64,000 nt of DNA, taken from positions 682,001 to 746,000 of the forward strand of contig NZ_CP015103.1 in assembly GCF_002214505.1 (NCBI RefSeq), in the 5' to 3' direction. The notes under the pieces were generated by a model. It did no database searches and was not told where the DNA came from. It saw nothing but the letters and a program-made list of their open reading frames with translations. Origin of the DNA: Thermococcus siculi (lineage in GTDB: Archaea > Methanobacteriota_B > Thermococci > Thermococcales > Thermococcaceae). A program made the position numbers and the translations under genes. Numbering within the stretch: the first letter of the stretch is position 1; every line of letters starts with the position of its first letter. Positions 1 to 64,000 of this stretch are shown here, piece by piece.

Positions 1-924
1 GTTCTCGTCTCCGGCAGGCTCGTGGACTTCTACGGCAACCCCCTGGGTGGAAGAGAGATAGTGATCGGAAACTCCACCCTCGTCACGGATCCCAATGGGG
101 GCTTCTCGAAGAGATACTTCTCCTCCAGGGCCGCCAGCTTCAAAATAACCCTTAGGTTCCCCGGCGATGATGTCCACGCCGGAACTACGAAGACGGTCAA
201 GATAACCTTCAGCAGGTACCCGGTTTCCATAACCCTGAACGGCCCCACCGAAGTAATCCTCGGAAAAACTGCCATGTTCACCGGCACAATGGAACCCTCC
301 CTGGCACTTCCGGTGACGATCTACGTGGCCGGAAAAAAATACCTCACACTCACCCCTGAGAACGGAACCTTCTCCTTTGAGCTGAAACCCAACGAGACCG
401 GTGAGTTTAAAATCTATGCGGCCTTCGATGGGAACGAGAGATATGGAAAGGCGACCTCCAACGTGCTCGCCCTCAGAGTCCTCCCTCCGGAGAACATGAC
501 GCCCCGATACGTTGCGATAGCCGTCCTCGCCGTTCTGATGATTATTGGCATCGTTATCATCGAGAGGCGGAAGGGCGGGAGGAAAGTCCCTGCCGGGAGG
601 AAGGGAACCATCCCCGCCGAAGGAACCCACACCGGGGGCACCGGCGAAACTTCGCCGATTTCATCCTCAATCGAGGTTCCCGAGGACGTGGGTGAGGCCT
701 ACACCCTCCTCAGGGAGCGTTTGAGGGACGCCTTTGGAATAAGTGAGAGCATGACGCCTAGGGAGGTTCTGAGGGTTCTGAGGGACTGGGGCCTTTATCC
801 ACACCTCGAGCGTGTCACCCTGCTCCACGAGAAGGCCGTCTACGGTGAGATGCACCTCGATCCCGGCGAGAAGGCGGAGTTTAAGGCGGCCATGGAGGCC
901 CTCCTTGGGGGTGTGACGGCATGA
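1..924 (+). CDS. Membrane-anchored Ig-like protein with C-terminal DUF4129 domain (5' end outside window)
   Basis: The reading frame is open from base 1, so the N-terminus lies upstream; the first in-frame GTG at 22 is not a believable start. About 155 residues of beta-rich, Ig-like extracellular sequence lead to one membrane helix (roughly residues 167-186, followed by ERRKGGRK) and a cytoplasmic linker. The last 80 residues, with EAYTLLRERLRDAFGI and LRVLRDWGLYP, resemble the DUF4129 domain. In this family DUF4129 proteins, often with an upstream transglutaminase-like domain, sit with MoxR ATPase and DUF58 genes, as here. The stop overlaps the next start (ATGA), so it belongs to the operon that follows. 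The exact role is unknown; a part in assembling or remodelling surface proteins is inferred from context. Confidence 0.75.
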   Translation, partial: VLVSGRLVDFYGNPLGGREIVIGNSTLVTDPNGGFSKRYFSSRAASFKITLRFPGDDVHAGTTKTVKITFSRYPVSITLNGPTEVILGKTAMFTGTMEPSLALPVTIYVAGKKYLTLTPENGTFSFELKPNETGEFKIYAAFDGNERYGKATSNVLALRVLPPENMTPRYVAIAVLAVLMIIGIVIIERRKGGRKVPAGRKGTIPAEGTHTGGTGETSPISSSIEVPEDVGEAYTLLRERLRDAFGISESMTPREVLRVLRDWGLYPHLERVTLLHEKAVYGEMHLDPGEKAEFKAAMEALLGGVTA

Positions 925-1919
925 ACAAGACCGTTAAGTACATGATACTTCTCCTCCTGCTCTTCGCCCTCATAACGATGCCCCTGACGGTGCCGGTGTT
1001 CAAGAGCTCCACCCAGTACAGCATGTTCAACAAGAACTGGGACGGTACCTCAAGGTTCGCAAAGCTCGCCTATCTAAAGGGTAAAGAGGTCGTCCCCATC
1101 TTTGAGTCCTTCGATCTTTCCAACATCAGCGAGAGGAACGGCGTTCTCCTCATAATCGGTCCCAACATGACCTTCACCGGGGCTGAAATAGAGCAGATAA
1201 AGCTCTTCCTTGAGCGGGGAAACACCCTCTTCATAGCGGACGACTTCGGAACCGGGAACGAGATACTCCGCGCCCTCAACGTTCCCGTTGGCATATCCAA
1301 CTACCCGCTCTGGGACTTCTTCTACGAGAACGACGACAGGTTAGTGGTCTCGGTGAGGATAGAGGACCCGCTCCTGGCCAGAAACGTGACGAGGGTGATA
1401 ACCAACGAGCCATCTGGCATAATAGTCACGAGGAAGGGTGAGGCCTACGTTAGCAAGGTGGCCATGATAAACCTCCACAGGAGGATGTACCCGATAATGA
1501 CGGAGCTGAAGTACGGGAAGGGCAGGATAGTGGTGCTCTCAGACCCCGACGTCCTCGCGAACATGCAGTTCAAGGAGAACAGGCAGTTCCTGAGCAACCT
1601 CGTCGATTACCTGGGGGGCGACGTCTTCTACTTCGACGAGGCCCATCACCCGGACTTCAACCTCTACACCGCCGGAACCGTCACGATAACCCGCGTCCTC
1701 CCGAGGGATAGGGCCATAAAGCTCATACTTGGCATAGCGACGCTCATACTGCTCTGGGAACTCGGTGTTTTCAGTCTCTTGGGAGGGTTTATCAAGAGGT
1801 TCATCTCACGCTTCTTCCATAGGAAGGTTGACGTTGATGAACTTGCCCTCTCCCTGGCCAGGGAGAAGGGCTGGGATGAGAATGAGGTTATGGAGATGCT
1901 GAGGAGGATGGGTGGTTGA
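921..1919 (+). CDS. DUF4350 domain-containing membrane protein
   Basis: 332 residues. An N-terminal membrane helix (about residues 7-27) is followed by an extracytoplasmic domain with a Rossmann-like core: LLIIGPNMTFTGAEIEQI and NTLFIADDFGTGNEIL are typical of DUF4350 (glutamine-amidotransferase-like fold without catalysis). FYFDEAHHPDFNLY is the conserved motif just before the C-terminal membrane helix (about 267-290). A basic cytoplasmic tail follows. The start overlaps the preceding stop and the stop lies one base before the MoxR start, so translation is coupled. The DUF4129-DUF4350-MoxR-DUF58 set is a widespread neighbourhood; its biochemical role is not settled. Confidence 0.8.
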   Translation: MNKTVKYMILLLLLFALITMPLTVPVFKSSTQYSMFNKNWDGTSRFAKLAYLKGKEVVPIFESFDLSNISERNGVLLIIGPNMTFTGAEIEQIKLFLERGNTLFIADDFGTGNEILRALNVPVGISNYPLWDFFYENDDRLVVSVRIEDPLLARNVTRVITNEPSGIIVTRKGEAYVSKVAMINLHRRMYPIMTELKYGKGRIVVLSDPDVLANMQFKENRQFLSNLVDYLGGDVFYFDEAHHPDFNLYTAGTVTITRVLPRDRAIKLILGIATLILLWELGVFSLLGGFIKRFISRFFHRKVDVDELALSLAREKGWDENEVMEMLRRMGG

Positions 1920-1920
1920 G

Positions 1921-2841
1921 ATGATACTGAAGAAGATACAGGCCGAGGTCGGAAAGGCCCTGGTTGGAATGGATGATACGGTAGAGCTGATGACCATAGC
2001 CCTGATAGCGAACGGACACGTGCTCCTCGAGGGCGTTCCAGGAATAGCCAAGACGACGCTCAGCAAGAACTTCGCGAGCACGCTCGGTCTGAAGTTCTCG
2101 AGGATACAGATGACGCCGGACATACTGCCCGCGGACATAATAGGCCACACCTTCTATGACATGAGAACCGGGGAGTTCAAGATAAGGAAGGGTCCGATCT
2201 TCGCCAACGTCGTTCTGGTTGACGAGATAAATCGCGCCTCCCCAAAGACCCAGAGCGCCCTCCTAGAGGCCATGGAGGAGAGGCAGGTCACCATCGAGGG
2301 CCTTCCGCTCAAGCTACCAGAACCATTCGTCGTCCTGGCGACGAGGAACCCCGTCGAGATGGAGGGCGTCTACGAGCTTCCAACGGCTCAGGTCGACCGT
2401 TTCATGATGAAGATAGACATATCCTACCTCCCCGAGGAGACCGAGAAGGAGATGCTGAGGAGGAAGAGCCTTGGGCAGTTCTCCGAGGCGAGGCAGGTCG
2501 TCCTCCAGAGCGAGCTGGCCCAGGCCAGGAGGGACGCCATGAAAGTCCACGTGAGCGAGGCCATAATAGACTACATCTACGACGTCGTCAAGGAAACCAG
2601 GCTGGACGAGAGGGTGATACTCGGAGCCTCCCCGAGGGCCGGTGAACATCTCCTATACGCCGCCAAGGTCAAGGCTTACCTGGAGGGTAGGGCCTACGTC
2701 ATCCCGGACGACATAAAGTGGCTCGCCGTCCCTGTGGTGGCCCACAGGATAGTCGTCAAGCCCGAGTACGAGGTTGAGGGAATAGACGGCAAGACCGTAG
2801 TCAGGGAGACCCTTGAGCGTGTAGAGGTGCCGACGGAATGA
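1921..2841 (+). CDS. MoxR-family AAA+ ATPase
   Basis: 306 residues. Walker A is GVPGIAKTT, Walker B with its extension is VVLVDEINRASPKTQSALLE, and sensor 1 is VLATRNPVEMEG, all typical of the MoxR branch of AAA+ proteins. The family acts as chaperone-like remodellers, usually paired with a von Willebrand/DUF58 partner; the DUF58 gene follows directly (ATGA overlap). An in-frame GTG exists at 1912, but the ATG at 1921 has GGGTGG six bases upstream and is preferred. Cytoplasmic, probably a hexamer working at the membrane with DUF58, DUF4350 and DUF4129 proteins. Confidence 0.92.
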   Translation: MILKKIQAEVGKALVGMDDTVELMTIALIANGHVLLEGVPGIAKTTLSKNFASTLGLKFSRIQMTPDILPADIIGHTFYDMRTGEFKIRKGPIFANVVLVDEINRASPKTQSALLEAMEERQVTIEGLPLKLPEPFVVLATRNPVEMEGVYELPTAQVDRFMMKIDISYLPEETEKEMLRRKSLGQFSEARQVVLQSELAQARRDAMKVHVSEAIIDYIYDVVKETRLDERVILGASPRAGEHLLYAAKVKAYLEGRAYVIPDDIKWLAVPVVAHRIVVKPEYEVEGIDGKTVVRETLERVEVPTE

Positions 2842-4121
2842 AGCGAGCGGCGGTTCTCCTCTCCCTCGCTGCGGTGGTTTCGGCAACTTCCTACCTCCTG
2901 GGCAGTCCGGCCGCGGCACTGGTGGGCGTGGCCATAATGGCCCACTACTCCCTGGCCAGGGCGGGTTTTAGGCCACTGGTTAAGGTTGAGAGGCACCTGC
3001 CCGAGAGGGGAACCGAGAGGGAGCCGCTGAAGGCCGTCGTCAAAATCGAGAACCTTTCTTCCCTTTCTGGAATTGTTCGCATCAGGGAGACGTCGGATAA
3101 GGCCTTTGCCAGGGAGCTGAAGGTTTTCCTCAGGCCGGGGGAGAGGAAGTACCTCGAGCAGACCGTGGTTCCCCAGGCTAAGGGGAGGATAAGCCTGAGG
3201 GCCGGGGCGGTCTTTGAGGACGAACTGGGTTTGTTTAAAAAAGACTTCCCGGTTATCGAGAGCGGGGACATGACAGTGTTTCCATCACCGAAGAGCATAC
3301 GTGAGGCCATGAGGGAGAAGAGGCAGATAGAGGCCCTCTCAGAGGCCGAGAAAGCCCTGGGGATCGGGGCCGAGACGCTGGACTTCGAGGAACTCAGGGA
3401 ATTCCTCCCCGGGGACGACATCACCAAGATAGACTGGAAGGCCACCTCGAGGCTCCAGAAGCTCATCGTCAGGGTCTTCAAGAGGGAGACGATGGCGGAC
3501 GTCTATCTGCTTATCAACGTCGATCCAGGCTTCCACCGCGAGCTTAAGACCGGGAAGACCGACTACCTGGTTCTCATAATCTCCCAGCTCGTTGCCTACT
3601 TCAGGCGCTTCGGCCACAATGTGAGGGTCATTGCCTACGACGAGCGCGGCGTTGTCAAGGTCGTGGACCACGTCAGTGATCCCTTCTCCCTCATCCAGGA
3701 GCTGGGGCTGAGGGGGGAAAAGGGCCTGCCGGCGCTCAGGCCCGCAGCTATTTCGGGAGGCTCGTCCCTAGGAAGGCTGGTGACCCGGCTCAAAGGCGGT
3801 TCCGAGGCCCATGGAATAATGAAAGCTGCCCTCAAGGTCCCCACGGGTTCCTTCGTCCTCATGGTCGATGACCTCGGCCTCCATCCCGGTGAGATCATGA
3901 AGGCCTCCCGGCTGCTCCAGAGGAGGGCCTCCAGGGCGGCGCTGCTCTACCCGAACCCCGTTTTCTTCGTGGATAAGGGGGGGCTTAACGAGGAAGAGCT
4001 TGAGGTTCTCTACAAAGCCTATCGCGAGAGAAAAACGGTCATGAAAAAAGTCATGGCGTGGGTTAGGGTCATCGAGGTCGGGCCAAAGGATCTCCTGCCT
4101 GTGGTGGTGAGGAAGCTATGA
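2838..4121 (+). CDS. DUF58 domain-containing protein
   Basis: 427 residues. Two N-terminal hydrophobic segments (about residues 5-40), then a beta-rich region, then the DUF58 core with REFLPGDDITKIDWKATSRL and QKLIVRVFKRE at about residues 190-220. A vWA-like C-terminal half follows (VYLLINVDPGFHRE, FVLMVDDLGL). This is the usual partner of the MoxR ATPase encoded immediately upstream. The start overlaps the MoxR stop and the stop overlaps the next start, showing tight coupling. A role in maturing or assembling surface components is inferred from the neighbourhood. Confidence 0.9.
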   Translation: MKRAAVLLSLAAVVSATSYLLGSPAAALVGVAIMAHYSLARAGFRPLVKVERHLPERGTEREPLKAVVKIENLSSLSGIVRIRETSDKAFARELKVFLRPGERKYLEQTVVPQAKGRISLRAGAVFEDELGLFKKDFPVIESGDMTVFPSPKSIREAMREKRQIEALSEAEKALGIGAETLDFEELREFLPGDDITKIDWKATSRLQKLIVRVFKRETMADVYLLINVDPGFHRELKTGKTDYLVLIISQLVAYFRRFGHNVRVIAYDERGVVKVVDHVSDPFSLIQELGLRGEKGLPALRPAAISGGSSLGRLVTRLKGGSEAHGIMKAALKVPTGSFVLMVDDLGLHPGEIMKASRLLQRRASRAALLYPNPVFFVDKGGLNEEELEVLYKAYRERKTVMKKVMAWVRVIEVGPKDLLPVVVRKL

Positions 4122-4672
4122 TAGGGCTGATGGCGGCGTTGCTCACGGGCATAGTCCTGAAACAGTGGGTCTTTGCCCTCGCAGTGATACCCTATTTACT
4201 GCGGCTGAAGGGCCGGAACCCGGCTCTCATAGCCTTCTACGCCTACGTCATGGTCATCGCCCTCACCGTTCCCGGCGAGTCCCTCTACACCCACTCCGGT
4301 CTGGTGTCTGCCGTTTCGGTCTCTGTCTCCACGTTCCTGCTCCTGGACGAGGTTCTGAGGGGTGTCAAATTAGACCGGGTGGAACTGATAATCTCCGGGA
4401 TTCTGCTCGTTTCGGCGGTCTACGATTACGCCTTCGTGGCGGCGCTGGTGGGGGTATCCATCTACCTAGCGTACCTCCGCTTTGGTAGGGTGGTCTACTA
4501 TTTACTCGGCTGGTTTGGTGTTTCCTCCCTTGCTCTCTATCTCCTCGGAGATACCCTTCCCGACCGCGTTGCCCAGTCCTTCGTTATAATCGGGCTGGGC
4601 CTGATCTTCCTCCTTCTCGCTGAGAGGAAGGACGTGGAGTTCCTGGAGGTGAGACTCCTTGAGGAGGAGTGA
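4118..4672 (+). CDS. Small polytopic membrane protein of unknown function
   Basis: 184 residues and almost entirely hydrophobic, with five to six predicted membrane helices and a short acidic tail (EVRLLEEE). It overlaps the DUF58 stop by four bases and its 3' end overlaps the archaeosortase gene by 14 bases, so it lies inside the surface-assembly operon. I do not recognise a named family. Position suggests a membrane partner of the MoxR-DUF58 machine or of the sortase, but nothing in the sequence proves it. Confidence 0.7.
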   Translation: MIGLMAALLTGIVLKQWVFALAVIPYLLRLKGRNPALIAFYAYVMVIALTVPGESLYTHSGLVSAVSVSVSTFLLLDEVLRGVKLDRVELIISGILLVSAVYDYAFVAALVGVSIYLAYLRFGRVVYYLLGWFGVSSLALYLLGDTLPDRVAQSFVIIGLGLIFLLLAERKDVEFLEVRLLEEE

Positions 4673-5447
4673 GGGATTTGCTATTTTTTCTATGTTGTTT
4701 GCCGTGGTGCTGTTCGCGATAATGCCTACCCCTCCGATGCTCTATCTTAGTCTTATTTACTCAGTGGCTGTTCTGCTATTGAGGAATTCCATTAAGCCTA
4801 AACCCCTCAGATTGGACTGGCCGACTGTCCTTGGAGCTGGATTTATTGTTATTTCACCCCTGTTTGTTTTGTTCAAGTGGGGTGAAACTCCAAGCCCCTC
4901 AATGTTCCAAGCGCTATTGTTCCTTGGCGTCTCTTTGATACTGTTTGATTTTAGAACAATGGTCTTACCGGATTCTATTCTCCTTTTAGAAATATTGTTA
5001 TCTTGGATTACGCGGACGGGGATAGGCATCTATACGCTTAACTGGTTCAGCGGCCTCTTCGTTGACATGACCTCCTACCTGGTCCGCGGCTTGATAGACA
5101 TTTTCAACGTGCCCATACTAATGAGGGGGAACGTCGCCGTCGTGAGGAACAGTATAGTTATCATAGGTTTTGGTTGTTCTGGTTTAGACGCCTTCGTTCT
5201 TTACCTCTTGGCTTCCCTCTTTCTGATCTACCTGAGAAAATCCGACAGAGGGGAAGCGGCTTTGCTTCTTCTAGGTTCCTTGGGTATAATTCCCCTCAAC
5301 GCGGTCAGAATATTCACTCTTCTCGTTATAGGCTACCACAGCGGCATCTCCTTCCTTGAGCTCTTCCACTCCCACCTCGGGGACTTGATGTTTTTAGTGT
5401 ATGTCTTCTTCTACTGGTGGCTGGTGCTGAAGAAGCTCGGGGAGTGA
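4659..5447 (+). CDS. Archaeosortase/exosortase-family transpeptidase
   Basis: 262 residues, about eight membrane helices. The family's catalytic triad is visible in order: Cys in GFGCSGLDAFVLY (about residue 172), Arg in PLNAVRIFTLL (about 213) and His in LFHSHLGDLMF (about 239). Archaeosortases cut secreted proteins at a C-terminal tripartite signal (short motif, membrane helix, basic tail) and probably transfer them to a lipid. The start is a TTG with GGAGGTGA five bases upstream, overlapping the previous gene. The first 350 bases are clearly AT-richer than the upstream operon. The two proteins encoded convergently just downstream share a V-P-F-F-S C-terminal tail and are the obvious candidate substrates. 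Which named archaeosortase subtype this is cannot be told by eye. Confidence 0.88.
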   Translation: MRRSEGFAIFSMLFAVVLFAIMPTPPMLYLSLIYSVAVLLLRNSIKPKPLRLDWPTVLGAGFIVISPLFVLFKWGETPSPSMFQALLFLGVSLILFDFRTMVLPDSILLLEILLSWITRTGIGIYTLNWFSGLFVDMTSYLVRGLIDIFNVPILMRGNVAVVRNSIVIIGFGCSGLDAFVLYLLASLFLIYLRKSDRGEAALLLLGSLGIIPLNAVRIFTLLVIGYHSGISFLELFHSHLGDLMFLVYVFFYWWLVLKKLGE

Positions 5448-5477
5448 AACCTAAAATCAAATAAAAAGGGAAAGCGT

Positions 5478-8400
5478 TCAGTGCCTCCTGAAGAACCAAA
5501 AGACTCCAATTGCGAGCAGGACTGCTAAGGCTCCTGCGGTAGTGGTGTCGCTGAAGAATGGAACGTTTGTTAGGTCGACGCTCTCCGAGTAATCTATTGA
5601 GCCATCCGCGAGCTCCTCATCTGTGGTTGATGTACCCATCAAGTCAACGACTTTTGGTGAACCCGGATCCACAGCACCCCCCGTGCCGTCGCCTAGGAAC
5701 ACAAGGACATTGAAGTTGATCTCATTGGGATCCCCGAGAATTGTCCTTGGAACCACAACCTGGATGACGTTGTTCGTCGTTGAGGCTATGGCGTAGTAGT
5801 CCCCAGGCACTTCGGTGAGTGTGGAGTCGTAGACCTGTACCCCGGGACTTCCAAAGATGGTAGAGTCAGGGACTCCAGAAATGGAAAGATCTACCACCAC
5901 CCAGTAATCCCATCCGGGAGTGTACGTCAGGGAGCCATCATAGGGTACTCCCTGGTTTGCTCCGCTTCCCGTGTTTACTGGAATCGCTATGATGGGGCCT
6001 CCAAACTTTCCAATGGCGGAGAGGTTTTTGAGTTTTATCGAGAAGTACACGTATGACCCGTCAGCCCTTACGCGGACGCTCTCCATATCGTAGCTGTCCC
6101 TGTCCCACGGATAGTTCCTCGTTGAGTGCTCGTCATCCACGGCGTCGTTCCATACGTACTCTCCGTCCTTGATCTCTCCGCTGTTTGTAGCCGGGAGGTA
6201 TGTGCCCCATGAGCTCTCGTCCCCTGTAAGGAGGGCCTGTACGTTTGTAGGGATGCTACTCGGGGTCAGGTAAACGTGGTACTCCCTTCCGCCGTTATCA
6301 TCTTGGGCACTGTTGTTTGTGAAAACGAAGTCTATTGAACCCCAGCTTGCTTGAGTGCTTATCCTGGCCTTCCAGAAGCCGTTCTCGTACGTCATGGTCG
6401 TGTCGGTAACGTCTTTCCAGTCATCGTGGCCCCAGTGGAGGATCACTGAAGTGGTATCGTTCAGTGGCCCCCCGCTCGCGTTGTAATACACAGTGATAGC
6501 ATCACCAGCTAGTGGTCTATCGGGGGTGGTGGTGACGGAACCTGCTATCGGCTCGCTCAATAGCTCTCCGAAAAACGAAGAGTTCCAAGGGCCTGAATAA
6601 ATGTAAAACGTCGCATCTTCGTTGAACTTTATTTCATCGACTATCGCCAGCGTCCTCCAATCCTCCCCCCGGTTGAACGAGGCAGGACCGGGTATTACAT
6701 AGGCCGCCAGTGTGTCGGTCTGGGCGTTGTAGTAGCCGGCCACTTTTCCATCGTAGAGCCAGGTTCTCTGAATGTTTGCTTTGCCGTTCTTCAACATGTC
6801 GCTCACACCGGGTGAAAATCCTGTCTTGACGTAGATGGTTCTGGTGACGTTTCTGTAGGTTACCCTGATGTAAGGCCACCCCTGACGGAGCTCGATGTAC
6901 TTGGTAAAACCCCCGTTTGGACTCTTTGCCGCTACTACGACCTTTCCATCCGTTCCGTCGTCAACTATCCTAAGCTGGTAGTAGTTATTCTCATAGGTTC
7001 CATCGTCGTAGGCATCACTCAGCCCCCAGACGTGGTTCCCGTCGTTGTAGTCCCCCTCCGTGCCGCTCCAGAGGGCCATCGAGTTCCCAATGACGACGTG
7101 ACCATTTGAGTCGAAAAGCCAGCCTATCCTCCCCCCGATGGGATCGATGACCGCGTACACTCTATCGTTCTGGATAACTATCTCGTTGTCGTTATCGTCG
7201 TCCACGTTCCTCCAGTAGGCTGTTAAGGATTTATCATTGTCATTTAGCCACTGGGCGGCGTATGCGTATGGTAAGGCGTGCCTGAGGTGAGAGGTGATCT
7301 CCTTCTCCCATCCGCTTATCGGGCCGGTTATTCCATCATGCCAGCCAGTCTCGTAGAGGTTTGCTATCAAAGTGGTCCAGGACAGCTCGACGAGGTTGTT
7401 GTCTACTCCATCGTTCTTCAGATTCTCAAGTTCCTGATATGCGTCCCACCACAGACCGCCCGCGGACTTGGGGCAGTTGTAGGGGTAGTAGTTGATGGCC
7501 CAGTCCTTGTACCAGGCGTTCCTGTCGGCGTTTCCATCGCCGTCAACGTCCCCAGTTCCGCCGTAGCCGCTCGTCCCGCCGATTTCGCTGTACGTGCCCG
7601 GGGTGGGCCAGTAATCTCCGCCGTCGCCCCAGAAGCGTCCCCCCTGGCTTGGGTTCCAGGAGAGAACCTCATCCAGTCTGACCGCCTGTATCCACGGATG
7701 GGCGGCAACGTACTCAACCGCGTAGATGTATCTCTGAGGATCGGTCTGCCAGTTGGCAACACCTGCGGCTTTCTCCCAGTCATCTGCATAGACGTCTATC
7801 TGCTCCTGATCGCTGTCCAGTGCCAGATCGAGCCAGTGTTCCTTTATGCTTCTCCAGCTGTCCGAGTCCCAGTCGTTTGAGTTATAGATGGCGTCTTTGA
7901 GCCAGTCATCAATGAAAAACACCTTCAGCAGGCCGTTGGGGAGCTGGTAAACCTTGCGCGGGTTAGAGACCCCGTTTCCGTGGGTTTCATCGTCCAGTAT
8001 GACAGCGTGAACATACGGTTCCCCGTCTGCAGGGTCAACGGCGGCGAAGTACTCCCACGGGTCGCTTTTAACACCATTCACTGGGTCCCCATCGCTCATC
8101 TTCGTCTCCCACACCCTTTCAACGACCCACGCTACCCTGGGATTGTAATGGAAGACATCCCATATCAACTCATTCTCCTTGGCAAGGCTTTTTACGTTCA
8201 CGTCCACTGGGAAGAAGGGCATTATGTGCTGACCGTATGCGGACGTCAGGATACTTATCCACCCCTCGGAGATTCCTTTACTGATTTCGTCCCTGAAGAT
8301 GAAGTCCCCGCAGTTGGGGTCGTTCCAGAGCATCGACTCGAGGAGCACACCGCTCATGTGGAGATTAACAGGCACCTTGTATCGGTCGTGGACGCGGAGT

Positions 8401-9158
8401 ACCTCGTCAAAACCCGTCCCGATGCCGCCGCAGAAGACGTCGGTGTAGCCAATGTGCTGGTTGCCGTGGTGGACGAAGGCCACCTTCGCGGTTCCAACGT
8501 GGTCATCGCTTGTGAAGTAGTACTGGAGGTTGTCGGGCATGGAATCAGTCACCCTGTAGGGAGTGGAGAAATCTTTGGCCGAAATGACCTGGAAGTGCAC
8601 CTGTCCGCCCGGCGGGAAGTTGGGTATCTTATCCTTGTAAAGTTCCACTTCTATGAAGTCGTACTCCGAGTTGAGGGTTATGGCCTTTACCGCATCGTTC
8701 CTAGTGCTCCAGTCGGGGAGGTAGACGTTATAATTGTTTGTGTCATATATGGCGACCGCGAGATCCCACTCTATCCCGCTCTGGATGCCGTTCCCGCTGC
8801 TGTCTGAGAGGTAGTCTGGAAGCCAGGTCTGGCCTCCCGCCGCAAAATCTAGGAGGATGTACCAGTTGGCGTTTTCCTCCTCGCCGATAGCCAGGTTTGT
8901 AACATCTATGCGCATCGTTATTGTATCTGGGTTCTCTGAGTAATAGAACGCTATGATGTCCCTCGCGTAGTCATCCCCGTCATTGTACCAGTACCAGAGG
9001 TCGTCGTGACCGTCCAGGGCCTTGACGTTGTCATAGACCCAGTTGAAGGGGTTCCCGTCAGCTGTGGGGTAGGCGGATGCCTGATTGACCCAGAGGTTGG
9101 GAACGAGGGAGAGTAATATGAGCGAGGTTGTTATTAAAAGGCCGAACATTCTCCCCAT
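5478..9158 (-). CDS. Secreted GH57-type starch-acting enzyme with CBM25-like and glucodextranase-C-like domains
   Basis: About 1226 residues. Order: signal peptide (LLITTSLILLSLVPNL...ASA, to about residue 29); a beta-rich domain to about 215; a GH57-like catalytic region (about 225-600) with HHGNQHIG, AYGQHIMPF, VVERVWE (probable nucleophile Glu near 347) and VILDDETHGNG (probable acid/base Asp near 390); a long beta domain; a CBM25/53-like starch-binding module (about 865-960, with VILHWGHDDWKDV); and a C-terminal module resembling the glucodextranase C domain (about 970-1190). The protein ends in VPFFS, a membrane helix and FRRH. The GTG at 9167 is in frame, but ATG 9158 has GGGTGAT four to five bases upstream. 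That ribosome site lies inside a TGM-like motif. Likely degrades alpha-glucans at the cell surface; substrate specificity is not readable. Confidence 0.85.
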   Translation of the reverse strand: MGRMFGLLITTSLILLSLVPNLWVNQASAYPTADGNPFNWVYDNVKALDGHDDLWYWYNDGDDYARDIIAFYYSENPDTITMRIDVTNLAIGEEENANWYILLDFAAGGQTWLPDYLSDSSGNGIQSGIEWDLAVAIYDTNNYNVYLPDWSTRNDAVKAITLNSEYDFIEVELYKDKIPNFPPGGQVHFQVISAKDFSTPYRVTDSMPDNLQYYFTSDDHVGTAKVAFVHHGNQHIGYTDVFCGGIGTGFDEVLRVHDRYKVPVNLHMSGVLLESMLWNDPNCGDFIFRDEISKGISEGWISILTSAYGQHIMPFFPVDVNVKSLAKENELIWDVFHYNPRVAWVVERVWETKMSDGDPVNGVKSDPWEYFAAVDPADGEPYVHAVILDDETHGNGVSNPRKVYQLPNGLLKVFFIDDWLKDAIYNSNDWDSDSWRSIKEHWLDLALDSDQEQIDVYADDWEKAAGVANWQTDPQRYIYAVEYVAAHPWIQAVRLDEVLSWNPSQGGRFWGDGGDYWPTPGTYSEIGGTSGYGGTGDVDGDGNADRNAWYKDWAINYYPYNCPKSAGGLWWDAYQELENLKNDGVDNNLVELSWTTLIANLYETGWHDGITGPISGWEKEITSHLRHALPYAYAAQWLNDNDKSLTAYWRNVDDDNDNEIVIQNDRVYAVIDPIGGRIGWLFDSNGHVVIGNSMALWSGTEGDYNDGNHVWGLSDAYDDGTYENNYYQLRIVDDGTDGKVVVAAKSPNGGFTKYIELRQGWPYIRVTYRNVTRTIYVKTGFSPGVSDMLKNGKANIQRTWLYDGKVAGYYNAQTDTLAAYVIPGPASFNRGEDWRTLAIVDEIKFNEDATFYIYSGPWNSSFFGELLSEPIAGSVTTTPDRPLAGDAITVYYNASGGPLNDTTSVILHWGHDDWKDVTDTTMTYENGFWKARISTQASWGSIDFVFTNNSAQDDNGGREYHVYLTPSSIPTNVQALLTGDESSWGTYLPATNSGEIKDGEYVWNDAVDDEHSTRNYPWDRDSYDMESVRVRADGSYVYFSIKLKNLSAIGKFGGPIIAIPVNTGSGANQGVPYDGSLTYTPGWDYWVVVDLSISGVPDSTIFGSPGVQVYDSTLTEVPGDYYAIASTTNNVIQVVVPRTILGDPNEINFNVLVFLGDGTGGAVDPGSPKVVDLMGTSTTDEELADGSIDYSESVDLTNVPFFSDTTTAGALAVLLAIGVFWFFRRH

Positions 9159-9161
9159 AAT

Positions 9162-9178
9162 AATCACCCTTAGTGATA
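9162..9178 (-). promoter_or_regulatory. TGM-like operator (Thermococcales glycolytic motif) before the GH57 gene
   Basis: On the minus strand the sequence is TATCAC-TAAGG-GTGATT, one base off the known consensus TATCAC-N5-GTGATA bound by Tgr/TrmBL1. The right half forms the ribosome site of the GH57 gene, four bases before ATG 9158. A weak T-rich TATA candidate lies near 9205-9212, so the motif would sit just downstream of transcription start, the placement known for repressed glycolytic and maltodextrin genes. Confidence 0.6.
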
Positions 9179-9237
9179 CTTACAGGATCATGGGAGAACA
9201 GCCGTAAAAATGTTTTGGCAAAGGTAGAAAAGGAAGG

Positions 9238-10137
9238 TCAGTGCTTCCTAAAGAGCACTACCACACCGAGGATAATGGCAAGGATAACGGCGGCATTGCT
9301 GAAGAATGGGACACTGGAGATGTTAATATCCTCGTAATAATCTATTGCCCCATCGCTGACTTCATCTTCTGTACTAGTAGCATCTGTCATTGCGTCCAGA
9401 ACATCTGAGCCGGATCCTCCGTCGGGATCAAGTGCGTTTGCACTTCCATTTTCTCTAACAACCCCAAGCTCAACCCGTATGGTGGAAGGATCCCCAAGCT
9501 CTGACTTTTTCACCCTTATCTCAACGACGTCGTTGGTGGTGGAGGCTACGAACTCGTCATCTGATGTTGAGATGTCAACCCACTCGTTGTTCTGCACTTG
9601 GATTACATCCAGCGGTGAACCCCCGTTCCAGACTGGTACGCCGTCTCCATAAACAGGCTGTCCATCCTGAACCTGGGAATTTGCGAGGTCTACCAATATC
9701 TGGTACTCCCAGTTGGCGTTCCCATCAGAGGCGACTTTGGTATCTGACAAATAGCCGAACCATACCTCCCCACTATCCTGACCCTGATCAGTGTCTATCG
9801 TTATCATTATTCCAGGAGCTCCCTCCTCACCAACGACGTCGAGGTCGTTGAACCTGATCATGAAGTATAGGTAGGTGTCGTCTGCAGTAATCCGGAACTC
9901 AAGTATATCTACCCTCTTATCGGGATTCGCAAAGACCGTTCTCTCGTCTTCGGCGGCGTCCTTCCATACCCATTCTCCCACATCTTGATAAAGTTGTGCT
10001 GTATTTATGTTTTGATTCCACGTGCTTGCTGTCCAATCAGATGGATCACCATCAACCGTTACAGTATGGGCACTCACCATCCCCATCATTCCACCCAGAA
10101 CCATCAGGGCCATAATCAGCACGGCAAACCTCTTCAT
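9238..10137 (-). CDS. Secreted glucodextranase-C/CBM9-like protein with archaeosortase-type tail
   Basis: 299 residues. Signal peptide MKRFAVLIMALMVLGGMMG...SAH, then a domain opening with VDGDPSDW, and a body (WVWKDAAEDERT, ILEFRITADDTYLYFMI) that matches the order and motifs of the C-terminal 220 residues of the neighbouring GH57 protein (YVWNDAVDDEHS, SVRVRADGSYVYFSI). Both end DE-x(2)-DG-x-IDY-x-E followed by VPFFS, a membrane helix and a basic-His tail. The ORF extends upstream to 10206, but ATG 10137 has a GGGGGGACAG ribosome site and starts a clean signal peptide. A TATA candidate lies near 10225-10234. It is 79 bases upstream of the GH57 start on the same strand. Probably a surface glycan-binding companion to the enzyme; catalysis is not expected. 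Confidence 0.8.
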   Translation of the reverse strand: MKRFAVLIMALMVLGGMMGMVSAHTVTVDGDPSDWTASTWNQNINTAQLYQDVGEWVWKDAAEDERTVFANPDKRVDILEFRITADDTYLYFMIRFNDLDVVGEEGAPGIMITIDTDQGQDSGEVWFGYLSDTKVASDGNANWEYQILVDLANSQVQDGQPVYGDGVPVWNGGSPLDVIQVQNNEWVDISTSDDEFVASTTNDVVEIRVKKSELGDPSTIRVELGVVRENGSANALDPDGGSGSDVLDAMTDATSTEDEVSDGAIDYYEDINISSVPFFSNAAVILAIILGVVVLFRKH

Positions 10138-10402
10138 ACTCTGTCCCCCCTTAAGTAGAGCCATCCAGACTTCCGGATACTCCACTCGATTGGGTTTTTC
10201 CAACACTCCAATTATCGCTTTGGAATATAAATACCTTTTGGCATATTACACACGAAAATCGATGTTTAGAAATGTCTTTGCAAGGTAATACGTTTCAATG
10301 CTACAGAACCCTTGAGAATGGCCCGGATCGGTCATTGTGTGTGGAAATGAAATCATGAAAACCGTTTTAAACCTCCCCTCCATCTCCGATTAAGGTGGTG
10401 GA

Positions 10403-11404
10403 ATGGGCGAACCCACCAGGGCCAAAAAATACTGGGACTTAATCACAATCATCGCGCTTTCAATCCTCCTTGACCTGCTTATCTTCTACTCTCCGGACAG
10501 CCTCCTCAGAAAGGTCCTGGGCTTAACCTTCGTCCTCTTCTTCCCGGGCTACGTCTTCATAACAGCGCTGTTCCCCAACAGGAAGGAACTCGACAACCTG
10601 GAGAGGCTGGCCTTAAGCTTCGGCCTGAGCATAGCGATAGTCCCCCTCATCGGCCTGGGCCTCAACTATACTCCCTTGGGAATAAGGCTCATCCCCATCC
10701 TCGTGAGCCTGACTATCTTCAACGTCGTTCTCGCCCTCGCGGCGATCTACCGCAGGGCAAAGGCCTTCGAACCTTGGATTCCGTGGATAACCCTCGACCG
10801 GATCAGGGAGGAGCTGGAGTGGGAGCACTCCAGCAGGATTGACAAGGCACTCACGGTCTTCCTCATAATCGCCATCCTGGCCTCAATCGGGACCCTAGGC
10901 TACGTAATAACCCACCCGAAGCCCGGCGAGACCTTCACCGAGTTCTACATCCTCGGGCCGGGGGGGAATGCCACGGACTATCCTACCGACCTCCGGGTCG
11001 GCCAGAACGGGACGGTGATAATAGGCATTGTCAATCACGAGCACAGGAACGTCACCTACTATGTCCAGATGTGGCTGGTGAACCTCACGTGGGACAACAC
11101 TACTAACACAACGATTATTCACGAGATGTATCCGATGCCGGGCTGGTTCAACGTGACGCTTCCACACGTCCCCGTGGATATTGAGGGCAACTGGACTCCC
11201 CAGTTTGAGAAGAACTACACCTTCAGCATCGACAGACACGGAAAGTGGCAGGTCTGGTTCCTCCTCTTCAAGGACAACCAGCCGAAACTCCCACCAGCGC
11301 CGCCTGATGGGAACTACGCCGAAACCGACGCGAGGAACCTCATACTCGACGCCATCAACGGGACGATACAGAGCCTGAAGCTGAACATTGAGGTGAAGCC
11401 CTAG
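10403..11404 (+). CDS. DUF1616 domain-containing membrane protein
   Basis: 333 residues. The N-terminal half carries four membrane helices (about 14-30, 38-55, 70-90, 94-113) with the DUF1616 signature LGLTFVLFFPGYVFITALFP and LERLALSFGLS. A fifth helix near 149-168 leads to an extracellular beta domain rich in N-x-S/T sites (NVTYY, NLTW, NTTNTT, NVTL, NWT, NYT). GGTGGTGG precedes ATG 10403, and a TTTTAAA box lies near 10367. The family is common beside archaeal glycosylation genes; the AglB gene follows. Function unknown. Confidence 0.8.
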   Translation: MGEPTRAKKYWDLITIIALSILLDLLIFYSPDSLLRKVLGLTFVLFFPGYVFITALFPNRKELDNLERLALSFGLSIAIVPLIGLGLNYTPLGIRLIPILVSLTIFNVVLALAAIYRRAKAFEPWIPWITLDRIREELEWEHSSRIDKALTVFLIIAILASIGTLGYVITHPKPGETFTEFYILGPGGNATDYPTDLRVGQNGTVIIGIVNHEHRNVTYYVQMWLVNLTWDNTTNTTIIHEMYPMPGWFNVTLPHVPVDIEGNWTPQFEKNYTFSIDRHGKWQVWFLLFKDNQPKLPPAPPDGNYAETDARNLILDAINGTIQSLKLNIEVKP

Positions 11405-11466
11405 CAAACCTTTTATTGTTCAGGGCGTTATATTCTCCATTGTAAGAAGCACCAGCGGGGAGGCCG

Positions 11467-13809
11467 ATGAGGAGTGAGAACGCTTTCGATTTCCTGCGCT
11501 CCCTCTGGGAGCGTATGCTCGAACCCAAATACGCGGTTTTAATCCTGACGGTTATTGCCTCCGCTATCAGACTCCTGCCCATGAGGTTCAGGTACCTCCT
11601 TGGCTATGACCCCTATTTCCATCTCGCCTACATTAGATACGCTCTCCAAAAAGGTGAGTGGGTAAACTTTTTTCCGTATACCTATGCTCCATACGGTTCT
11701 CTAGTAAGAGGACCGCTGGGGTTCTGGATGACTCCAGCGTACATTTATAGACTTCTCTCGCATCTTGGACTCTCCCTGTATAACTCATTTAGATTAACCC
11801 CCGTGGTCTTTGGTGTTCTGACTGTTGTTTTTCTTTACCTGTCCATACTCCTCCTGTACGGGAAGGTGGAGGCCTTTCTCTCGGCTTTCTTTCTCTCGGT
11901 GATGTTCGCTCATGTTTTCCGCTCGATGGCGGGCTATTACCGCGGTGACAACTACATGCTGTTCTGGTACAGTTTATCTTTATTTGGAATATCTCTTGCA
12001 CTGTCTAAAAAAGCCCCTTCGTGGAGATACAAACGGCTGGGTTTCTACCTTATTCCTGGATTCTCAGCGGGATTTGCAGCTATATTCTGGCAAGCTTACT
12101 ATCCAATATTCGGTTTCCTACTGGCGAATGCCATCGGGATCGGCACTGGAGCATTTTTGCTCAGAAAGGATAAATACATCTGGGATTCTCTGATATTGGT
12201 CCTGGCAGGGGCTGGAGGTGCTTTACTGGCCAATTTCCTTGGGGGTAGATTTCGTTATGGAATGCTAGCAGTGTCCTGGGGCTTGGGAAGATGGATTGCT
12301 AAAGAGTTTGGTCTTCACTCGGATCTCATCAATGATACTTTTCTTCTGTTTTACTTAAAATACGCTGTACCACTATCGCTGGGACTTCTCGTGTTGCTCT
12401 TGATTTTTTCAAGGCTGATAAGGGACAACAGGCTTTTTTTAAGGCTACTCGTCGTGAGTGCATACGCTCTCACAGTCATTTTGGTCGGCCTGAAGTATTA
12501 TGGTTTGGTGAGTGAATTACTTGCCAAGCTGTTCCCTGCATCCCCTATAGCTGAGACCCAGAGGACGGCATTATCTGATCTGTGGGCTGCGTACGGGCTA
12601 GGTGGGATTATCTCCCCATTTTTCTTCTTGGGATTCGTCCCCTCAAGAATCAAAGTTAGGGATTTTCTCCTCCTGGGTCTTTTGCTACTGGTTCTCCCTA
12701 TGATTTTGCTCTGGACTAGGTTTCTCTTCATAGGCTCCTTTGTAATAGCCCTCATGGCCGGTATTGGGCTAGTGAGGATGTACGAAGTGCTGTGTCCTCG
12801 GATGTGGAATAATAGTCCCGCGGCCGTTTTCATGTTAGCATTGCTGATATCTCTCCCATTAACCACTGCAATTCAGGGAGTACACAATACTCTAACCCTC
12901 AAACCAATTATGGATGACCACTGGGAACGGGGATTGACGTATCTGGGTAAAAATTCCAATATCACCGATGTGGTTCTAGATTGGTGGGATCATGGCTACT
13001 GGATTATATATTACTCCCAGCGGTCTGTAATAGCACAGGCTGGACCTAACAGGTGGGTGTCTCAGTATTACCTGGGCCTGAGGAGTGAAAAGGAGCTTAT
13101 GAAAATGGGGGTTGATTACATCATTGTCTCTTATGATGCTATTATGAAATTTGGATCCCTACTGGAGACAGCCAACGTCTCTCCTAGAGAATATGCCCTC
13201 GTAGTGCTACCTGGGAGAGAATCCTATGGGAACCTGTTCGTGTTCTCAAACGGCCTATACTCGCTTATAGCTGCCCCTGGGAAAACATGGGACGTTAAGG
13301 TGAACTTGGGGAACAGTATCGTTATTCCGAAGCGCGTTTTTGTTGAGACTCCTGCCACTCTTGGTGAGGTTTCTCTCTCAGGCAGGCCTACAGCGGATGT
13401 CTACGTCTACATAAACCTGAACTACGGTTACGCTGTCATAATGAACGGGAGAACCTTTGATACACCCCTTGCGAGGCTCATGTTCACCAGCAACTACTCC
13501 CGTGCCTACAGCCTCCTGTACTCGGACGGAGGCTACATCAAGGTGTTCCGCTTCGAGCACCCGAACGTGGTGGTCATCCAGGAAAACAGTTCAATAGTTC
13601 TGAAGTTTACTAACTCGACCGGAACTGGCCTTCGGATATACGGCTATCTCGACAATGGGACGCTTGTCTTCAAGAAGCGGTATGGCGTTAAGAGGAAGGA
13701 GGAGTTCGTGCTCCCGGAGAATATAAATGGCAGTGTTGTCGTGCGGTACATTTACGCGCAGGAGAAGACCATTCTGGACAGGGGAGTTTTCAGGATTGAT
13801 GATGTCTGA
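11467..13809 (+). CDS. aglB: Dolichyl-phosphooligosaccharide-protein glycotransferase (AglB/STT3)
   Basis: 780 residues. Catalytic subunit of archaeal N-glycosylation, moving the lipid-linked oligosaccharide onto Asn in N-x-S/T. The first external loop contains the metal-binding Asp in GYDPYFHL (about residue 47); about thirteen membrane helices follow. The hallmark WWDHGYWI is at about 505-512, followed by a soluble C-terminal domain. 780 residues lies between the long (about 970) and short AglB forms. Bases 11600-13100 are less GC-rich than the ends, perhaps from recombination. It lies upstream of the rhamnose-nucleotide operon and glycan island, which likely build its donor. Confidence 0.93.
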   Translation: MRSENAFDFLRSLWERMLEPKYAVLILTVIASAIRLLPMRFRYLLGYDPYFHLAYIRYALQKGEWVNFFPYTYAPYGSLVRGPLGFWMTPAYIYRLLSHLGLSLYNSFRLTPVVFGVLTVVFLYLSILLLYGKVEAFLSAFFLSVMFAHVFRSMAGYYRGDNYMLFWYSLSLFGISLALSKKAPSWRYKRLGFYLIPGFSAGFAAIFWQAYYPIFGFLLANAIGIGTGAFLLRKDKYIWDSLILVLAGAGGALLANFLGGRFRYGMLAVSWGLGRWIAKEFGLHSDLINDTFLLFYLKYAVPLSLGLLVLLLIFSRLIRDNRLFLRLLVVSAYALTVILVGLKYYGLVSELLAKLFPASPIAETQRTALSDLWAAYGLGGIISPFFFLGFVPSRIKVRDFLLLGLLLLVLPMILLWTRFLFIGSFVIALMAGIGLVRMYEVLCPRMWNNSPAAVFMLALLISLPLTTAIQGVHNTLTLKPIMDDHWERGLTYLGKNSNITDVVLDWWDHGYWIIYYSQRSVIAQAGPNRWVSQYYLGLRSEKELMKMGVDYIIVSYDAIMKFGSLLETANVSPREYALVVLPGRESYGNLFVFSNGLYSLIAAPGKTWDVKVNLGNSIVIPKRVFVETPATLGEVSLSGRPTADVYVYINLNYGYAVIMNGRTFDTPLARLMFTSNYSRAYSLLYSDGGYIKVFRFEHPNVVVIQENSSIVLKFTNSTGTGLRIYGYLDNGTLVFKKRYGVKRKEEFVLPENINGSVVVRYIYAQEKTILDRGVFRIDDV

Positions 13810-13823
13810 TGTAAACCAATGTG

Positions 13824-13836
13824 AATCACTGTGATT
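13824..13836. promoter_or_regulatory. Perfect dyad AATCAC-T-GTGATT upstream of the rml operon
   Basis: A 13-base palindrome about 35 bases before the TATA box of rmlA and 15 bases after the aglB stop. Near-matching outer arms (AACCA / TGGTT) surround it. It could be an operator or the 3' hairpin of the aglB transcript. It resembles a TGM half-pair but the spacer is one base instead of five, so I do not call it a Tgr site. Confidence 0.3.
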
Positions 13837-13870
13837 TAATGGTTATGATCACAGAACTCGTCGGTAAATT

Positions 13871-13878
13871 TTTATAAA
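13871..13878 (+). promoter_or_regulatory. TATA box of the rml operon
   Basis: TTTATAAA preceded by an A-rich element (GGTAAATT), about 40 bases before the rmlA ATG at 13911, with GGGTGGT as ribosome site. Spacing predicts transcription start near 13900. Confidence 0.6.
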
Positions 13879-13910
13879 GTGTAGAGAATCTAAACTTTCA
13901 GGGTGGTAAT

Positions 13911-14969
13911 ATGAAGGCCCTCATCCTGTCTGGAGGCCACGGAACACGGCTCAGGCCTCTAACGTACTCCCAGCAGAAGCAGCTAATCCCCGTTGCCAAT
14001 AAGCCCGTGCTCTTCTACGCGATCGAGGATGTTATTGAGGCCGGAATATATGAGATTGGGATCATCGTTGGCCCCAACGCAGATCAGGTTAAGAGGACGG
14101 TCCTCGGCAGGGAGTGGGACGCTGAAATTGAGTTCATCTACCAGGGTGACCCCAGAGGATTGGCCCATGCAATACTAGTGGCTAGGGATTTTCTCGGTGA
14201 CGACGACTTCGTTATGTACCTTGGAGACAACATCCTCCGCGAGGGAATAGTGGAGCATCTAAACCACTTCAAGAGGGGAGACTTCGACGCCACCATACTC
14301 CTCCAGGAGGTTCCAAATCCTCAGCAGTTCGGCGTTGCGGAGCTGAGTGAAGATGGTAAAACCATCAGGCGTCTGGTCGAGAAACCCAAGGTCCCCCCAA
14401 GCAACCTGGCCCTCGTCGGGATATACTTCTTCAAGTCCATCATACACGAGGCGGTGAAAAACATAAAACCCTCTTGGAGGAATGAGCTTGAGATAACCGA
14501 TGCCATCCAGTGGCTTATCGACCATGGCTATAGAGTTGGGTGGACCAAGGTCACCGGGTGGTGGAAGGACACCGGAAAGCCCGAGGATATACTCGACGCC
14601 AACAGGCTCATACTGGACGACATAAAGGCTGATATTAGGGTCAGGACAAATGCCAGAATCCACGGCAGGGTAGTCATCGAAGAGGGCACCGTAATAGACG
14701 AGGACACTGTGATAAAGGGCCCCGTGGTCATCGGGAAGAACGTCAGGATAATAGACTCCTATATAGGTCCCTACACGAGCATCGGCGACAACGTCGTCAT
14801 TGAGAACACCGAGATCGAGGATTCCATAGTGCTTGAGGGAAGTGAGATAAGAAACGCAGGTAGGATAGTTGAAAGCCTCATTGGAAGAGGAGTGAAGATA
14901 ATAAACGGCACCTCCCATCCGTTCGGCAGAAAGCTGGTCATTGGCGACAACTCAAGGCTTATACTGTGA
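13911..14969 (+). CDS. rmlA: Glucose-1-phosphate thymidylyltransferase, long archaeal form
   Basis: 352 residues. Makes dTDP-glucose from dTTP and glucose-1-phosphate, the first step to dTDP-rhamnose. The nucleotidyltransferase signature GGHGTRLRPLTYSQQKQLIP opens the protein; MYLGDNIL and TGWWKDTGKPEDILDAN are conserved core elements. From about residue 245 there is a left-handed beta-helix of hexapeptide-like repeats (GRVVIEEGTVIDEDTVI), absent from the roughly 290-residue bacterial RmlA but usual in the long archaeal type. First gene of the rmlA-rmlB-(vapBC)-rmlC-rmlD operon. Confidence 0.93.
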   Translation: MKALILSGGHGTRLRPLTYSQQKQLIPVANKPVLFYAIEDVIEAGIYEIGIIVGPNADQVKRTVLGREWDAEIEFIYQGDPRGLAHAILVARDFLGDDDFVMYLGDNILREGIVEHLNHFKRGDFDATILLQEVPNPQQFGVAELSEDGKTIRRLVEKPKVPPSNLALVGIYFFKSIIHEAVKNIKPSWRNELEITDAIQWLIDHGYRVGWTKVTGWWKDTGKPEDILDANRLILDDIKADIRVRTNARIHGRVVIEEGTVIDEDTVIKGPVVIGKNVRIIDSYIGPYTSIGDNVVIENTEIEDSIVLEGSEIRNAGRIVESLIGRGVKIINGTSHPFGRKLVIGDNSRLIL

Positions 14970-14975
14970 GGTGGA

Positions 14976-15980
14976 ATGATGAGGGTCTTGGTAACCGGCG
15001 GAATGGGCTTCATAGGGAGCAATTTCATCCGCTACGTTCTGGAAAAGCACAATGACTGGGAAGTGATAAACCTGGATAAGCTTGGCTACGGATCAAACCC
15101 CGCGAACCTGAAGGACATTGAGAGTGATGATAGGTACACTTTTGTCAGAGGGGATATAACCGACTATGAACTCGTGAGTGATCTCGTTAAGAAAGTTGAT
15201 GGAATAGTACATTTTGCTGCTGAGAGCCATGTGGACAGGAGCATCTCAAGCCCGGAGCATTTTTTGAACAGCAACGTTATCGGAACTTACACCCTTCTGG
15301 AGGCAGTCAGGAAAGAAAATCCCCAAGTTAGGTTCGTCCACATAAGCACAGACGAGGTCTATGGCGACATTTTGAGGGGTTCCTTTACCGAAAACGACCG
15401 CTTGATGCCGTCATCACCGTATTCTGCCACAAAGGCTGCCAGTGACATGCTCGTCCTTGGATGGGCGAGGACTTACAAGCTCAATGCCTCCATAACGAGG
15501 TGTACCAACAACTACGGCCCCTACCAGTTCCCGGAGAAGCTCATCCCAAAGACCATAATAAGGGCGAGCATGGGGCTTAAGATCCCGATATACGGCACTG
15601 GCCAAAATGTCAGGGACTGGCTCTATGTGGAGGACCATGTGAGTGCCATTGAAGTGGTTCTCCTCAAAGGAGAGCCAAGGGAGATATACAACATCTCCGC
15701 TGGCGAGGAGAAGACAAACCTTGATGTTGTTAAAACCGTTCTAAACCTCATGAGCAAAGATGGGAGTTTAATTGAGTTCGTTGAGGACAGACCCGGCCAC
15801 GACCTTCGCTACTCTCTCGACTCTTGGAAGATAACCAGGGATCTTAAGTGGAGGCCGAAATACAGCTTTGAAAAGGGGATCAAGAAGACCGTCGAATGGT
15901 ACCTTGAAAACGAGTGGTGGTGGAGGCCTTTAGTCGATGAGAAAGTTCTCCACCCAACGCCCTGGAAGCTGGGATGGTAG
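14976..15980 (+). CDS. rmlB: dTDP-glucose 4,6-dehydratase
   Basis: 334 residues, extended short-chain dehydrogenase. NAD-binding GGMGFIGSNFIR near the N-terminus, active-site STDEVYG (Asp-Glu pair) and YSATKAASDM (catalytic Tyr and Lys). Converts dTDP-glucose to dTDP-4-keto-6-deoxyglucose. Six bases separate it from rmlA; GAGGTGGA is the ribosome site. Two adjacent ATGs (14976, 14979) could start it. Confidence 0.94.
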   Translation: MMRVLVTGGMGFIGSNFIRYVLEKHNDWEVINLDKLGYGSNPANLKDIESDDRYTFVRGDITDYELVSDLVKKVDGIVHFAAESHVDRSISSPEHFLNSNVIGTYTLLEAVRKENPQVRFVHISTDEVYGDILRGSFTENDRLMPSSPYSATKAASDMLVLGWARTYKLNASITRCTNNYGPYQFPEKLIPKTIIRASMGLKIPIYGTGQNVRDWLYVEDHVSAIEVVLLKGEPREIYNISAGEEKTNLDVVKTVLNLMSKDGSLIEFVEDRPGHDLRYSLDSWKITRDLKWRPKYSFEKGIKKTVEWYLENEWWWRPLVDEKVLHPTPWKLGW

Positions 15981-16025
15981 CAACAATTAAATATGTGTGT
16001 GCACATAAGTTACTTAGGTGATATT

Positions 16026-16313
16026 ATGCCTACCATGACCCTTTCCATACCTCCCAAGCTCTATCGCAGGATGAAGAGGCATCCTGAAATCAAATGGAGC
16101 GAGATCGCGAGGAGAGCAATAGAGGAGTATCTCAGAGAACTGGAAAATTCGAAGGCGGAGATGTCCATGAACGAGTTTAGGGGCCTTCTTAGGGAGGAGA
16201 TACTAAAAGATGTGGAGTCCACACCTGATGAAGCTTATGAGGAATACTACAAAAAAGCGAGGGAGCTGGAATGGAAGCGGACAAAAAGAGGCTCTACGAC
16301 ACAAACGTCCTGA
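16026..16313 (+). CDS. vapB: VapB-type antitoxin
   Basis: 95 residues. N-terminal MPTMTLSIPPKLYRRMKRH and WSEIARRAIEEYLREL form a ribbon-helix-helix-like DNA-binding domain; the acidic C-terminal half would bind the toxin. The frame opens at 15993, but ATG 16026 has AGGTGAT five bases upstream. The next gene, a PIN toxin, overlaps its end by 43 bases. The pair sits between rmlB and rmlC on the same strand. Confidence 0.85.
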   Translation: MPTMTLSIPPKLYRRMKRHPEIKWSEIARRAIEEYLRELENSKAEMSMNEFRGLLREEILKDVESTPDEAYEEYYKKARELEWKRTKRGSTTQTS

Positions 16314-16612
16314 TAGATACAGTAAAGAACAAGAACAGCCTGGAAGATGGATACACAACGGTACTTAATCTTATTGAGTATCCAAAAGGGGCCCTCCTTG
16401 ACCTGAACCTTTTGATACCCACTGTAAAGGAGTACGCACTTGCGGTTGAATTATCTGAAAAGCTTGTGAAAGAGGGCACTCCAGTTCCCGCCGTTGATAT
16501 TGTTCTGGCAGCGGTTTCAATGTTCCGGGGTCTAACTCTGGTAACCAAGGACAGGCATTTTGAAAGGATAAAAAAGGTCGCCCCGGAGCTTCAGGTTGAG
16601 ATCGTTGAATGA
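16271..16612 (+). CDS. vapC: VapC PIN-domain toxin (ribonuclease)
   Basis: 113 residues. PIN-domain acidic residues appear in order: YDTNVLID (first Asp), NLIEYPK (Glu), VDIVLAA (Asp) and TKDRHFERI (last Asp). VapC toxins cut specific RNAs, usually tRNA or rRNA, when free of VapB. It starts inside vapB (GAGGGAGCTGG upstream) and ends 13 bases before the rmlC start, so the pair is transcribed within the rhamnose operon. Confidence 0.87.
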   Translation: MEADKKRLYDTNVLIDTVKNKNSLEDGYTTVLNLIEYPKGALLDLNLLIPTVKEYALAVELSEKLVKEGTPVPAVDIVLAAVSMFRGLTLVTKDRHFERIKKVAPELQVEIVE

Positions 16613-16625
16613 GGGGGTAATAAAA

Positions 16626-17186
16626 ATGCCTTTCGAGTTCAAGAGGCTGGAGATCCCCGACGTTATCCTGATAAAGCCTAAGGTCTTCGAGGACGAGAGG
16701 GGCTTCTTCATGGAGACATACAAGAAGTCTGACTTCGAGAAGGCTGGCATTAAAGGAGAGTTCGTACAGGACAACCATTCTCGCTCAAGATATGGCGTTC
16801 TGAGGGGCCTGCACTTCCAGAGGGGCCCTTATGCCCAGGCGAAGATAGTCAGGTGCGTAAGGGGAGTTATTTACGATGTTGCCGTCGACCTAAGAAAGGA
16901 TTCGCCAACTTTCGGGAAGTATGTTGGGGTTATCCTGTCAGAATTCAACAAATATCAGCTCTACATTCCTAGGGGTTTTGCCCATGGGTTCGTGGTTTTA
17001 GGTGATGTTGCAGAGGTTGTTTACAAGGTGGACAACGTCTACGCCCCTAGCCATGAAGGCGGCCTGATATGGAACGATCCCGATGTTGGGATTAAGTGGC
17101 CGGTTGAAGACCCGATAGTCTCACCGAAGGACCAGAGATGGCCGACTCTGAGGGAGTTAATTGAAAGGGATGAGGTGTTTAGGTGA
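16626..17186 (+). CDS. rmlC: dTDP-4-dehydrorhamnose 3,5-epimerase
   Basis: 186 residues, cupin fold. KVFEDERGFFMETY, QDNHSRSRYGVLRGLHFQ (catalytic His in the second half) and FAHGFVVLGDVAEVVYK are family hallmarks. The ORF extends upstream into vapC, but ATG 16626 with GAGGGGGT upstream gives the standard N-terminus MPFEFKRLEIPDV. rmlD follows with a six-base gap. Confidence 0.94.
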   Translation: MPFEFKRLEIPDVILIKPKVFEDERGFFMETYKKSDFEKAGIKGEFVQDNHSRSRYGVLRGLHFQRGPYAQAKIVRCVRGVIYDVAVDLRKDSPTFGKYVGVILSEFNKYQLYIPRGFAHGFVVLGDVAEVVYKVDNVYAPSHEGGLIWNDPDVGIKWPVEDPIVSPKDQRWPTLRELIERDEVFR

Positions 17187-17192
17187 GCACAA

Positions 17193-18056
17193 ATGAGAGT
17201 GGCAATGATTGGAGCGAATGGTCAATTAGGGACAGACCTCGTAGAGGTCTTCAGTAAGGATTCCGAATTTGATGTTGTTCCTTTAACCCACAAAGACCTC
17301 GACGTGACTGTCCCGGAAACTCTCGAAATCCTCAAGCGAGTGAAGCCAGACGTTATTATCAATACGGCCGCATACGTTAGGGTTGACGATGCCGAGCTTT
17401 ACCCAGAGAAAGCGTTTGCAGTGAATGCAATTGGGGCCTTGAACGTCGCAAGGGTTGCCAATGAAATTGGAGCAATCAACGTTTACATAAGCACGGATTA
17501 TGTTTTTGATGGCGAAAAGGAGGAGCCTTATATTGAGGAAGACACACCCAACCCAATAAACGTCTATGGAGTAAGCAAGTACGTAGGGGAAATTTTCACT
17601 AAGAATTACTCTCCAAAACACTATATAATCAGAGTGGCGAGCCTCTATGGAAAAGTCGGAGCAAGCGGCAAGGGTGGGAACTTCGTTGAGTGGATCATTG
17701 AGAAAGCAAAGCGTGGGGAAGAGCTTAGAATTGTGGACGACCAGTTCATGAGCCCAACGTATACCAAGGACGTTGCTAGAACTTTGAGGGAGTTTTTAAA
17801 GCTAAGGCCCGAGTTTGGGATCTATCACATGGTTAACGAGGGGTACTGTTCTTGGTATGAATTTGCTAAGGCAATATTCGAGATTTTGGGCTGGGAGGTT
17901 CAGATAAAGCCCATAAAGTCAAATGAACTCAACAGATTGGCGAAGAGACCGAGGTTCTCTGCGCTGAAGAATACGAAGCTGGAGAAATTAGGTTTAAGAA
18001 TGAGACCATGGAAAGAAGCATTAACGGGGTATTTAACGGAGAAGGGATATTTATAG
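17193..18056 (+). CDS. rmlD: dTDP-4-dehydrorhamnose reductase
   Basis: 287 residues. GANGQLGTDLVEVF (cofactor loop), STDYVFDG and YGVSKYVGE (catalytic Tyr and Lys) identify RmlD, which completes dTDP-L-rhamnose. GTGAG precedes ATG 17193. GC content drops along this gene towards the glycan island. Confidence 0.93.
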   Translation: MRVAMIGANGQLGTDLVEVFSKDSEFDVVPLTHKDLDVTVPETLEILKRVKPDVIINTAAYVRVDDAELYPEKAFAVNAIGALNVARVANEIGAINVYISTDYVFDGEKEEPYIEEDTPNPINVYGVSKYVGEIFTKNYSPKHYIIRVASLYGKVGASGKGGNFVEWIIEKAKRGEELRIVDDQFMSPTYTKDVARTLREFLKLRPEFGIYHMVNEGYCSWYEFAKAIFEILGWEVQIKPIKSNELNRLAKRPRFSALKNTKLEKLGLRMRPWKEALTGYLTEKGYL

Positions 18057-18106
18057 GATTAACAAACACAATCATGACAAATTAAAACTATCATTAGTGA
18101 TCTCTA

Positions 18107-18842
18107 ATGAGCGAGGCAAGTCAGGTTTTGCAGAGGATTGCAAGGGGAACTGGGATTGTCTTTGCCGGAACAATAATTTCAATACTCTTCGGCTTTCTAA
18201 GCAGGGCAGTGATAGCGAGGTACTTTTCCACTGGAGAGTACGGTGTTTTTAATTTAGCCCTGACGGCGCTGAACATCGCTCTCGTTGTGGTGACTCTGGG
18301 CTTCCAGAACGCCCTGTCAAGGGAAGTTGCGTTCTATAGGGGAAAAAGAGCCTCCAAGAGTTAAGGGCCTCATTTGACGGCCTTGATTATCGTCGTGGCG
18401 AGCAGTTTTGTAATCACGGTGCTCCTGATGTTCGGCTCGGGCTTTATTGCCAGGGTGTTCAGCGAGGAGAGGCTGGTCTACGCATTAAAGATAGTTTCCC
18501 TAGCCCTGCCGTTTTGGGCCCTGGCGGATGTGGTAATTGCGGTTTCTAGGGGTTTCGGAAAGGTCAGGGAGCAGGTATTTTCAGAATATTGTTTTATCCA
18601 ACGCTGTTTATGCTCTCTTTAGCTATTAGTTTTGTCAGGAATAATCCCAGAGCTTGCACTTGAGAGTGCCAAATATATAGTTATGTTATTCTTATTTTAG
18701 TGGTATTTTGGGAGTTTATTTCCTCTTAGTTTTGCTTAGTAGGGGCGTTGATAGAGAAGATGTCGAGCTGTTTCTAGCAATAGAGAAGAGATTGGGAATT
18801 GATTTGATGGTAGTGAAGAAAATTTTAGGGAAGTTTGTTTAG
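18107..18842 (+). pseudogene. Decayed polysaccharide/oligosaccharide flippase (Wzx/MATE-like)
   Basis: The first 80 codons encode a typical flippase N-terminus (ARGTGIVFAGTIISILFGFL, ARYFSTGEYGVFNLALTAL). At about 18345-18375 the best continuation moves to another frame (EKEPPRVKGLI) and then returns, leaving a TAA at 18362 in the main frame: two compensating single-base indels. A third shift near 18570 is needed to read FRILFYPTLFMLSLAISFV. The middle of the protein is missing, and bases 18711-18842 encode only a flippase-like C-terminus (GVYFLLVLLSRG, DREDVELFLAIEKRLGIDL). About 245 codons remain of the usual 450-500. Three frameshifts plus a large deletion make function very unlikely. Confidence 0.85.
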
Positions 18843-18847
18843 TGTTT

Positions 18848-19672
18848 TTATCTATGCCAGCTGTCTAATCTTCTCCCAAGGAATTTTTCTAGTTCTTTGT
18901 TGTATGGTTTGAAGTATTTAATTAGTTTTTCTCTTGTATTTGGATTCATTGAAGGATAACCCGCTTTTAAATTTATACTATCGATAATATTATGTGCAAT
19001 TGTTAGGGGGATATATCTTTTTAAACGTTGGAGCTTCCAAAATTTTGGCGATTTCCCTACATATACTGAAGTGTGCCAGTTAGGGCTTTTAAAGTCGCTA
19101 TTAACACCCAAGAACTCAAAAACCACCCTCATAGTCCATTCAGGATATGCTTTTAGGTCTTCATTTATTAAAATTAACATCTGATCCCTAGAGAAGTATT
19201 TTCTGTATCTTTTAAGTTGCTCGATGTATTTTCCTCTATCGAGGTAGGAGTAATTCTGTTTAGCAAATATCGAGGCATCCTCAAGCCTCTCTCTTTCTTT
19301 TTTAATAGCTGCTTCGAAGGGCAACCACTCGTATCCAAGCTTGACTTCGTGCCAATAATGGGAATACGCCCTATCCACTGGGTTTCTAAGTATGAAAATG
19401 AGCTTAACATCAGGAAGAATTTCATAAATCCGCTCTGGTACTTCCTCCAAATACATATAAAATGGGGAAGCCTCACCAATAGCCCTATGTTGCGGAGTAG
19501 TACCTCTAAAGTGCTTTTCATACCAATTAATCCCTCGAGGATAGTTTAGATCAAAGTAATGCACTTCTTTTTCTCGGGGTAGAAATATCTCGGGATGTTC
19601 TTTTAAGTAAGTATATAATGCGGTAGTTCCTCCCTTTTGAGTTCCACAGATAATAAAATTGGGCAAAGTCAT
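18848..19672 (-). CDS. PAPS-dependent sulfotransferase domain protein
   Basis: 274 residues. The 5'-phosphosulfate loop CGTQKGGTTALYTYLKEHPE (residues 9-28) and the 3'-phosphate site FILRNPVDRAYSHYWHEVK (about 95-113) are the two PAPS-binding signatures of Golgi-type carbohydrate sulfotransferases. HYFDLNYPRGINWYEKHF matches the heparan-sulfate-type branch. No signal peptide, so cytoplasmic; it would sulfate a sugar of a lipid-linked glycan or polysaccharide. ATG 19672 has GGTGGT upstream. The gene is AT-rich like the rest of the island. Starts 12 bases after the stop of the AP-superfamily gene, so the two are probably cotranscribed. Confidence 0.88.
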   Translation of the reverse strand: MTLPNFIICGTQKGGTTALYTYLKEHPEIFLPREKEVHYFDLNYPRGINWYEKHFRGTTPQHRAIGEASPFYMYLEEVPERIYEILPDVKLIFILRNPVDRAYSHYWHEVKLGYEWLPFEAAIKKERERLEDASIFAKQNYSYLDRGKYIEQLKRYRKYFSRDQMLILINEDLKAYPEWTMRVVFEFLGVNSDFKSPNWHTSVYVGKSPKFWKLQRLKRYIPLTIAHNIIDSINLKAGYPSMNPNTREKLIKYFKPYNKELEKFLGRRLDSWHR

Positions 19673-19683
19673 ATACCACCACC

Positions 19684-21291
19684 TTAAATCTTGCCTTTTA
19701 GCTTTAGGTTTTTGATTGTCTTTTTGAGTTTTTCATCTTCACTTTTCTTCTCATAGTAGCTTGGATTCACATATCTTGGAGCCCTTCTGGCAAATTCCGA
19801 GTCTTCCTCAAAAATCTCCATTAAAACTCTCCCATCCATATCGCTTGGAATGGGTAGACCAAAGATGTGGAGGATTGTTGGGGCTATATCGTAGATTTTT
19901 GCATTAATTCTTTTGCCCTTTCTGATTCCTGGCCCATGGGCCAGGAAAATTCCATTTAGGCGATGGGAGCCGGTGTGTCTTGTTGAAAACGGTTTCTCCT
20001 CGAATAAGGGCCTATCAAAGTTGTCCTCGATTATAACACATCTCCAGTCATTTATCGTGAAAATTATGTCGGGTAAGAGATTGACTCTCTCCCCGGAGTA
20101 GAGTTTTTTGGGCTCATATATTTGAACCTCAACTTCTTTTCCAACGTCCTTGCTTATATTCTTCAAATCACCTACCAATCTGGCTTTGATTTCGTCTCTC
20201 TCTTGTTCATTGCTTGCATTTATATAGATGGCCCCGAATGGAATTGTATGTCCCAAACAGTAAGCTTTGCTTTTTTCAAAGTCAATTTCATCTGCAATGC
20301 TGGTTCTTAATGCATTACCGACACTTTTTCTGGTTTTAGTAGAGAATAATCTTCTTATTGGTGTTTTTGCCACAACTGTGGCAACTTTATATGCATGTTT
20401 TTTGATAAGCTTCTGGACGTTCCTTTTTCTGCGCATATATCCTTTCATAACGAGCCATTTTGCCAGGTTAAACGTTTGATCGTTGGGCCCAAACCCATGA
20501 TCCGAAACAAGGAAGACAATGGTGTCTTTCGGACTCATGTCCAAGATATTCCCGAGTGTCTTATCTATTCTTTGCCAGAATTTAATAAACTCTTCACGAT
20601 ATCTGGGTGAAACCTTCGAATCATATAAGGGATGGCTCTCGTCCATATGCCTCCACATTATGTGTTGAACCCAGTCAGTTGCTGAGAAAACCAAAAAGAG
20701 GGCATCCCACTCCTTGTTTTTGATCACATGATAAGCCCATTTTTCAAATCTATCCAGAAAATTGTTTAGGTCTTGTATAAACAGATCCAGATTATCGTAT
20801 TTTTTGTCATGATAATCAACGGATATCTGATATGGGCGGGCGATATTCTCAAGTTCTCTCTTTAAGGAGGGGGGGAATGTTATATCATCATCGGGAGCAG
20901 AACCCAAGCCGGAGATCATAAATCCATTCACTTTATATGGCGGAAACAGCATAGGATAATTGAAAATGCCTATTTTCTTATTCTCTTTACTTAGATAGTC
21001 CCAAAAGGAATGGCCTCTAAAATCCTCGGATGATGTTGGATAAAGCTTGAAATTAGGGTTTCGTCTGTTCAGAAAGTCTATTATCCCCGTCTTTCCAGGA
21101 GTTTTCCCCGTGGCTAAGGATAACCAAGCCCCCCCAGTTACTGGAGGGACAGTCGATTCTAAAACCCCGTAACTTCCAGTTTTAACTAATTTCTCTAATG
21201 TTGGGAGTTTTTTCTCTTCTATTAATGGTGTTAAAACCTCCCAAGTTGCTCCATCTAAGCCGATGACCAGTAGCTTTTGGAGTTTATCCAT
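19684..21291 (-). CDS. Alkaline-phosphatase-superfamily phosphodiesterase/nucleotide pyrophosphatase-like protein
   Basis: 535 residues. LLVIGLDGATWEVLTPL (first metal Asp), VPPVTGGAWLSLATGKTPG (nucleophile region), VFSATDWVQHIMWRHMD, FLVSDHGFGP (Asp-His metal ligands) and STRHTGSHRLNG (metal His) follow the order of type I phosphodiesterases. No signal peptide or clear membrane helix. The frame opens at 21324, but ATG 21291 has GGAGGCGGTGAT upstream. Cotranscribed with the sulfotransferase. It might act on a phosphodiester in a glycan or on the by-product PAP; substrate unknown. Confidence 0.85.
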   Translation of the reverse strand: MDKLQKLLVIGLDGATWEVLTPLIEEKKLPTLEKLVKTGSYGVLESTVPPVTGGAWLSLATGKTPGKTGIIDFLNRRNPNFKLYPTSSEDFRGHSFWDYLSKENKKIGIFNYPMLFPPYKVNGFMISGLGSAPDDDITFPPSLKRELENIARPYQISVDYHDKKYDNLDLFIQDLNNFLDRFEKWAYHVIKNKEWDALFLVFSATDWVQHIMWRHMDESHPLYDSKVSPRYREEFIKFWQRIDKTLGNILDMSPKDTIVFLVSDHGFGPNDQTFNLAKWLVMKGYMRRKRNVQKLIKKHAYKVATVVAKTPIRRLFSTKTRKSVGNALRTSIADEIDFEKSKAYCLGHTIPFGAIYINASNEQERDEIKARLVGDLKNISKDVGKEVEVQIYEPKKLYSGERVNLLPDIIFTINDWRCVIIEDNFDRPLFEEKPFSTRHTGSHRLNGIFLAHGPGIRKGKRINAKIYDIAPTILHIFGLPIPSDMDGRVLMEIFEEDSEFARRAPRYVNPSYYEKKSEDEKLKKTIKNLKLKGKI

Positions 21292-21367
21292 ATCACCGCC
21301 TCCAGGAGGTAAAATCAAGAACAAAGCTTTTAAATTTTTGGCTCTTCAATATTTTGGGTGTAATTTG

Positions 21368-22423
21368 GTGTTTCCCCGTGTTTCAATAATAATCCTCAAC
21401 TGGAACGGTTGGAGGGATACGATTGAGTGTTTGGAGTCGCTTTATAGGATAACTTATCCCAATTATGACGTGATTATGGTGGATAATGGCTCCAAGGATG
21501 ATTCTATTCAGAAGATAAAAGAGTACGCCGAGGGAAGAATTAGAGTTAATTCGAAGTTTTTTGAATACACTCGGAGTAATAAACCAATTAAGGTTTTTGA
21601 GATTAGTGAGGGCAATGCAAGAGAAGGAAAGTTTGACAAACCTCTTTATGAAAAGTATGGTCCGGACAGGCGGATGATTTTAATCAAAAACAAAGACAAC
21701 TATGGATTTGCTGGGGGAAATAACGTGGGAATAAAATTCGCTCTAAGTGTTTTAAATCCTGAGTATATCTTGCTTTTAAATAATGACGTTGTAGTTGACA
21801 AAGAGTTCTTAGAAGAATTAGTGAAAGTCGCAGAAAGCGACAAACAAATCGGAATTGTGGGTCCAAAAATTTATTATCATGATCATGTAAGGGGGGATAA
21901 TATCGTTCATTCATTAGGTGTAAAAATAGATTTATGGAAAGGACTGGCTTATCATATTAGAAAAGACGATGGAACAAGAATTTCAAATTGTGATTGTGTT
22001 GAGGGTTCGTGCATGTTGATTAAAGCAAATGCCCTCAAAGAAATGGGACTTTTTGATGAAGCCTATTTTGCATATTGGGAAGAGACGGATTTATGTGTTA
22101 GATTTATTAGTAAGGGTTATAGAATTGTAGTAAACAAAAATGCGAAAATCTGGCATAAAATCTCGTGGAAAAAAGAAGTAAAGCTTTTTAATTTATGTTT
22201 AATGCTCCGTAATAATATTACTTTTATGAGAAAATATGCAAATGTTATTCAAAATATCTTCTTTTATTTCTACTTTACTAGTAGGGTACTCCCATTTTTT
22301 ACATTCAGGGCATTCATGAAGTATCCACTAGAAACAACAATTCTTATATCTAACATCTTAGCTTTTATGATTGGGAAACAACAGGTAAGTTGTCATCAAT
22401 TCTTAAAAAGTCTAAAAGAGTGA
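21368..22423 (+). CDS. Family 2 glycosyltransferase
   Basis: 351 residues. VSIIILNWNGWRDTIECLES and VIMVDNGSKDDSIQKI form the GT-A nucleotide-sugar site; LLLNNDVVVDKEFLEELV holds the D-x-D-like metal site, and CVEGSCMLIKANALKEMG plus DEAYFAYWEETDLCVRF (catalytic region) match rhamnosyltransferase-like GT2 enzymes. C-terminal hydrophobic stretch at about 300-340. The frame is open to 21263; GTG 21368 is chosen because GGGTG lies about seven bases upstream and the domain starts there. The only plus-strand gene within the minus-strand glycan island. Confidence 0.85.
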   Translation: MFPRVSIIILNWNGWRDTIECLESLYRITYPNYDVIMVDNGSKDDSIQKIKEYAEGRIRVNSKFFEYTRSNKPIKVFEISEGNAREGKFDKPLYEKYGPDRRMILIKNKDNYGFAGGNNVGIKFALSVLNPEYILLLNNDVVVDKEFLEELVKVAESDKQIGIVGPKIYYHDHVRGDNIVHSLGVKIDLWKGLAYHIRKDDGTRISNCDCVEGSCMLIKANALKEMGLFDEAYFAYWEETDLCVRFISKGYRIVVNKNAKIWHKISWKKEVKLFNLCLMLRNNITFMRKYANVIQNIFFYFYFTSRVLPFFTFRAFMKYPLETTILISNILAFMIGKQQVSCHQFLKSLKE

Positions 22424-22446
22424 ACAATATAAGTGTGTGCGCCTTT

Positions 22447-23277
22447 TTATTCATTTAGAAGTTCAAATAATCCCGCTATAGTACCGTACAACAAAGCAAA
22501 CCCCCAAACCAGATAGTATGGAATACACTTTATACATTTTTTGCACTTTAATGCTTGGAGAATTCCATAAGCCATGATTCCAAAAGGGGCCACTAATAGT
22601 TTCCATGCTCGATGCTTAACCATAGCCCGTGCGTTCCCTTTCCCATACCATACTCTTTGTTTTACAAAGCTCTTAAGTGACGCTCGGTGATAATGATAGG
22701 CAACTTTCTTTGAAACCCCAAATTTGTGGACTTTACCAACTCTATGCCAGAATTCTGTATCCTCCGCTGCGTACTTCATAAACGGATCGAAACGATACTT
22801 TAAAACAATCTCTCTTTTTACAACGCAGACAATAGTCCCAATGTATCTCCTTTCGCCAGGATGGTTAAACCTGCTTTCCCAGTGAATATTTTCACAGTAT
22901 TCCCATAGGTTTTTATTGGGTCGCGGATCTATCAGCTGTGCATGTATTGCGACCCAACCATTTTGTTCCATTTCTTTAACCATGTTAATAAGTATGTTCT
23001 CTTTTGGAAGTTCAGTATCAGAATCTACGTATGCAATATATTTTCCCCTAGCCTTTTTAGCTCCAAGATACCTTGCGTATCCTAAACCTTTTCCCTCATC
23101 CGAGTATATTTTATCTGTATACTTTCTGGCAATCTCAACGGTTCTATCTGTGGAATTTCCGTCCACGACTATTATCTCGAGTATTCCGTTTTGATTTTTT
23201 ACTGATCTTAAGGCTCTTTCTATCTCATCTTCTCTATTCTTCACGCACATAACAACGGAAATTTGCTGGTTATTCAT
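22447..23277 (-). CDS. Family 2 glycosyltransferase
   Basis: 276 residues. ISVVMCVKNREDEIERALRS, EIIVVDGNSTDRTVEIA and KYIAYVDSDTELP (D-x-D) are GT2 hallmarks; AAEDTEFWHRVGKVHKFG is the E-D region near the catalytic base. C-terminal hydrophobic segments (about residues 225-270) suggest membrane association. The start directly adjoins the stop of the polytopic protein gene. Last gene of the 28.9-22.4 kb minus-strand glycan operon. Confidence 0.88.
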   Translation of the reverse strand: MNNQQISVVMCVKNREDEIERALRSVKNQNGILEIIVVDGNSTDRTVEIARKYTDKIYSDEGKGLGYARYLGAKKARGKYIAYVDSDTELPKENILINMVKEMEQNGWVAIHAQLIDPRPNKNLWEYCENIHWESRFNHPGERRYIGTIVCVVKREIVLKYRFDPFMKYAAEDTEFWHRVGKVHKFGVSKKVAYHYHRASLKSFVKQRVWYGKGNARAMVKHRAWKLLVAPFGIMAYGILQALKCKKCIKCIPYYLVWGFALLYGTIAGLFELLNE

Positions 23278-24960
23278 TCAAGGCCCCCCATATATCTCAA
23301 AGGTACTTGATACCTTAGGGTAGTGATTAGACGAGAAATAGATTCTAGAACTTTTGACTTTTAGGTCTATTATGTTTATATCTTTTCCAGTAAAAAACAC
23401 ATAACCATCAATTCTCCTCGATGAGAGTACAATAGTAACCACACTATTTTCTAAGCCTTTTGGATTTTTCAAAGAGTCTATTGGTAAAATAGAATACGGA
23501 TTTGCTAAGTATTTAAAGTCCCACAGGGCATCTGGAATCGTGTAAAATTTCGAAGGAATATAAACTGAAGTATAAGAAATCCCTGCAATCTCGTTGGGGG
23601 CTACATAATCATATGACATGTTACCATAGGTACATAATATGCTCAATAACAGTAAGATTGGTAATGTTGTAATAAGTATCTTTTTGAACTTCAAATTTTT
23701 AAGAGCAAGTGCCACAAAGATTGCTAAAATATATCTACTTCCTGCCAGGATTCTTGAGGGTATTTCCCCGCTATAGTTTCCAAACAATGCTGGAATCACG
23801 AGGATGTATGATGCTAATATCAATGCCAAGAGTAGTACTGGCCTATCACTTTTTCTTGTTTTTAAGAATTTTTCAAGAAAATCCCTTAGAACGATTAAAA
23901 CCGCTATTAAGCTAATCCCGACAATTGAGTAAGAAAAGTACATTTTTATTTGTAATACTTTTGAATGATGGGTTATACCCATTTGAGCAACTTCAGTCCA
24001 TTTCTCCACAGCTCCTGTTGCTATCATGAACTCCACTAGGCTATTCAGACGTTGTTTAAAGAGATTAGCTGAATAGGTGTGTCCAAGTGTCCAGTATACC
24101 TGAAAAATTAAGAAAAGCAACAGGAGAGTCATGCTCATTCTTTTTGTCTTTTCATCCTTGATTATAAAGGTGGAGAAAACTATAGAATCTACAATTGTAA
24201 CTGCCCAGAGAATGCTTGTCATAAAATGAGTGAAAACTAGGACTCCTGTAGATAACAATAATAAACTTACAACTTTTAAGTACTGTGCATTATATCCCAG
24301 ATGTGCCCTAAATAGAAAATAAACACTGGCCATTAGTATCAATGATGCTAGACCCCCAGGAACAAACCAATTAAACCCATAGAAACTTGCCATAAAAAAC
24401 ATGACACCTAAAATTGAGTTAGTACGACTATTTGTGAGATCCTTCATCAGTGAATATATAAGTGGGAGTACTGTTAGGTAATATAAAACGGGAGTCATCA
24501 GCAAAATGTAGACCCCAAGCCTAGTTATCATCTCTGATATTGCACCCAAAAACATTATCCCTGGCCAAGTTTGATATGATAACGTAGGTATTTCTGGAGC
24601 TGCATGGCCTGTTTGGATAATATAATCAACATGGCCATAAACTCTATACACAAATGGGAAAATAGGAAGCTTTACAAACATTTGAGGTACAAAAATAAGC
24701 AAGCCCAGATAAAGGATGGCTACATAAGAATGTCTAATTGTGTTTTTATGTTGTAATCCAAAAATTGCAAGTGCTGAAAAAACGAATATATCCAATACTC
24801 CTAAAATTCCATAGGAATATACGCCGCCATATTTTCCAATTTTTAAGTTCTCATTCAACAGCGTCACATTAAAAATAAATATCGCAATAGAGAGGAAAAA
24901 TTTCATGATGACATTTGTACGTCGATCAGACAAGCTAATATTATTAGCAACAGTTTTCAT
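23278..24960 (-). CDS. Polytopic membrane protein, possibly GT-C glycosyltransferase-like
   Basis: 560 residues with about 12-13 membrane helices and a C-terminal soluble tail (from about residue 455). After the second or third helix an external loop with YRVYGHVDYIIQTGHA and SYQTWPGIMFL looks like the acidic loop of GT-C enzymes that use polyprenyl-phosphate sugars, but I cannot assign a family. GGGGGAATTT precedes ATG 24960. Its place among GT2 genes, with the flippase upstream of the island dead, allows polymerase, ligase or GT-C transferase roles. Strongly AT-rich. Confidence 0.7.
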   Translation of the reverse strand: MKTVANNISLSDRRTNVIMKFFLSIAIFIFNVTLLNENLKIGKYGGVYSYGILGVLDIFVFSALAIFGLQHKNTIRHSYVAILYLGLLIFVPQMFVKLPIFPFVYRVYGHVDYIIQTGHAAPEIPTLSYQTWPGIMFLGAISEMITRLGVYILLMTPVLYYLTVLPLIYSLMKDLTNSRTNSILGVMFFMASFYGFNWFVPGGLASLILMASVYFLFRAHLGYNAQYLKVVSLLLLSTGVLVFTHFMTSILWAVTIVDSIVFSTFIIKDEKTKRMSMTLLLLFLIFQVYWTLGHTYSANLFKQRLNSLVEFMIATGAVEKWTEVAQMGITHHSKVLQIKMYFSYSIVGISLIAVLIVLRDFLEKFLKTRKSDRPVLLLALILASYILVIPALFGNYSGEIPSRILAGSRYILAIFVALALKNLKFKKILITTLPILLLLSILCTYGNMSYDYVAPNEIAGISYTSVYIPSKFYTIPDALWDFKYLANPYSILPIDSLKNPKGLENSVVTIVLSSRRIDGYVFFTGKDINIIDLKVKSSRIYFSSNHYPKVSSTFEIYGGP

Positions 24961-24972
24961 AAATTCCCCCCA

Positions 24973-26076
24973 TTATTTCTCTTTGTTTCTTATTTTAAGC
25001 TTGACTATGTATACATCCTTTAAAGCTTTAATTATAACTTTAATTTGCTTGATGCCATCCTTGGGACTTATCAATAAAACTGGGATCCTACTTAACACCA
25101 ATCCCGTTGTGGCCCATAAGTGGGCGATATAATTTCCATTTATGCTTGCGATATGGTGTGTACTTATAACCAACGCTTTGAGCCTCTGTTCCGAGGAAAG
25201 ACGTCGAACACTTGGAGCTCTCAAGTGCATAAGTTTTAGTTTAGACGACAAATAGATTTTATACTTTTTTATTACCCGGGCTGACCACTCTAAATCCTCA
25301 TTTAGTGCATATTTACTAAATTTTTCCAAATTTTCATCAAATTTAAATTCTCTAAAAACTTTCCGTTTGCAAATAAAATTACCTCCCTGAACCCACTCAA
25401 CTTCATAAAGTCTGTTGTTTTTTTCAATCTTTGTTATGTCTGGGTATTCACTCCGATATCCCGAGGGGAGTATCTTCCCTTTTCTCCAAGATTCCCAAAG
25501 AAAGAGGGACTTTATAAAGTTTTTAATCTTTCTGAGGAGTTGCCCCAGAAGGATTTTCCTTGTAGGCCCTAAAAGTAGAATTCTTTCTCTATATTTATTT
25601 TTTAACTCATTTATTATTTCATTAATAAATTTTTTATCTAGATTTTTGAGTATATATACATAGTCCCCCCACTTTAGCCAGTAGATAGAGTTCAGGTCAA
25701 CGATGTCAAAAGTATATCCACTCACGATGTCTAATCCATGATTTAGAATTAGATCTATGGCATTTTCTATGTATTTTTCCTCTAGGACTACATCATCCTC
25801 TAAGAACACAAGAACTTCGCCCCTGCTATACTCAAACCCAGTGTTTCTCTTTTTTGCAGTCCCTTCGTTTTTGGTAAGAATAAAATTTACCCTATACTTT
25901 AAATCCTCTAAGAGTAGGTTTTTTATAAACTCTTGGGTTTGTACATCATCTTGATCTCCTACAATAATAACTTCATCAGGAACAACAGTCTGATTTTCTA
26001 ACGACTCTAAGACTCTCTGGAGGTATTCAATTCGATTCCTAGTGGGGATTATAACTGAGACTTTTACTCTTTCCAT
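24973..26076 (-). CDS. Family 2 glycosyltransferase
   Basis: 367 residues. VSVIIPTRNRIEYLQRVLES, EVIIVGDQDD and EVLVFLEDDVVLEEKYIENA (metal site) identify the GT-A domain. VEWVQGGNFICKRKVF and YALNEDLEWSARVIKKY lie at the acceptor/catalytic end, and the C-terminus (RAPSVRRLSSEQRLKALVIS) resembles galactofuranosyl/rhamnosyl transferases. It overlaps the Alg14-Alg13-like gene stop by one base; GGGGTG is the ribosome site. Confidence 0.87.
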   Translation of the reverse strand: MERVKVSVIIPTRNRIEYLQRVLESLENQTVVPDEVIIVGDQDDVQTQEFIKNLLLEDLKYRVNFILTKNEGTAKKRNTGFEYSRGEVLVFLEDDVVLEEKYIENAIDLILNHGLDIVSGYTFDIVDLNSIYWLKWGDYVYILKNLDKKFINEIINELKNKYRERILLLGPTRKILLGQLLRKIKNFIKSLFLWESWRKGKILPSGYRSEYPDITKIEKNNRLYEVEWVQGGNFICKRKVFREFKFDENLEKFSKYALNEDLEWSARVIKKYKIYLSSKLKLMHLRAPSVRRLSSEQRLKALVISTHHIASINGNYIAHLWATTGLVLSRIPVLLISPKDGIKQIKVIIKALKDVYIVKLKIRNKEK

Positions 26077-27041
26077 TAATTGTACACCCCTAGTACCTCT
26101 TTTAAAATCTGTATAAATCTCTTGTTCACAATGGCAGACTTCAAATATTTCCTTTTGGGGTTTGATATTAATGAAACTAAGACTTCTCTAAGTTCGCTCT
26201 CATTAGTAGTAACTTTAACCAGCCCTTCTTTTTCAAGCTTCCTTGAGAACATTAATTGATGATCGTTAATTGCCTCGTTAAATTTCTTTAACCTTGGAAA
26301 TGCAATAGCAGATGACCCAAGAGTGAGACCATCAATTAAACTTATCGCAGCTTGAGAAACAACGATCTTAGACCTTTTAATAATCTCTTTAATAGTCGCG
26401 TATTCCGCAAACTCGAACCACTTAGATTTTTTTGGTTTATACTGAGTCTTTCCAATCTGCATTATCACAGTATAACTGATGCTTTCTACAATTTTGTCCA
26501 TAGCTCTTACCAATCGTTCAAACCCTTGATAGTGGGTTCCTGTCATGACAAAGATCTGGTTCTTTTTATCTTTTAGGTTGATCTTTATTTTTGTTTTCTT
26601 GAACAAACCTCCAACGTATTTCGCCTTTTTCCCGTAGTGCTGAAGCATCTCTGGCCACAAAACAAAGAAATGATCTGAAATTGGATAAACAAGCTTACCA
26701 GTTACGGTTGGCTCGTCAATTCTGGTGTAACATTCAATAAAGATTGTTTTTATTCCTAAGAGCTTCCCCAGATAGAAGAATGGAATCGCGATCTCAGCAC
26801 CATTACTGATGATAACATCTGGTTTCTCTTGTACCATGATTCTTATTATCTCCAGAACATGAGTTATAACCCTAAAAGGATTCTCTCCAAAATTTGGAAA
26901 GAGATATTTTCTATACGGAAGCACTCTTGTCCTCGGATGATCATATGTTATAAAGAACACGTCATGGCCTTTAAATGCGTCCATCAAGTAGAGCATTTCC
27001 GTTAGATGTCCTCCATGAGAACAAACTAAAGCAATCTTCAT
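26076..27041 (-). CDS. Fused Alg14-Alg13-like UDP-sugar glycosyltransferase
   Basis: 321 residues. The N-terminal half (KIALVCSHGGHLTEMLYLMD, EKPDVIISNGAEIAIPFFYL, TIFIECYTRID) matches Alg14/PssD/EpsE, the membrane-anchoring acceptor-side subunit. The C-terminal half (IFVMTGTHYQGFERLVRAMD, VSQAAISLIDGLTLGSSAIAF) matches Alg13/PssE, the UDP-sugar-binding side of GT28. In yeast and many bacteria these are separate proteins; here one chain carries both. ATG 27041 overlaps the previous stop (ATGA), giving MKIALV. Likely adds the second sugar to a polyprenyl-PP-linked glycan. Confidence 0.85.
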   Translation of the reverse strand: MKIALVCSHGGHLTEMLYLMDAFKGHDVFFITYDHPRTRVLPYRKYLFPNFGENPFRVITHVLEIIRIMVQEKPDVIISNGAEIAIPFFYLGKLLGIKTIFIECYTRIDEPTVTGKLVYPISDHFFVLWPEMLQHYGKKAKYVGGLFKKTKIKINLKDKKNQIFVMTGTHYQGFERLVRAMDKIVESISYTVIMQIGKTQYKPKKSKWFEFAEYATIKEIIKRSKIVVSQAAISLIDGLTLGSSAIAFPRLKKFNEAINDHQLMFSRKLEKEGLVKVTTNESELREVLVSLISNPKRKYLKSAIVNKRFIQILKEVLGVYN

Positions 27042-28033
27042 CTTGCAACCACCTTGTAGTTCCATTCATATATCTTATTTGCAATTTTCTTGAGTGCAAT
27101 GTCGAGGGATGTGTATGAAAGTTGGTCTTCAGGTATATAGACATCTAGGTTCTTTATTATGTTTCTTTCTGTCCTTATCTTTTCAGTTTCTGTACGAACA
27201 CCATCGACGAAACCTTTTAACTTAAATTTTATTCCTGAAGGACCCATCAATACAGCATATCCCCAGGTTAAGATTTCAGTCATGATGAGTGCAGGGAGTA
27301 TCGATAGTATTTGTCTTAAACCCAGATACTTTCGCAGGATAATATACCTACCTTTTTCAAGGTGATAGATCTTCCACGGAGAAACATTGAGGGAGTAATC
27401 ATGGTAGACTATCGCTGTGGGGACGTAAAGTATTCTGAATCCCATTGCATGTGCCCTCCAGGAGAATTCGCCGTCTTCATTATAAGCCAGAAAATTCTCA
27501 TCGAAACCCCCCAGTTCGAGGTATTCATCTCTTCTAATAGCGAAGCACGCCCCCGAAATGCCACTTAGATACTTTGGAGTATCATACTTCTCAGGGGACT
27601 CCAAGTACCCTCTGGTGAATGTGAGTCCCGTAAAGTGCACAATATTGCCAACTGTGTTTATTGCAGAGCCATCATAAAGAAGTATTTTGGGGGTTGTAAT
27701 CAGACGTCTGTTTTTGGCTAACGGTCTAATAAGTTCTTCCAGCCAATTTCTTTCGACCTTTGTATCGGGGTTTAAAACTACCACATATTCTCCTCTGGCA
27801 TGTTTAACACCTAAGTTAATGCCCCCGCCGTATCCTAAGTTGTTGGAGCTCCGTATCACTTTCACACTTGGAAAATTCTCCTCAATAAATTCAGTAGTCC
27901 CGTCTGTTGAGCCGTTGTCGACCACAATGACTTCAAGGGGATCGTTACTTAAGACCGATTTTAGACCGTCCATCATATAGTTCTTGTGATTATACGTAAC
28001 TATGATCACGCTGGCTTTACTCGATAGCCCCAT
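27038..28033 (-). CDS. Family 2 glycosyltransferase (rhamnosyltransferase-like)
   Basis: 331 residues. ASVIIVTYNHKNYMMDGLKS, EVIVVDNGSTDGTTEFI, NNLGYGGGINLG and YVVVLNPDTKVERNWLEELI are the WbbL/rhamnosyltransferase type of GT2; SGACFAIRRDEYLELGGFDE and AYNEDGEFSWRAH close the active site. With the rml operon nearby, dTDP-rhamnose is the obvious donor, by inference. Three bases after the preceding gene and ATGA-overlapping the next. Confidence 0.87.
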   Translation of the reverse strand: MGLSSKASVIIVTYNHKNYMMDGLKSVLSNDPLEVIVVDNGSTDGTTEFIEENFPSVKVIRSSNNLGYGGGINLGVKHARGEYVVVLNPDTKVERNWLEELIRPLAKNRRLITTPKILLYDGSAINTVGNIVHFTGLTFTRGYLESPEKYDTPKYLSGISGACFAIRRDEYLELGGFDENFLAYNEDGEFSWRAHAMGFRILYVPTAIVYHDYSLNVSPWKIYHLEKGRYIILRKYLGLRQILSILPALIMTEILTWGYAVLMGPSGIKFKLKGFVDGVRTETEKIRTERNIIKNLDVYIPEDQLSYTSLDIALKKIANKIYEWNYKVVAR

Positions 28034-28036
28034 GCT

Positions 28037-28924
28037 TCACTCCCTCACCATCTTTGCCAGCACGTTCAGCGTTAATCCCGCAATGAAAAGTTGAATCCCT
28101 ATGATCGTGAATATCCCCGCTCCAACGGCCTGGGTCATGTACACCCTTCCCTCGCTGAACGGCTCCATTGCCCAGACGAACAATCCTCCAGCTATAATGA
28201 ACGACACCAGCGCCAGTGTGCTGAAGAGCAGCAGGGGTCTTTTATACCCTATTAACCCCACGATTCCCGCCAGGACCTCGAGGCCATGGGTCACCGGATT
28301 CTTCTTGTGCTTGTTGGGCACGTCATAGCGGACGTTTATTGGAACCTCTTTGATCCTCACACCCTTCTCCGAGAGGTGGGCCAGCATGTCGCTTTCAACT
28401 GTGTATCCGTTACTGTTCATACCCAGTATCTCCTCCACGACCTTTATTCTCATCGCTCTAAATCCAGACTGGGAATCGGTTATCCTGAGGTCACCATCGA
28501 CGACCATATTGGTCGTTGAGTTCAGAACCCAGAGGCCGAACCTTCTGTAGAGAGGTATGCTCTTCTTGGCTCCGTTGAGGAACCTGGAGCCTATTACCAG
28601 ATCCGCCTCGTCGTTCAGTATCGGCTTGAGGAGCTTTGGTATCTCATTGGGGTCGTGCTGCCCGTCTGCATCGATGGTAACAATGACATCGTATTCCATG
28701 CCTACTGCGTACTCAAAGGCCGTCTTTAGAGCCCTGGCTTTCCCCATGTTTTGTGGGTGCTTTATTACCCGCGCCCCCGAAGAGAGTGCTATCTCGTACG
28801 TTCCGTCCACGCTTCCGTCGTCCACAACGAGAACATCACCGTACTTCTTAGATAGAAGAACCACTGAGCCTATGGTAAGGGCCTCATTGTACGCTGGAAT
28901 TGCAACCAGGATCTTCCGCTCCAT
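28037..28924 (-). CDS. Polyprenyl-phosphate glycosyltransferase (dolichyl-P-mannose/glucose synthase-like)
   Basis: 295 residues. ILVAIPAYNEALTIGSVVLL, VLVVDDGSVDGTYEIA, MGKARALKTAFEYA and DVIVTIDADGQHDPNEIPKL (D-A-D metal site) are typical of DPM1/GtrB GT2 enzymes; VIGSRFLNG and ITDSQSGFRAM follow. Two C-terminal membrane helices (about 230-252 and 265-288) anchor it. First gene of the minus-strand glycan operon, with GGGGGAAGGGG upstream of ATG 28924. GC-richer than the genes after it. Confidence 0.92.
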   Translation of the reverse strand: MERKILVAIPAYNEALTIGSVVLLSKKYGDVLVVDDGSVDGTYEIALSSGARVIKHPQNMGKARALKTAFEYAVGMEYDVIVTIDADGQHDPNEIPKLLKPILNDEADLVIGSRFLNGAKKSIPLYRRFGLWVLNSTTNMVVDGDLRITDSQSGFRAMRIKVVEEILGMNSNGYTVESDMLAHLSEKGVRIKEVPINVRYDVPNKHKKNPVTHGLEVLAGIVGLIGYKRPLLLFSTLALVSFIIAGGLFVWAMEPFSEGRVYMTQAVGAGIFTIIGIQLFIAGLTLNVLAKMVRE

Positions 28925-28974
28925 CCCCTTCCCCCGATGCCGTTGGTACCCCTTATTCCATCCCTGCCCGCCAC

Positions 28975-28986
28975 TGATTTATACAG
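28975..28986 (-). promoter_or_regulatory. TATA box of the minus-strand glycan operon
   Basis: CTGTATAAATCA on the minus strand, about 50 bases before ATG 28924, the first gene of a run of six closely packed genes. The rest of 28925-29201 shows no gene; AATCTTTTAAGATT near 29020 is a short palindrome of unknown meaning. Confidence 0.45.
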
Positions 28987-29165
28987 AGTTGCGAGGATGC
29001 TAGATATTTGTGTTGCATTGAATCTTTTAAGATTTTCGAAGTTGAGATGTAACATCGCGTTCATTCAGCTGGTGTTGTCCCGGATACCCCTGAGTTGATA
29101 ACAACACTTAAGTCTCCTTTTGGAGTCGGATTCCTAACCGGTGGGTGGTTCGAGGACACCGAAAA

Positions 29166-29175
29166 CTTTTTAAAT
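29166..29175 (+). promoter_or_regulatory. BRE/TATA promoter of the tRNA pair
   Basis: CTTTTTAAAT, preceded by CCGAAAA, lies with its centre about 30 bases before the first base of tRNA-Glu. The two tRNA genes are 13 bases apart and are probably one transcript. Confidence 0.6.
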
Positions 29176-29201
29176 CCTCCCGATACCCTAATCTCGGACA
29201 C

Positions 29202-29279
29202 GCCCCGGTGGTGTAGCCCGGTCAATCATGCGGGACTCTCGATCCCGCGACCCGGGTTCAAATCCCGGCCGGGGCACCA
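29202..29279 (+). tRNA. tRNA-Glu (anticodon CTC)
   Basis: Acceptor arms GCCCCGG (29202-29208) and CCGGGGC (29269-29275) pair fully. The anticodon stem CGGGA/TCCCG holds the loop CTCTCGA, anticodon CTC. The T arm GGGTTCAAATCCC is standard. Discriminator A and an encoded CCA end the gene. Confidence 0.95.
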
Positions 29280-29292
29280 GAATCCTTCTCTT

Positions 29293-29370
29293 GGGCCCGT
29301 GGCTCAGCCTGGTCAGAGCGCCCGCCTGATAAGCGGGAGGTCCGGGGTTCGAAGCCCCGCGGGCCCACCA
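29293..29370 (+). tRNA. tRNA-Ile (anticodon GAT)
   Basis: Acceptor arms GGGCCCG and CGGGCCC pair; anticodon stem CCCGC/GCGGG encloses CTGATAA, anticodon GAT. T arm GGGGTTCGAAGCCCC. Discriminator A and encoded CCA. Confidence 0.95.
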
Positions 29371-29372
29371 CA

Positions 29373-29395
29373 GAAACTTTGCAAGGCAAAGTTTC
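29373..29395. repeat. Perfect 10-bp inverted repeat directly after tRNA-Ile
   Basis: GAAACTTTGC-AAG-GCAAAGTTTC begins two bases after the tRNA CCA end. It may form a 3' processing/termination hairpin or be one copy of a dispersed palindrome. The non-coding stretch from here to 29811 (about 440 bases, AT-rich) holds no convincing gene. It also contains a second perfect hairpin at 29516-29532 (GACGCCC-AAA-GGGCGTC) and two near-copies of CTCCTAAA(A/C)AGGCT (near 29413 and 29564), so it looks like decayed or mobile-derived DNA. Confidence 0.55.
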
Positions 29396-29798
29396 ATCAA
29401 AGATTGTAGCTCCTCCTAAAAAGGCTAGTTCTAAGTGATTTTTCTTTAAAAAAGCTATTCTTGAACGTGAGAACTCTTGAATCCCTTCTATTTAACGTGT
29501 GTTTGGCTCTAAATCGACGCCCAAAGGGCGTCAAAGGAAAATCAAACACTTTTTCAAGAAACCCTCCTAAACAGGCTCTCATTCAAAAGTAAGCACTTGC
29601 AGTGAAAAATCCTGAATAGAACCCTTCTTGAGAAGAGCTACAAATTTTCTAAAAGCTTCAGTACTAGCGGAAAATAGAGTGCTTTTCTAGAAATTCAGAT
29701 TTTTGAGGGGTTTAACTCATTATTGGCTATTCAAAGTGTTTGCTCTTAAGAACGAAAGTTCTCAGGTCAATTGGGGTGTGAGGTGAACCTTCCGAAAA

Positions 29799-29829
29799 TT
29801 TTATTAAGAAAATGACCATAATGGTCATT
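29799..29829 (+). promoter_or_regulatory. Promoter and operator of the AbiE-type toxin-antitoxin operon
   Basis: TATA-like TTTTATTA at 29799-29806 is followed by a perfect palindrome, A-ATGACCAT-A-ATGGTCAT-T (29811-29829), three bases before ATG 29832. No ribosome site is present, so the mRNA is probably leaderless and starts at or near the palindrome. Binding there would block polymerase, consistent with autorepression by the encoded winged-helix antitoxin. Confidence 0.65.
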
Positions 29830-29831
29830 AT

Positions 29832-30623
29832 ATGCAGAAAAATTACTACCTATCAAAAACTGAACAGGATATCATGAGGGTAATACGCGGAGTTGATATA
29901 GTGAGTGCTGACGAGATTAGGGAACTATTTCCAGCTCTCAGCCAGGAAATGGTTAGGAAGGTTCTTTCGAGTCTCTCAAAGAAAGGCTACCTCACGAGAC
30001 TGAAGAGGGGTATCTACCTCGTTAACGAGGCTCCTGGAAACCCCTCAATAAAAAATCCTTACCGGATAGCCCTCGCCCTGTTCCCGGGATACATAGCGTT
30101 CTCTTCCGCCCTGAAGCTCTATGATCTACTTGACTACGAGCCGTTCACTGTATTCGTGGCCACGCCGAGAAAATCGGGTGGGAGAACCGTTGGCGAGTAC
30201 ACGATTAAGGCGGTTGCCCTGGGAGAAAAGGCCACTGGAATGACGCTTAAGGACGGTGTTTACACATCAACCCCAGCAAAGACGTTCTTTGACTGCTTTT
30301 ACAAGCCGCGGTACTGCGGGGGCTACTCTGAAATAACAAAGGCCCTTTATGAGGCCGAAAAACTCGACTGGGACGAGTTCTTAGGCTACTTCAAACGCTT
30401 CGCCAGTGACTCCCTCTGTCAGAGAACCGGCTATGTCCTGGAGCTCGCCAAAAACGAGTTGGAGATCGACGTTCCGAAGGAAGTTCTCGACTATCTAAAG
30501 GGCAGAGTTGGGGGCTGGACGAAGCTCGTTCCAACCCTTCCATCTCGGGGAGTGGGCATTAAAGAGTGGAGGCTGATAGACAACCTGGGGAAGGAGAAGA
30601 TACTGGGGTGGGCCTATGGATAA
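29832..30623 (+). CDS. AbiEi-family antitoxin (type IV TA), winged-helix regulator
   Basis: 263 residues. Winged-helix N-terminus (ADEIRELFPALSQEMVRKVL, KKGYLTRLKRGIYLV), then the AbiEi body (YIAFSSALKLYDLLDYEPFT, TSTPAKTFFDCFYKPRYC). AbiEi proteins repress their own operon and oppose the AbiEii nucleotidyltransferase encoded next; the frames overlap by eight bases. The upstream palindrome is the likely binding site. The gene is GC-rich like the chromosome although the DNA before it is AT-rich. Confidence 0.88.
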   Translation: MQKNYYLSKTEQDIMRVIRGVDIVSADEIRELFPALSQEMVRKVLSSLSKKGYLTRLKRGIYLVNEAPGNPSIKNPYRIALALFPGYIAFSSALKLYDLLDYEPFTVFVATPRKSGGRTVGEYTIKAVALGEKATGMTLKDGVYTSTPAKTFFDCFYKPRYCGGYSEITKALYEAEKLDWDEFLGYFKRFASDSLCQRTGYVLELAKNELEIDVPKEVLDYLKGRVGGWTKLVPTLPSRGVGIKEWRLIDNLGKEKILGWAYG

Positions 30624-31404
30624 GGAGATGCTTCGGTATCTGGCGGCGAAGACCGGACTGGGTCTGAACTACATTGCCAAGGAGGAGAGGATTTCGTTCC
30701 TGTTGAGCCAGCTGTGGGAAATCTTCGGTGAGAAGGCGATACTTAAAGGTGGCACTGCCCTCAACAGGGTCTATCTCGCAAAAATCGGGGTGGCAAGGTT
30801 TTCAGAGGACATAGATATCGACTATTTCAACGGTGACCTCAGCACCGCAGTCGAGGAGATAAAAGAGGGCATGGAGCTCGTCGAGGGATTTGACGTTAAA
30901 GGCCCGAGGACTCTTCACAGGACCTTTCGGTTCGATTGCTATTATAAGAATCCCCTGGGGAACAGGGATAGGGTTAAGGTTGAGTTCTACCTCAGCAGGC
31001 CTCCTTACGTTGAGACCAAAATTGAGCTGATTAAGTCACCCTTCGTCAGCGAGTATCCGACCATGTTTAGGGTCTACTCCTTCGAGGATCTTCTCGCCAA
31101 GAAACTCGCGGCTCTCTACAACCGCACCGAAGGCAAAGACATCTACGACTCCTTTCATGCCCTTAATATGGAGTTTGATAAGGGAAAGCTCGAAACCGCT
31201 CTGAAGCTAACCCTCGAGTTCTACCACATAGGAAATCAAGGCTTCCTGAATGGCTTGATCGAAAAGCTCGATTACGCAAAGAAAAACGCTCAGTACATCG
31301 GTAACTCCACCAACCACTTCATCCCGAGGAGCCTGCGCCCCAACTGGGTGGAGATGATAGAAAGTCTGAAGCTCAGGATTGAGGGACTGGAGCTTTCGCT
31401 GTAG
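30616..31404 (+). CDS. AbiEii/AbiGii-family nucleotidyltransferase toxin
   Basis: 262 residues. The nucleotidyltransferase motifs are plain: LKGGTALNRVYL, RFSEDIDIDYF (D-x-D), then KVEFYLSRPP and VYSFEDLLAKKLAALYNRTEGKDIYD. Known relatives (AbiEii, MenA-type) add nucleotides to tRNA or otherwise block growth until countered by AbiEi, and protect against viruses. It starts within the antitoxin gene and forms a two-gene operon. Confidence 0.9.
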   Translation: MDKEMLRYLAAKTGLGLNYIAKEERISFLLSQLWEIFGEKAILKGGTALNRVYLAKIGVARFSEDIDIDYFNGDLSTAVEEIKEGMELVEGFDVKGPRTLHRTFRFDCYYKNPLGNRDRVKVEFYLSRPPYVETKIELIKSPFVSEYPTMFRVYSFEDLLAKKLAALYNRTEGKDIYDSFHALNMEFDKGKLETALKLTLEFYHIGNQGFLNGLIEKLDYAKKNAQYIGNSTNHFIPRSLRPNWVEMIESLKLRIEGLELSL

Positions 31405-31492
31405 TCCTGGCCTTCATCCATGGAAAAGCTTATAAGCCAACTCCCTCAATGCCCACCAGTGATAAAAACCACCTTTCTCGGAGGTGTTTGCA

Positions 31493-31672
31493 GTGGAGAT
31501 GAAGTTCGAGATACCGGTATGCACGTCATGCGGAAAGGAGATAACCCCGAGGGAGCACGCGACCCACTTCGTCTGCCCGAACTGCGGCGAGGCGATCATC
31601 TGGCGCTGCGAAAGCTGCAGGGTCCTGAGCGTCCCCTACAAGTGCCCCAAGTGCGGATGGGAGGGGCCGTGA
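31493..31672 (+). CDS. Small zinc-ribbon protein
   Basis: 59 residues. Two zinc ribbons built from four C-x2-C pairs: [29 protein letters not shown] and KCPKCGWEG. Such short zinc-finger proteins are conserved in Thermococcales and other Euryarchaeota (HVO_2753-like), often beside translation genes; aEF1-beta follows after 21 bases. GTG 31493 is chosen as start because GGAGGTG lies six bases upstream; ATG 31499 is the alternative. A TATA box (GCTTATAAG) lies near 31428-31436. Confidence 0.85.
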
Positions 31673-31693
31673 ATTAGTCTGGAGGTGAAAAAG

Positions 31694-31969
31694 ATGAGCG
31701 ACTTCAACCTTGTTGGTGTCATTAAAGTCATGCCGACCGACCCGGATGTCAACCTCGACGAGCTTGAGGAGAAGCTCAAGGCGGTCATTCCCGAGAGGTT
31801 CGGCCTCGCCAAGGTCGAGCGCGAGCCTATCGCGTTTGGCCTCGTCGCCCTCAAGTTCTACGTCCTCGGAAGGGACGAGGAGGGCTACTCCTACGACGAG
31901 GTGGCCGAACTCTTCGAGAAGGTCGAGAACGTCGAGAGCGCCCAGGTCGAGACCGTTTCGAGGATTTGA
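31694..31969 (+). CDS. Translation elongation factor aEF1-beta
   Basis: 91 residues, the usual archaeal length. LVGVIKVMPTDPDVNLDELE and PIAFGLVALKFYVLGRDEEG are diagnostic of the EF-1 beta guanine-exchange domain, which reloads aEF1A with GTP. ATG 31694 has GGAGGTG six bases upstream; the GTG at 31685 is part of that site. Probably cotranscribed with the zinc-ribbon gene. Confidence 0.95.
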   Translation: MSDFNLVGVIKVMPTDPDVNLDELEEKLKAVIPERFGLAKVEREPIAFGLVALKFYVLGRDEEGYSYDEVAELFEKVENVESAQVETVSRI

Positions 31970-32052
31970 GGGCTCTGCCCTCTTTTAATGCCTTCTTCGT
32001 GTATCCGAAAAGATTTTTAGTGTGATGACAATATGCGTTTCTGGTAGACCCT

Positions 32053-32337
32053 ATGGAGACCGCATTGACAGAGCATGCGCGCATGAGGCTGGAAGAAAGA
32101 GGGATATCTCTGGACGAAGTTATCCACGTTGTCAAGTCCCCCGCGAGGAAGTTCTATGACCTTAAAACCAGTCACCTGGTTGCGGTTGGACCTCGAGACA
32201 CTGAGGGACAGTGGTTAATAATCGCATACGAAGAGAGCGAGGATAAGATCGAGATAGTAACTGTAATTGCCACGAGCAAAAGCCTTGATAAAATCATCCA
32301 AAACAGGCTTTCATCCCGGAGGTGGATTGAGATATGA
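32053..32337 (+). CDS. DUF4258 protein, probable RelE/BrnT-like toxin
   Basis: 94 residues. TEHARMRLEERGISLDEVIHVV and the C-terminal EDKIEIVTVIATSKS fit DUF4258, a small basic family with a RelE-like fold paired with DUF2283 proteins. The DUF2283 gene follows with an ATGA overlap. No strong ribosome site; a short leader follows a TTTTTAG-like box near 32012. Toxin activity is inferred from family and pairing. Confidence 0.75.
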   Translation: METALTEHARMRLEERGISLDEVIHVVKSPARKFYDLKTSHLVAVGPRDTEGQWLIIAYEESEDKIEIVTVIATSKSLDKIIQNRLSSRRWIEI

Positions 32338-32558
32338 AAGTTAGATACGACCCAAAGGCTGACATTCTCTATATCCTTATCAGACAGGGCCCCGTTGCGG
32401 ATACCGACGAAGTTGACGAGGATGTGTGGTTTGAGTACGATGAAGCGGGCAACGTCATTGGAATAGAGATATGGAACGCGGGAGAGCGGGTGATAAGGAA
32501 GAGCCTGATGGAAATAGAAAAATACGCGAAAACGGCTGACAGGAGTGTTAGAGCTTAG
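32334..32558 (+). CDS. DUF2283 protein, probable antitoxin
   Basis: 74 residues. VRYDPKADILYILIRQGP and VWFEYDEAGNVIGIEIWNAG are the DUF2283 core. Acidic overall, translated from within the DUF4258 stop. Its last four bases overlap, tail to tail, the TPR gene on the other strand. Confidence 0.8.
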   Translation: MKVRYDPKADILYILIRQGPVADTDEVDEDVWFEYDEAGNVIGIEIWNAGERVIRKSLMEIEKYAKTADRSVRA

Positions 32559-33580
32559 AGTCCCAAACTCAGACTCAGCTTCGGCCTCTTCCATTCGTTG
32601 AGGATTGCTTTGAGCTCCTCGTTCTCAACCTTGGCGTAGAGTTCGTCAAAGCGCTCCTTCGCCCCATCGTCGCCGGCCTTCCAGCGGGCCAGCTCGGCTA
32701 TAGCCCTGAAGAAGTACGCGGTATCATCCTCGAATAGCTCTGCGAAGGCCTCCATGTTCCCAGCAACTGCATCGTAGGAGCCCTCGTTGAAGAGGCCCTC
32801 GATGAAGTCGACGAGGGTGTCGAAGACGAGGCCGAAGATCTCGTCGTTCACGTTTATCGCCTTTATCAGGGCATCTCTCAGGGCTTTGAATGCTTTATCG
32901 TACTCCTCCCTTCCGGCGAAGATCTCCGCCTCGATGAGCCTTGCGTTTATCTCTATCTCGTCGTCCCTCGGGCTTCTCAGAACCTCCCTTATGAGGGCCT
33001 CAGCCTCGTCGTATTCGCCCAGCTCGTACCTGAAGTGAGCCAGATCGAGGAGGCTTATCATGTGGTTCTTCTCGTCGCTGAGGCGCTCGAATATCTCCCT
33101 CGCGCGCTCCATTAGCTCTACGGCCTTCTCGGTCTCGCCCAGCTCATCGTAGTTTACCGCGAGGTTGGCTAAAGTTAGTCCTATCTCCTTCTCGTTCTTC
33201 AGGACGTTCTCCTCATGCTCGAGGAGCCTCTGGTACACCTCGATGGCCTCCTCCGGCTTCCCGAAGTGCTCGTATGCGTCGGCAAGGTAGTACAGGGCCG
33301 TCGCGTACTCCTCCGGGTCATCCCTCTTGAGTTCAACTAGCTTCTTGTACAGCTCTATTCCGCCCTCGATGTCGTCGAGGTGCGCGTAGACGTGGGCTAT
33401 CTCGTGGGCCAGATCGTAGGGGTCGTCGCACTCGACGGCGGCCTCCTTCACTCTTTCCAGCTCCTTCCTGAGGGTCTCCTCGTCCTCTATCGAGTTGATG
33501 TAATCGTCAAACAGCTCAAGGAGCCTCTCGCAGTTCCTCTCGGCGAGGGCCTTCTCCCACTCGGCCTTAACGTCGCTCAT
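32555..33580 (-). CDS. Tetratricopeptide-repeat protein
   Basis: 341 residues, acidic, all-helical. At least five TPR units are visible, for example ALYYLADAYEHFGKPEEAIE, GLTLANLAVNYDELGETEKA and ISLLDLAHFRYELGEYDEAE. No signal peptide, so a cytoplasmic protein-interaction scaffold. The frame opens at 33694, but ATG 33580 has GGGTGAT upstream and begins MSDVKAEWEKAL. Divergent from the thermosome gene. Partner unknown. Confidence 0.85.
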   Translation of the reverse strand: MSDVKAEWEKALAERNCERLLELFDDYINSIEDEETLRKELERVKEAAVECDDPYDLAHEIAHVYAHLDDIEGGIELYKKLVELKRDDPEEYATALYYLADAYEHFGKPEEAIEVYQRLLEHEENVLKNEKEIGLTLANLAVNYDELGETEKAVELMERAREIFERLSDEKNHMISLLDLAHFRYELGEYDEAEALIREVLRSPRDDEIEINARLIEAEIFAGREEYDKAFKALRDALIKAINVNDEIFGLVFDTLVDFIEGLFNEGSYDAVAGNMEAFAELFEDDTAYFFRAIAELARWKAGDDGAKERFDELYAKVENEELKAILNEWKRPKLSLSLGL

Positions 33581-33656
33581 TTTCGTATCACCCGCCCTCG
33601 GTTGTTCACACCGGTTAAAAATGTATTCTCTTTCATACCTCGCGCTGACCGCAAAA

Positions 33657-33665
33657 TTTATAAAT
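33657..33665 (+). promoter_or_regulatory. TATA box of the thermosome gene
   Basis: TTTATAAAT within GCAAAATTTATAAATAG, about 92 bases before the thermosome ATG at 33753, predicting a leader of some 65 bases that ends in GGGGGTGAGGGGAG. The heat-shock regulator Phr may act here, but I cannot define its site by eye. Confidence 0.55.
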
Positions 33666-33752
33666 AGTCTAAAGGAATGATGATGCGGAAGCACTAATTG
33701 TAACTAAAACCTTTCCTCACCAGAAAAAAGAAAAGGAAGGGGGTGAGGGGAG

Positions 33753-35390
33753 ATGGCCCAGCTCGCTGGACAGCCGGTTGTTATTCTGCCCGAGGGAACC
33801 CAGAGGTACGTCGGAAGGGACGCCCAGAGGCTGAACATCCTCGCCGCCAGGATCGTTGCCGAGACCGTCAGGACCACCCTCGGCCCGAAGGGTATGGACA
33901 AGATGCTCGTCGACAGCCTCGGCGACATCGTCATCACCAACGACGGTGCCACCATACTCGACGAGATGGACATCCAGCACCCCGCTGCCAAGATGATGGT
34001 TGAGGTCGCCAAGACTCAGGACAAGGAGGCCGGTGATGGAACCACCACTGCTGTCGTCATCGCTGGAGAGCTTCTCAGGAAGGCTGAGGAGCTCCTCGAC
34101 CAGAACATCCACCCGAGCATCGTCATCAAGGGATACGCCCTTGCCGCCGAGAAGGCCCAGCAGATACTCGACGAGATAGCCAAGGAGGTTGACGTTGAGG
34201 ACAAGGAGACCCTTAAGAAGGCCGCGGTCACCTCCATCACCGGTAAGGCCGCCGAGGAGGAGAGGGAGTACCTCGCCGAGATAGCGGTTGAGGCCGTCAA
34301 GCAGGTTGCCGAGAGGGTCGGTGAGGGCTACAAAGTCGACCTCGATAACATCAAGTTCGAGAAGAAGGAGGGAGCGAGCGTCCACGAGACCCAGCTCATC
34401 AGGGGCGTCGTCATCGACAAGGAAGTCGTCCACCCGGGAATGCCGAAGAGGGTTGAGAACGCCAAGATCGCCCTCATCAACGAGGCCCTCGAGGTCAAGG
34501 AGACCGAGACCGACGCCGAGATAAGGATCACCAGCCCGGAGCAGCTCCAGGCCTTCCTCGAGCAGGAGGAGAAGATGCTCCGCGAGATGGTCGACAAGAT
34601 CAAGGAGGTCGGCGCCAACGTCGTCTTCGTCCAGAAGGGCATTGACGACCTTGCCCAGCACTACCTGGCCAAGTACGGCATAATGGCCGTCAGGAGGGTT
34701 AAGAAGAGCGACATGGAGAAGCTCGCGAAGGCCACCGGTGCCAAGATCGTTACCAACGTCCGTGACCTTACTCCAGAAGACCTCGGTGAGGCCGAGCTCG
34801 TCGAGCAGAGGAAGGTCGCCGGCGAGAACATGATCTTCGTCGAGGGCTGCAGGAACCCGAAGGCCGTCACCATCCTCATCCGCGGTGGAACCGAGCACGT
34901 TGTTGATGAGGTTGAGAGGGCCCTCGAGGATGCCGTCAAGGTCGTCAAGGACATCGTCGAGGACGGCAAGATCGTCGCCGCTGGCGGCGCTCCGGAGATC
35001 GAGCTTGCCATCAGGCTCGACGAGTACGCCAAGGAGGTCGGCGGCAAGGAGCAGCTCGCCATCGAGGCCTTCGCGGAGGCCCTCAAGGTCATCCCGAGGA
35101 CCCTGGCAGAGAACGCCGGTCTCGACCCGATCGAGACCCTAGTTAAGGTCATCGCCGCCCACAAGGAGAAGGGACCAACCATCGGTGTCGACGTCTTCGA
35201 GGGCGAGCCGGCAGACATGATGGAGCGCGGAGTTATAGCTCCGGTCAGGGTGACCAAGCAGGCCATCAAGAGCGCCAGCGAGGCTGCAATAATGATCCTC
35301 AGGATCGACGACGTCATCGCCGCCAGCAAGCTCGAGAAGGACAAGGGCGGCGAGGGCGGAAGCAACGACTTCGGAAGCGACCTCGACTGA
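33753..35390 (+). CDS. ths: Thermosome subunit (group II chaperonin)
   Basis: 545 residues. ATP-dependent folding chamber subunit. [37 protein letters not shown] and [20 protein letters not shown] (catalytic Asp in GDGTT) are invariant chaperonin motifs; [15 protein letters not shown]-type sequence lies near residue 410. It ends in a Gly/Ser/Asp-rich tail ([14 protein letters not shown]), shorter than some Thermococcus tails. Codon use is strongly biased, as for a highly expressed gene. Thermococcus species carry two subunits (cold- and heat-inducible); which this is cannot be told here. Confidence 0.97.
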
Positions 35391-35402
35391 AGTCTCTGAC
35401 CT

Positions 35403-35996
35403 TTAATCTTCCAACTTTTCAATCTCCTCTTCCAGCCTCTTCAGCTTTCCCTTGAACCTCCTTACTTGGGCGTTCGCCAGGGTGACTATCCTCTCAATGT
35501 AGGCCTCATCAACCCACAGCTCACCGTTCTCGCCCAGCGGGACGTCCATCCTCTCGGTAGATCGTATCTCCACCATCAGCTTCTTGTGGCTCACGCTCTT
35601 TATGTTAGAATACTTGAAACCGAGGCCTATCGCGAGGTTTAAGAGCTTCACAGCGTCCTCAAGCCCCCTTGCGGCAACATGAAGGATGGGACTTCTAACC
35701 AGAAACCAGAGCTGGCCGGAGCGGTGTTTTCCAGCGGCCTCAAGGACTTCCTTAACGCTAACCTCCCTGTGCCACTTGCCCAGCCAGACGGAGTTCACCT
35801 TGTCTCCAAAATCTGGCATCTCCATGACCGAAATCCTGCCGGAGCACGAGGAGGTCGTGAAGTAGTTGGGAAGGGCGTTTATCTTCTCCAGGAGGGGAAT
35901 TATGTCGTGGTCCACTTTGTCCTCTTCCAGAGCCTTTCTCAGGCCCTCCATCGCCCTCTCCTTCTGTTCTTCGAAGTTCTTGGTGTAGAGGAACAC
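35403..35996 (-). CDS. taw3: Wybutosine-pathway tRNA(Phe) methyltransferase Taw3
   Basis: 197 residues. LPNYFTTSSCSGRISVME is the TYW3/Taw3 signature, with SVWLGKWHREV, LWFLVRSPILHVAARGLEDA and GFKYSNIKSVSHKK further along. It methylates N4 of 7-aminocarboxypropyl-demethylwyosine at position 37 of tRNA-Phe. GTG 35996 with AGGTGAG upstream is the start. Convergent with the thermosome gene, 12 bases apart. Confidence 0.9.
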   Translation of the reverse strand: MFLYTKNFEEQKERAMEGLRKALEEDKVDHDIIPLLEKINALPNYFTTSSCSGRISVMEMPDFGDKVNSVWLGKWHREVSVKEVLEAAGKHRSGQLWFLVRSPILHVAARGLEDAVKLLNLAIGLGFKYSNIKSVSHKKLMVEIRSTERMDVPLGENGELWVDEAYIERIVTLANAQVRRFKGKLKRLEEEIEKLED

Positions 35997-36022
35997 CTTG
36001 GCTCACCTCGTTGCGTTTGGAA

Positions 36023-36355
36023 TCACTTTTCCAGGAGAATGAGTTTCAAGTTGGAAACTTCTGCTATTGCTATGAAGTCTGAATCGCGTGTTATCAACTC
36101 TTCTCCCCGGTTTATGCAGATTGCCGAGATTAGAAGGTCAGCGAACCCACGAGGTTCGCCTCTCTTGAGAAGCTTCTCCTGAAGGCGATGAGCTAAGATA
36201 AAGTCGTCAAGGGTGGGAAACAGGACATCCCCGTTAAAGCGTGAATATCGGGCGATTTGGGGGAATTCAACAAAGGTAACCCCAGTTATTGCCTCGTTTA
36301 TGTCTTCCTTATTTCTGACCCGGTCGATGGCAACGTTCGTGTCTATGACAGCCAT
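36023..36355 (-). CDS. vapC: VapC PIN-domain toxin
   Basis: 110 residues. MAVIDTNVAIDRVRNK (first Asp), TFVEFPQIARY (Glu), GFADLLISAICINRG (Asp) and LITRDSDFIAI (last Asp) give the full PIN acidic set. Related in layout to the VapC at 16.3 kb. Its ATG lies 13 bases inside the end of the upstream antitoxin gene. Confidence 0.88.
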   Translation of the reverse strand: MAVIDTNVAIDRVRNKEDINEAITGVTFVEFPQIARYSRFNGDVLFPTLDDFILAHRLQEKLLKRGEPRGFADLLISAICINRGEELITRDSDFIAIAEVSNLKLILLEK

Positions 36356-36564
36356 TTCAACCGACCCCTGTCCTTTTCCCGGATCTTCTCGATTTCTGAG
36401 GATATTTCAATACTCTCCTCCGTTTTTGAGATTCCCAACAGCTTCCTCAGTTCATCAATGCTCATTTCATTGGGAGAACTCTCCACCAGAGCCCGCAGGA
36501 GTGCCTCCCTAAACTTCTTCTCGTCAACCCAGTCAGGGACTGAGATTGTGATTACCTTTCCCAT
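36343..36564 (-). CDS. vapB: VapB-type antitoxin
   Basis: 73 residues. VITISVPDWVDEKKFREALL is a short beta-strand plus helix DNA-binding start, and NEMSIDELRKLLGISKTEES resembles MSMNEFRGLLREE in the antitoxin at 16.0 kb. GGGGAAGAGG precedes ATG 36564. Followed directly by its VapC. Confidence 0.82.
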   Translation of the reverse strand: MGKVITISVPDWVDEKKFREALLRALVESSPNEMSIDELRKLLGISKTEESIEISSEIEKIREKDRGRLKWLS

Positions 36565-36600
36565 CCTCTTCCCCGTTCATATTATGGGTAACTACAGGTT

Positions 36601-38586
36601 TTAACGTTTCTCCTCTTTTCTGGGGAGTTCAACAAAAGTTCCTTTCTCTTTCACGAACTCTATAAACCTCCTGTACGTGGGGTGGTTCGAGAGGGTCGAT
36701 GAATCTCCAACCGCTATGAGCTTCCTCTTCGCTCTAGTTAAGGAGACGTTCAGCCTCCTCAAATCTTTCAGGAAACCGAGTTCTCCCCTTTCATTGGAGC
36801 GGACGAAGGAGAGGATTATCGCCTCTTTCTCCCTTCCCTGATAACCGTCAACGGTTTTGACCTCAATATCTTCTCCAACCATCGAGCTTATCAAATCCCG
36901 CTGGTCATCGTAGGGCGTGATGATTCCTATCCACTCGGGCTTCACGCCAATCTTCATGAGCTTTTCAACGGCCTCCGCGACGAGCTTTGCCTCAAGCGGG
37001 TTCTCCCTGCTGTCGCTCCCCCTTCTCTGTCTCTCGAAGCGGTCTTCCCTCTTTGAGGTGTCTATGAAGACCAGCACGTTTTCGGGCTTGAGGACAGTAT
37101 TCCAGAAATCCCCGAGCTCGGGTTCTCTGACTCCTAAATCAGCCAGCGTAATGTTCCTAACGCTCTCGTGGGCCTCTATTTTGCCATCGTAGAACTCCCT
37201 GCTCGGGAACTCCATCAGTCTCTCGTTCATTCTGTATTGAACCGTCAGCATCTCGCTCTTCTCTGGATAGCGCTCGATTAGGCCCTCAAAGAGGGTCTTT
37301 GAAAGCTCCTTCGCCTTCCCGCTCAGTATTGTCGGCGGGAGCTGTCTGTGGTCTCCGGCAAGCACGAATCTTTTCGCCCTGTTTATCGGTACGAGAACGC
37401 TCGGGATGGTTGCCTGCGTCGCCTCGTCTATCACAGCCACGTCGTATTCGGCGTAGTCGATAACCTCTAGGCTGGCGGACGCATTGGTCGTCAGAACTAC
37501 ATTGGCTTCCCTGATGATCTCCCTTGCTATCCTCTCCTCAAGCTTCCTGGCATCGTCGAAGGTCTTCTGAACCTGCTGGTTGAGCTTTATCCACTCTGCC
37601 ATTTCCCTTATAAGCCGCACTGGAACTCCCCTCGTCCCGATTCCCTTTTCAGCGAGCCGCAGAATTTCCCTATCGCTCAACCCCCTCCTGTACTTTGGGG
37701 CCGGCTTGGTGAAGGTGTCCCTCTTCTCCTTGAGGTTCTCACCGATGACCCTAAGCTCCCTCAGCTCGCCGTAGAGGTCGTGCTGGGTTATGAGGTAAGC
37801 CAGAGTCGTCTCGTGGAGGGCCTTTGAGACCCTGCTCGGGTGGCCGACTCTTACAATCTTAAGCCCTGACTCCACCAGCCTCTCGACGATGTTGTCAACG
37901 GCGACGTTGCTCTCAGCCGTTGCGAGAACTTTGTGCCCCCTCTCAACTTCCTGCCTTATCAGCTCAACCAGCGTCCTTGTTTTTCCAGTCCCAAAGGGTC
38001 CGTGTATGAGAAAGAAGTCCTTACTTCCTAGTGCCAGGGATATGGCCCTCCTCTGGCTTGCGTTTAGGCTCTTATCAAAGGGGGTGAAATCAACCGGCTC
38101 GCTTTCCAGAGGTTCACGCAGGCCCAGATACAGCTCAAGGGCCTTTCTCCCACTCTCCCGCAGGTTGTCGAGGTTCTCCATCCAGCGCTTGAAGGTTATG
38201 TCGTTGGCGTAGAGGTCAATTCTAACGCCCTTAAGCGCCCACTCGGGAACGGTTTCAAGGGCAACCGTAAGGAAGCGCTTTCCCTTCTCCACGACGGTTC
38301 CGACGAGGTCGCTCCTGAGCGGGTCGCGTTTGCTTATAACGACGAGGTCGCCAACGCTTATCTCGGTCTTAATCTCCCTATTCCTTCCATATCTCACCAG
38401 AAAATAGCCGAGCTCCTCGCCAACTATCCTGCCGTTGAGGCTGAGAAGGGCCCTCCCAACTTTTTCTCTCTCCCTACCGCTGAGGCGCCTCATCTCAAGC
38501 TTCATGGCCTCAATCTCGGCCTTCCTCTCGAGCTCGACTAGCTCTTTGAGGTGAGAGATGAACTCCGCAAGCTTCTCTGCTCCCAT
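36601..38586 (-). CDS. SF1 (Upf1/IGHMBP2-like) DNA/RNA helicase
   Basis: 661 residues. Helicase motifs in order: Q-motif region [13 protein letters not shown], Walker [15 protein letters not shown] (about 193-206), Walker [15 protein letters not shown], motif [16 protein letters not shown], motif [13 protein letters not shown], motif [20 protein letters not shown], motif [18 protein letters not shown]. The N-terminal beta-barrel domain ([20 protein letters not shown]) is as in Smubp-2/IGHMBP2. Archaeal members are conserved but their substrate is unclear. Separate from the vapBC pair downstream by 37 bases. Confidence 0.9.
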
Positions 38587-38733
38587 TTTTTTCTCCCGGT
38601 TTCAAAAAGAGATGTGCCTTAAAAGAGTTGAGGGTGGTCAGCCCATGCGAGTTTCCTCATCGCTCGGACGAAACTTCCCTCATCATCCCGGAGAAGGTAG
38701 AAGTGAGGGGTTAAAAAGGTAGGCGTTGCCCAC

Positions 38734-39024
38734 CTAATAGATGCACGAGAGAATGTCCCTCTGGAACGACTTTAGGGCCTTCCAGTGGCGTTCGCTGACC
38801 TCTCCGCTCCAGGAAACGCGCTCGTAGAAGCGCTCCAGCTCGTCTAGCAGATATTCCATGTACTCCCTGCGCTGTCCACCCACGAAGCTGTTGCCAAGCA
38901 GTTTGCCCCTCAGAAACGGCATCACCTCCGACGGTCGACCAAGGGCCGCCCAGAAAAGGCCTTCCTTTAGGATTTCGCCCAAGAGCTCCTCAAAACCAAA
39001 GTTTTCAATGCTCTCAGCGGAGGG
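38734..39024 (-). pseudogene. Probable remnant or truncated hypothetical protein
   Basis: An open frame of about 96 codons bounded upstream by TAA near 39037-39039 on the minus strand. It has protein-like content (PSAESIENFGFEELL, RREYMEYLLDELERFYERV) but no ATG or GTG at its beginning; the first possible start is TTG 38982 without a clear ribosome site. The coding-looking sequence runs upstream of that TTG, so the N-terminus has probably been lost. I do not recognise the family. An expressed 82-residue TTG-initiated protein remains possible. Confidence 0.4.
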
Positions 39025-39198
39025 TTTGGCCCTCCCCCCTTATCCTTATCGAAACGGCTGCCTCCATCGGAATCACCGAGATAGCTGTACACCGGTGCAT
39101 ATTTTAGTCTTTCGGGATTGTGGTTGTATCGATGATGAAAAACGGGAGAAAAGCGGGGTGAGTTTGGATGAACGTTTTCAAATTTTGGCTGGATTTTG

Positions 39199-39279
39199 TC
39201 AAATCATCAGCGCTATGACCCCTATTGCCATCATTATCGGGGCCGCATAGGAGAGTGCTATCAGGAGCCTCTTCTTCAT
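39199..39279 (-). CDS. 26-residue membrane micro-protein
   Basis: ATG 39279 has GGTGAT six bases upstream and reads MKKRLLIALSY followed by one hydrophobic helix to the stop. A TATA-like CTTTTAAGC lies at about 39312-39320 on the minus strand, putting transcription start near 39289. A perfect 7-bp inverted repeat sits exactly between the box and the start. The promoter, operator-like dyad, ribosome site and clean helix together support a real tiny gene. Function unknown. The rest of 39040-39463 holds no other convincing gene. Confidence 0.5.
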   Translation of the reverse strand: MKKRLLIALSYAAPIMMAIGVIALMI

Positions 39280-39290
39280 TTGGGATCACC

Positions 39291-39306
39291 GTGCACGGAC
39301 GTGCAC
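39291..39306. promoter_or_regulatory. Operator-like palindrome GTGCACG-GA-CGTGCAC
   Basis: Perfect 7-bp arms with a 2-bp centre, lying between the TATA-like box (near 39315) and predicted transcription start of the 26-residue gene on the minus strand. Placement fits a repressor site; no regulator is suggested by the sequence. Confidence 0.45.
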
Positions 39307-39439
39307 ATTTGCTTAAAAGGTTTACGTTTGTAAAGAACACGAAATTCCCCCATGGGGTTCCTTATCCTGGCCGAGTCTTGTATCCTGGTTTGATCTCCGC
39401 CGTGGAAACCCTTAAAAACCCTTGACAGGTTCAAGTTAA

Positions 39440-40924
<1,485 letters not shown>

Positions 40925-40928
40925 ATCA

Positions 40929-40962
40929 AAACTTTTTTATTTGATTTTTTGCTTCTTTTTGT
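40929..40962 (+). terminator. T-rich terminator region after guaB, overlapping a TATA-like box
   Basis: Three T runs (CTTTTTTATTTGATTTTTTGCTTCTTTTTG) follow the guaB stop. Archaeal polymerase terminates at such U-tracts. The same stretch may also provide the promoter of the lamin-tail gene at 40975. Confidence 0.45.
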
Positions 40963-40974
40963 TGGTGGTAATTA

Positions 40975-41607
40975 ATGAGATGGGTTATCCATGCGGTACT
41001 TGTACTGATATTAGGTTTCGTAGCTTCCGTGGTTGTGGCATCCCCCAATGTTGTGATAAATGAGATTATGTACGATCCACCGACCTCCATGGGCAGTGAC
41101 TATGACTACGAGTGGATCGAACTTTACAATCCCACAGACGCTGACGTTGCCATCGGGGGATGGGTCCTTAAAGACGCTGGAGGGGGCGGGTATACTTTTC
41201 CACAGGAGTCAATCATTCCTGCTGGTGGGTACGTTATTGTCGCTCGCGACGCCACTGCGGTAAAGGGATACTATGTTACAGACGGCTCTTTCGATGCCAC
41301 CGCGGTTTACGGCGATGCAACATTCACCCTGAACAATAACGGGGACACAATTACTCTGTTGGATGATCAGGGGAACATTGTCGATGAAGTTCAGTATTCA
41401 CCAAGCTGGGGAGCGAATGGGAATGGTAAGACCCTAGAACGCAGGGATCCGAATGGTTCATCAAGCGATCAATCCAGCTGGGCGGAGAGTGAGAAGGATG
41501 GAGGAACTCCCACTTATGCCAACACTGTACATGCCCCATTCTTTGGAGCGCCGTTGGTGGTGATCATTCTCATGGCGGGCATCCTCTTTTCCTTCCGGCG
41601 TCGGTAG
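40975..41607 (+). CDS. Secreted lamin-tail-domain protein with archaeosortase-type C-terminus
   Basis: 210 residues. Signal peptide (VIHAVLVLILGFVASVVVA), then a lamin-tail domain opening with NVVINEIMYDPP and YEWIELYNPTDADVAIGGW and continuing GGYVIVARD and TFTLNNNGDTITLLDDQGN. The protein ends APFFG, a membrane helix and FRRR, close to the VPFFS tails of the two secreted proteins at 5.5-10.1 kb. GGTGGTAATTA precedes ATG 40975. Probably displayed at the surface; lamin-tail domains often bind nucleic acid or support secreted nucleases, but no nuclease motif is present. Confidence 0.85.
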   Translation: MRWVIHAVLVLILGFVASVVVASPNVVINEIMYDPPTSMGSDYDYEWIELYNPTDADVAIGGWVLKDAGGGGYTFPQESIIPAGGYVIVARDATAVKGYYVTDGSFDATAVYGDATFTLNNNGDTITLLDDQGNIVDEVQYSPSWGANGNGKTLERRDPNGSSSDQSSWAESEKDGGTPTYANTVHAPFFGAPLVVIILMAGILFSFRRR

Positions 41608-41650
41608 AAAAGCGTTTAAGCTTTCCCTCCTCTTTTCTCCCGGTGGTGAG

Positions 41651-43051
41651 ATGACCTCGGTTGGTATAATCGGTGACGGCGCCGCCGGCCTGACGGCCGC
41701 GATAGCCCTCGCGAGGAGAGGTTTTGAGGTTACTGTCATCGGAAAGGGCTTTAAGAATACGAACTCCTACCTGGCTCAGGCTGGAATAGCCCTTCCAGTA
41801 CTCGATGGAGATTCCCTCAGGGCGCATTTCGTCGATACCGTTCGCGCGGGCAAGTACCTCAACGACGAAGAGGCTGTGTGGAACGTTCTGAGCAAGGCGA
41901 GCGAGGCCTACGACTTTTTAACCTCCCTGGGCCTGGAGTTCGAGACCAACGAGACCGAGGGCGGTCACTCCTTCCCGAGGGTATTCACGATAAAGAACGA
42001 GACCGGGAAGCACATGATGAACGTCCTCCACATAGCAGCGAGGGAGCTTGGGGTCAACTTCGTCGAGGGCCTTGCCGAGGAGCTGGCCGTAAAAGATGGG
42101 AGGGCTTACGGCGTCTTCCTCGATGGCGAGCTCTTGGAATTCGACGCGACGGTTGTGGCCACTGGTGGCTTCGCCGGCCTCTTCAGGTACACCGCCGGCT
42201 CACCTTTAACTGTTGGCCTCCTCATCGGGGACGCGGTGATGAAAGGGGCTTTTGCGAGGGATTTGGAGTTCGTCCAGTTCCATCCGACGGGCTACATGGG
42301 AAAATCCGGTGTGAAGCTCGTGAGCGAGGCCGTCCGCGGTGCAGGCGCGAGACTCGTGACCGATGAAGGCGAGCGCTTCGTCAACGAGCTGTCCACGAGG
42401 GACATCGTTGCGAGGGCCATCTACCTCCAGATGCTCGCCGGGAGAAGGGTCTACCTCGACGCTACTGGCATAGAGGACTTCAAAAGGCGCTTCCCCCAGA
42501 TATACGCCTTTCTGGGGAAGGACGGCATAGATCCCTCGAAGGACTTAATCCCCGTCTCCCCGATAGCCCACTACACCATTGGAGGTATAGCAGTCGACCT
42601 CTGGTACAGGACGGCAATAAAGGGTCTCTACGCTGTAGGTGAAGCCGCCAGCAACGGCTTCCACGGGGCCAACAGGCTGGCCAGCAACTCGCTCCTCGAG
42701 TGCGTCGTCTCCGGCCTCGAGGTGGCCAGAACGATAGCGAGGGACAGGCCTAGGGCCAGTGGGGTTCCAGACGTTCCGTACACCTTCGATGGGCTGGGTG
42801 ACATCGACTCCATCAGGGAGCTGCTCTGGGAGCACGCCGGGATAGTCCGGACCGGAGAAAGGCTGAGGGAAGGGCTAACAAAGCTGAAAGGCGTTGATGC
42901 AGACCCAAGGCTGAAGCTCCTCGCGAAAGGCCTCTTGGAGTGTGCCCTGGCAAGGGAGGAGAGCAGAGGCTCCCACTACCGCGAGGACTTCCCGGTTATG
43001 AGGAAGGAGTTCGAGAGGCCGGGCTTCTTCGCCGGGAGATGCGGGCTGTAA
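41651..43051 (+). CDS. nadB: L-aspartate oxidase
   Basis: 466 residues, FAD flavoprotein that oxidises aspartate to iminoaspartate in NAD synthesis. GDGAAGLTAAIALARRGFEV is the FAD site; FVQFHPTGYMG, REAVRGAGARLV-like SEAVRGAGARLVTDEGERFV and GFHGANRLASNSLLECVVSG are conserved. Shorter than the roughly 540-residue bacterial enzyme, as usual in archaea. GGTGGTGAG precedes ATG 41651. Confidence 0.93.
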   Translation: MTSVGIIGDGAAGLTAAIALARRGFEVTVIGKGFKNTNSYLAQAGIALPVLDGDSLRAHFVDTVRAGKYLNDEEAVWNVLSKASEAYDFLTSLGLEFETNETEGGHSFPRVFTIKNETGKHMMNVLHIAARELGVNFVEGLAEELAVKDGRAYGVFLDGELLEFDATVVATGGFAGLFRYTAGSPLTVGLLIGDAVMKGAFARDLEFVQFHPTGYMGKSGVKLVSEAVRGAGARLVTDEGERFVNELSTRDIVARAIYLQMLAGRRVYLDATGIEDFKRRFPQIYAFLGKDGIDPSKDLIPVSPIAHYTIGGIAVDLWYRTAIKGLYAVGEAASNGFHGANRLASNSLLECVVSGLEVARTIARDRPRASGVPDVPYTFDGLGDIDSIRELLWEHAGIVRTGERLREGLTKLKGVDADPRLKLLAKGLLECALAREESRGSHYREDFPVMRKEFERPGFFAGRCGL

Positions 43052-43114
43052 CCAAAGGTGGCCAAAAACCCTTTTAACGCCCTTCATTTATTCCACTCCA
43101 AGAGGGGTGAGAGC

Positions 43115-44023
43115 ATGGAACGCGAGAGGCTTGTTGAGGAGATAATGAGGCTTAAGGAGGAAAGGAACGCCATAATCATGGCCCACAACTATCAGCTACC
43201 GGAGGTTCAGGACATAGCGGACTTCCTCGGCGACAGCCTTGAGCTGGCGAGGAAGGCGGTGAACGTTGATGCAGAAGTCATAGTCTTTGCCGGCGTCGAC
43301 TTCATGGCAGAGACGGCGAAAATCCTCAATCCTGATAAAACCGTTCTCCTTCCGACGAGGAGGGCCACATGCGCGATGGCCAACATGCTGAAGCCGGAGC
43401 ACATAATCGAGGTGAAGAAAAAATACCCAGACGCTCCCGTTGTCCTCTACGTCAACACAACGGCCGAGACCAAGGCTCTGGCTGACGTGACTGTAACCTC
43501 TGCCAACGCGGTGAAGATAGTTTCCAAGCTTGACTCGGACGTCATAATCTTCGGTCCGGACAGGAATCTGGCCCATTACGTCGCAAAGCAGACCGGGAAG
43601 AAAGTCATCCCCGTTCCTGAATACGGCCACTGCTACGTCCACAGGAAGTTCACGCTGGAGGACGTTGAGCGCGCAAGGGAACTCTATCCGAACGCCAAGC
43701 TGATGGTTCACCCGGAGTGCGAGCCTGAAGTGCAGGAGAGGGCCGACATAATAGTCTCTACGGGAGGAATGATAAGGCGCGCGAGGGAGTGGAACGAGTG
43801 GGTCGTCTTCACGGAGAGGGAGATGGTCTACAGACTCAGCAAGCTCTACCCAGACATCAAGTTCCATCCCGCTAAGGAGGACGCGACCTGTATAGGAATG
43901 AAGGCGATAACGCTCCAGCACGTCTACGAGTCTCTCCGCGATATGAAGTACGAGGTGGAAGTGCCGGAGGAGATAGCGGAGAAGGCGAGGAAGGCGATAG
44001 AGAGGATGCTGGAGATGAGTTAA
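43115..44023 (+). CDS. nadA: Quinolinate synthase
   Basis: 302 residues. Condenses iminoaspartate with dihydroxyacetone phosphate. The three [4Fe-4S] cysteines are visible in [21 protein letters not shown] and [32 protein letters not shown] is the N-terminal signature. The frame opens at 43058, but ATG 43115 has GAGGGGTGAGAG upstream. Follows nadB by 63 bases. Confidence 0.95.
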
Positions 44024-44100
44024 GTCTGGAGGGAAAGATTCTACAGCTTTTGTTAATTACAGAGGGAAACTTTTTAAGGATTTTTACCTCTTTATTTAAC

Positions 44101-45411
44101 ATGAGCCGCGAGGAAACGATAGCCCAGATTGTGATGGACTATCTCAACCTCAGCGTTGAAGGTGTCGAGCGTGAGCTGAGGGTTCCTGAGGACATCCGAA
44201 TAAACAAGGCAATAACAATAATCGGGCCGAGGAGGGCCGGAAAGACTTTCTACCTCCTTCAAAAGTTTTCCAAACTGAGGAAGTCGGATAAAGCGGCCGT
44301 CTTCTTCCCCCTCGACGATGACAGGATATACCCTCCAACGCCCGAGGACCTTTCAGCTCTCGTGAAGGTGTTCTACGAGCTCTTCCCGGATGCCGACGAG
44401 AAGTACCTTTTCCTCGATGAGATTCAGAACGTCCCCAACTGGGAGCTTTTCGTTAAGCGCGTCATGGAACGCGATGGATTCAGGGTTTACTTAACCGGCT
44501 CCTCTTCAAAACTTCTCAGCAGGGAGATAGCAACGGCCCTTCGGGGAAGAACTCTAACCTTCGAGATGCTACCCTTCAGCTTCCGGGAGTTCCTTAGAGC
44601 GAAGGGGATTGAGGTGGGCAGGTATCTCTCGACGAGAGAAGAGGCGGTTGTCAAGACTCTTCTGAGGGAATATCTGGAGTTCGGCGGCTTTCCAGAGGTG
44701 GTTCTTATCGAGGACAGATACCTGAAGCGGAAAACGCTTTCAGAGTATGTGGATGTGATGCTGTATCGTGACGTTGTTGAAAGGCACGGGGTAAAGAATC
44801 TAAAAGCTGTGAGGCTGTTCCTGAAGCTTCTCATAACGTCCTTTGCCAAGGAGTTCTCGGTGAACCGAACGGCTAGGTACATGAAGGGCATTGGCGTGGA
44901 GGTCAGCAAGAACACCCTCTACAGCTACTTCGACTACTTTGAAGAGGCCTACGTCATCTTCCAGCTCAAGAAATTTTCCTACAACCTGAGGGAGGTTGAG
45001 AAGAGCCTTCCCAAGGTTTACGTCGTTGATACGGGTTTGATAAACGCTTACTCACTTCGCTTCGGGGAGACCCTCGGCAGACTCATCGAGAACGCCGTTT
45101 TCCTTGAACTTAAGAGGCGTGAAAAGGAGATTTACTACTTCAAGGACGAGCGTGGGAGAGAGGTTGATTTTCTCGTGAAGGATGGAAAGGACATCTCTGA
45201 GCTCATACAGGTAAGTTATTCACTTGAAGCCCCTGAAACGTTCGAAAGGGAGGTCTCGGCACTGCTGGGTGCCTCGGAGAAACTTGACTGCGAAAACCTA
45301 ACGATAATAAACTGGGACAGGGATGGGGTTCTTGATATTCGGGGGAAAAAGGTCAGACTCATCCCTCTCTGGAAGTTCCTGCTTGGAGGTGAAGGTGATG
45401 ATGCACGTTAG
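44101..45411 (+). CDS. Archaeal AAA ATPase with DUF4143 C-terminal domain
   Basis: 436 residues. Walker A GPRRAGKTFYLLQKF, Walker B KYLFLDEIQNVPNWELFVKR, sensor-like VYLTGSSSKLLSREIATALR, and a C-terminal DUF4143 domain whose REVDFLVKDGKDISELIQV resembles a PD-(D/E)xK nuclease core. No ribosome site precedes ATG 44101, and a CTTTTTAAGG box sits about 30 bases upstream, so it is probably leaderless with its own promoter. It lies between nadA and nadC and overlaps the nadC start by 14 bases, an insertion into the nad operon. Function unknown; such genes are lineage-expanded and may be selfish or defensive. Confidence 0.88.
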   Translation: MSREETIAQIVMDYLNLSVEGVERELRVPEDIRINKAITIIGPRRAGKTFYLLQKFSKLRKSDKAAVFFPLDDDRIYPPTPEDLSALVKVFYELFPDADEKYLFLDEIQNVPNWELFVKRVMERDGFRVYLTGSSSKLLSREIATALRGRTLTFEMLPFSFREFLRAKGIEVGRYLSTREEAVVKTLLREYLEFGGFPEVVLIEDRYLKRKTLSEYVDVMLYRDVVERHGVKNLKAVRLFLKLLITSFAKEFSVNRTARYMKGIGVEVSKNTLYSYFDYFEEAYVIFQLKKFSYNLREVEKSLPKVYVVDTGLINAYSLRFGETLGRLIENAVFLELKRREKEIYYFKDERGREVDFLVKDGKDISELIQVSYSLEAPETFEREVSALLGASEKLDCENLTIINWDRDGVLDIRGKKVRLIPLWKFLLGGEGDDAR

Positions 45412-46231
45412 TTATCTCCTGCGCTTCATCGAGGAAGACGCCCCCTTCGGCGACGTCACGAGCGAGGCTGTAATCCCCGAGGGGATGGAGGCAAGGGCCG
45501 TTATAATCGCGAAGCAGGACGGTGTCATAGCCGGCGTTGAGGAGGCGAAGGCACTCTTCGAGCACTTTGGGGTTGATGTTGGGGTCAGGAAGCGGGACGG
45601 CGAGACCGTTAAGAAGGGAGATATTATCCTTGAGCTTGAGGGCAACGCAAGGGCAATTCTCCTCGTCGAGAGGACGGCACTCAACGTTATGGGCAGGATG
45701 AGCGGGATTGCGACCGAGGTTAGAAGGCTCGTCGAGAAGGTTAGAGCGGTCAACCCGAAGGTCAGAGTGGCAGGCACGAGGAAGACCCTGCTGAAGCCCA
45801 TAGATAAGCGCGCTATTCTCATCGGAGGCGGTGAACCCCACCGCTTCTCGCTGAGCGACGCGATACTCATAAAGGACAACCACCTCGCTTTGGTCCCACT
45901 GGAGGAGGCAATAAGGCGCGCGAAGGCCTTCAGCGTTTACAAGGTCGTCGAGGTGGAAGTGGAGAGCCTTGAAGATGCCATGAAAGCTGCCAGAGCCGGC
46001 GCTGATGTGATCATGCTCGACAACATGGCGCCCGAGGAGATTGAGGAGGTCCTTGAGGCGCTGAAGCGTGAGGGACTGAGAGATAAGGTCAAAATCGAGG
46101 TCTCCGGCGGGATAACACCGGAGAACATAGCCGAGTACGCAAAGCTCGACATCGACGTCATCAGCCTCGGCTACCTCACTCACTCGGTGAAGAACTTCGA
46201 TGTCAGCCTTGAGATGATTGGAAAGGTCTGA
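45398..46231 (+). CDS. nadC: Nicotinate-nucleotide pyrophosphorylase (quinolinate phosphoribosyltransferase)
   Basis: 277 residues. Converts quinolinate and PRPP to nicotinate mononucleotide. [49 protein letters not shown] and [12 protein letters not shown]-like [17 protein letters not shown] are diagnostic. The frame opens at 45323; ATG 45398 (or 45401) follows GGAGGTGA. Begins within the end of the DUF4143 ATPase gene. Confidence 0.95.
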
Positions 46232-46364
46232 GCGAAGACGCTTTGATTTTTCCTCCATTTCTGTGAAGATTTTTGATGGCGAAAGGCGCTCTTCCGCGGC
46301 AAGGCTTATATTCAAGTTTCTCCTTGAGATTAATTGCAAGTCAAAACTTGAAAAGGTGATGGAC

Positions 46365-47372
46365 ATGGGAAAGCTCGACGTTATTCAGGCGAAGGGCACC
46401 GAGAGGCTCAAGAGGGGTTTTGCCAGGATGGTGAAGGGCGGCGTCATAATGGACGTCACCAGCGCCGAGCAGGCGAGAATAGCCGAGGAGGCTGGGGCCG
46501 TCTCCGTTATGGCCCTCCACCGCGTTCCGGCGGACATCAGGAAAGCCGGGGGAGTAGCGAGGATGGCCCCGATAGAGAAGATCCAGGAGATTATGGACGC
46601 GGTGACGATTCCCGTAATGGCTAAGGTCAGGATAGGCCACGTTGCCGAGGCGAGGATTCTTGAGGCACTCGGCGTTGACATGATAGACGAGAGCGAGGTT
46701 CTCACTCCCTCGGACCCGTACTTCCACATCGACAAGCGCGAGTTCAACGTCCCCTTCGTCTGCGGCAACAGGAACCTCGGCGAGGCCGTCAGGAGGATAT
46801 GGGAAGGGGCAGCCATGATGAGGACCAAGGGCGAGGCCGGAACCGGGAACATAGTCGAGGCGGTGAGGCACGTCCGCCTCCTCAAGGACAACATCTCCCT
46901 GATTCAGCACATGACCGACGAGCAGGTCTATGGAGTTGCCGAGAAGTTCGCGGAGCCTTACCTCAGGCTCGCCTTCGATGTGAGGGAGATAAGCGGCCTC
47001 CCCAGGAGCGTCCTTGAGAACGAGCCGGTCTACGGCCACTACACCTACCGCGAGATCGTTGAGGGCCTCTACAGGATACTCCTCGAGATAAAGAAGCTTG
47101 GAAGGCTTCCGGTTGTGAACTTCGCGGCCGGTGGTGTTGCTACTCCAGCGGACGCGGCTCTGATGATGCAGATGGGCATGGACGGTGTCTTCGTCGGCTC
47201 TGGAATATTCAAGAGTTCAGACCCCGAGAAGATGGCGAGGGCCATCGTTGAGGCCGTCAACCACTGGGATGAGCCGGATGTGCTCGTGGAGATAAGCAGG
47301 GAGATAGGCGAGCCGATGCGCGGGCAGGACATGGAGGAGCTTGAGGTCAGGCTTGAGGAGAGGGGCGTCTGA
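46365..47372 (+). CDS. pdxS: Pyridoxal 5'-phosphate synthase, synthase subunit
   Basis: 335 residues. Builds PLP from ribose-5-phosphate, glyceraldehyde-3-phosphate and ammonia from Pdx[34 protein letters not shown] (catalytic Lys), [16 protein letters not shown] and [20 protein letters not shown] are family hallmarks. Archaeal length, longer than the 294-residue bacterial protein because of an insertion after about residue 180. ATG 46365 is preferred to 46359 because GGTGAT lies at proper spacing. pdxT follows after 34 bases. Confidence 0.96.
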
Positions 47373-47406
47373 TTTTCCCTTTTCTTCCAGTTTTGGAGGT
47401 GATGGA

Positions 47407-48000
47407 ATGGTCAAGGTGGGCGTCATCGGCCTCCAGGGGGACGTTGAGGAGCACGTATGGGCGGCCAAAAAGGCCCTTGGGAACCTCGGCGTTTCCGGGG
47501 AGGTTGTCTGGCTCAAGAAGCTTGGACAGCTTGAGGGCATCTCCGCCATCATAATCCCAGGCGGCGAGAGCACGACGATCTCAAGGCTCATGGTTAAGAA
47601 CGGCCTCTTTGAACCTGTCAAAAAGCTCGGCGAGGAAGGGCTGCCAATTATGGGAACCTGCGCCGGTCTGATAATGCTCTCGGGGGAGGTTATAGGCGCG
47701 ACCCCGGAGCAGAGGTTCCTCGGGATCCTCGATGTGAAGGTGAACAGAAACGCCTACGGCAGGCAGGTGGACAGCTTCGAGGCACCGGTAAAACTCGCCT
47801 TCAGTGATGAACCCTTCCCCGGTGTCTTCATCCGCGCCCCGAAGATAGTTGAACTCCTCAGCGAGGGAGTCAAACCGATAGCCTGGCTCGGGGACAGGGT
47901 CGTTGGGGTTGAGAAAGACAACCTCATCGGCCTTGAGTTTCATCCGGAGCTGACCGAGGACACAAGGGTTCACGAGTACTTTCTGGGGAAGGCGCTTTAG
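47407..48000 (+). CDS. pdxT: Pyridoxal 5'-phosphate synthase, glutaminase subunit
   Basis: 197 residues, class I glutamine amidotransferase. KVGVIGLQGDVEEHV, IIPGGESTTISRLM, the nucleophile Cys in GTCAGLIMLS, and His-Glu in GLEFHPELTEDTRVHEYF. Supplies ammonia to PdxS. ATG 47407 follows GGAGGTGAT; the frame is open to 47341. Confidence 0.96.
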   Translation: MVKVGVIGLQGDVEEHVWAAKKALGNLGVSGEVVWLKKLGQLEGISAIIIPGGESTTISRLMVKNGLFEPVKKLGEEGLPIMGTCAGLIMLSGEVIGATPEQRFLGILDVKVNRNAYGRQVDSFEAPVKLAFSDEPFPGVFIRAPKIVELLSEGVKPIAWLGDRVVGVEKDNLIGLEFHPELTEDTRVHEYFLGKAL

Positions 48001-48073
48001 GTTGAACATTCCTTCATCAATTTTTTCTGCAAAACTTTTTATTTTTGCCGCCTATTTGATATACGGTGGTAGC

Positions 48074-50095
48074 GTGAGCGAGCTTAAGACCGTCGTCTGC
48101 CCATACTGTGGCTTCGGCTGCAGGCTTCTCGTCGACCCAAGGAGCATGAGGGTCTCTCCCCACAAGGGCGCCCCCAACTACGGGAAGCTCTGCCCGAAGG
48201 GTCTCCACGCGACGGAGTTCGTACTCTCGGGAGACAGGTTGAAGAGACCCCTAAAGCGAGATGGGAACAGGATGAAGGCGATAAGCTGGGGCCAGGCGAT
48301 CGAGGAGGTTGCCCAGAAGCTCCTTGAAATCCGTGAGCTGTACGGTCCGGATGCGGTCGCCTTTCTCGCCTCCTCCAAGGTCTCCAACGAGGAGAACTAC
48401 CTCCTCCAGAAGATTGCACGCCTGTTCGGCACGAACAACATAGACAACTGCGCTCGCTTATGCCACGAAGCTTCCGTTCACGCTCTCAAAATGACGGTCG
48501 GAGCCGGCGCCCAGACCAATCCCTACGAAGACATCCCGAACTTCAACGCGGTTCTCATCTGGGGCTACAACCCAGCCGAGACCCACCCTGTGGTCATGGA
48601 CTACATCCTGCGGGCCAAGCGAAGGGGGGCAAAGATAATCGTCGTTGACATCAGGGAAACGAGGACTATGGCCTTTGCCGATTATAAGCTCGTGATAAGG
48701 CCCGGGACTGACATAGCACTCGCCAACGCCATGATGCACGTTATAATAAAGGAGGAACTCTACGATGAGGAGTTCATAGCTTCTAGGACGGTGGGATTCT
48801 CCGAGCTGAGGATGGCAACGAAGAAGTACACCCCCAAGTACGCGGAGAGGGTGACGGGGGTTCCAGCCGGGACGATAGAAGAGGTCGCTAGAACCTTCGC
48901 CCTCGCTGGAAGCGGGGCGGTGATGTGGGGCATGGGGCTTACCCAGCACGTTGGCGGCGTTGAGAACGTTCTGGCGGTCATAGACCTCGCCCTGCTCCTC
49001 GGATACATCGGCGAGAGGGGCGGCCTCTACCCGATGCGGGGCCAGAACAACGTCCAGGGGGCTGCATACATGGGTGCCCTCAGCGAGTTCCTGCCCGGCT
49101 ACATCCCACTCACCGATGAGAGGTTCCGTAAGAGGGTGGCCTCTCTCTGGGGCGTCGATGATCTCCCGACGGAGAGGGGCCTCTACCTAACAGAGCTTTG
49201 GGACGCCATTGAGGATGGAACCGTTAAGGGCCTCTACGTCGTCGGCGAAAATCCCGCTGTGAGCGAGGCCGATTTCACCCGCGTTCGCGGCGCCCTCAGA
49301 AAGCTGGACCTTCTCGTCGTGCAGGACCTCTTCATGACGAGGACCGCTCGCTATGCCCATTACATCCTTCCGGCGAGCGCCTTCTGCGAGAAGGAGGGCA
49401 GCTACATGAACAGCGAGCGCAGAATACAGTGGAGCCACAGGGTCTGCGAGCCTGTCCACGACTCGAAGCCCGACTGGGAAATCCTTATGATGCTCGGAAA
49501 GGCCCTTGGACTTCCGGGCTTCGACTACCGCTCCGTGGAGGAGGTAACTGCAGAGTACTTCAGGCTCTTCCCGTCGCTGGAGGAGAGAAGTGTTGAGGAA
49601 CTTAAAAACTCCGACGGAATATTCCTTCCGAGGAAGAGGCTTCACACCTGGGAGTTCTCAACGCCGGACGGAAAGGCGAGGCTTGTGGCAGTTGAGCAGG
49701 TCGCCCCCTGGGAGAAGCCCGACGCTGAATATCCTTTCATCCTCACGACGGTTCGGCTGATTAGCCACTATAACACCGGCGAGATGACCCTTAGGAGTCC
49801 CTCTCTCGTCAGACTCATGGGAGAGCCGAGGGTTCTGATGAATGAGGGAGATGCCGAAAAACTTGGAATAGCGGACGGTGACTGGGTCGAGATAGAGACG
49901 AGGCGCGGGAGGATAAGGATGCGGGCCAAGGTGGGCAAAGCTCCGAAAGGCCTGCTGGTGCTCCCCTTCCACTTCAAGGCGAACAAGCTGACCAGCGACG
50001 CCCTCAACAAGGCGGGAACTCCGGAGTTCAAGTTCTCGGCGGCGAGGCTTAGAAAGCTCAGAAACGAAAAGCCCACTCTGGATACTCCCCCGTGA
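48074..50095 (+). CDS. fdhA: Formate dehydrogenase-like molybdopterin oxidoreductase, catalytic subunit (orphan)
   Basis: 673 residues. N-terminal [4Fe-4S] motif [14 protein letters not shown] with the fourth Cys in [10 protein letters not shown]. The catalytic position Cys is in [16 protein letters not shown] (Cys where E. coli FdhF has Sec, followed by the conserved His). [40 protein letters not shown] and [19 protein letters not shown] complete the family pattern. No electron-transfer subunit or hydrogenase genes adjoin. GTG 48074 with GGTGGT upstream is chosen; the ORF opens at 48002. Its last 38 bases overlap the end of purF on the other strand. The electron partner is unknown. Confidence 0.88.
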
Positions 50096-51407
50096 GGCAG
50101 GCCATGCAGAGGCCGCTTCTTCCGACGGCTTTTTTCAGCCCCTCGACGCTGAGGTAGGCAAGGCTGTCGGCTCCTATCGCTTCTCTCACCTTTTCCACGC
50201 TTCCGAAGGCCGCTATCAGCTCATGCCTCGTGGGTATATCCACGCCCATGTAGCAGGGGTGCCTTATCGGCGGCGACGCTATCCTGACGTGCACCTCCCT
50301 TGCGCCGGCCTTTCTGAGCATCGCAACTATGCGCCTCATCGTGGTGCCCCTGACTATGGAGTCGTCCACGAGGACCACCCTCTTCCCCACTACTACTTCC
50401 CTCACGGGCGAGAGCTTGAGCCTAACCTTCAGCTCTCGGTAGAACTGGCCGGGGGTTATGAAGGTTCTCCCTATGTAGCGGTTCTTTATGAGGCCCTCGG
50501 AGTAGGGTATTCCGCTCTCCTTGGAGAAACCCAGAGCGGCCGCCCTTCCAGAATCAGGGACTGCTATTACGACGTCTCCCTGCGCCGGACTCTCCCTGGC
50601 AAGCTCCCTTCCCATCCTCACCCTTGCCGTATAGACGTTGACACCGTCTAGGGTGCTGTCGGGCCTAGCGAAGTAGATGTACTCGAAGACACAGCTGTGG
50701 TGTTTTTCCTTCGCCAGAACCCTGCTTTCAATGGAGTTTTCATCGAGCAGGAAGACCTCTCCCGGTTCCACGTCCCTTATTTTTCCGCCCTCGGATTCAT
50801 CGACGAAGGGCCTTAAAGCGGAATCCTCGCTCGCGAAGTAGTGGCCATCCCCGAAGCCGTAGCTCAGCGGCCTGAATCCGACGGGATCACGGGCAACGAG
50901 TATCTTTCCGTCGAAGAGAAACGCGACGGAGTAAGCACCTTTCACCTCGTTAAAGACGGCCCTCATTGCCTCGAACTCGTCGCCCATCTCTTTCAGGTGC
51001 CAGAGGAAGGAAACGCCTAGAAGCTCGGAATCAACGGAGTGGTGGAACTTAACGCCCCGCCCTTCGTACTCTCTCCTCAGGGGCAGGAAATTAGTCAGGG
51101 TCCCGTTGTGCGCAACAGCTATTCTCTTTCCACAGCATCCCGTTTCGAGCGGCTGGGTCTCGGTGAGGGAGCCGGAGGTGGAGTAGCGGACGTGGGCTAT
51201 CGCGAGGTTCGACCTCAGCTTGGCAAGCTCTCCATTCCTGAAAACCTCGGGGACCAGCCCCCTCCCAGCCACGGTCTTTATCCTGTGCCTCCAGACGCTT
51301 ATTCCGGCGCTCTCCTGTCCGCGGTGCTGAAGGGCAATAAGCGCGTAGTAGGCCTTCCTTGCTGCGTTTTCCGACACCGCTGCGAAGACACCGCACTTCT
51401 CCCTCAT
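50058..51407 (-). CDS. purF: Amidophosphoribosyltransferase (iron-sulfur type)
   Basis: 449 residues. First step of purine synthesis: PRPP plus glutamine to phosphoribosylamine. The short propeptide MREK precedes nucleophile Cys5 (CGVFAAVSE). [14 protein letters not shown] and [11 protein letters not shown] mark the glutaminase; [20 protein letters not shown] is the PRPP loop. Cysteines in [27 protein letters not shown] and [13 protein letters not shown] match the four cluster ligands of the Bacillus-type enzyme. A TTAAATAG box lies near 51438-51446. Divergent from purC. Confidence 0.96.
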
Positions 51408-51501
51408 AGCAACCCCGCCGTTATTTTGACTTTAGCATGCCTATTTAATGGGGATCTGACGCTGAATTTGTACTTTATAGTGCTTAAAAACTTTGCCCAT
51501 T

Positions 51502-51535
51502 TTTTGCCATTAATAAGGCAAAATAATGCTTAAAT
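51502..51535 (+). promoter_or_regulatory. Purine operator (TTTTGCC-N8-GGCAAAA) plus purC TATA box
   Basis: Perfect 7-bp palindrome arms TTTTGCC (51502-51508) and GGCAAAA (51517-51523), then TAAT and the box GCTTAAATA from 51528. Transcription start is expected near 51554, leaving a leader of about 15 bases. The same layout occurs before purT and purD. Located in the purF-purC divergent region, so it may serve both genes. Confidence 0.65.
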
Positions 51536-51568
51536 AGGTGTGAAATTTACAGAAATATGGTGAAACTC

Positions 51569-52279
51569 ATGGAGGTTTACGAGGGTAAGGCCAAGAAGGT
51601 TATCCCGCTGGACGACGGGAAGGCCATAATGGAGTTCAAGGACGATGCTACTGCCTTCGATGGCTCAAAAAAGGCCCGGTTCGGGGGCAAGGGATGGCTC
51701 AACGCCCAGATAAGCGCCCATCTCTTCAGGGTTCTTGAGGAGAACGGCGTGAAGACGCACTTCATAGGCGTCGCCGGTGACAACAGGCTGATAGTCGAGA
51801 GGCTGAGGATGTACCCGGTAGAGGTGGTGGTGAGGAACGTCGTTGCTGGCAGTTTGAAGAAGCGCCTTCCACTCAGGGAAGGAACGGAACTGCCGGAGCC
51901 GATAGTCGAGCTATATTACAAGGACGACAGCCTGCACGACCCCATGATAAACCGCTACCACGCAAAGATTCTCGGGATAAGTGAGAGCGAGATACGGGAG
52001 ATGGAGAAAATAGCCCTCAGGGTGAACGAGATCCTGAGGGAGTACTTCAGGAAGAGAGGGATAACCCTGATCGACTTCAAGCTGGAGTTCGGAAAGAATG
52101 AGAGAGGCGAGATAGTCCTCGGAGACGAGATAAGCCCCGATACCTGCCGCTTCTGGGACGCAGAAACGGGGGAGAGCCTCGACAAGGACGTCTTCCGCTT
52201 CGACAGGGGGAATCTCATAGACGCCTACGAGAGGCTTTACCAGAGGATCACGGGCGAGGCTCCGAGTCGTAGGTTATGA
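51569..52279 (+). CDS. purC: SAICAR synthetase
   Basis: 236 residues. Joins CAIR and aspartate. EVYEGKAKKVIPLDDGKAIM, FIGVAGDNRLIVERL, VEVVVRNVVAGSLKKRL and GDEISPDTCRFWDAE are the family motifs. ATG 51569 is preferred to 51557 because GGTGA lies five bases upstream. The 15-base stretch ATGGTGAAACTCATG at this start is repeated exactly at the purD start. Confidence 0.96.
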   Translation: MEVYEGKAKKVIPLDDGKAIMEFKDDATAFDGSKKARFGGKGWLNAQISAHLFRVLEENGVKTHFIGVAGDNRLIVERLRMYPVEVVVRNVVAGSLKKRLPLREGTELPEPIVELYYKDDSLHDPMINRYHAKILGISESEIREMEKIALRVNEILREYFRKRGITLIDFKLEFGKNERGEIVLGDEISPDTCRFWDAETGESLDKDVFRFDRGNLIDAYERLYQRITGEAPSRRL

Positions 52280-52412
52280 AGACGGTGTAACAGCCCTTCT
52301 CGTCCTCCTCTATACTTATTTTCCTCAGCCTGATCCCGTAGGTTTCCACGGCTTCCCTGACGACGTCCGGCAGGTTCTCGAGGAAGGCCTTCTTCCTAAC
52401 GGTCAGCTCCAT
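52248..52412 (-). CDS. Small conserved-looking 54-residue protein in the purM operon
   Basis: Reads MELTVRKKAFLENLPDVV...VETYGIRLRKISIEEDEKG...YTVFITYDSEPRP, soluble and charged, with a beta-alpha-beta pattern. ATG 52412 follows GGTGG with a four-base gap and starts 30 bases after the purM stop on the same strand. Its 3' end overlaps the end of purC, tail to tail, by 32 bases. I do not recognise a family; the length and placement suggest a small accessory protein of purine synthesis. Confidence 0.65.
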   Translation of the reverse strand: MELTVRKKAFLENLPDVVREAVETYGIRLRKISIEEDEKGCYTVFITYDSEPRP

Positions 52413-52442
52413 GGAACCACCAAAAGAAGTTGGACAGGGGAG

Positions 52443-53447
52443 TTAAAGCCTTATCCCGTAGTTCTCAACCGCGATTCCAGGATCCCTAGTGACAGTCCCC
52501 AGCTCAAAGCTCTCGAAGTGCCTGTTCAGGAGCTGAAGGGCTTCCTCACTCTCCCCCTGCGGCACTATAGCCACCATTCCAACGCCCATGTTAAAGACCC
52601 TGAACATCTCGTCAAGAGGAACGCCGTTTTCGTGGATCAGCTTGAATATTCCCTCAACCGGCGGCATCTCAAGGGCGAAACCATAGCCGGTCAGGCGCTT
52701 CAGGTTGAGCAGTCCCCCACCCGTTATGTGGGCCAGCCCGTGGACTTCAAAGTTTTTGAGCAGTTCCAGGATCGGCTTGACGTATATCCTCGTTGGCTCC
52801 AAAAGCCACTCCCAGAGCTTTTTCCCTTCATATTCATACTCAAGACCGTACTTCGGAATCAGGAGCTTCCTTGCGAGTGTCAGCCCGTTTGAGTGAATTC
52901 CAGAGCTTGAAATCCCGATCACGGTGTCACCCGGTTTTATCTTCTCCCCTGTGATGATCCCCTCCTTGTCCACGACTCCGATCGCCGTTCCGGCCAGGTC
53001 AAAGCCGTTTATAAGGTCAGGCATAATCGCCGTCTCCCCCCCAACTATCGCTATCCTGGCCTCTTTTGCTCCTTCGTAGAGGCCCTTTGCGATCTCTGAG
53101 AAGACTCTCTCGTCCGGCTCTTTAACGGCCAGGTAGTCCACCAGAGCCATCGGTTCAGCCCCGACGCAGAGCAGGTCGTTCACGTTCATGGCTATCATGT
53201 CTATTCCTATTGTGTCGAACCTGCCGACTGCCTCTGCCACGAGAACCTTCGTGCCAACTCCATCGGTTGTCATCGCCAGATAGAAGTTCCCGAAGTCCAT
53301 CAGTGCGGCGTAGTGGCCGAGATCCTCCGCCGGCTCGCCGATTTTCCCTCTCCTGAACTCGAAGGTCTCCCTCGCGAGTGAGATTATGCCTCTCAATGCC
53401 TTTGAAGTCTTCTCGTCGTCGACCCCTGCCTGGGCGTATGTCATCAT
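52443..53447 (-). CDS. purM: Phosphoribosylformylglycinamidine cyclo-ligase (AIR synthetase)
   Basis: 334 residues. [60 protein letters not shown] and [15 protein letters not shown] are PurM signatures (ATP-dependent ring closure of FGAM to AIR). GTG 53456 is also in frame; ATG 53447 has GGTGGTG at normal spacing. Divergent from purT, with its own CTTTTAAGC box near 53477-53485. Confidence 0.95.
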
Positions 53448-53485
53448 GGGCACCACCGGTGGGGGTTGGGTTGGGGGCTTAAAAG

Positions 53486-53520
53486 GTTTGCCATTTTTCT
53501 GCTTAAAAAGGCTTAAATAT
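53486..53520 (+). promoter_or_regulatory. Purine operator plus purT TATA box in the purM-purT divergent region
   Basis: GTTTGCC (53486-53492), eight bases, then GCTTAAA (53501-53507) as a degenerate second arm, AAG, and the box GCTTAAATAT from 53511. Spacing from first arm to box is 25 bases, against 26 at purC and purD. Confidence 0.55.
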
Positions 53521-53564
53521 TTTAGAATTTTAACATTTCAACGTCAAACATTGGGGTGATTATC

Positions 53565-54857
53565 ATGATTAAGCCACGCGATGAACTGGGTACCGCCATG
53601 ACTGACTCCGCCCAGAAAATCCTCCTCCTCGGGAGTGGCGAGCTGGGAAAGGAGATAGCGATCGAGGCCCAGCGCCTGGGGATTGAGGTTGTAGCCGTTG
53701 ACCGCTACGCCAACGCCCCTGCCATGCAGGTTTCCCACCGCTCCTACGTTGGTGACATGAGAAACGCTGACTTCCTCTTCTCGGTTGTCGAGAGGGAAAG
53801 GCCCGACGCGATAATCCCCGAGATAGAGGCCATAAACCTAGATGCCCTCTTCGAGCTTGAGAGGGACGGCTACTTCGTCGTTCCGAACGCCAAAGCCACT
53901 TGGATTGCCATGCACCGCGAGAGGACGAGGGAAACCCTTGCAAAGGAAGCCAAAGTACCGACCTCCCGATACGCCTATGCAACGACCCTCGACGAACTCT
54001 ATGAGGCCTGCGAGAACATAGGCTCCCCCTGCCACACCAAGGCCATAATGAGTTCCTCGGGCAAGGGTTCGTATTTCGTTAGAGGGCCGGAAGACGTCCC
54101 GAGGGCCTGGGAGGTAGCGAAGAAAAAAGCGAGAGGAAGTGCCGACAAGCTCATCGTGGAAGAGCACATCGACTTCGACGTCGAGATTACGGAGCTGGCT
54201 GTCAGGCATTACGATGAAAACGGTGAGATAGTAACGACGTTTCCAAAGCCAGTCGGCCACTACCAGATCGACGGCGACTACCATTCGAGCTGGCAGCCTG
54301 CTGAGATAAGCGAAAAAGCTGAGCGCGAGGTTTACAGGATAGCGAAGCGTATAACTGACGTCCTTGGCGGTCTCGGCCTCTTTGGCGTCGAGATGTTCGT
54401 GAAGGGCGACAGGGTCTGGGCCAACGAGGTTTCGCCGAGGCCCCACGACACCGGCATGGTGACGCTGGCTTCCCACCCGGCGGGCTTCTCAGAGTTTGGC
54501 CTGCACCTCAGGGCAGTTCTGGGCCTCCCGATTCCGGGGAAGTGGGCTGACGGTTACAGACTCTTCCCGGTGCTGATTCCAGCGGCAACCCATGTCATAA
54601 AGGCCAACGTTTCCGGCCATTCGCCCCGCTTCAGGGGTCTTGCCAGGGCTTTGAGCGTTCCCAACGCAACGCTGAGGCTATTCGGGAAGCCAGAGGCCTA
54701 CCCAGGAAGGAGGCTTGGTGTTGCGATAGCTTGGGATAACGATGTCGGAGAGGCCAGGAAGAGGGCCGAAATGGTGGCCCACACGGTGGAGCTGAGGACT
54801 GGGAGTTCCGGATGGCACTCTCAGGACTACGAAAGGAGACGGCATCTGCTTGATTAA
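53565..54857 (+). CDS. purT: Formate-dependent GAR transformylase
   Basis: 430 residues, ATP-grasp. Uses formate and ATP, not formyl-folate, to make formyl-GAR. ILLLGSGELGKEIAIEAQRL, CHTKAIMSSSGKGSYFVRGP and WANEVSPRPHDTGMVTLASH are diagnostic. ATG 53565 follows GGGGTGAT; the GTG at 53556 belongs to that site. Confidence 0.95.
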   Translation: MIKPRDELGTAMTDSAQKILLLGSGELGKEIAIEAQRLGIEVVAVDRYANAPAMQVSHRSYVGDMRNADFLFSVVERERPDAIIPEIEAINLDALFELERDGYFVVPNAKATWIAMHRERTRETLAKEAKVPTSRYAYATTLDELYEACENIGSPCHTKAIMSSSGKGSYFVRGPEDVPRAWEVAKKKARGSADKLIVEEHIDFDVEITELAVRHYDENGEIVTTFPKPVGHYQIDGDYHSSWQPAEISEKAEREVYRIAKRITDVLGGLGLFGVEMFVKGDRVWANEVSPRPHDTGMVTLASHPAGFSEFGLHLRAVLGLPIPGKWADGYRLFPVLIPAATHVIKANVSGHSPRFRGLARALSVPNATLRLFGKPEAYPGRRLGVAIAWDNDVGEARKRAEMVAHTVELRTGSSGWHSQDYERRRHLLD

Positions 54858-54890
54858 CACTTTGTAACAGTTCGATGGAAGAAAGAAAAG

Positions 54891-55006
54891 TTTAAAAGGC
54901 CCGGAATGTTCCATAGTGTGAGCTAAAATATGCGTCTTCTCGGTGTAATCAGGCTGGGGTGGAATAAGCCAGTGTTAACGATGCGGGCTTCATGCCCGCA
55001 TCTTTT
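54891..55006 (+). ncRNA. Possible short non-coding RNA between purT and purE, or an orphan promoter plus hairpin
   Basis: GAAAAGTTTAAAAGGC is a strong BRE/TATA-like element (box 54891-54897) with no gene behind it on the plus strand. Starting near 54919, a transcript of about 85 bases would end in a perfect 9-bp hairpin GATGCGGGC-TTCAT-GCCCGCATC (54980-55002) followed by TTTT. The hairpin covers the purE stop codon, so the RNA would be antisense to the purE end. An in-frame ATG at 54930 lacks a ribosome site. No known RNA family is recognised. Confidence 0.3.
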
Positions 55007-55424
55007 CCCTGTACTCCATGAGCTTTTCTCTGAGTTCACTGTTCTGGAGTGCGAGAATCTCGATCGTCAGCAAAGCCGCGTTCTTGCCGTTGTCTATTCC
55101 CACAGCCGCTACGGGAACTCCGGGGGGCATCTGGGCTATGCTCAGCAGGGCGTCGAGGCCGCCAAGCTTGGCTGAAACCGGGACACCTATGACGGGCTTA
55201 ATTGTGTGAGCCGCTATCACACCCGGAAGGGCGGCGCTCAAACCTGCTATGGCTATGAAAACATCATACTCCTCGCTCTTTGCGAGCCTTTCGACCTTCT
55301 CCGGGTTCCTGTGGGCGGAGGCCACTTCAACGTCGTAATCCACACCGAACTCATCGAGAACCTTTGTCACCCTCTCGGCTATGTGAGAGTCGCTTTTGCT
55401 CCCCATGACCACGAGAACCTTCAT
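54990..55424 (-). CDS. purE: N5-carboxyaminoimidazole ribonucleotide mutase
   Basis: 144 residues. [34 protein letters not shown] and [19 protein letters not shown] are the PurE phosphate and carboxylate sites. No purK is in the window. ATG 55424 has GGTGA upstream; GTG 55433 is part of the leader. Divergent from purD. Confidence 0.95.
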
Positions 55425-55462
55425 GGCTTTCACCGAACAGTGTTCTCGGGCGGCTTTATAAA

Positions 55463-55497
55463 TTTTGCCGTTTTAATGTAAAAATAAAGCTTAAAAG
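55463..55497 (+). promoter_or_regulatory. Purine operator plus purD TATA box in the purE-purD divergent region
   Basis: TTTTGCC (55463-55469), eight bases, GTAAAAA (55478-55484) as second arm, TAAA, and box GCTTAAAAG from 55489; spacing 26 bases, identical to purC. A TTATAAAG box for purE on the other strand lies at about 55455-55462, right beside the first arm. Confidence 0.6.
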
Positions 55498-55529
55498 ATG
55501 GGCTTTTTAACAAATAAATGGTGAAACTC

Positions 55530-56846
55530 ATGAGGATCCTGCTCGTTGGTGGTGGAGGTAGGGAACACGCGATAGGCGAGGCCCTCGTTAGGGGTGGGGC
55601 CGAGCTTTACGTGGTCTCGAAGCACAGGAATCCCGGTCTGGCAAGGTTCGCGAAGGGCTACGGTCTCGCGAAGGAAACCGACGTTGGAAAGGTCCTTTCC
55701 TATGCTGAAAAATTCGGCGTTGATATGGCATTCATAGGCCCGGAGACGCCGCTTGAGAAGGGCATCGTGGACGTTTTTGAGAAGAACGGGATTCCAGCGG
55801 TGGGACCGACGGAGGGAGCGGCCAGGCTTGAGACTGACAAGGCCTTTGCCCGCTCCCTTATGGAGAAGTACGAGATTCCGGGGAGAAAGCTCTTCAGAGT
55901 CTTCGACGATGTCTCCGAGATGCGCTCGTGGATAGACGACTTTGGAAGGCCGGTTGTTGTGAAACCCCTCGGTCTTACCGGCGGCAAGGGCGTCAAGGTC
56001 GTCGGTTACCAGCTGAGGGACAACGGGGAGGCAAAGACCTACGCGGAGGAGCTGATAAGAAAGGACGGGAAGGTTCTGGTGGAGGAGAGGACTGATGGTG
56101 TCGAGTTCACCTTCCAGGTCTTCACGGACGGAAAGCACGTTGTTCCTATGCCCCTCGCCCAAGACTATCCCCATGCCTACGAAGGCGATGAGGGCCCCAT
56201 AACGGGTGGAATGGGGTCATATTCATGTGCAAACGGGTTATTGCCCTTCGTTACGGAAGATGACTACAAAAAGGCCCTTGAAACGCTCAAAGCTACCGTT
56301 GAGGCCATGAGGAAGGAGGGAACGCCCTACAAAGGCATCCTCTACGGCCAGTTCATGCTCTCCAAGAGCGGCCCGGTCATAATAGAATACAACGCCCGCT
56401 TCGGCGACCCCGAGGCAATGAACGTCCTTCCGATTCTGAGAACGAGCCTCCTCGAAATAGCCGAGGGCATAGTGGACGGGAGACTGAAGAAAGCCGAGTT
56501 CGAAGACAAAGCGACCGTCGTTAAGTACCTCGCTCCGAGGGGCTATCCCGTGAGTCCCGTGAAGGGGGTTAGGGTCGAGGTGGACGAAGTGGCCGTTAAA
56601 GATGGTGGAGCAAGACTCTACTACGCATCAATTGACGAGAGCATGACCCTTCTCGGCTCCCGTCCCATAGCCGTCGTGGGGATAGCGGACTCCATTGGGG
56701 ATGCTGAGAACATAGCCGAGAACGCGGTAAGGCACGTTAAAGGAGAGCTCTTCTACAGGCGCGATGTGGGGACGAAAGGGAGCATCGAGAAGAGGATACG
56801 GATCATGAGGGAGTTTGGAAAGGTCTTTGAGCCAAATGCCTGCTGA
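55530..56846 (+). CDS. purD: Phosphoribosylamine-glycine ligase (GAR synthetase)
   Basis: 438 residues, ATP-grasp. ILLVGGGGREHAIGEALVRG, VVKPLGLTGGKGVKVV, ITGGMGSYSCANGLLP and EYNARFGDPEAMNVLP are the family motifs. ATG 55530 is preferred to 55518 because GGTGA lies between. First gene of the run purD-purP-purS-purQ-purL-purP, with gaps of 10 bases or fewer. Confidence 0.96.
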   Translation: MRILLVGGGGREHAIGEALVRGGAELYVVSKHRNPGLARFAKGYGLAKETDVGKVLSYAEKFGVDMAFIGPETPLEKGIVDVFEKNGIPAVGPTEGAARLETDKAFARSLMEKYEIPGRKLFRVFDDVSEMRSWIDDFGRPVVVKPLGLTGGKGVKVVGYQLRDNGEAKTYAEELIRKDGKVLVEERTDGVEFTFQVFTDGKHVVPMPLAQDYPHAYEGDEGPITGGMGSYSCANGLLPFVTEDDYKKALETLKATVEAMRKEGTPYKGILYGQFMLSKSGPVIIEYNARFGDPEAMNVLPILRTSLLEIAEGIVDGRLKKAEFEDKATVVKYLAPRGYPVSPVKGVRVEVDEVAVKDGGARLYYASIDESMTLLGSRPIAVVGIADSIGDAENIAENAVRHVKGELFYRRDVGTKGSIEKRIRIMREFGKVFEPNAC

Positions 56847-56856
56847 GGTGAGGGGA

Positions 56857-57999
56857 ATGATAGGTAGAGAGGAGATTCTTGCCGTTCTGGAAAGATACGA
56901 CCCGGAGAAGATAACCGTTGGGGTCATCGGCAGCCATTCCGCACTGGACATCGCTGACGGTGCAAGGGAGGAGGGACTGCCGGTTCTTGTGGTTGCCCAG
57001 AGGGGCAGGCACAGGACTTACGCCGAGTACTTCATGCTCAGGAGAACCAGAGATGGCCTCACTAAGGGCTTCATCGACGAGGTTCTGATCCTGGAGAAGT
57101 TCTCCCGGATAGTTGAGGCCCGGGAAGAGCTTGTTAGGAGGAACGTCATCTTCGTCCCCAACCGCTCCTTCGTCGTTTACACTGGCATTGACAGAGTGGA
57201 GAACGAGTTCCTTGTTCCGCTCTTCGGCAGCAGGAACCTGCTGAGGAGCGAGGAGAGGAGTGAGGAGAAGAGCTACTACTGGCTCCTGGACAAGGCGGGC
57301 CTCCCCTATCCCGAGGAGGTCAAACCCGAGGAGATCGATGACGTCGGTTTGGTCATTGTGAAGCTCCCGCACGCTAAGAAGAGGCTTGAGAGGGGCTTCT
57401 TTACGGCCGCTAGCTATAAAGAGTTCCAGGAGAAGGCGGAGAAGCTCATCAAGCTCGGCGTCATCACCGAAGAGGATCTTGCAAAGGCCAGGATAGAGCG
57501 CTACATAATCGGGCCGGTTTTCAACTTCGATTTCTTCTACTCCCCGCTCGACGGGGAGATTGAACTCCTCGGAATAGACTGGCGCTTCGAGACGAGCCTT
57601 GACGGTCACGTCCGCCTTCCAGCACCGCAACAGATGACGCTACCGGGACATCAGTTCGAGCCGGAATACACCGTCTGCGGCCACGCTTCCTCAACCCTCC
57701 GCGAGTCCCTGCTCGAGAAGGTCTTTGATATGGCCGAGAGGTATGTGAAGGCCACCCGGGAGTACTACCCGCCCGGAATAATCGGACCATTCACCCTCCA
57801 GACTGCCGTTGACAAGGATCTGAACTTTTACATCTACGACGTTGCCCCAAGAACCGGAGGAGGAACGAACATCCACATGGCGATGGGTCACCCCTACGGC
57901 AACGCCCTCTGGAGGAAGCCCATGAGCACCGGGAGGAGGGTTGCCCTCGAGATAAAGAGGGCAATAGAGCTGGACGAGCTTGAGAATGTTGTTACATGA
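56857..57999 (+). CDS. purP: PurP-family FAICAR synthetase, paralogue 1
   Basis: 380 residues. Archaeal ATP-grasp enzyme that formylates AICAR with formate and ATP. VGVIGSHSALDIADGAREEG, VLVVAQRGRHRTYAEYFMLR, FDFFYSPLDGEIELLGIDWR and APRTGGGTNIHMAMGHPYGN fit PurP. GAGGTGAGGGG precedes ATG 56857. A shorter, clearly diverged PurP follows purL. At least one should be the true FAICAR synthetase; the other may have another role. Confidence 0.9.
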   Translation: MIGREEILAVLERYDPEKITVGVIGSHSALDIADGAREEGLPVLVVAQRGRHRTYAEYFMLRRTRDGLTKGFIDEVLILEKFSRIVEAREELVRRNVIFVPNRSFVVYTGIDRVENEFLVPLFGSRNLLRSEERSEEKSYYWLLDKAGLPYPEEVKPEEIDDVGLVIVKLPHAKKRLERGFFTAASYKEFQEKAEKLIKLGVITEEDLAKARIERYIIGPVFNFDFFYSPLDGEIELLGIDWRFETSLDGHVRLPAPQQMTLPGHQFEPEYTVCGHASSTLRESLLEKVFDMAERYVKATREYYPPGIIGPFTLQTAVDKDLNFYIYDVAPRTGGGTNIHMAMGHPYGNALWRKPMSTGRRVALEIKRAIELDELENVVT

Positions 58000-58009
58000 G
58001 GTGATGTGA

Positions 58010-58252
58010 ATGAGATGGAAGGTTAGGGTCATCGTTCGCCTGAAGGAAGGCCTCAACGACCCCGAGGGCAGGGTCGTAGGAAACGCGCTGAGGAACCTCG
58101 GTTTCAACGTGGAAAACCTCCGCGTTCCCAAGTACTTCGAGTTCGAGCTTGAGAGCGAGGGGCCTGAGGAGGAAGTCGAGGAGATGTGCAGGAAACTCCT
58201 GGCGAATCCGCTCATTCACGAGTGGGAGTACAGCATTGAGCCGGTGAGTTGA
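58010..58252 (+). CDS. purS: FGAM synthase subunit PurS
   Basis: 80 residues. [20 protein letters not shown] and [18 protein letters not shown] are typical PurS. It bridges PurL and PurQ for ammonia transfer. GAGGTGATG precedes ATG 58010; the stop is one base before the purQ start. Confidence 0.94.
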
Positions 58253-58253
58253 G

Positions 58254-58925
58254 ATGGTCCGCTTTGCCGTTGTGGTGTTTCCGGGAACGAACTGCGACTT
58301 CGAGACGGAGAGGGCGATAAGAAAGGCGGGAGCAGAGGCAGAGCGTGTGTGGTACAAGACCTCGCTGAAGGACTTCGATGGTGTCGTCCTTCCAGGAGGT
58401 TTCAGCTACGCGGACTACCTGAGGGCCGGTGCCATAGCGGCGAGACAGGAGATAATGGAAGAGGTGAAGGAGTTCGCACGCGAAGGGAGACCTGTCCTCG
58501 GGATATGCAACGGCTTTCAGGTTCTGACGGAGGCTGGCCTCCTTCCGGGAGCATTGAGGCCGAATAAAACTCCAAGGTTCATCTGCAAATGGGTTCATCT
58601 TCGCGTTGCCGACGGCGAGACTCCGTTCACCCAGTTCTATGAGCCGGGGGAGGTCATCAGAATGCCGATAGCCCACGCCGAGGGAAACTACTACGCTGAC
58701 GACCCCTCGAAGGTTAGAGTCGTTTTCCAGTACAGCGACGAGGAAGGTAACATAACCGATGAAGTCAACCCGAACGGCTCGCTCCTGAACATAGCGGCGG
58801 TAGCTAACGAGAGGGGCAACATCCTGGGAACGATGCCGCACCCAGAGCGCGCGAGCGACAGGTTTTTGGGAAGTGAGGACGGACTGAGGCTCTTCAAGAG
58901 CATGGTGGAGTGGGCGAGGAGGTGA
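58254..58925 (+). CDS. purQ: FGAM synthase glutaminase subunit PurQ
   Basis: 223 residues. [39 protein letters not shown], nucleophile Cys in [16 protein letters not shown], and His-Glu in [13 protein letters not shown]. Supplies ammonia to PurL. Confidence 0.96.
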
Positions 58926-58929
58926 AACT

Positions 58930-62063
<3,134 letters not shown>

Positions 62064-62131
62064 ATCTGTTTAATCTTCGTCAGGATAAGTTTATAAATTG
62101 ACGTCCGAATGGTGGCAAAAAGGTGATGGAG

Positions 62132-63055
62132 ATGTGGGAGAACTTCATTGAGGAGAAGGTGAGGGAAATCCGGGAGACCGTCGGCGACGGTAGGGCCATA
62201 ATAGCGCTCTCCGGTGGAGTTGACAGCTCCACAGCTGCGGTGCTCGCTCACATGGCAATAGGGGACAGACTTCATGCGGTCTTTGTCAACACGGGCTTCA
62301 TGAGGAAGGGTGAGCCGGAGTTCGTCGTTAAGACCTTCCGCGACGAGTTCGGGCTGAACCTCCACTACGTTGACGCCAGCGAGCGCTTCTTCAGGGAGCT
62401 TAAGGGTGTAAGAGACCCCGAGGAGAAAAGAAAGGTCATCGGCAGGGTCTTCATCGAGGTCTTTGAGGAGGTTGCCAAGGACATAGACGCCCAGTTCCTC
62501 ATTCAGGGCACGATAGCCCCGGACTGGATAGAGAGCAAGGGCAAGATCAAGAGCCACCACAACGTCGGCGGTCTGCCTGAGAGGCTCAACCTCAGACTCA
62601 TAGAGCCGCTCAGAGACCTCTATAAGGACGAAGTCAGGGAGCTGGCAAAAGAACTCGGCCTTCCCCAGAAAATATACAACCGCATGCCCTTCCCGGGGCC
62701 GGGGCTGGCCGTCAGGGTTCTCGGAGAGGTAACGCCCGAAAAGGTCGCCATAGTCAGGGAGGCAAACGCGATAGTCGAGGAGGAGATAGAGAAGGCCGGG
62801 CTGAGACCCTGGCAGGCCTTCGCGGTTCTGCTCGGAGTTAAAACCGTCGGCGTTCAGGGGGACATAAGGGCATACAAGGAGACGGTAGCTGTCCGCGTTG
62901 TCGAGAGCCTCGACGGTATGACCGCCAACGCTATGAACGTTCCCTTCGAGGTGCTCCAGAGGATAGCCTTCAGGATAACGAGCGAGATTCCCGAGGTTGG
63001 AAGGGTGCTCTACGACATCACCAACAAGCCGCCGGCGACGATAGAGTTTGAGTAG
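62132..63055 (+). CDS. guaAB: GMP synthase, ATP-pyrophosphatase (subunit B)
   Basis: 307 residues. [20 protein letters not shown] is the PP-loop that adenylates [42 protein letters not shown] and [12 protein letters not shown] close the dimerisation domain. In archaea GMP synthase is split into two genes; the glutaminase starts at 63763, separated by a vapBC pair. ATG 62132 follows GGTGATGG. A TTTATAAATT box near 62090 gives it a separate promoter. Confidence 0.95.
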
Positions 63056-63102
63056 CTCGATACCCTTATTTAGTTTCGATGCCAACATGGAACGGTGGGA
63101 GC

Positions 63103-63336
63103 ATGGGGGAGAACGTTGAGGTCGTGGAGGCCGTCTATGAGAACGGCGTGCTTAGACCGCTTAAGCCGCTGAAGCTGAAGGAGGGTGAGAGGGTCCTGCT
63201 CAAGGTCAGAAGGGAATCCATCATAGAATTGGCCAGAGAACTGAGGAAAAAGATAACCCCGGAAACTGTGGATATGGATCCTACGGACTACCTGCTCAAG
63301 CTCCGTGAGGAGAGGGACTATGCGGGTCGTTATTGA
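63103..63336 (+). CDS. AF2212/DUF104-type antitoxin
   Basis: 77 residues. VEVVEAVYENGVLRPLKPLK and LKEGERVLLKV are the DUF104 pattern (beta-strand antitoxin start), with a helical C-terminus that would bind the toxin. GGTGGGAGC precedes ATG 63103. Overlaps the PIN toxin gene by 17 bases. Confidence 0.87.
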   Translation: MGENVEVVEAVYENGVLRPLKPLKLKEGERVLLKVRRESIIELARELRKKITPETVDMDPTDYLLKLREERDYAGRY

Positions 63337-63766
63337 TACCTCAGTGGTGTTTCATCTCTTCTCCAGCTTTTACCCTGAGAGAACGCAGATCGCTGAAAGA
63401 ATCATCGAGATGGTTCAGTCAGGACAAATTGAAGGCTTCGCCCCCCGGATGGGAAGGGCCGAGTTTGTGGCTGTGCTTTCAAGATATTTCGAGAAGAACG
63501 AAGTAATGGGAGCACTGTCCGGCTACGATGAGGTTATAACATGGGTTCCGGAGGAGCTTATTATGGAAGATATCATTGAGCTAGCCTTTGAGTTGAAGCA
63601 TCACGTTTCCGATCTGTATTTCATAGCCACTTCCAAGCTCCTGAATGCGGTTTTACTGACCAACGACAGGAAAATGGCAGATATGGCCAAATCCATTGGT
63701 TTGAAATCCTTCTACCTGATTGAAGAAGCAGATAAGTTTTTCAAGCTAGTGGAGGTGAATGAATGA
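63320..63766 (+). CDS. vapC: VapC-like PIN-domain toxin
   Basis: 148 residues. [15 protein letters not shown] (first Asp), [13 protein letters not shown] (Glu), [14 protein letters not shown] (Asp) and [12 protein letters not shown] (last Asp) give the PIN set. ATG 63320 gives the standard N-terminus. Its stop overlaps the start of the GMP synthase glutaminase gene by four bases (ATGA), so toxin and housekeeping enzyme are translationally coupled. Confidence 0.88.
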
Positions 63767-64000
63767 TAGTCATAATGGACAACGGGGGTCAGTACGTCCA
63801 CCGTATTTGGAGAACCCTCCGCTACCTCGGCGTCGAGGCGAAGATAATCCCCAACACGACGCCTCTCGAGGAGATAAAGGCTATGAAGCCGAAGGGAATA
63901 ATCTTCTCCGGCGGTCCGGACATAGAGAAGACCGGCAACTGCGAGGCAATACTCGAGCACTACGACGAGTTTAACGTTCCGATCCTTGGAATATGCCTCG
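63763..64000 (+). CDS. guaAA: GMP synthase glutaminase (subunit A), 3' end outside window
   Basis: The first 79 residues are present. [20 protein letters not shown] and [15 protein letters not shown] are class I glutaminase motifs, and the window ends at ILGICL, at the nucleophile Cys. GGAGGTGA precedes the ATG. It supplies ammonia to the ATP-pyrophosphatase subunit encoded at 62.1 kb. Confidence 0.94.

Follow-up and report, generated by a model that had tools for sequence, protein, structure and literature searches.

A candidate archaeosortase subtype of Thermococcus and its putative VPFF[S/G] C-terminal sorting signal

Overview

The window analyzed here (the whole 64,000-nt stretch of the Thermococcus siculi genome) encodes an archaeosortase of no named subtype, which, as the best explanation of our observations and one that we hold to be very likely, acts on proteins with a [V/A]-P-x-F-[S/G]-helix-basic tail, fixing them to the cell surface. 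Since the enzyme and these tags are present or absent together, the tail is very probably cut by the enzyme, with surface fixation as the result. With somewhat less confidence, we regard the enzyme as a probable hyperthermophile-specific subtype with its own signal (VPFF[S/G]-CTERM) that covalently anchors glycosidases, carbohydrate-binding proteins, and peptidases and that forms, beside the universal CGP signal, an optional cassette gained and lost with its substrates. Family membership, the conserved triad, the tail architecture on unrelated protein bodies, co-occurrence, and co-loss are read directly from the sequences; recognition, cleavage, transpeptidation, and lipid attachment by the enzyme we infer.

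The archaeosortase

The archaeosortase gene (positions 4659 to 5447, forward strand) has a TTG start and encodes a 262-aa membrane protein; the gene overlaps its upstream neighbor by 14 nt, which points to co-expression and no more than that. By its profile matches, the product is a member of the exosortase/archaeosortase superfamily: it scores 53.5 bits against PF09721 (cut-off, 25.7) and 52.1 bits against TIGR04178 (cut-off, 23), the latter model being matched by 13/13 of its orthologues. C173 (GCSG), R217 (NAxRIF), and H239 (HSHxGD) are invariant in an alignment of the 13 orthologues, so that the Cys-Arg-His triad recognized in the initial annotation is upheld. No other exosortase or archaeosortase was found in the complete 2.03-Mb genome. 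The AlphaFold model, which derives from a shallow alignment, is helical (pLDDT 77.5, with low confidence around the His), and no PDB relative was found by sequence or by fold. An apparent 459-aa fusion of the enzyme with the product of the upstream gene, in genome G020, was rejected as an out-of-frame extension.

No subtype model scores above its cut-off on the window enzyme. When the 13 orthologues were compared with NCBIfam, archaeosortases A, B, D, and E gave no match at an E value of ≤0.01, and the ArtF model matched three orthologues (best E value, 2e-4, where a true ArtF scores 361 bits). We class the enzyme as a new subtype of archaeosortase that has a cognate signal of its own, likewise new; no NCBIfam subtype or signal model reaches its cut-off.

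Tailed proteins of the window

Two genes convergent with that of the enzyme encode secreted proteins with similar ends. The first (5478 to 9167, reverse strand) specifies a GH57 glycosidase with CBM53 and glucodextranase-C domains (Pfam) that ends in VPFFSD-helix-FRRH (...NVPFFSDTTTAGALAVLLAIGVFWFFRRH; tail at about 5481 to 5567) and is found in only six genomes, all of them enzyme positive. The second (9238 to 10137, reverse strand; the reading frame extends to 10206, with the likely start at 10137) specifies a 299-aa beta-rich protein ending in VPFFSN-helix-FRKH (...SVPFFSNAAVILAIILGVVVLFRKH). It shares 39% identity with residues 980 to 1229 of the GH57 protein and is thus related to the C-terminal domain of the latter; PF09985 is matched by five of the nine members of its family, and its AlphaFold model (pLDDT 78, from a shallow alignment) is beta-rich, with no significant match in a fold search. 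A third secreted protein (40975 to 41607, forward strand), encoded between guaB and nadB, has a lamin-tail domain (LTD; PF00932, 100 bits) and ends in APFFGA-helix-FRRR (...HAPFFGAPLVVIILMAGILFSFRRR). Remoter LTD homologues, mostly from enzyme-negative genomes, have no tail at their ends.

All three proteins possess an N-terminal signal-peptide-like segment, and their tails, noted initially from the sequence alone, are confirmed by a tail profile (E values of 2.9e-12, 3.3e-12, and 4.7e-10 for the GH57, 299-aa, and LTD proteins, respectively). They are the only matches at an E value of ≤5 in the 2.03-Mb genome, for a profile built partly from them. A hydrophobic and basic C-terminal tail occurs in only 5 of 57 nonoverlapping open reading frames of the window: these three, the archaeosortase itself, and a 295-aa protein. 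For three of so few to be these proteins is more than chance would give.

The guaB-nadB interval, which holds the LTD protein in the window, holds an unrelated tailed protein in genomes G033 and G044 (L065:3181-4527 and L066:2278-3621), as if it were an exchange site for unrelated tailed surface proteins across species.

Architecture of the tail and its protein bodies

The tail consists of [V/A]-P-x-F-[S/G] (x usually being Phe), a hydrophobic helix of 13 to 18 residues, and then at least two Arg/Lys residues. Among eight bodies, each represented by one protein, the Pro and the second Phe are invariant, the first Phe is present in seven, and the next residue is always Ser or Gly; deviant tails in enzyme-positive genomes read VPVFS, VPMFS, VPFLS, and VLFFG. 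At least six unrelated body families bear the tail: the GH57 enzyme, its glucodextranase-C-like relatives, and a C1 peptidase family form one linked group, and further families comprise LTD proteins (one fused to GH18), Spherulin4-type proteins, proteins of 410 to 454 aa and of 490 aa, and others, including singletons. Helix length and sequence differ among these unrelated bodies, and the motif is common to them. Tailed genes can also adjoin one another, as do those for a Spherulin4-like protein and a 410-aa protein in G017 (L070:2548-5277) and those for a relative of that Spherulin4-like protein and an LTD protein in G048 (L078:3645-5805).

The initial annotation had found the PFF motif unfamiliar, and indeed none of the NCBIfam models for sorting signals attains its cut-off on those tails that were scanned. 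The CGP-CTERM model (TIGR04288) is absent among the tail matches, and the tails contain no Cys-Gly-Pro. A literature search for the string VPFFS found it in only two papers, on HCV and myeloperoxidase.

A variable cassette within its host operon

The enzyme gene comes last in an operon ordered DUF4129/Ig, DUF4350, MoxR, DUF58, 184-aa membrane protein, and archaeosortase; beyond it lie the two convergent genes and, after them, a gene for DUF1616. In the window, the MoxR ATPase and DUF58 genes (1912 to 4121, forward strand) belong to this host operon and are not specific to the system; the gene for the 184-aa membrane protein, directly upstream of the enzyme (4118 to 4672, forward strand), and that for the DUF1616 membrane protein (10403 to 11404, forward strand) form the left and right flanks of a variable cassette. 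The gap between these flanking genes measures −18 to 169 bp in enzyme-negative genomes versus 824 to 5,731 bp in enzyme-positive ones, and in 10 genomes that keep the host operon, the enzyme is missing and, with it, any convergent tailed gene.

MoxR homologues exist in every good genome, and matching MoxR-DUF58 operons without the enzyme were read in Thermococcus and in other genera. The proposal that the MoxR-DUF58 operon is the dedicated assembly partner was therefore abandoned, given that the orthologous operon also occurs in at least 10 enzyme-free genomes: found whether or not the enzyme is there, it serves the enzyme gene as a genomic host and would be, at most, a general partner.

Cassette decay is seen in G015, where the enzyme gene and the tail beside it have both been truncated at their ends by a deletion. 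The enzyme frame is kept to ...FHSHLGD, just past the catalytic His, and then runs into the antisense of the convergent neighbor; the neighbor, which is also frameshifted, retains its tail only to ...QVPFFSGNVAMG, just past VPFFSGNVAMG, before the junction. A search with the tail profile found no other clear tail in this genome.

Co-occurrence of enzyme and tail

Enzyme orthologues are present in 14 of 94 Thermococcales genomes, all of the genus Thermococcus. Outside Thermococcus, no orthologue came up when 115 genomes of the phylum were searched with an enzyme profile, a scan of genome contigs recovered only four loci (all from Thermococcus MAGs), and no plasmid relative was found. Two tail profiles, one made from 15 tails and a wider one from 30, were run on the 94 genomes; they were seeded mainly from enzyme neighbors, and many of the later matches lie elsewhere in the genomes. 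The wider profile yields 40 matches at an E value of ≤1.3e-3, beyond which lies a background of mostly partial matches, and translated matches are located at the extreme C termini of open frames.

Clear VPxF[SG] tails, numbering one to five per genome, occur in 13 of 14 enzyme-positive versus 4 of 80 enzyme-negative genomes (Fisher P = 1e-11) and, among the 74 high-quality genomes, in 11 of 12 versus 1 of 62 (P = 3e-11), although these P values overstate independence because the genomes are related. The one enzyme-positive genome without a clear tail is G015. At 11 of the 14 enzyme loci, a tailed gene is the neighbor of the enzyme; G015 retains a remnant only, and the other two loci, those of G048 and G058, have DUF1616 directly after the enzyme, with tails elsewhere in the genome. 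When 22 genomes are placed on a tree of five operon genes, some of whose deep nodes are weakly supported, the enzyme switches state at least four times, and an intact enzyme agrees with the presence of tails in 21 of the 22, the exception being G063. The suggestion of a dedicated enzyme-tail system is thus borne out, as is the association that such tails were expected to show with the enzyme, but not its strictest form, in which the two always coincide: the four enzyme-negative genomes with PFF-type tails, all draft MAGs, are G050 (86% complete) and G055 (94%), with VPFF and VPLFS tails and no operon; G061 (73%), with a VPLFS tail and no detected enzyme; and G063 (85%), with a VPTFS tail and an intact operon that lacks the enzyme.

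These four drafts would also be expected if the tails were plain C-terminal membrane anchors, alike by shared descent or tail shuffling, on which the archaeosortase does not act; a helix with basic residues suffices as a stop-transfer anchor, and several of the tailed bodies are mutually homologous. We nevertheless consider this improbable, in that unrelated bodies share the motif while the helix varies in length and sequence, nearly all enzyme-negative genomes are without tails, and G015 has lost the ends of enzyme and tail in one deletion.

Proposed mechanism and significance

If the archaeosortase acts on these tails, its substrates would be exported by way of the N-terminal signal peptide, and the C-terminal tail would hold the exported protein. 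The Cys-Arg-His site would then cleave the protein at the PFF motif or close by and pass the new C terminus on to an acceptor. A membrane lipid is the probable acceptor by analogy with ArtA of Haloferax, the precedent from which the same kind of chemistry is proposed for the VPFF enzyme. Glycosidases, carbohydrate-binding proteins, and peptidases would thereby be secured to the exterior of the cell.

To our knowledge, and in the literature searched, no archaeosortase has been studied experimentally in Thermococcus. The candidate pair supplies an enzyme and a signal for the surface anchoring of proteins in this genus, and its few substrates make tests by deletion and mass spectrometry simple. 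The tail might also prove usable as a heat-stable anchor for surface display, and annotators gain two new models, one for the enzyme subtype and one for the VPFF[SG] tail.

Comparison with known systems

ArtC and its PEF-CTERM signal (TIGR03762/TIGR03024), as compared on the basis of NCBIfam models and one secondary paper, resemble the window system in fold family, in the Cys-Arg-His motifs, and in a P-x-F followed by a helix and basic residues, but the window system falls well below both cut-offs, has F in place of E and then S/G, and is confined to Thermococcus in our survey. Of the archaeal subtype models, ArtC scores highest on the window enzyme (41.5 bits), and it weakly matches all 13 orthologues (best E value, 3.9e-13); PEF_CTERM matches 4 of 30 tails at an E value of ≤1 (best, 0.019). 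It is nonetheless unlikely that the window system is just the already known pair of archaeosortase C and PEF-CTERM substrates, the ArtC cut-off being 100 bits and the best PEF_CTERM score shown, on a VPMFSN tail, being 14.6 bits against a cut-off of 23.

In Haloferax, PGF-helix-basic tails are processed by ArtA, whose substrates are lipid anchored (PMC7157517, PMC9263693). Like the window system, ArtA combines a three-part C-terminal signal with a multipass cysteine enzyme and surface-protein substrates; it differs in its PGF signal, in lipid anchoring that is shown experimentally, and in critical residues that are Cys/Arg/Arg (Cys173, Arg214, and Arg253 in Haloferax volcanii [PMC9263693]), whereas the window enzyme has Cys-Arg-His.

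ArtF (TIGR04293) belongs to the same superfamily and also occurs in Thermococcales, but its enzymes are short (about 166 to 176 aa), and its neighbor ends in VPEFPFLEP or the like, without a helix and basic tail. Nine Thermococcales genomes have the short ArtF-type gene (in G019, an ArtF at 361 bits), three of them without VPFF tails; five genomes with an intact VPFF enzyme, and the decayed G015, are among its carriers. At three loci (L127:6115-7450, where the enzyme scores 361 bits, L128:6315-7070, and L129:2853-3617), the ArtF-type gene is followed by one for a secreted protein of 237 to 254 aa that ends in VPEFPFLEP/KP... and lacks a helix and basic tail; the two may possibly be a one-to-one enzyme-substrate pair. 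Two other archaeosortase-family genes, ArtE-like but below cut-off (L097:1225-2212 and L098:1483-2568), lie beside small proteins tailed APIPVPVY-helix-KQRE and APLSWQG-helix-SKR.

Least probable of all is that another protease reads the VPFF tail and the archaeosortase has other substrates: four genomes carry tails without a detected enzyme, and the CGP-CTERM tails of all genomes imply that another C-terminal processing enzyme probably exists, but the genomes with ArtF-type enzymes form another set, in which these enzymes have their own neighbor with its different C terminus, and the neighbors of the window-type enzyme are tailed at most loci. CGP-CTERM (TIGR04288) is itself a C-terminal sorting-type tail of Thermococcales, from which the PFF signal had rightly been distinguished at the outset: it is carried, independently of the archaeosortase, by every one of the 94 genomes (12 matches in that of the window), and the CGP and VPFF signals are therefore separate.

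What the first reader, a model, noticed from the sequence alone, without database searches (positions are those of the whole stretch)
18848..21291. Carbohydrate sulfotransferase paired with a phosphodiesterase in a hyperthermophilic archaeon
Both PAPS-binding signatures of Golgi-type sulfotransferases are intact, and the upstream AP-superfamily gene is 12 bases away. This predicts a sulfated sugar in the surface glycan. The partner might process a phosphodiester or the by-product PAP, an untested idea.
Basis: partly seen in the sequence, partly recalled or inferred. Interest (0 to 1): 0.52.

Follow-up and report, generated by a model that had tools for sequence, protein, structure and literature searches.

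The report
Sulfotransferase in an archaeal glycan island
A heat-loving archaeon carries an intact sugar-sulfating enzyme beside an alkaline-phosphatase-type enzyme, and comparison with its relatives suggests that the second enzyme may be another, unrelated kind of sugar-sulfating enzyme rather than a clean-up phosphodiesterase.

Summary
Window 18848-19672(-) encodes a sulfotransferase of the heparan-sulfate 3-OST/NDST type (PF00685; model Z 25-31 to that group). The stop of an alkaline-phosphatase(AP)-superfamily gene, 19684-21291(-), lies 11 bases upstream.

The AP partner is the surprise. In the 57 of 94 Thermococcales genomes with a strong APS-kinase match, all 58 loci have an AP-superfamily gene within 2 kb. 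APs with the window protein's C-terminal tail occur in 26 genomes, all with APS kinase. In these PAPS-making genomes the gene facing the glycan flippase's 3' end is AP-superfamily or a PAPS-type sulfotransferase in 39 of 42 cases (35 without sub-threshold matches), as if the two were interchangeable. In Halobacterium, AP-superfamily proteins were shown genetically to sulfate N-glycans (PMC11980604). I therefore favour the AP as a second glycan-decorating, probably PAPS-using, transferase. Against this: a complete two-metal phosphodiesterase site, hydrolases as nearest solved relatives, and no biochemistry.

The tight ST-AP pairing here is secondary: a flippase remnant marks where the sulfotransferase now sits.

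The parts
18848..19672 (-). PAPS-dependent carbohydrate sulfotransferase (PF00685, 3-OST/NDST-like), 274 aa
19684..21291 (-). AP-superfamily protein (PF01663), 535 aa, complete two-metal site D13 T52 D206 H210 D264 H265 H443, no hydrophobic segment by a hydropathy scan
19687..19902 (-). conserved C-terminal tail of the AP protein (residues 464-535), 73% mean pairwise identity against 36% for the rest (18 sequences)
18107..18628 (+). decayed polysaccharide flippase (matches residues 4-175 of 512, two stops); no match to the remainder, where the ST now sits
11467..13809 (+). oligosaccharyltransferase (STT3/AglB)-like protein, weak profile matches
13911..14969 (+). rmlA
   Evidence: TIGR01208 over cut-off
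14976..15980 (+). rmlB
   Evidence: TIGR01181 over cut-off
16629..17186 (+). rmlC
   Evidence: TIGR01221 over cut-off
17193..18056 (+). rmlD
   Evidence: TIGR01214 over cut-off
21362..22423 (+). family 2 glycosyltransferase
22447..23277 (-). family 2 glycosyltransferase
23278..24960 (-). 560-aa hydrophobic protein without Pfam match (candidate polymerase or GT-C, inference)
24973..26076 (-). family 2 glycosyltransferase
26076..27065 (-). Alg14/GT28-type glycosyltransferase
27038..28033 (-). family 2 glycosyltransferase
28037..28924 (-). AglJ-like dolichyl-phosphate glycosyltransferase (below the AglJ cut-off)

Best explanation
The island builds a lipid-linked, probably rhamnose-containing surface glycan, and the two genes decorate it on the cytosolic side. 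Step 1 (genes shown): ATP sulfurylase and APS kinase, encoded at 533 kb, make PAPS; a DHH phosphoesterase probably recycles PAP (inferred). Step 2 (fold and motifs shown, activity inferred, about 0.9): the window sulfotransferase moves the sulfuryl group of PAPS to a sugar hydroxyl, with E36 as base. Step 3 (inferred, about 0.45): the AP-superfamily neighbour is a second glycan-decorating transferase, most likely a sulfotransferase of the AP fold working through its Thr52 nucleophile at the metal site, like Agl30/Agl31 of Halobacterium, rather than a dedicated phosphodiesterase. Step 4 (shown): the ST lies between the AP gene and a flippase remnant, in a position that in relatives is filled interchangeably by AP-type or PAPS-type sulfotransferase genes.
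For: ST: PF00685 E 2.6e-21; phmmer to 3rnl 1e-38 and 3-OST-5 9e-27; model pLDDT 96.5, Z 31.5/28.7/27.6 to 3rnl/3-OST-3/NDST1 against at most 16 for the other sulfotransferase types listed. PAPS: APS kinase and ATP sulfurylase over curated cut-offs. AP tied to sulfation: AP gene within 2 kb at 58 of 58 strong APS-kinase loci in 57 of 94 genomes; tail-APs (E under 1e-10) in 26 genomes, all 26 with APS kinase, and in high-quality genomes 25 of 51 against 0 of 23; PF00884 (E under 1e-10) in 36 of 51 against 1 of 23, and the PF00884-type proteins in the fetched loci have Thr instead of Cys, 33 of 33. Of 51 high-quality PAPS-making genomes, 32 had no sulfotransferase recognised in the three order-wide searches; 28 of these 32 have tail-AP or PF00884 genes. 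Flippase slot: 39 of 42 convergent neighbours in PAPS-making genomes are AP-superfamily (28) or PAPS-type ST (11), 35 without four sub-threshold matches; tandem neighbours 6 of 18. AP-superfamily glycan sulfotransferases are shown genetically in Halobacterium (PMC11980604). A hydropathy scan finds no membrane segment in the window AP and ST, 33 SulfT and 29 APs, so a soluble donor fits.
Against: The window AP profile is closest to ENPP4, phosphonoacetate hydrolase and ENPP1, not to sulfatases, and keeps the whole two-metal phosphoesterase site. It is PF01663, whereas Agl31 is described as arylsulfatase-like; Agl30/31 sequences were not compared. In Halobacterium some sulfation remained without both Agl30 and Agl31. 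The co-occurrence is confounded by islands: the flippase itself tracks APS kinase (46 of 51 against 7 of 23). Within flippase-bearing high-quality genomes the tail-AP contrast is 23 of 46 against 0 of 7 (p 0.015), and genomes are not independent. Four genomes in many contigs (G046, G051, G065, G091; two of them in the high-quality set) have AP-family matches (E under 1e-30) but no strong APS kinase; G091's is a close, broken relative of the window AP (77-79%), and G083 and G091 have an ST. AP relatives on haloarchaeal plasmids sit in glycan clusters with no PAPS gene listed within about 12 kb in 5 of 5 regions read (the gene tables are incomplete). Of the seven high-quality flippases without APS kinase only one has a convergent neighbour at all, so the slot has little negative control. 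Nothing here shows sulfate on any Thermococcales glycan.
Confidence: 0.5

Rival explanations
1. The AP protein is a nucleotide phosphoesterase that services the sulfation pathway: it hydrolyses PAP, or surplus APS/PAPS, and is kept near PAPS-using genes for that reason.
For: ENPP-type nucleotide pyrophosphatases are among its closest solved relatives; a paralogue lies beside APS kinase at 58 of 58 loci; the metal ligands are kept.
Against: A DHH phosphoesterase is already in the operon. It does not explain why the same flippase-facing slot holds either an AP-type gene or a bona fide sulfotransferase, nor why the AP catalytic parts are so divergent (36% mean identity).
Confidence: 0.25
2. The AP protein is a glycan-side phosphodiesterase or a phospho-substituent transferase (LtaS/EptA-like chemistry) that has nothing to do with sulfate; it travels with PAPS genes because both sit in exchangeable glycan islands.
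For: The flippase also tracks APS kinase; haloarchaeal relatives lie in glycan clusters without nearby PAPS genes; in G019, which lacks APS kinase, the slot holds a polysaccharide pyruvyl transferase, so the slot may be for any decoration.
Against: 0 of 7 flippases of high-quality genomes lacking APS kinase have an AP or ST as next gene, convergent or tandem; a paralogue is fixed in the PAPS operon.
Confidence: 0.2
3. The window island is decaying: the flippase is a remnant, so the ST and AP may not act on a displayed glycan, and the neighbourhood is a by-product of recombination.
For: Flippase remnant with two stops; the flippase of G070 is truncated too; low-GC island, 0.35-0.41 against 0.44-0.60 around it; AP tails look exchanged between species.
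Against: ST, AP and the glycosyltransferase genes are open; an intact flippase exists at 530 kb in the same genome; catalytic residues are kept.
Confidence: 0.12
4. The PAPS genes serve sulfate assimilation through PAPS reductase, as was proposed for Palaeococcus pacificus, and sulfation is marginal.
For: PMC6981617 lists sat, cysC and a cysH with a distant locus number in a Thermococcales genome (passage). Presence of cysH in the window's own genome was not tested.
Against: Of 29 ST loci, 23 share a contig with APS kinase and 17 of these lie within 20 kb of it; PAPS-type STs occur in 19 of 51 PAPS-making and 0 of 23 other high-quality genomes. The operon genes of this genome's PAPS locus were identified and hold no reductase.
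Confidence: 0.05

Closest known systems
Heparan sulfate 3-O-sulfotransferases / NDST sulfotransferase domain (PF00685)
   Same: Fold (Z 24.8-28.7), PAPS loop, 3'-phosphate motif, Glu position (which Glu is the base is recalled).
   Different: Archaeal protein without a hydrophobic anchor; acceptor unknown, presumably a lipid-linked glycan.
Agl30 (VNG1056C) and Agl31 (VNG1057C), AP-superfamily sulfotransferases of Halobacterium salinarum N-glycosylation
   Same: AP superfamily, glycan gene cluster in an archaeon; Agl31 is soluble too (PMC11980604 abstract and sections 17, 22, 23).
   Different: Described as sulfatase-like; the window AP is PF01663. Its sulfation activity is unproven and no direct sequence comparison was made.
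ENPP nucleotide pyrophosphatases/phosphodiesterases and phosphonoacetate hydrolase (PF01663)
   Same: Best solved-structure matches by profile; the AP-superfamily metal and nucleophile residues are kept (their equivalence to ENPP ligands is recalled).
   Different: Those are hydrolases, ENPPs secreted or membrane-bound (recalled); the window protein has no membrane segment, is genomically tied to PAPS genes and flippases, and has a conserved C-terminal tail.
Formylglycine carbohydrate sulfatases (PF00884)
   Same: The SulfT relatives found in the same slot match them, in several entries over most of the length.
   Different: 33 of 33 SulfT proteins in the fetched loci have Thr at the Cys position and 0 of 33 have C/S-x-P-x-R.

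Membership tests
PF00685 carbohydrate (3-OST/NDST-like) sulfotransferase: window ST | profile match over the curated cut-off | tested here: met
   76.6 bits against 22
PF00685 carbohydrate (3-OST/NDST-like) sulfotransferase: window ST | PAPS 5'-phosphosulfate loop, 3'-phosphate motif (R96, S104), catalytic Glu (E36) | tested here: met
   G10, G15, E36, R96, S104 invariant in 38 sequences, T16 nearly so
PF00685 carbohydrate (3-OST/NDST-like) sulfotransferase: window ST | 3-OST/NDST fold rather than TPST/SULT | tested here: met
   pLDDT 96.5; Z 24.8-31.5 to 3rnl/3-OST/NDST, at most 16.0 to other types listed
PF00685 carbohydrate (3-OST/NDST-like) sulfotransferase: window ST | PAPS supply in the genome | tested here: met
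   ATP sulfurylase and APS kinase over cut-offs
PF00685 carbohydrate (3-OST/NDST-like) sulfotransferase: window ST | transfer of sulfate to a glycan | not testable with these tools
   needs enzyme assay or glycan MS
PF01663 phosphodiesterase/nucleotide pyrophosphatase: window AP | profile match and complete two-metal site with Thr nucleophile | tested here: met
   131.7 bits against 23; D13 T52 D206 H210 D264 H265 H443
PF01663 phosphodiesterase/nucleotide pyrophosphatase: window AP | fold of ENPP/phosphonoacetate hydrolase | tested here: inconclusive
   model pLDDT 60, TM-scores of about 0.4 or less in the rows shown
PF01663 phosphodiesterase/nucleotide pyrophosphatase: window AP | phosphodiesterase or pyrophosphatase activity | not testable with these tools
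   needs enzyme assay
Agl30/Agl31-type AP-superfamily glycan sulfotransferase: window AP | AP-superfamily core | tested here: met
   PF01663; profile-profile match to the PF00884-type SulfT group, probability 96%, E 1.6e-9
Agl30/Agl31-type AP-superfamily glycan sulfotransferase: window AP | sulfatase-like (PF00884) subfamily, as described for Agl31 | tested here: not met
   window AP matches PF01663 and no PF00884 at E 0.001; so it is not filed as a member, only as possibly working alike
Agl30/Agl31-type AP-superfamily glycan sulfotransferase: window AP | direct sequence or structural similarity to Agl30/31 | not tested
   their sequences were not fetched; no search was made for them
Agl30/Agl31-type AP-superfamily glycan sulfotransferase: window AP | glycan loses sulfate when the gene is deleted | not testable with these tools
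   experiment
Formylglycine sulfatase: window AP and SulfT relatives | Cys/Ser in C/S-x-P-x-R at the nucleophile | tested here: not met
   Thr52 in the window AP; Thr in 33 of 33 SulfT, 0 of 33 with the motif in the first 110 residues

The most novel reading that the evidence does not exclude
Thermococcales, and possibly archaea more widely, sulfate their surface glycans with two unrelated sulfotransferase superfamilies that swap places at one flippase-linked slot: classical PAPS-fold enzymes and cytosolic, Thr-nucleophile, metal-dependent AP-superfamily enzymes (PF01663 and Cys-less PF00884). One AP member is a fixed part of the PAPS operon. The window holds one of each side by side.
Probability: 0.4. 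Interest if true: 0.78.

Novelty: new variant of a known kind. Interest (0 to 1): 0.6.

Why it matters
PAPS synthesis in one sulfur-respiring hyperthermophile was read as sulfate assimilation (PMC6981617, passage). In the loci mapped here the genes form a sulfation-like module (ATP sulfurylase, DHH, AP, APS kinase, TauE, then often a flippase and glycan genes), which predicts sulfated surface glycans across the 57 genomes with a strong APS kinase. If AP-superfamily proteins are sulfotransferases, many archaeal genes now called alkaline phosphatase, phosphodiesterase or sulfatase are misnamed, and a fold known for removing sulfate and phosphate was recruited for adding sulfate. A pair with one of each type in tandem gives a clean genetic test.

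Tried and rejected
Two viral-contig scans for more AP homologues gave one locus, too few to redo the model.

AP tail as a pure docking domain: the last 72 residues are 73% identical on average against 36% for the rest. Fourfold-site identity is 50.0% in the tail, 34.3% in the rest and 40.7-42.4% in ATPS/APSK/operon AP, so exchange between species explains part of it; base composition differs between these genes and was not corrected for. Flippase and SulfT6 show no such steep 3' rise.

Recent bacterial donor of the ST: not seen; the tree puts it with archaeal sequences (80/84, bootstrap not settled). That tree holds 72 of the 80 loci (8 fell to a length filter) and leaves out the other Thermococcales ST families.

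PAPS-type ST as the only PAPS consumer: not favoured, since 32 of 51 high-quality PAPS-making genomes had none recognised. That count used PF00685, PF13469 and an alignment of ST family B made here. PF03567 was not searched order-wide, yet one such gene turned up in a slot, as did a sub-threshold PF00685 match in G073; fragments with stops in G008 were not counted. So 32 is an upper bound.

Rows dropped: G078 (APS-kinase fragment with a stop) was not counted as having APS kinase; a second fragment of the G056 gene on another contig (E 6e-21) was not counted as a locus; 1 of 73 flippase hits (G051, 3' end at a contig end) was not fetched; broken and partial flippase copies, the window's among them, were left out of the slot survey. 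High-quality means at least 90% complete and at most 5% contaminated (74 of 94). The greedy ORF caller misread the operon AP of L031.

Paper searches that found nothing on an AP-PAPS or Thermococcales sulfotransferase link: three listings, judged irrelevant from the listing; no papers. Recalled, from no call: roles of the PAPS motifs and catalytic Glu, ENPP ligand logic, LtaS/EptA chemistry, DHH as PAP phosphatase.
Full report
WHAT IS THERE. The two genes exist as described. The ST (18848-19672, -) matches PF00685 at 2.6e-21 and PF13469 at 4e-13; the AP gene (19684-21291, -) matches PF01663 at 6e-38. The gap is 11 bases. Around them lie rmlA, B, C and D, all over curated cut-offs, an STT3-like protein, four PF00535 family 2 transferases, an AglJ-like transferase, an Alg14/GT28 protein and a hydrophobic 560-aa protein. 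GC is 0.35-0.41 from 18 to 28 kb against 0.44-0.60 in the rest of 9-40 kb, the mark of an exchanged island.

THE SULFOTRANSFERASE. Its model (38 sequences) has pLDDT 96.5. VIA-align gives Z 31.5 to 3rnl, 28.7 to 3-OST-3 and 27.6 to NDST1; the next types listed (olefin synthase domain, TPST, SULT) stay at 16 or less. E36, R96 and S104 are invariant in the 38 sequences. In the tree it lies with sequences of Thermoplasmatales, Thermococcus, G075, Acidilobaceae and the second-locus ST3 (support 80/84, rough). Of the 80 best loci kept from the species-genome scan (420 relatives found), 13 have APS kinase or ATP sulfurylase within the fetched flanks (my count from the listing), which fits PAPS use.

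PAPS SUPPLY. The genome (one contig, 2.03 Mb; the window is 682001-746000) has APS kinase at 532727-533173. Around it (L012) are, in order: ST, short AP, ST, flippase, TauE, APS kinase, AP paralogue, DHH, PIN, ATP sulfurylase. ATP sulfurylase and APS kinase pass NCBIfam cut-offs; DHH, TauE, flippase and AP paralogue pass Pfam's; the PIN label is by eye. The genome has three PF00685 proteins.

AP GENES FOLLOW PAPS GENES. In 94 Thermococcales genomes, 57 have a strong APS kinase (E under 1e-20). All 58 such loci have an AP-superfamily gene within 2 kb (from coordinates); at the second locus of G009 the AP has a stop. APs with the window's C-terminal tail occur in 26 genomes (E under 1e-10), all with APS kinase. 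In the 74 high-quality genomes the split is 25 of 51 against 0 of 23 (Fisher 9e-6). PF00884 proteins (E under 1e-10) occur in 39 genomes, 37 with APS kinase, and split 36 of 51 against 1 of 23. PAPS-type STs occur in 24 genomes, 22 with APS kinase, and split 19 of 51 against 0 of 23. Against the rule: G091, a draft at 80% completeness, has a broken close relative of the window AP (77-79%) and an ST but no strong APS kinase; G083, another draft, has an ST; G046, G051 and G065 have AP-family matches of E under 1e-30. Whether contig ends explain these was not checked. Control: the flippase also splits 46 of 51 against 7 of 23. Within flippase-bearing genomes the tail-AP split is 23 of 46 against 0 of 7 (p 0.015) and PF00884 33 of 46 against 0 of 7 (p 5e-4). 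Relatedness of the genomes was not corrected for. Of 13 single-contig genomes with a tail-AP, 9 have it within 30 kb of APS kinase; the window's own is 168 kb away. Of 29 ST loci (hits merged), 23 share a contig with APS kinase and 17 of these lie within 20 kb.

THE FLIPPASE SLOT. I took 72 of 73 flippase hits that span most of the protein, whatever their neighbours, and read what lies past the 3' end. In APS-kinase genomes (62 flippases) 42 have a convergent neighbour, 18 a tandem one, 2 none. The 42, from 35 genomes, are: window-type AP 11, SulfT6 13, SulfT41 2, ST families A and B 9, unlabelled 7. Pfam on six of the seven unlabelled found one Sulfotransfer_2 over the cut-off, one sub-threshold Sulfotransfer_1, two sub-threshold Sulfatase, one amine oxidase and one without match; a 69-aa ORF was not scanned. 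One SulfT6 (L235) is also under Pfam's cut-off, while two others weak by my models (L228, L234) pass it. So 39 of 42 are AP-superfamily (28) or PAPS-type ST (11), 35 if the four sub-threshold cases are dropped. Tandem neighbours: 6 of 18, all SulfT41. Fisher 4e-6 for 39 and 5e-4 for 35 of 42. In genomes without strong APS kinase (10 flippases), two drafts (G066, G091) have a SulfT6 and an ST in the slot. Of the seven high-quality ones none has an AP or ST next door: a convergent pyruvyl transferase (G019) and, in tandem, a pyruvyl transferase, a methyltransferase, an M50 peptidase, a family 2 transferase and two UDP-sugar dehydrogenases. Only one of the seven is convergent, so this control is small. 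The slot looks like a place for glycan-decorating enzymes in which AP-type and PAPS-type genes replace each other. This is my main ground for reading the AP as a transferase.

THE WINDOW'S SLOT. In G047 the AP relative (80%) faces an intact flippase (L066). In G070 (81%) and in the window the flippase is a remnant: residues 4-175 with two stops in the window, 3-256 in two pieces in G070. DNA identity to G047 and G070 holds to the AP stop codon and drops at the ST. The ST thus sits in the slot and the tight pairing is secondary. ST-AP pairs do recur: G075 (ST 61%, AP 31%, 10-base gap), G020 with another ST, two Thermoproteota contigs (L107, L108), and PF00884-type gene plus ST in L111 and L113. 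Of the 80 ST loci, 7 have an AP-superfamily gene within the flanks. Archaeon HR01 (L182) repeats the AP-ATP sulfurylase-APS kinase neighbourhood outside Thermococcales.

CHEMISTRY. The AP keeps D13, T52, D206, H210, D264, H265 and H443; in 29 related sequences the last five never vary, and the first two vary only by missing N-termini or one T-to-S. SulfT proteins have Thr, never Cys, at the nucleophile (33 of 33 in the fetched loci). Neither group shows a membrane segment in a hydropathy scan, so a cytosolic donor such as PAPS is plausible. Against this, the AP profile's best solved relatives are ENPP4, phosphonoacetate hydrolase and ENPP1.

WHAT IS KNOWN. In Halobacterium salinarum, Agl30 and Agl31, assigned to the AP-like core superfamily, are needed for most N-glycan sulfation (a basal level remained without both) and add sulfate to the Haloferax glycan when expressed there (PMC11980604; I read the abstract, sections 17, 22 and 23, and passages). 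Its text has no hit for PAPS, adenosine, catalytic or active site. A Palaeococcus study lists sat, cysC and cysH as assimilation genes (PMC6981617, one passage). A review of polysaccharide sulfotransferases mentions archaeal sulfated glycans; it has no hit for alkaline phosphatase or Thermococc- (PMC11625862, passages). An S-layer review gave no sulfate data for Thermococcales in the passages seen (PMC5744192).

VERDICT. ST: a new archaeal member of a known enzyme kind, about 0.9. AP: about 0.45 second sulfotransferase or PAPS-using decorating transferase, 0.25 nucleotide phosphoesterase of the pathway, 0.2 other glycan phospho-enzyme. The general pattern is more interesting than the pair itself.

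Noticed in passing
window 18107-18628 (+): Remnant of a polysaccharide flippase with two stops; an intact paralogue lies at 530 kb of the same genome.
   Followed up: yes
window 19687-19902 (-): The last 72 aa of window-type APs are far more alike between species (73%) than the rest (36%), partly by exchange of DNA; it could be a recombination anchor or a docking tail.
   Followed up: partly
L012 8286-9164 (-), also L022, L023, L024, L027, L031, L097, L100: A short (about 290 aa) AP-superfamily protein with an ST in the same locus, of unknown role.
   Followed up: no
L033 and L034 (genome G009): Two PAPS operons in one genome; the AP next to the second has an in-frame stop.
   Followed up: no
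window 15993-16612 (+): A small ORF plus a PIN-domain gene inserted between rmlB and rmlC.
   Followed up: no
window 29832-31404 (+): AbiEi/AbiEii-type toxin-antitoxin pair beside the glycan island.
   Followed up: no
window 5478-9167 (-) and 4659-5447 (+): Large GH57/CBM53/glucodextranase-C protein with a hydrophobic C-terminus, next to an exosortase-type membrane protein.
   Followed up: no
haloarchaeal plasmids (L185-L189): Window-type AP relatives (26-29% identity in the rows listed) lie in glycan clusters of haloarchaeal plasmids, in two of five regions with a gene annotated as sulfatase.
   Followed up: partly
L253 (genome G019) and L260 (genome G058), no strong APS kinase: The gene next to the flippase 3' end is a polysaccharide pyruvyl transferase instead of an AP or ST.
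   Followed up: no
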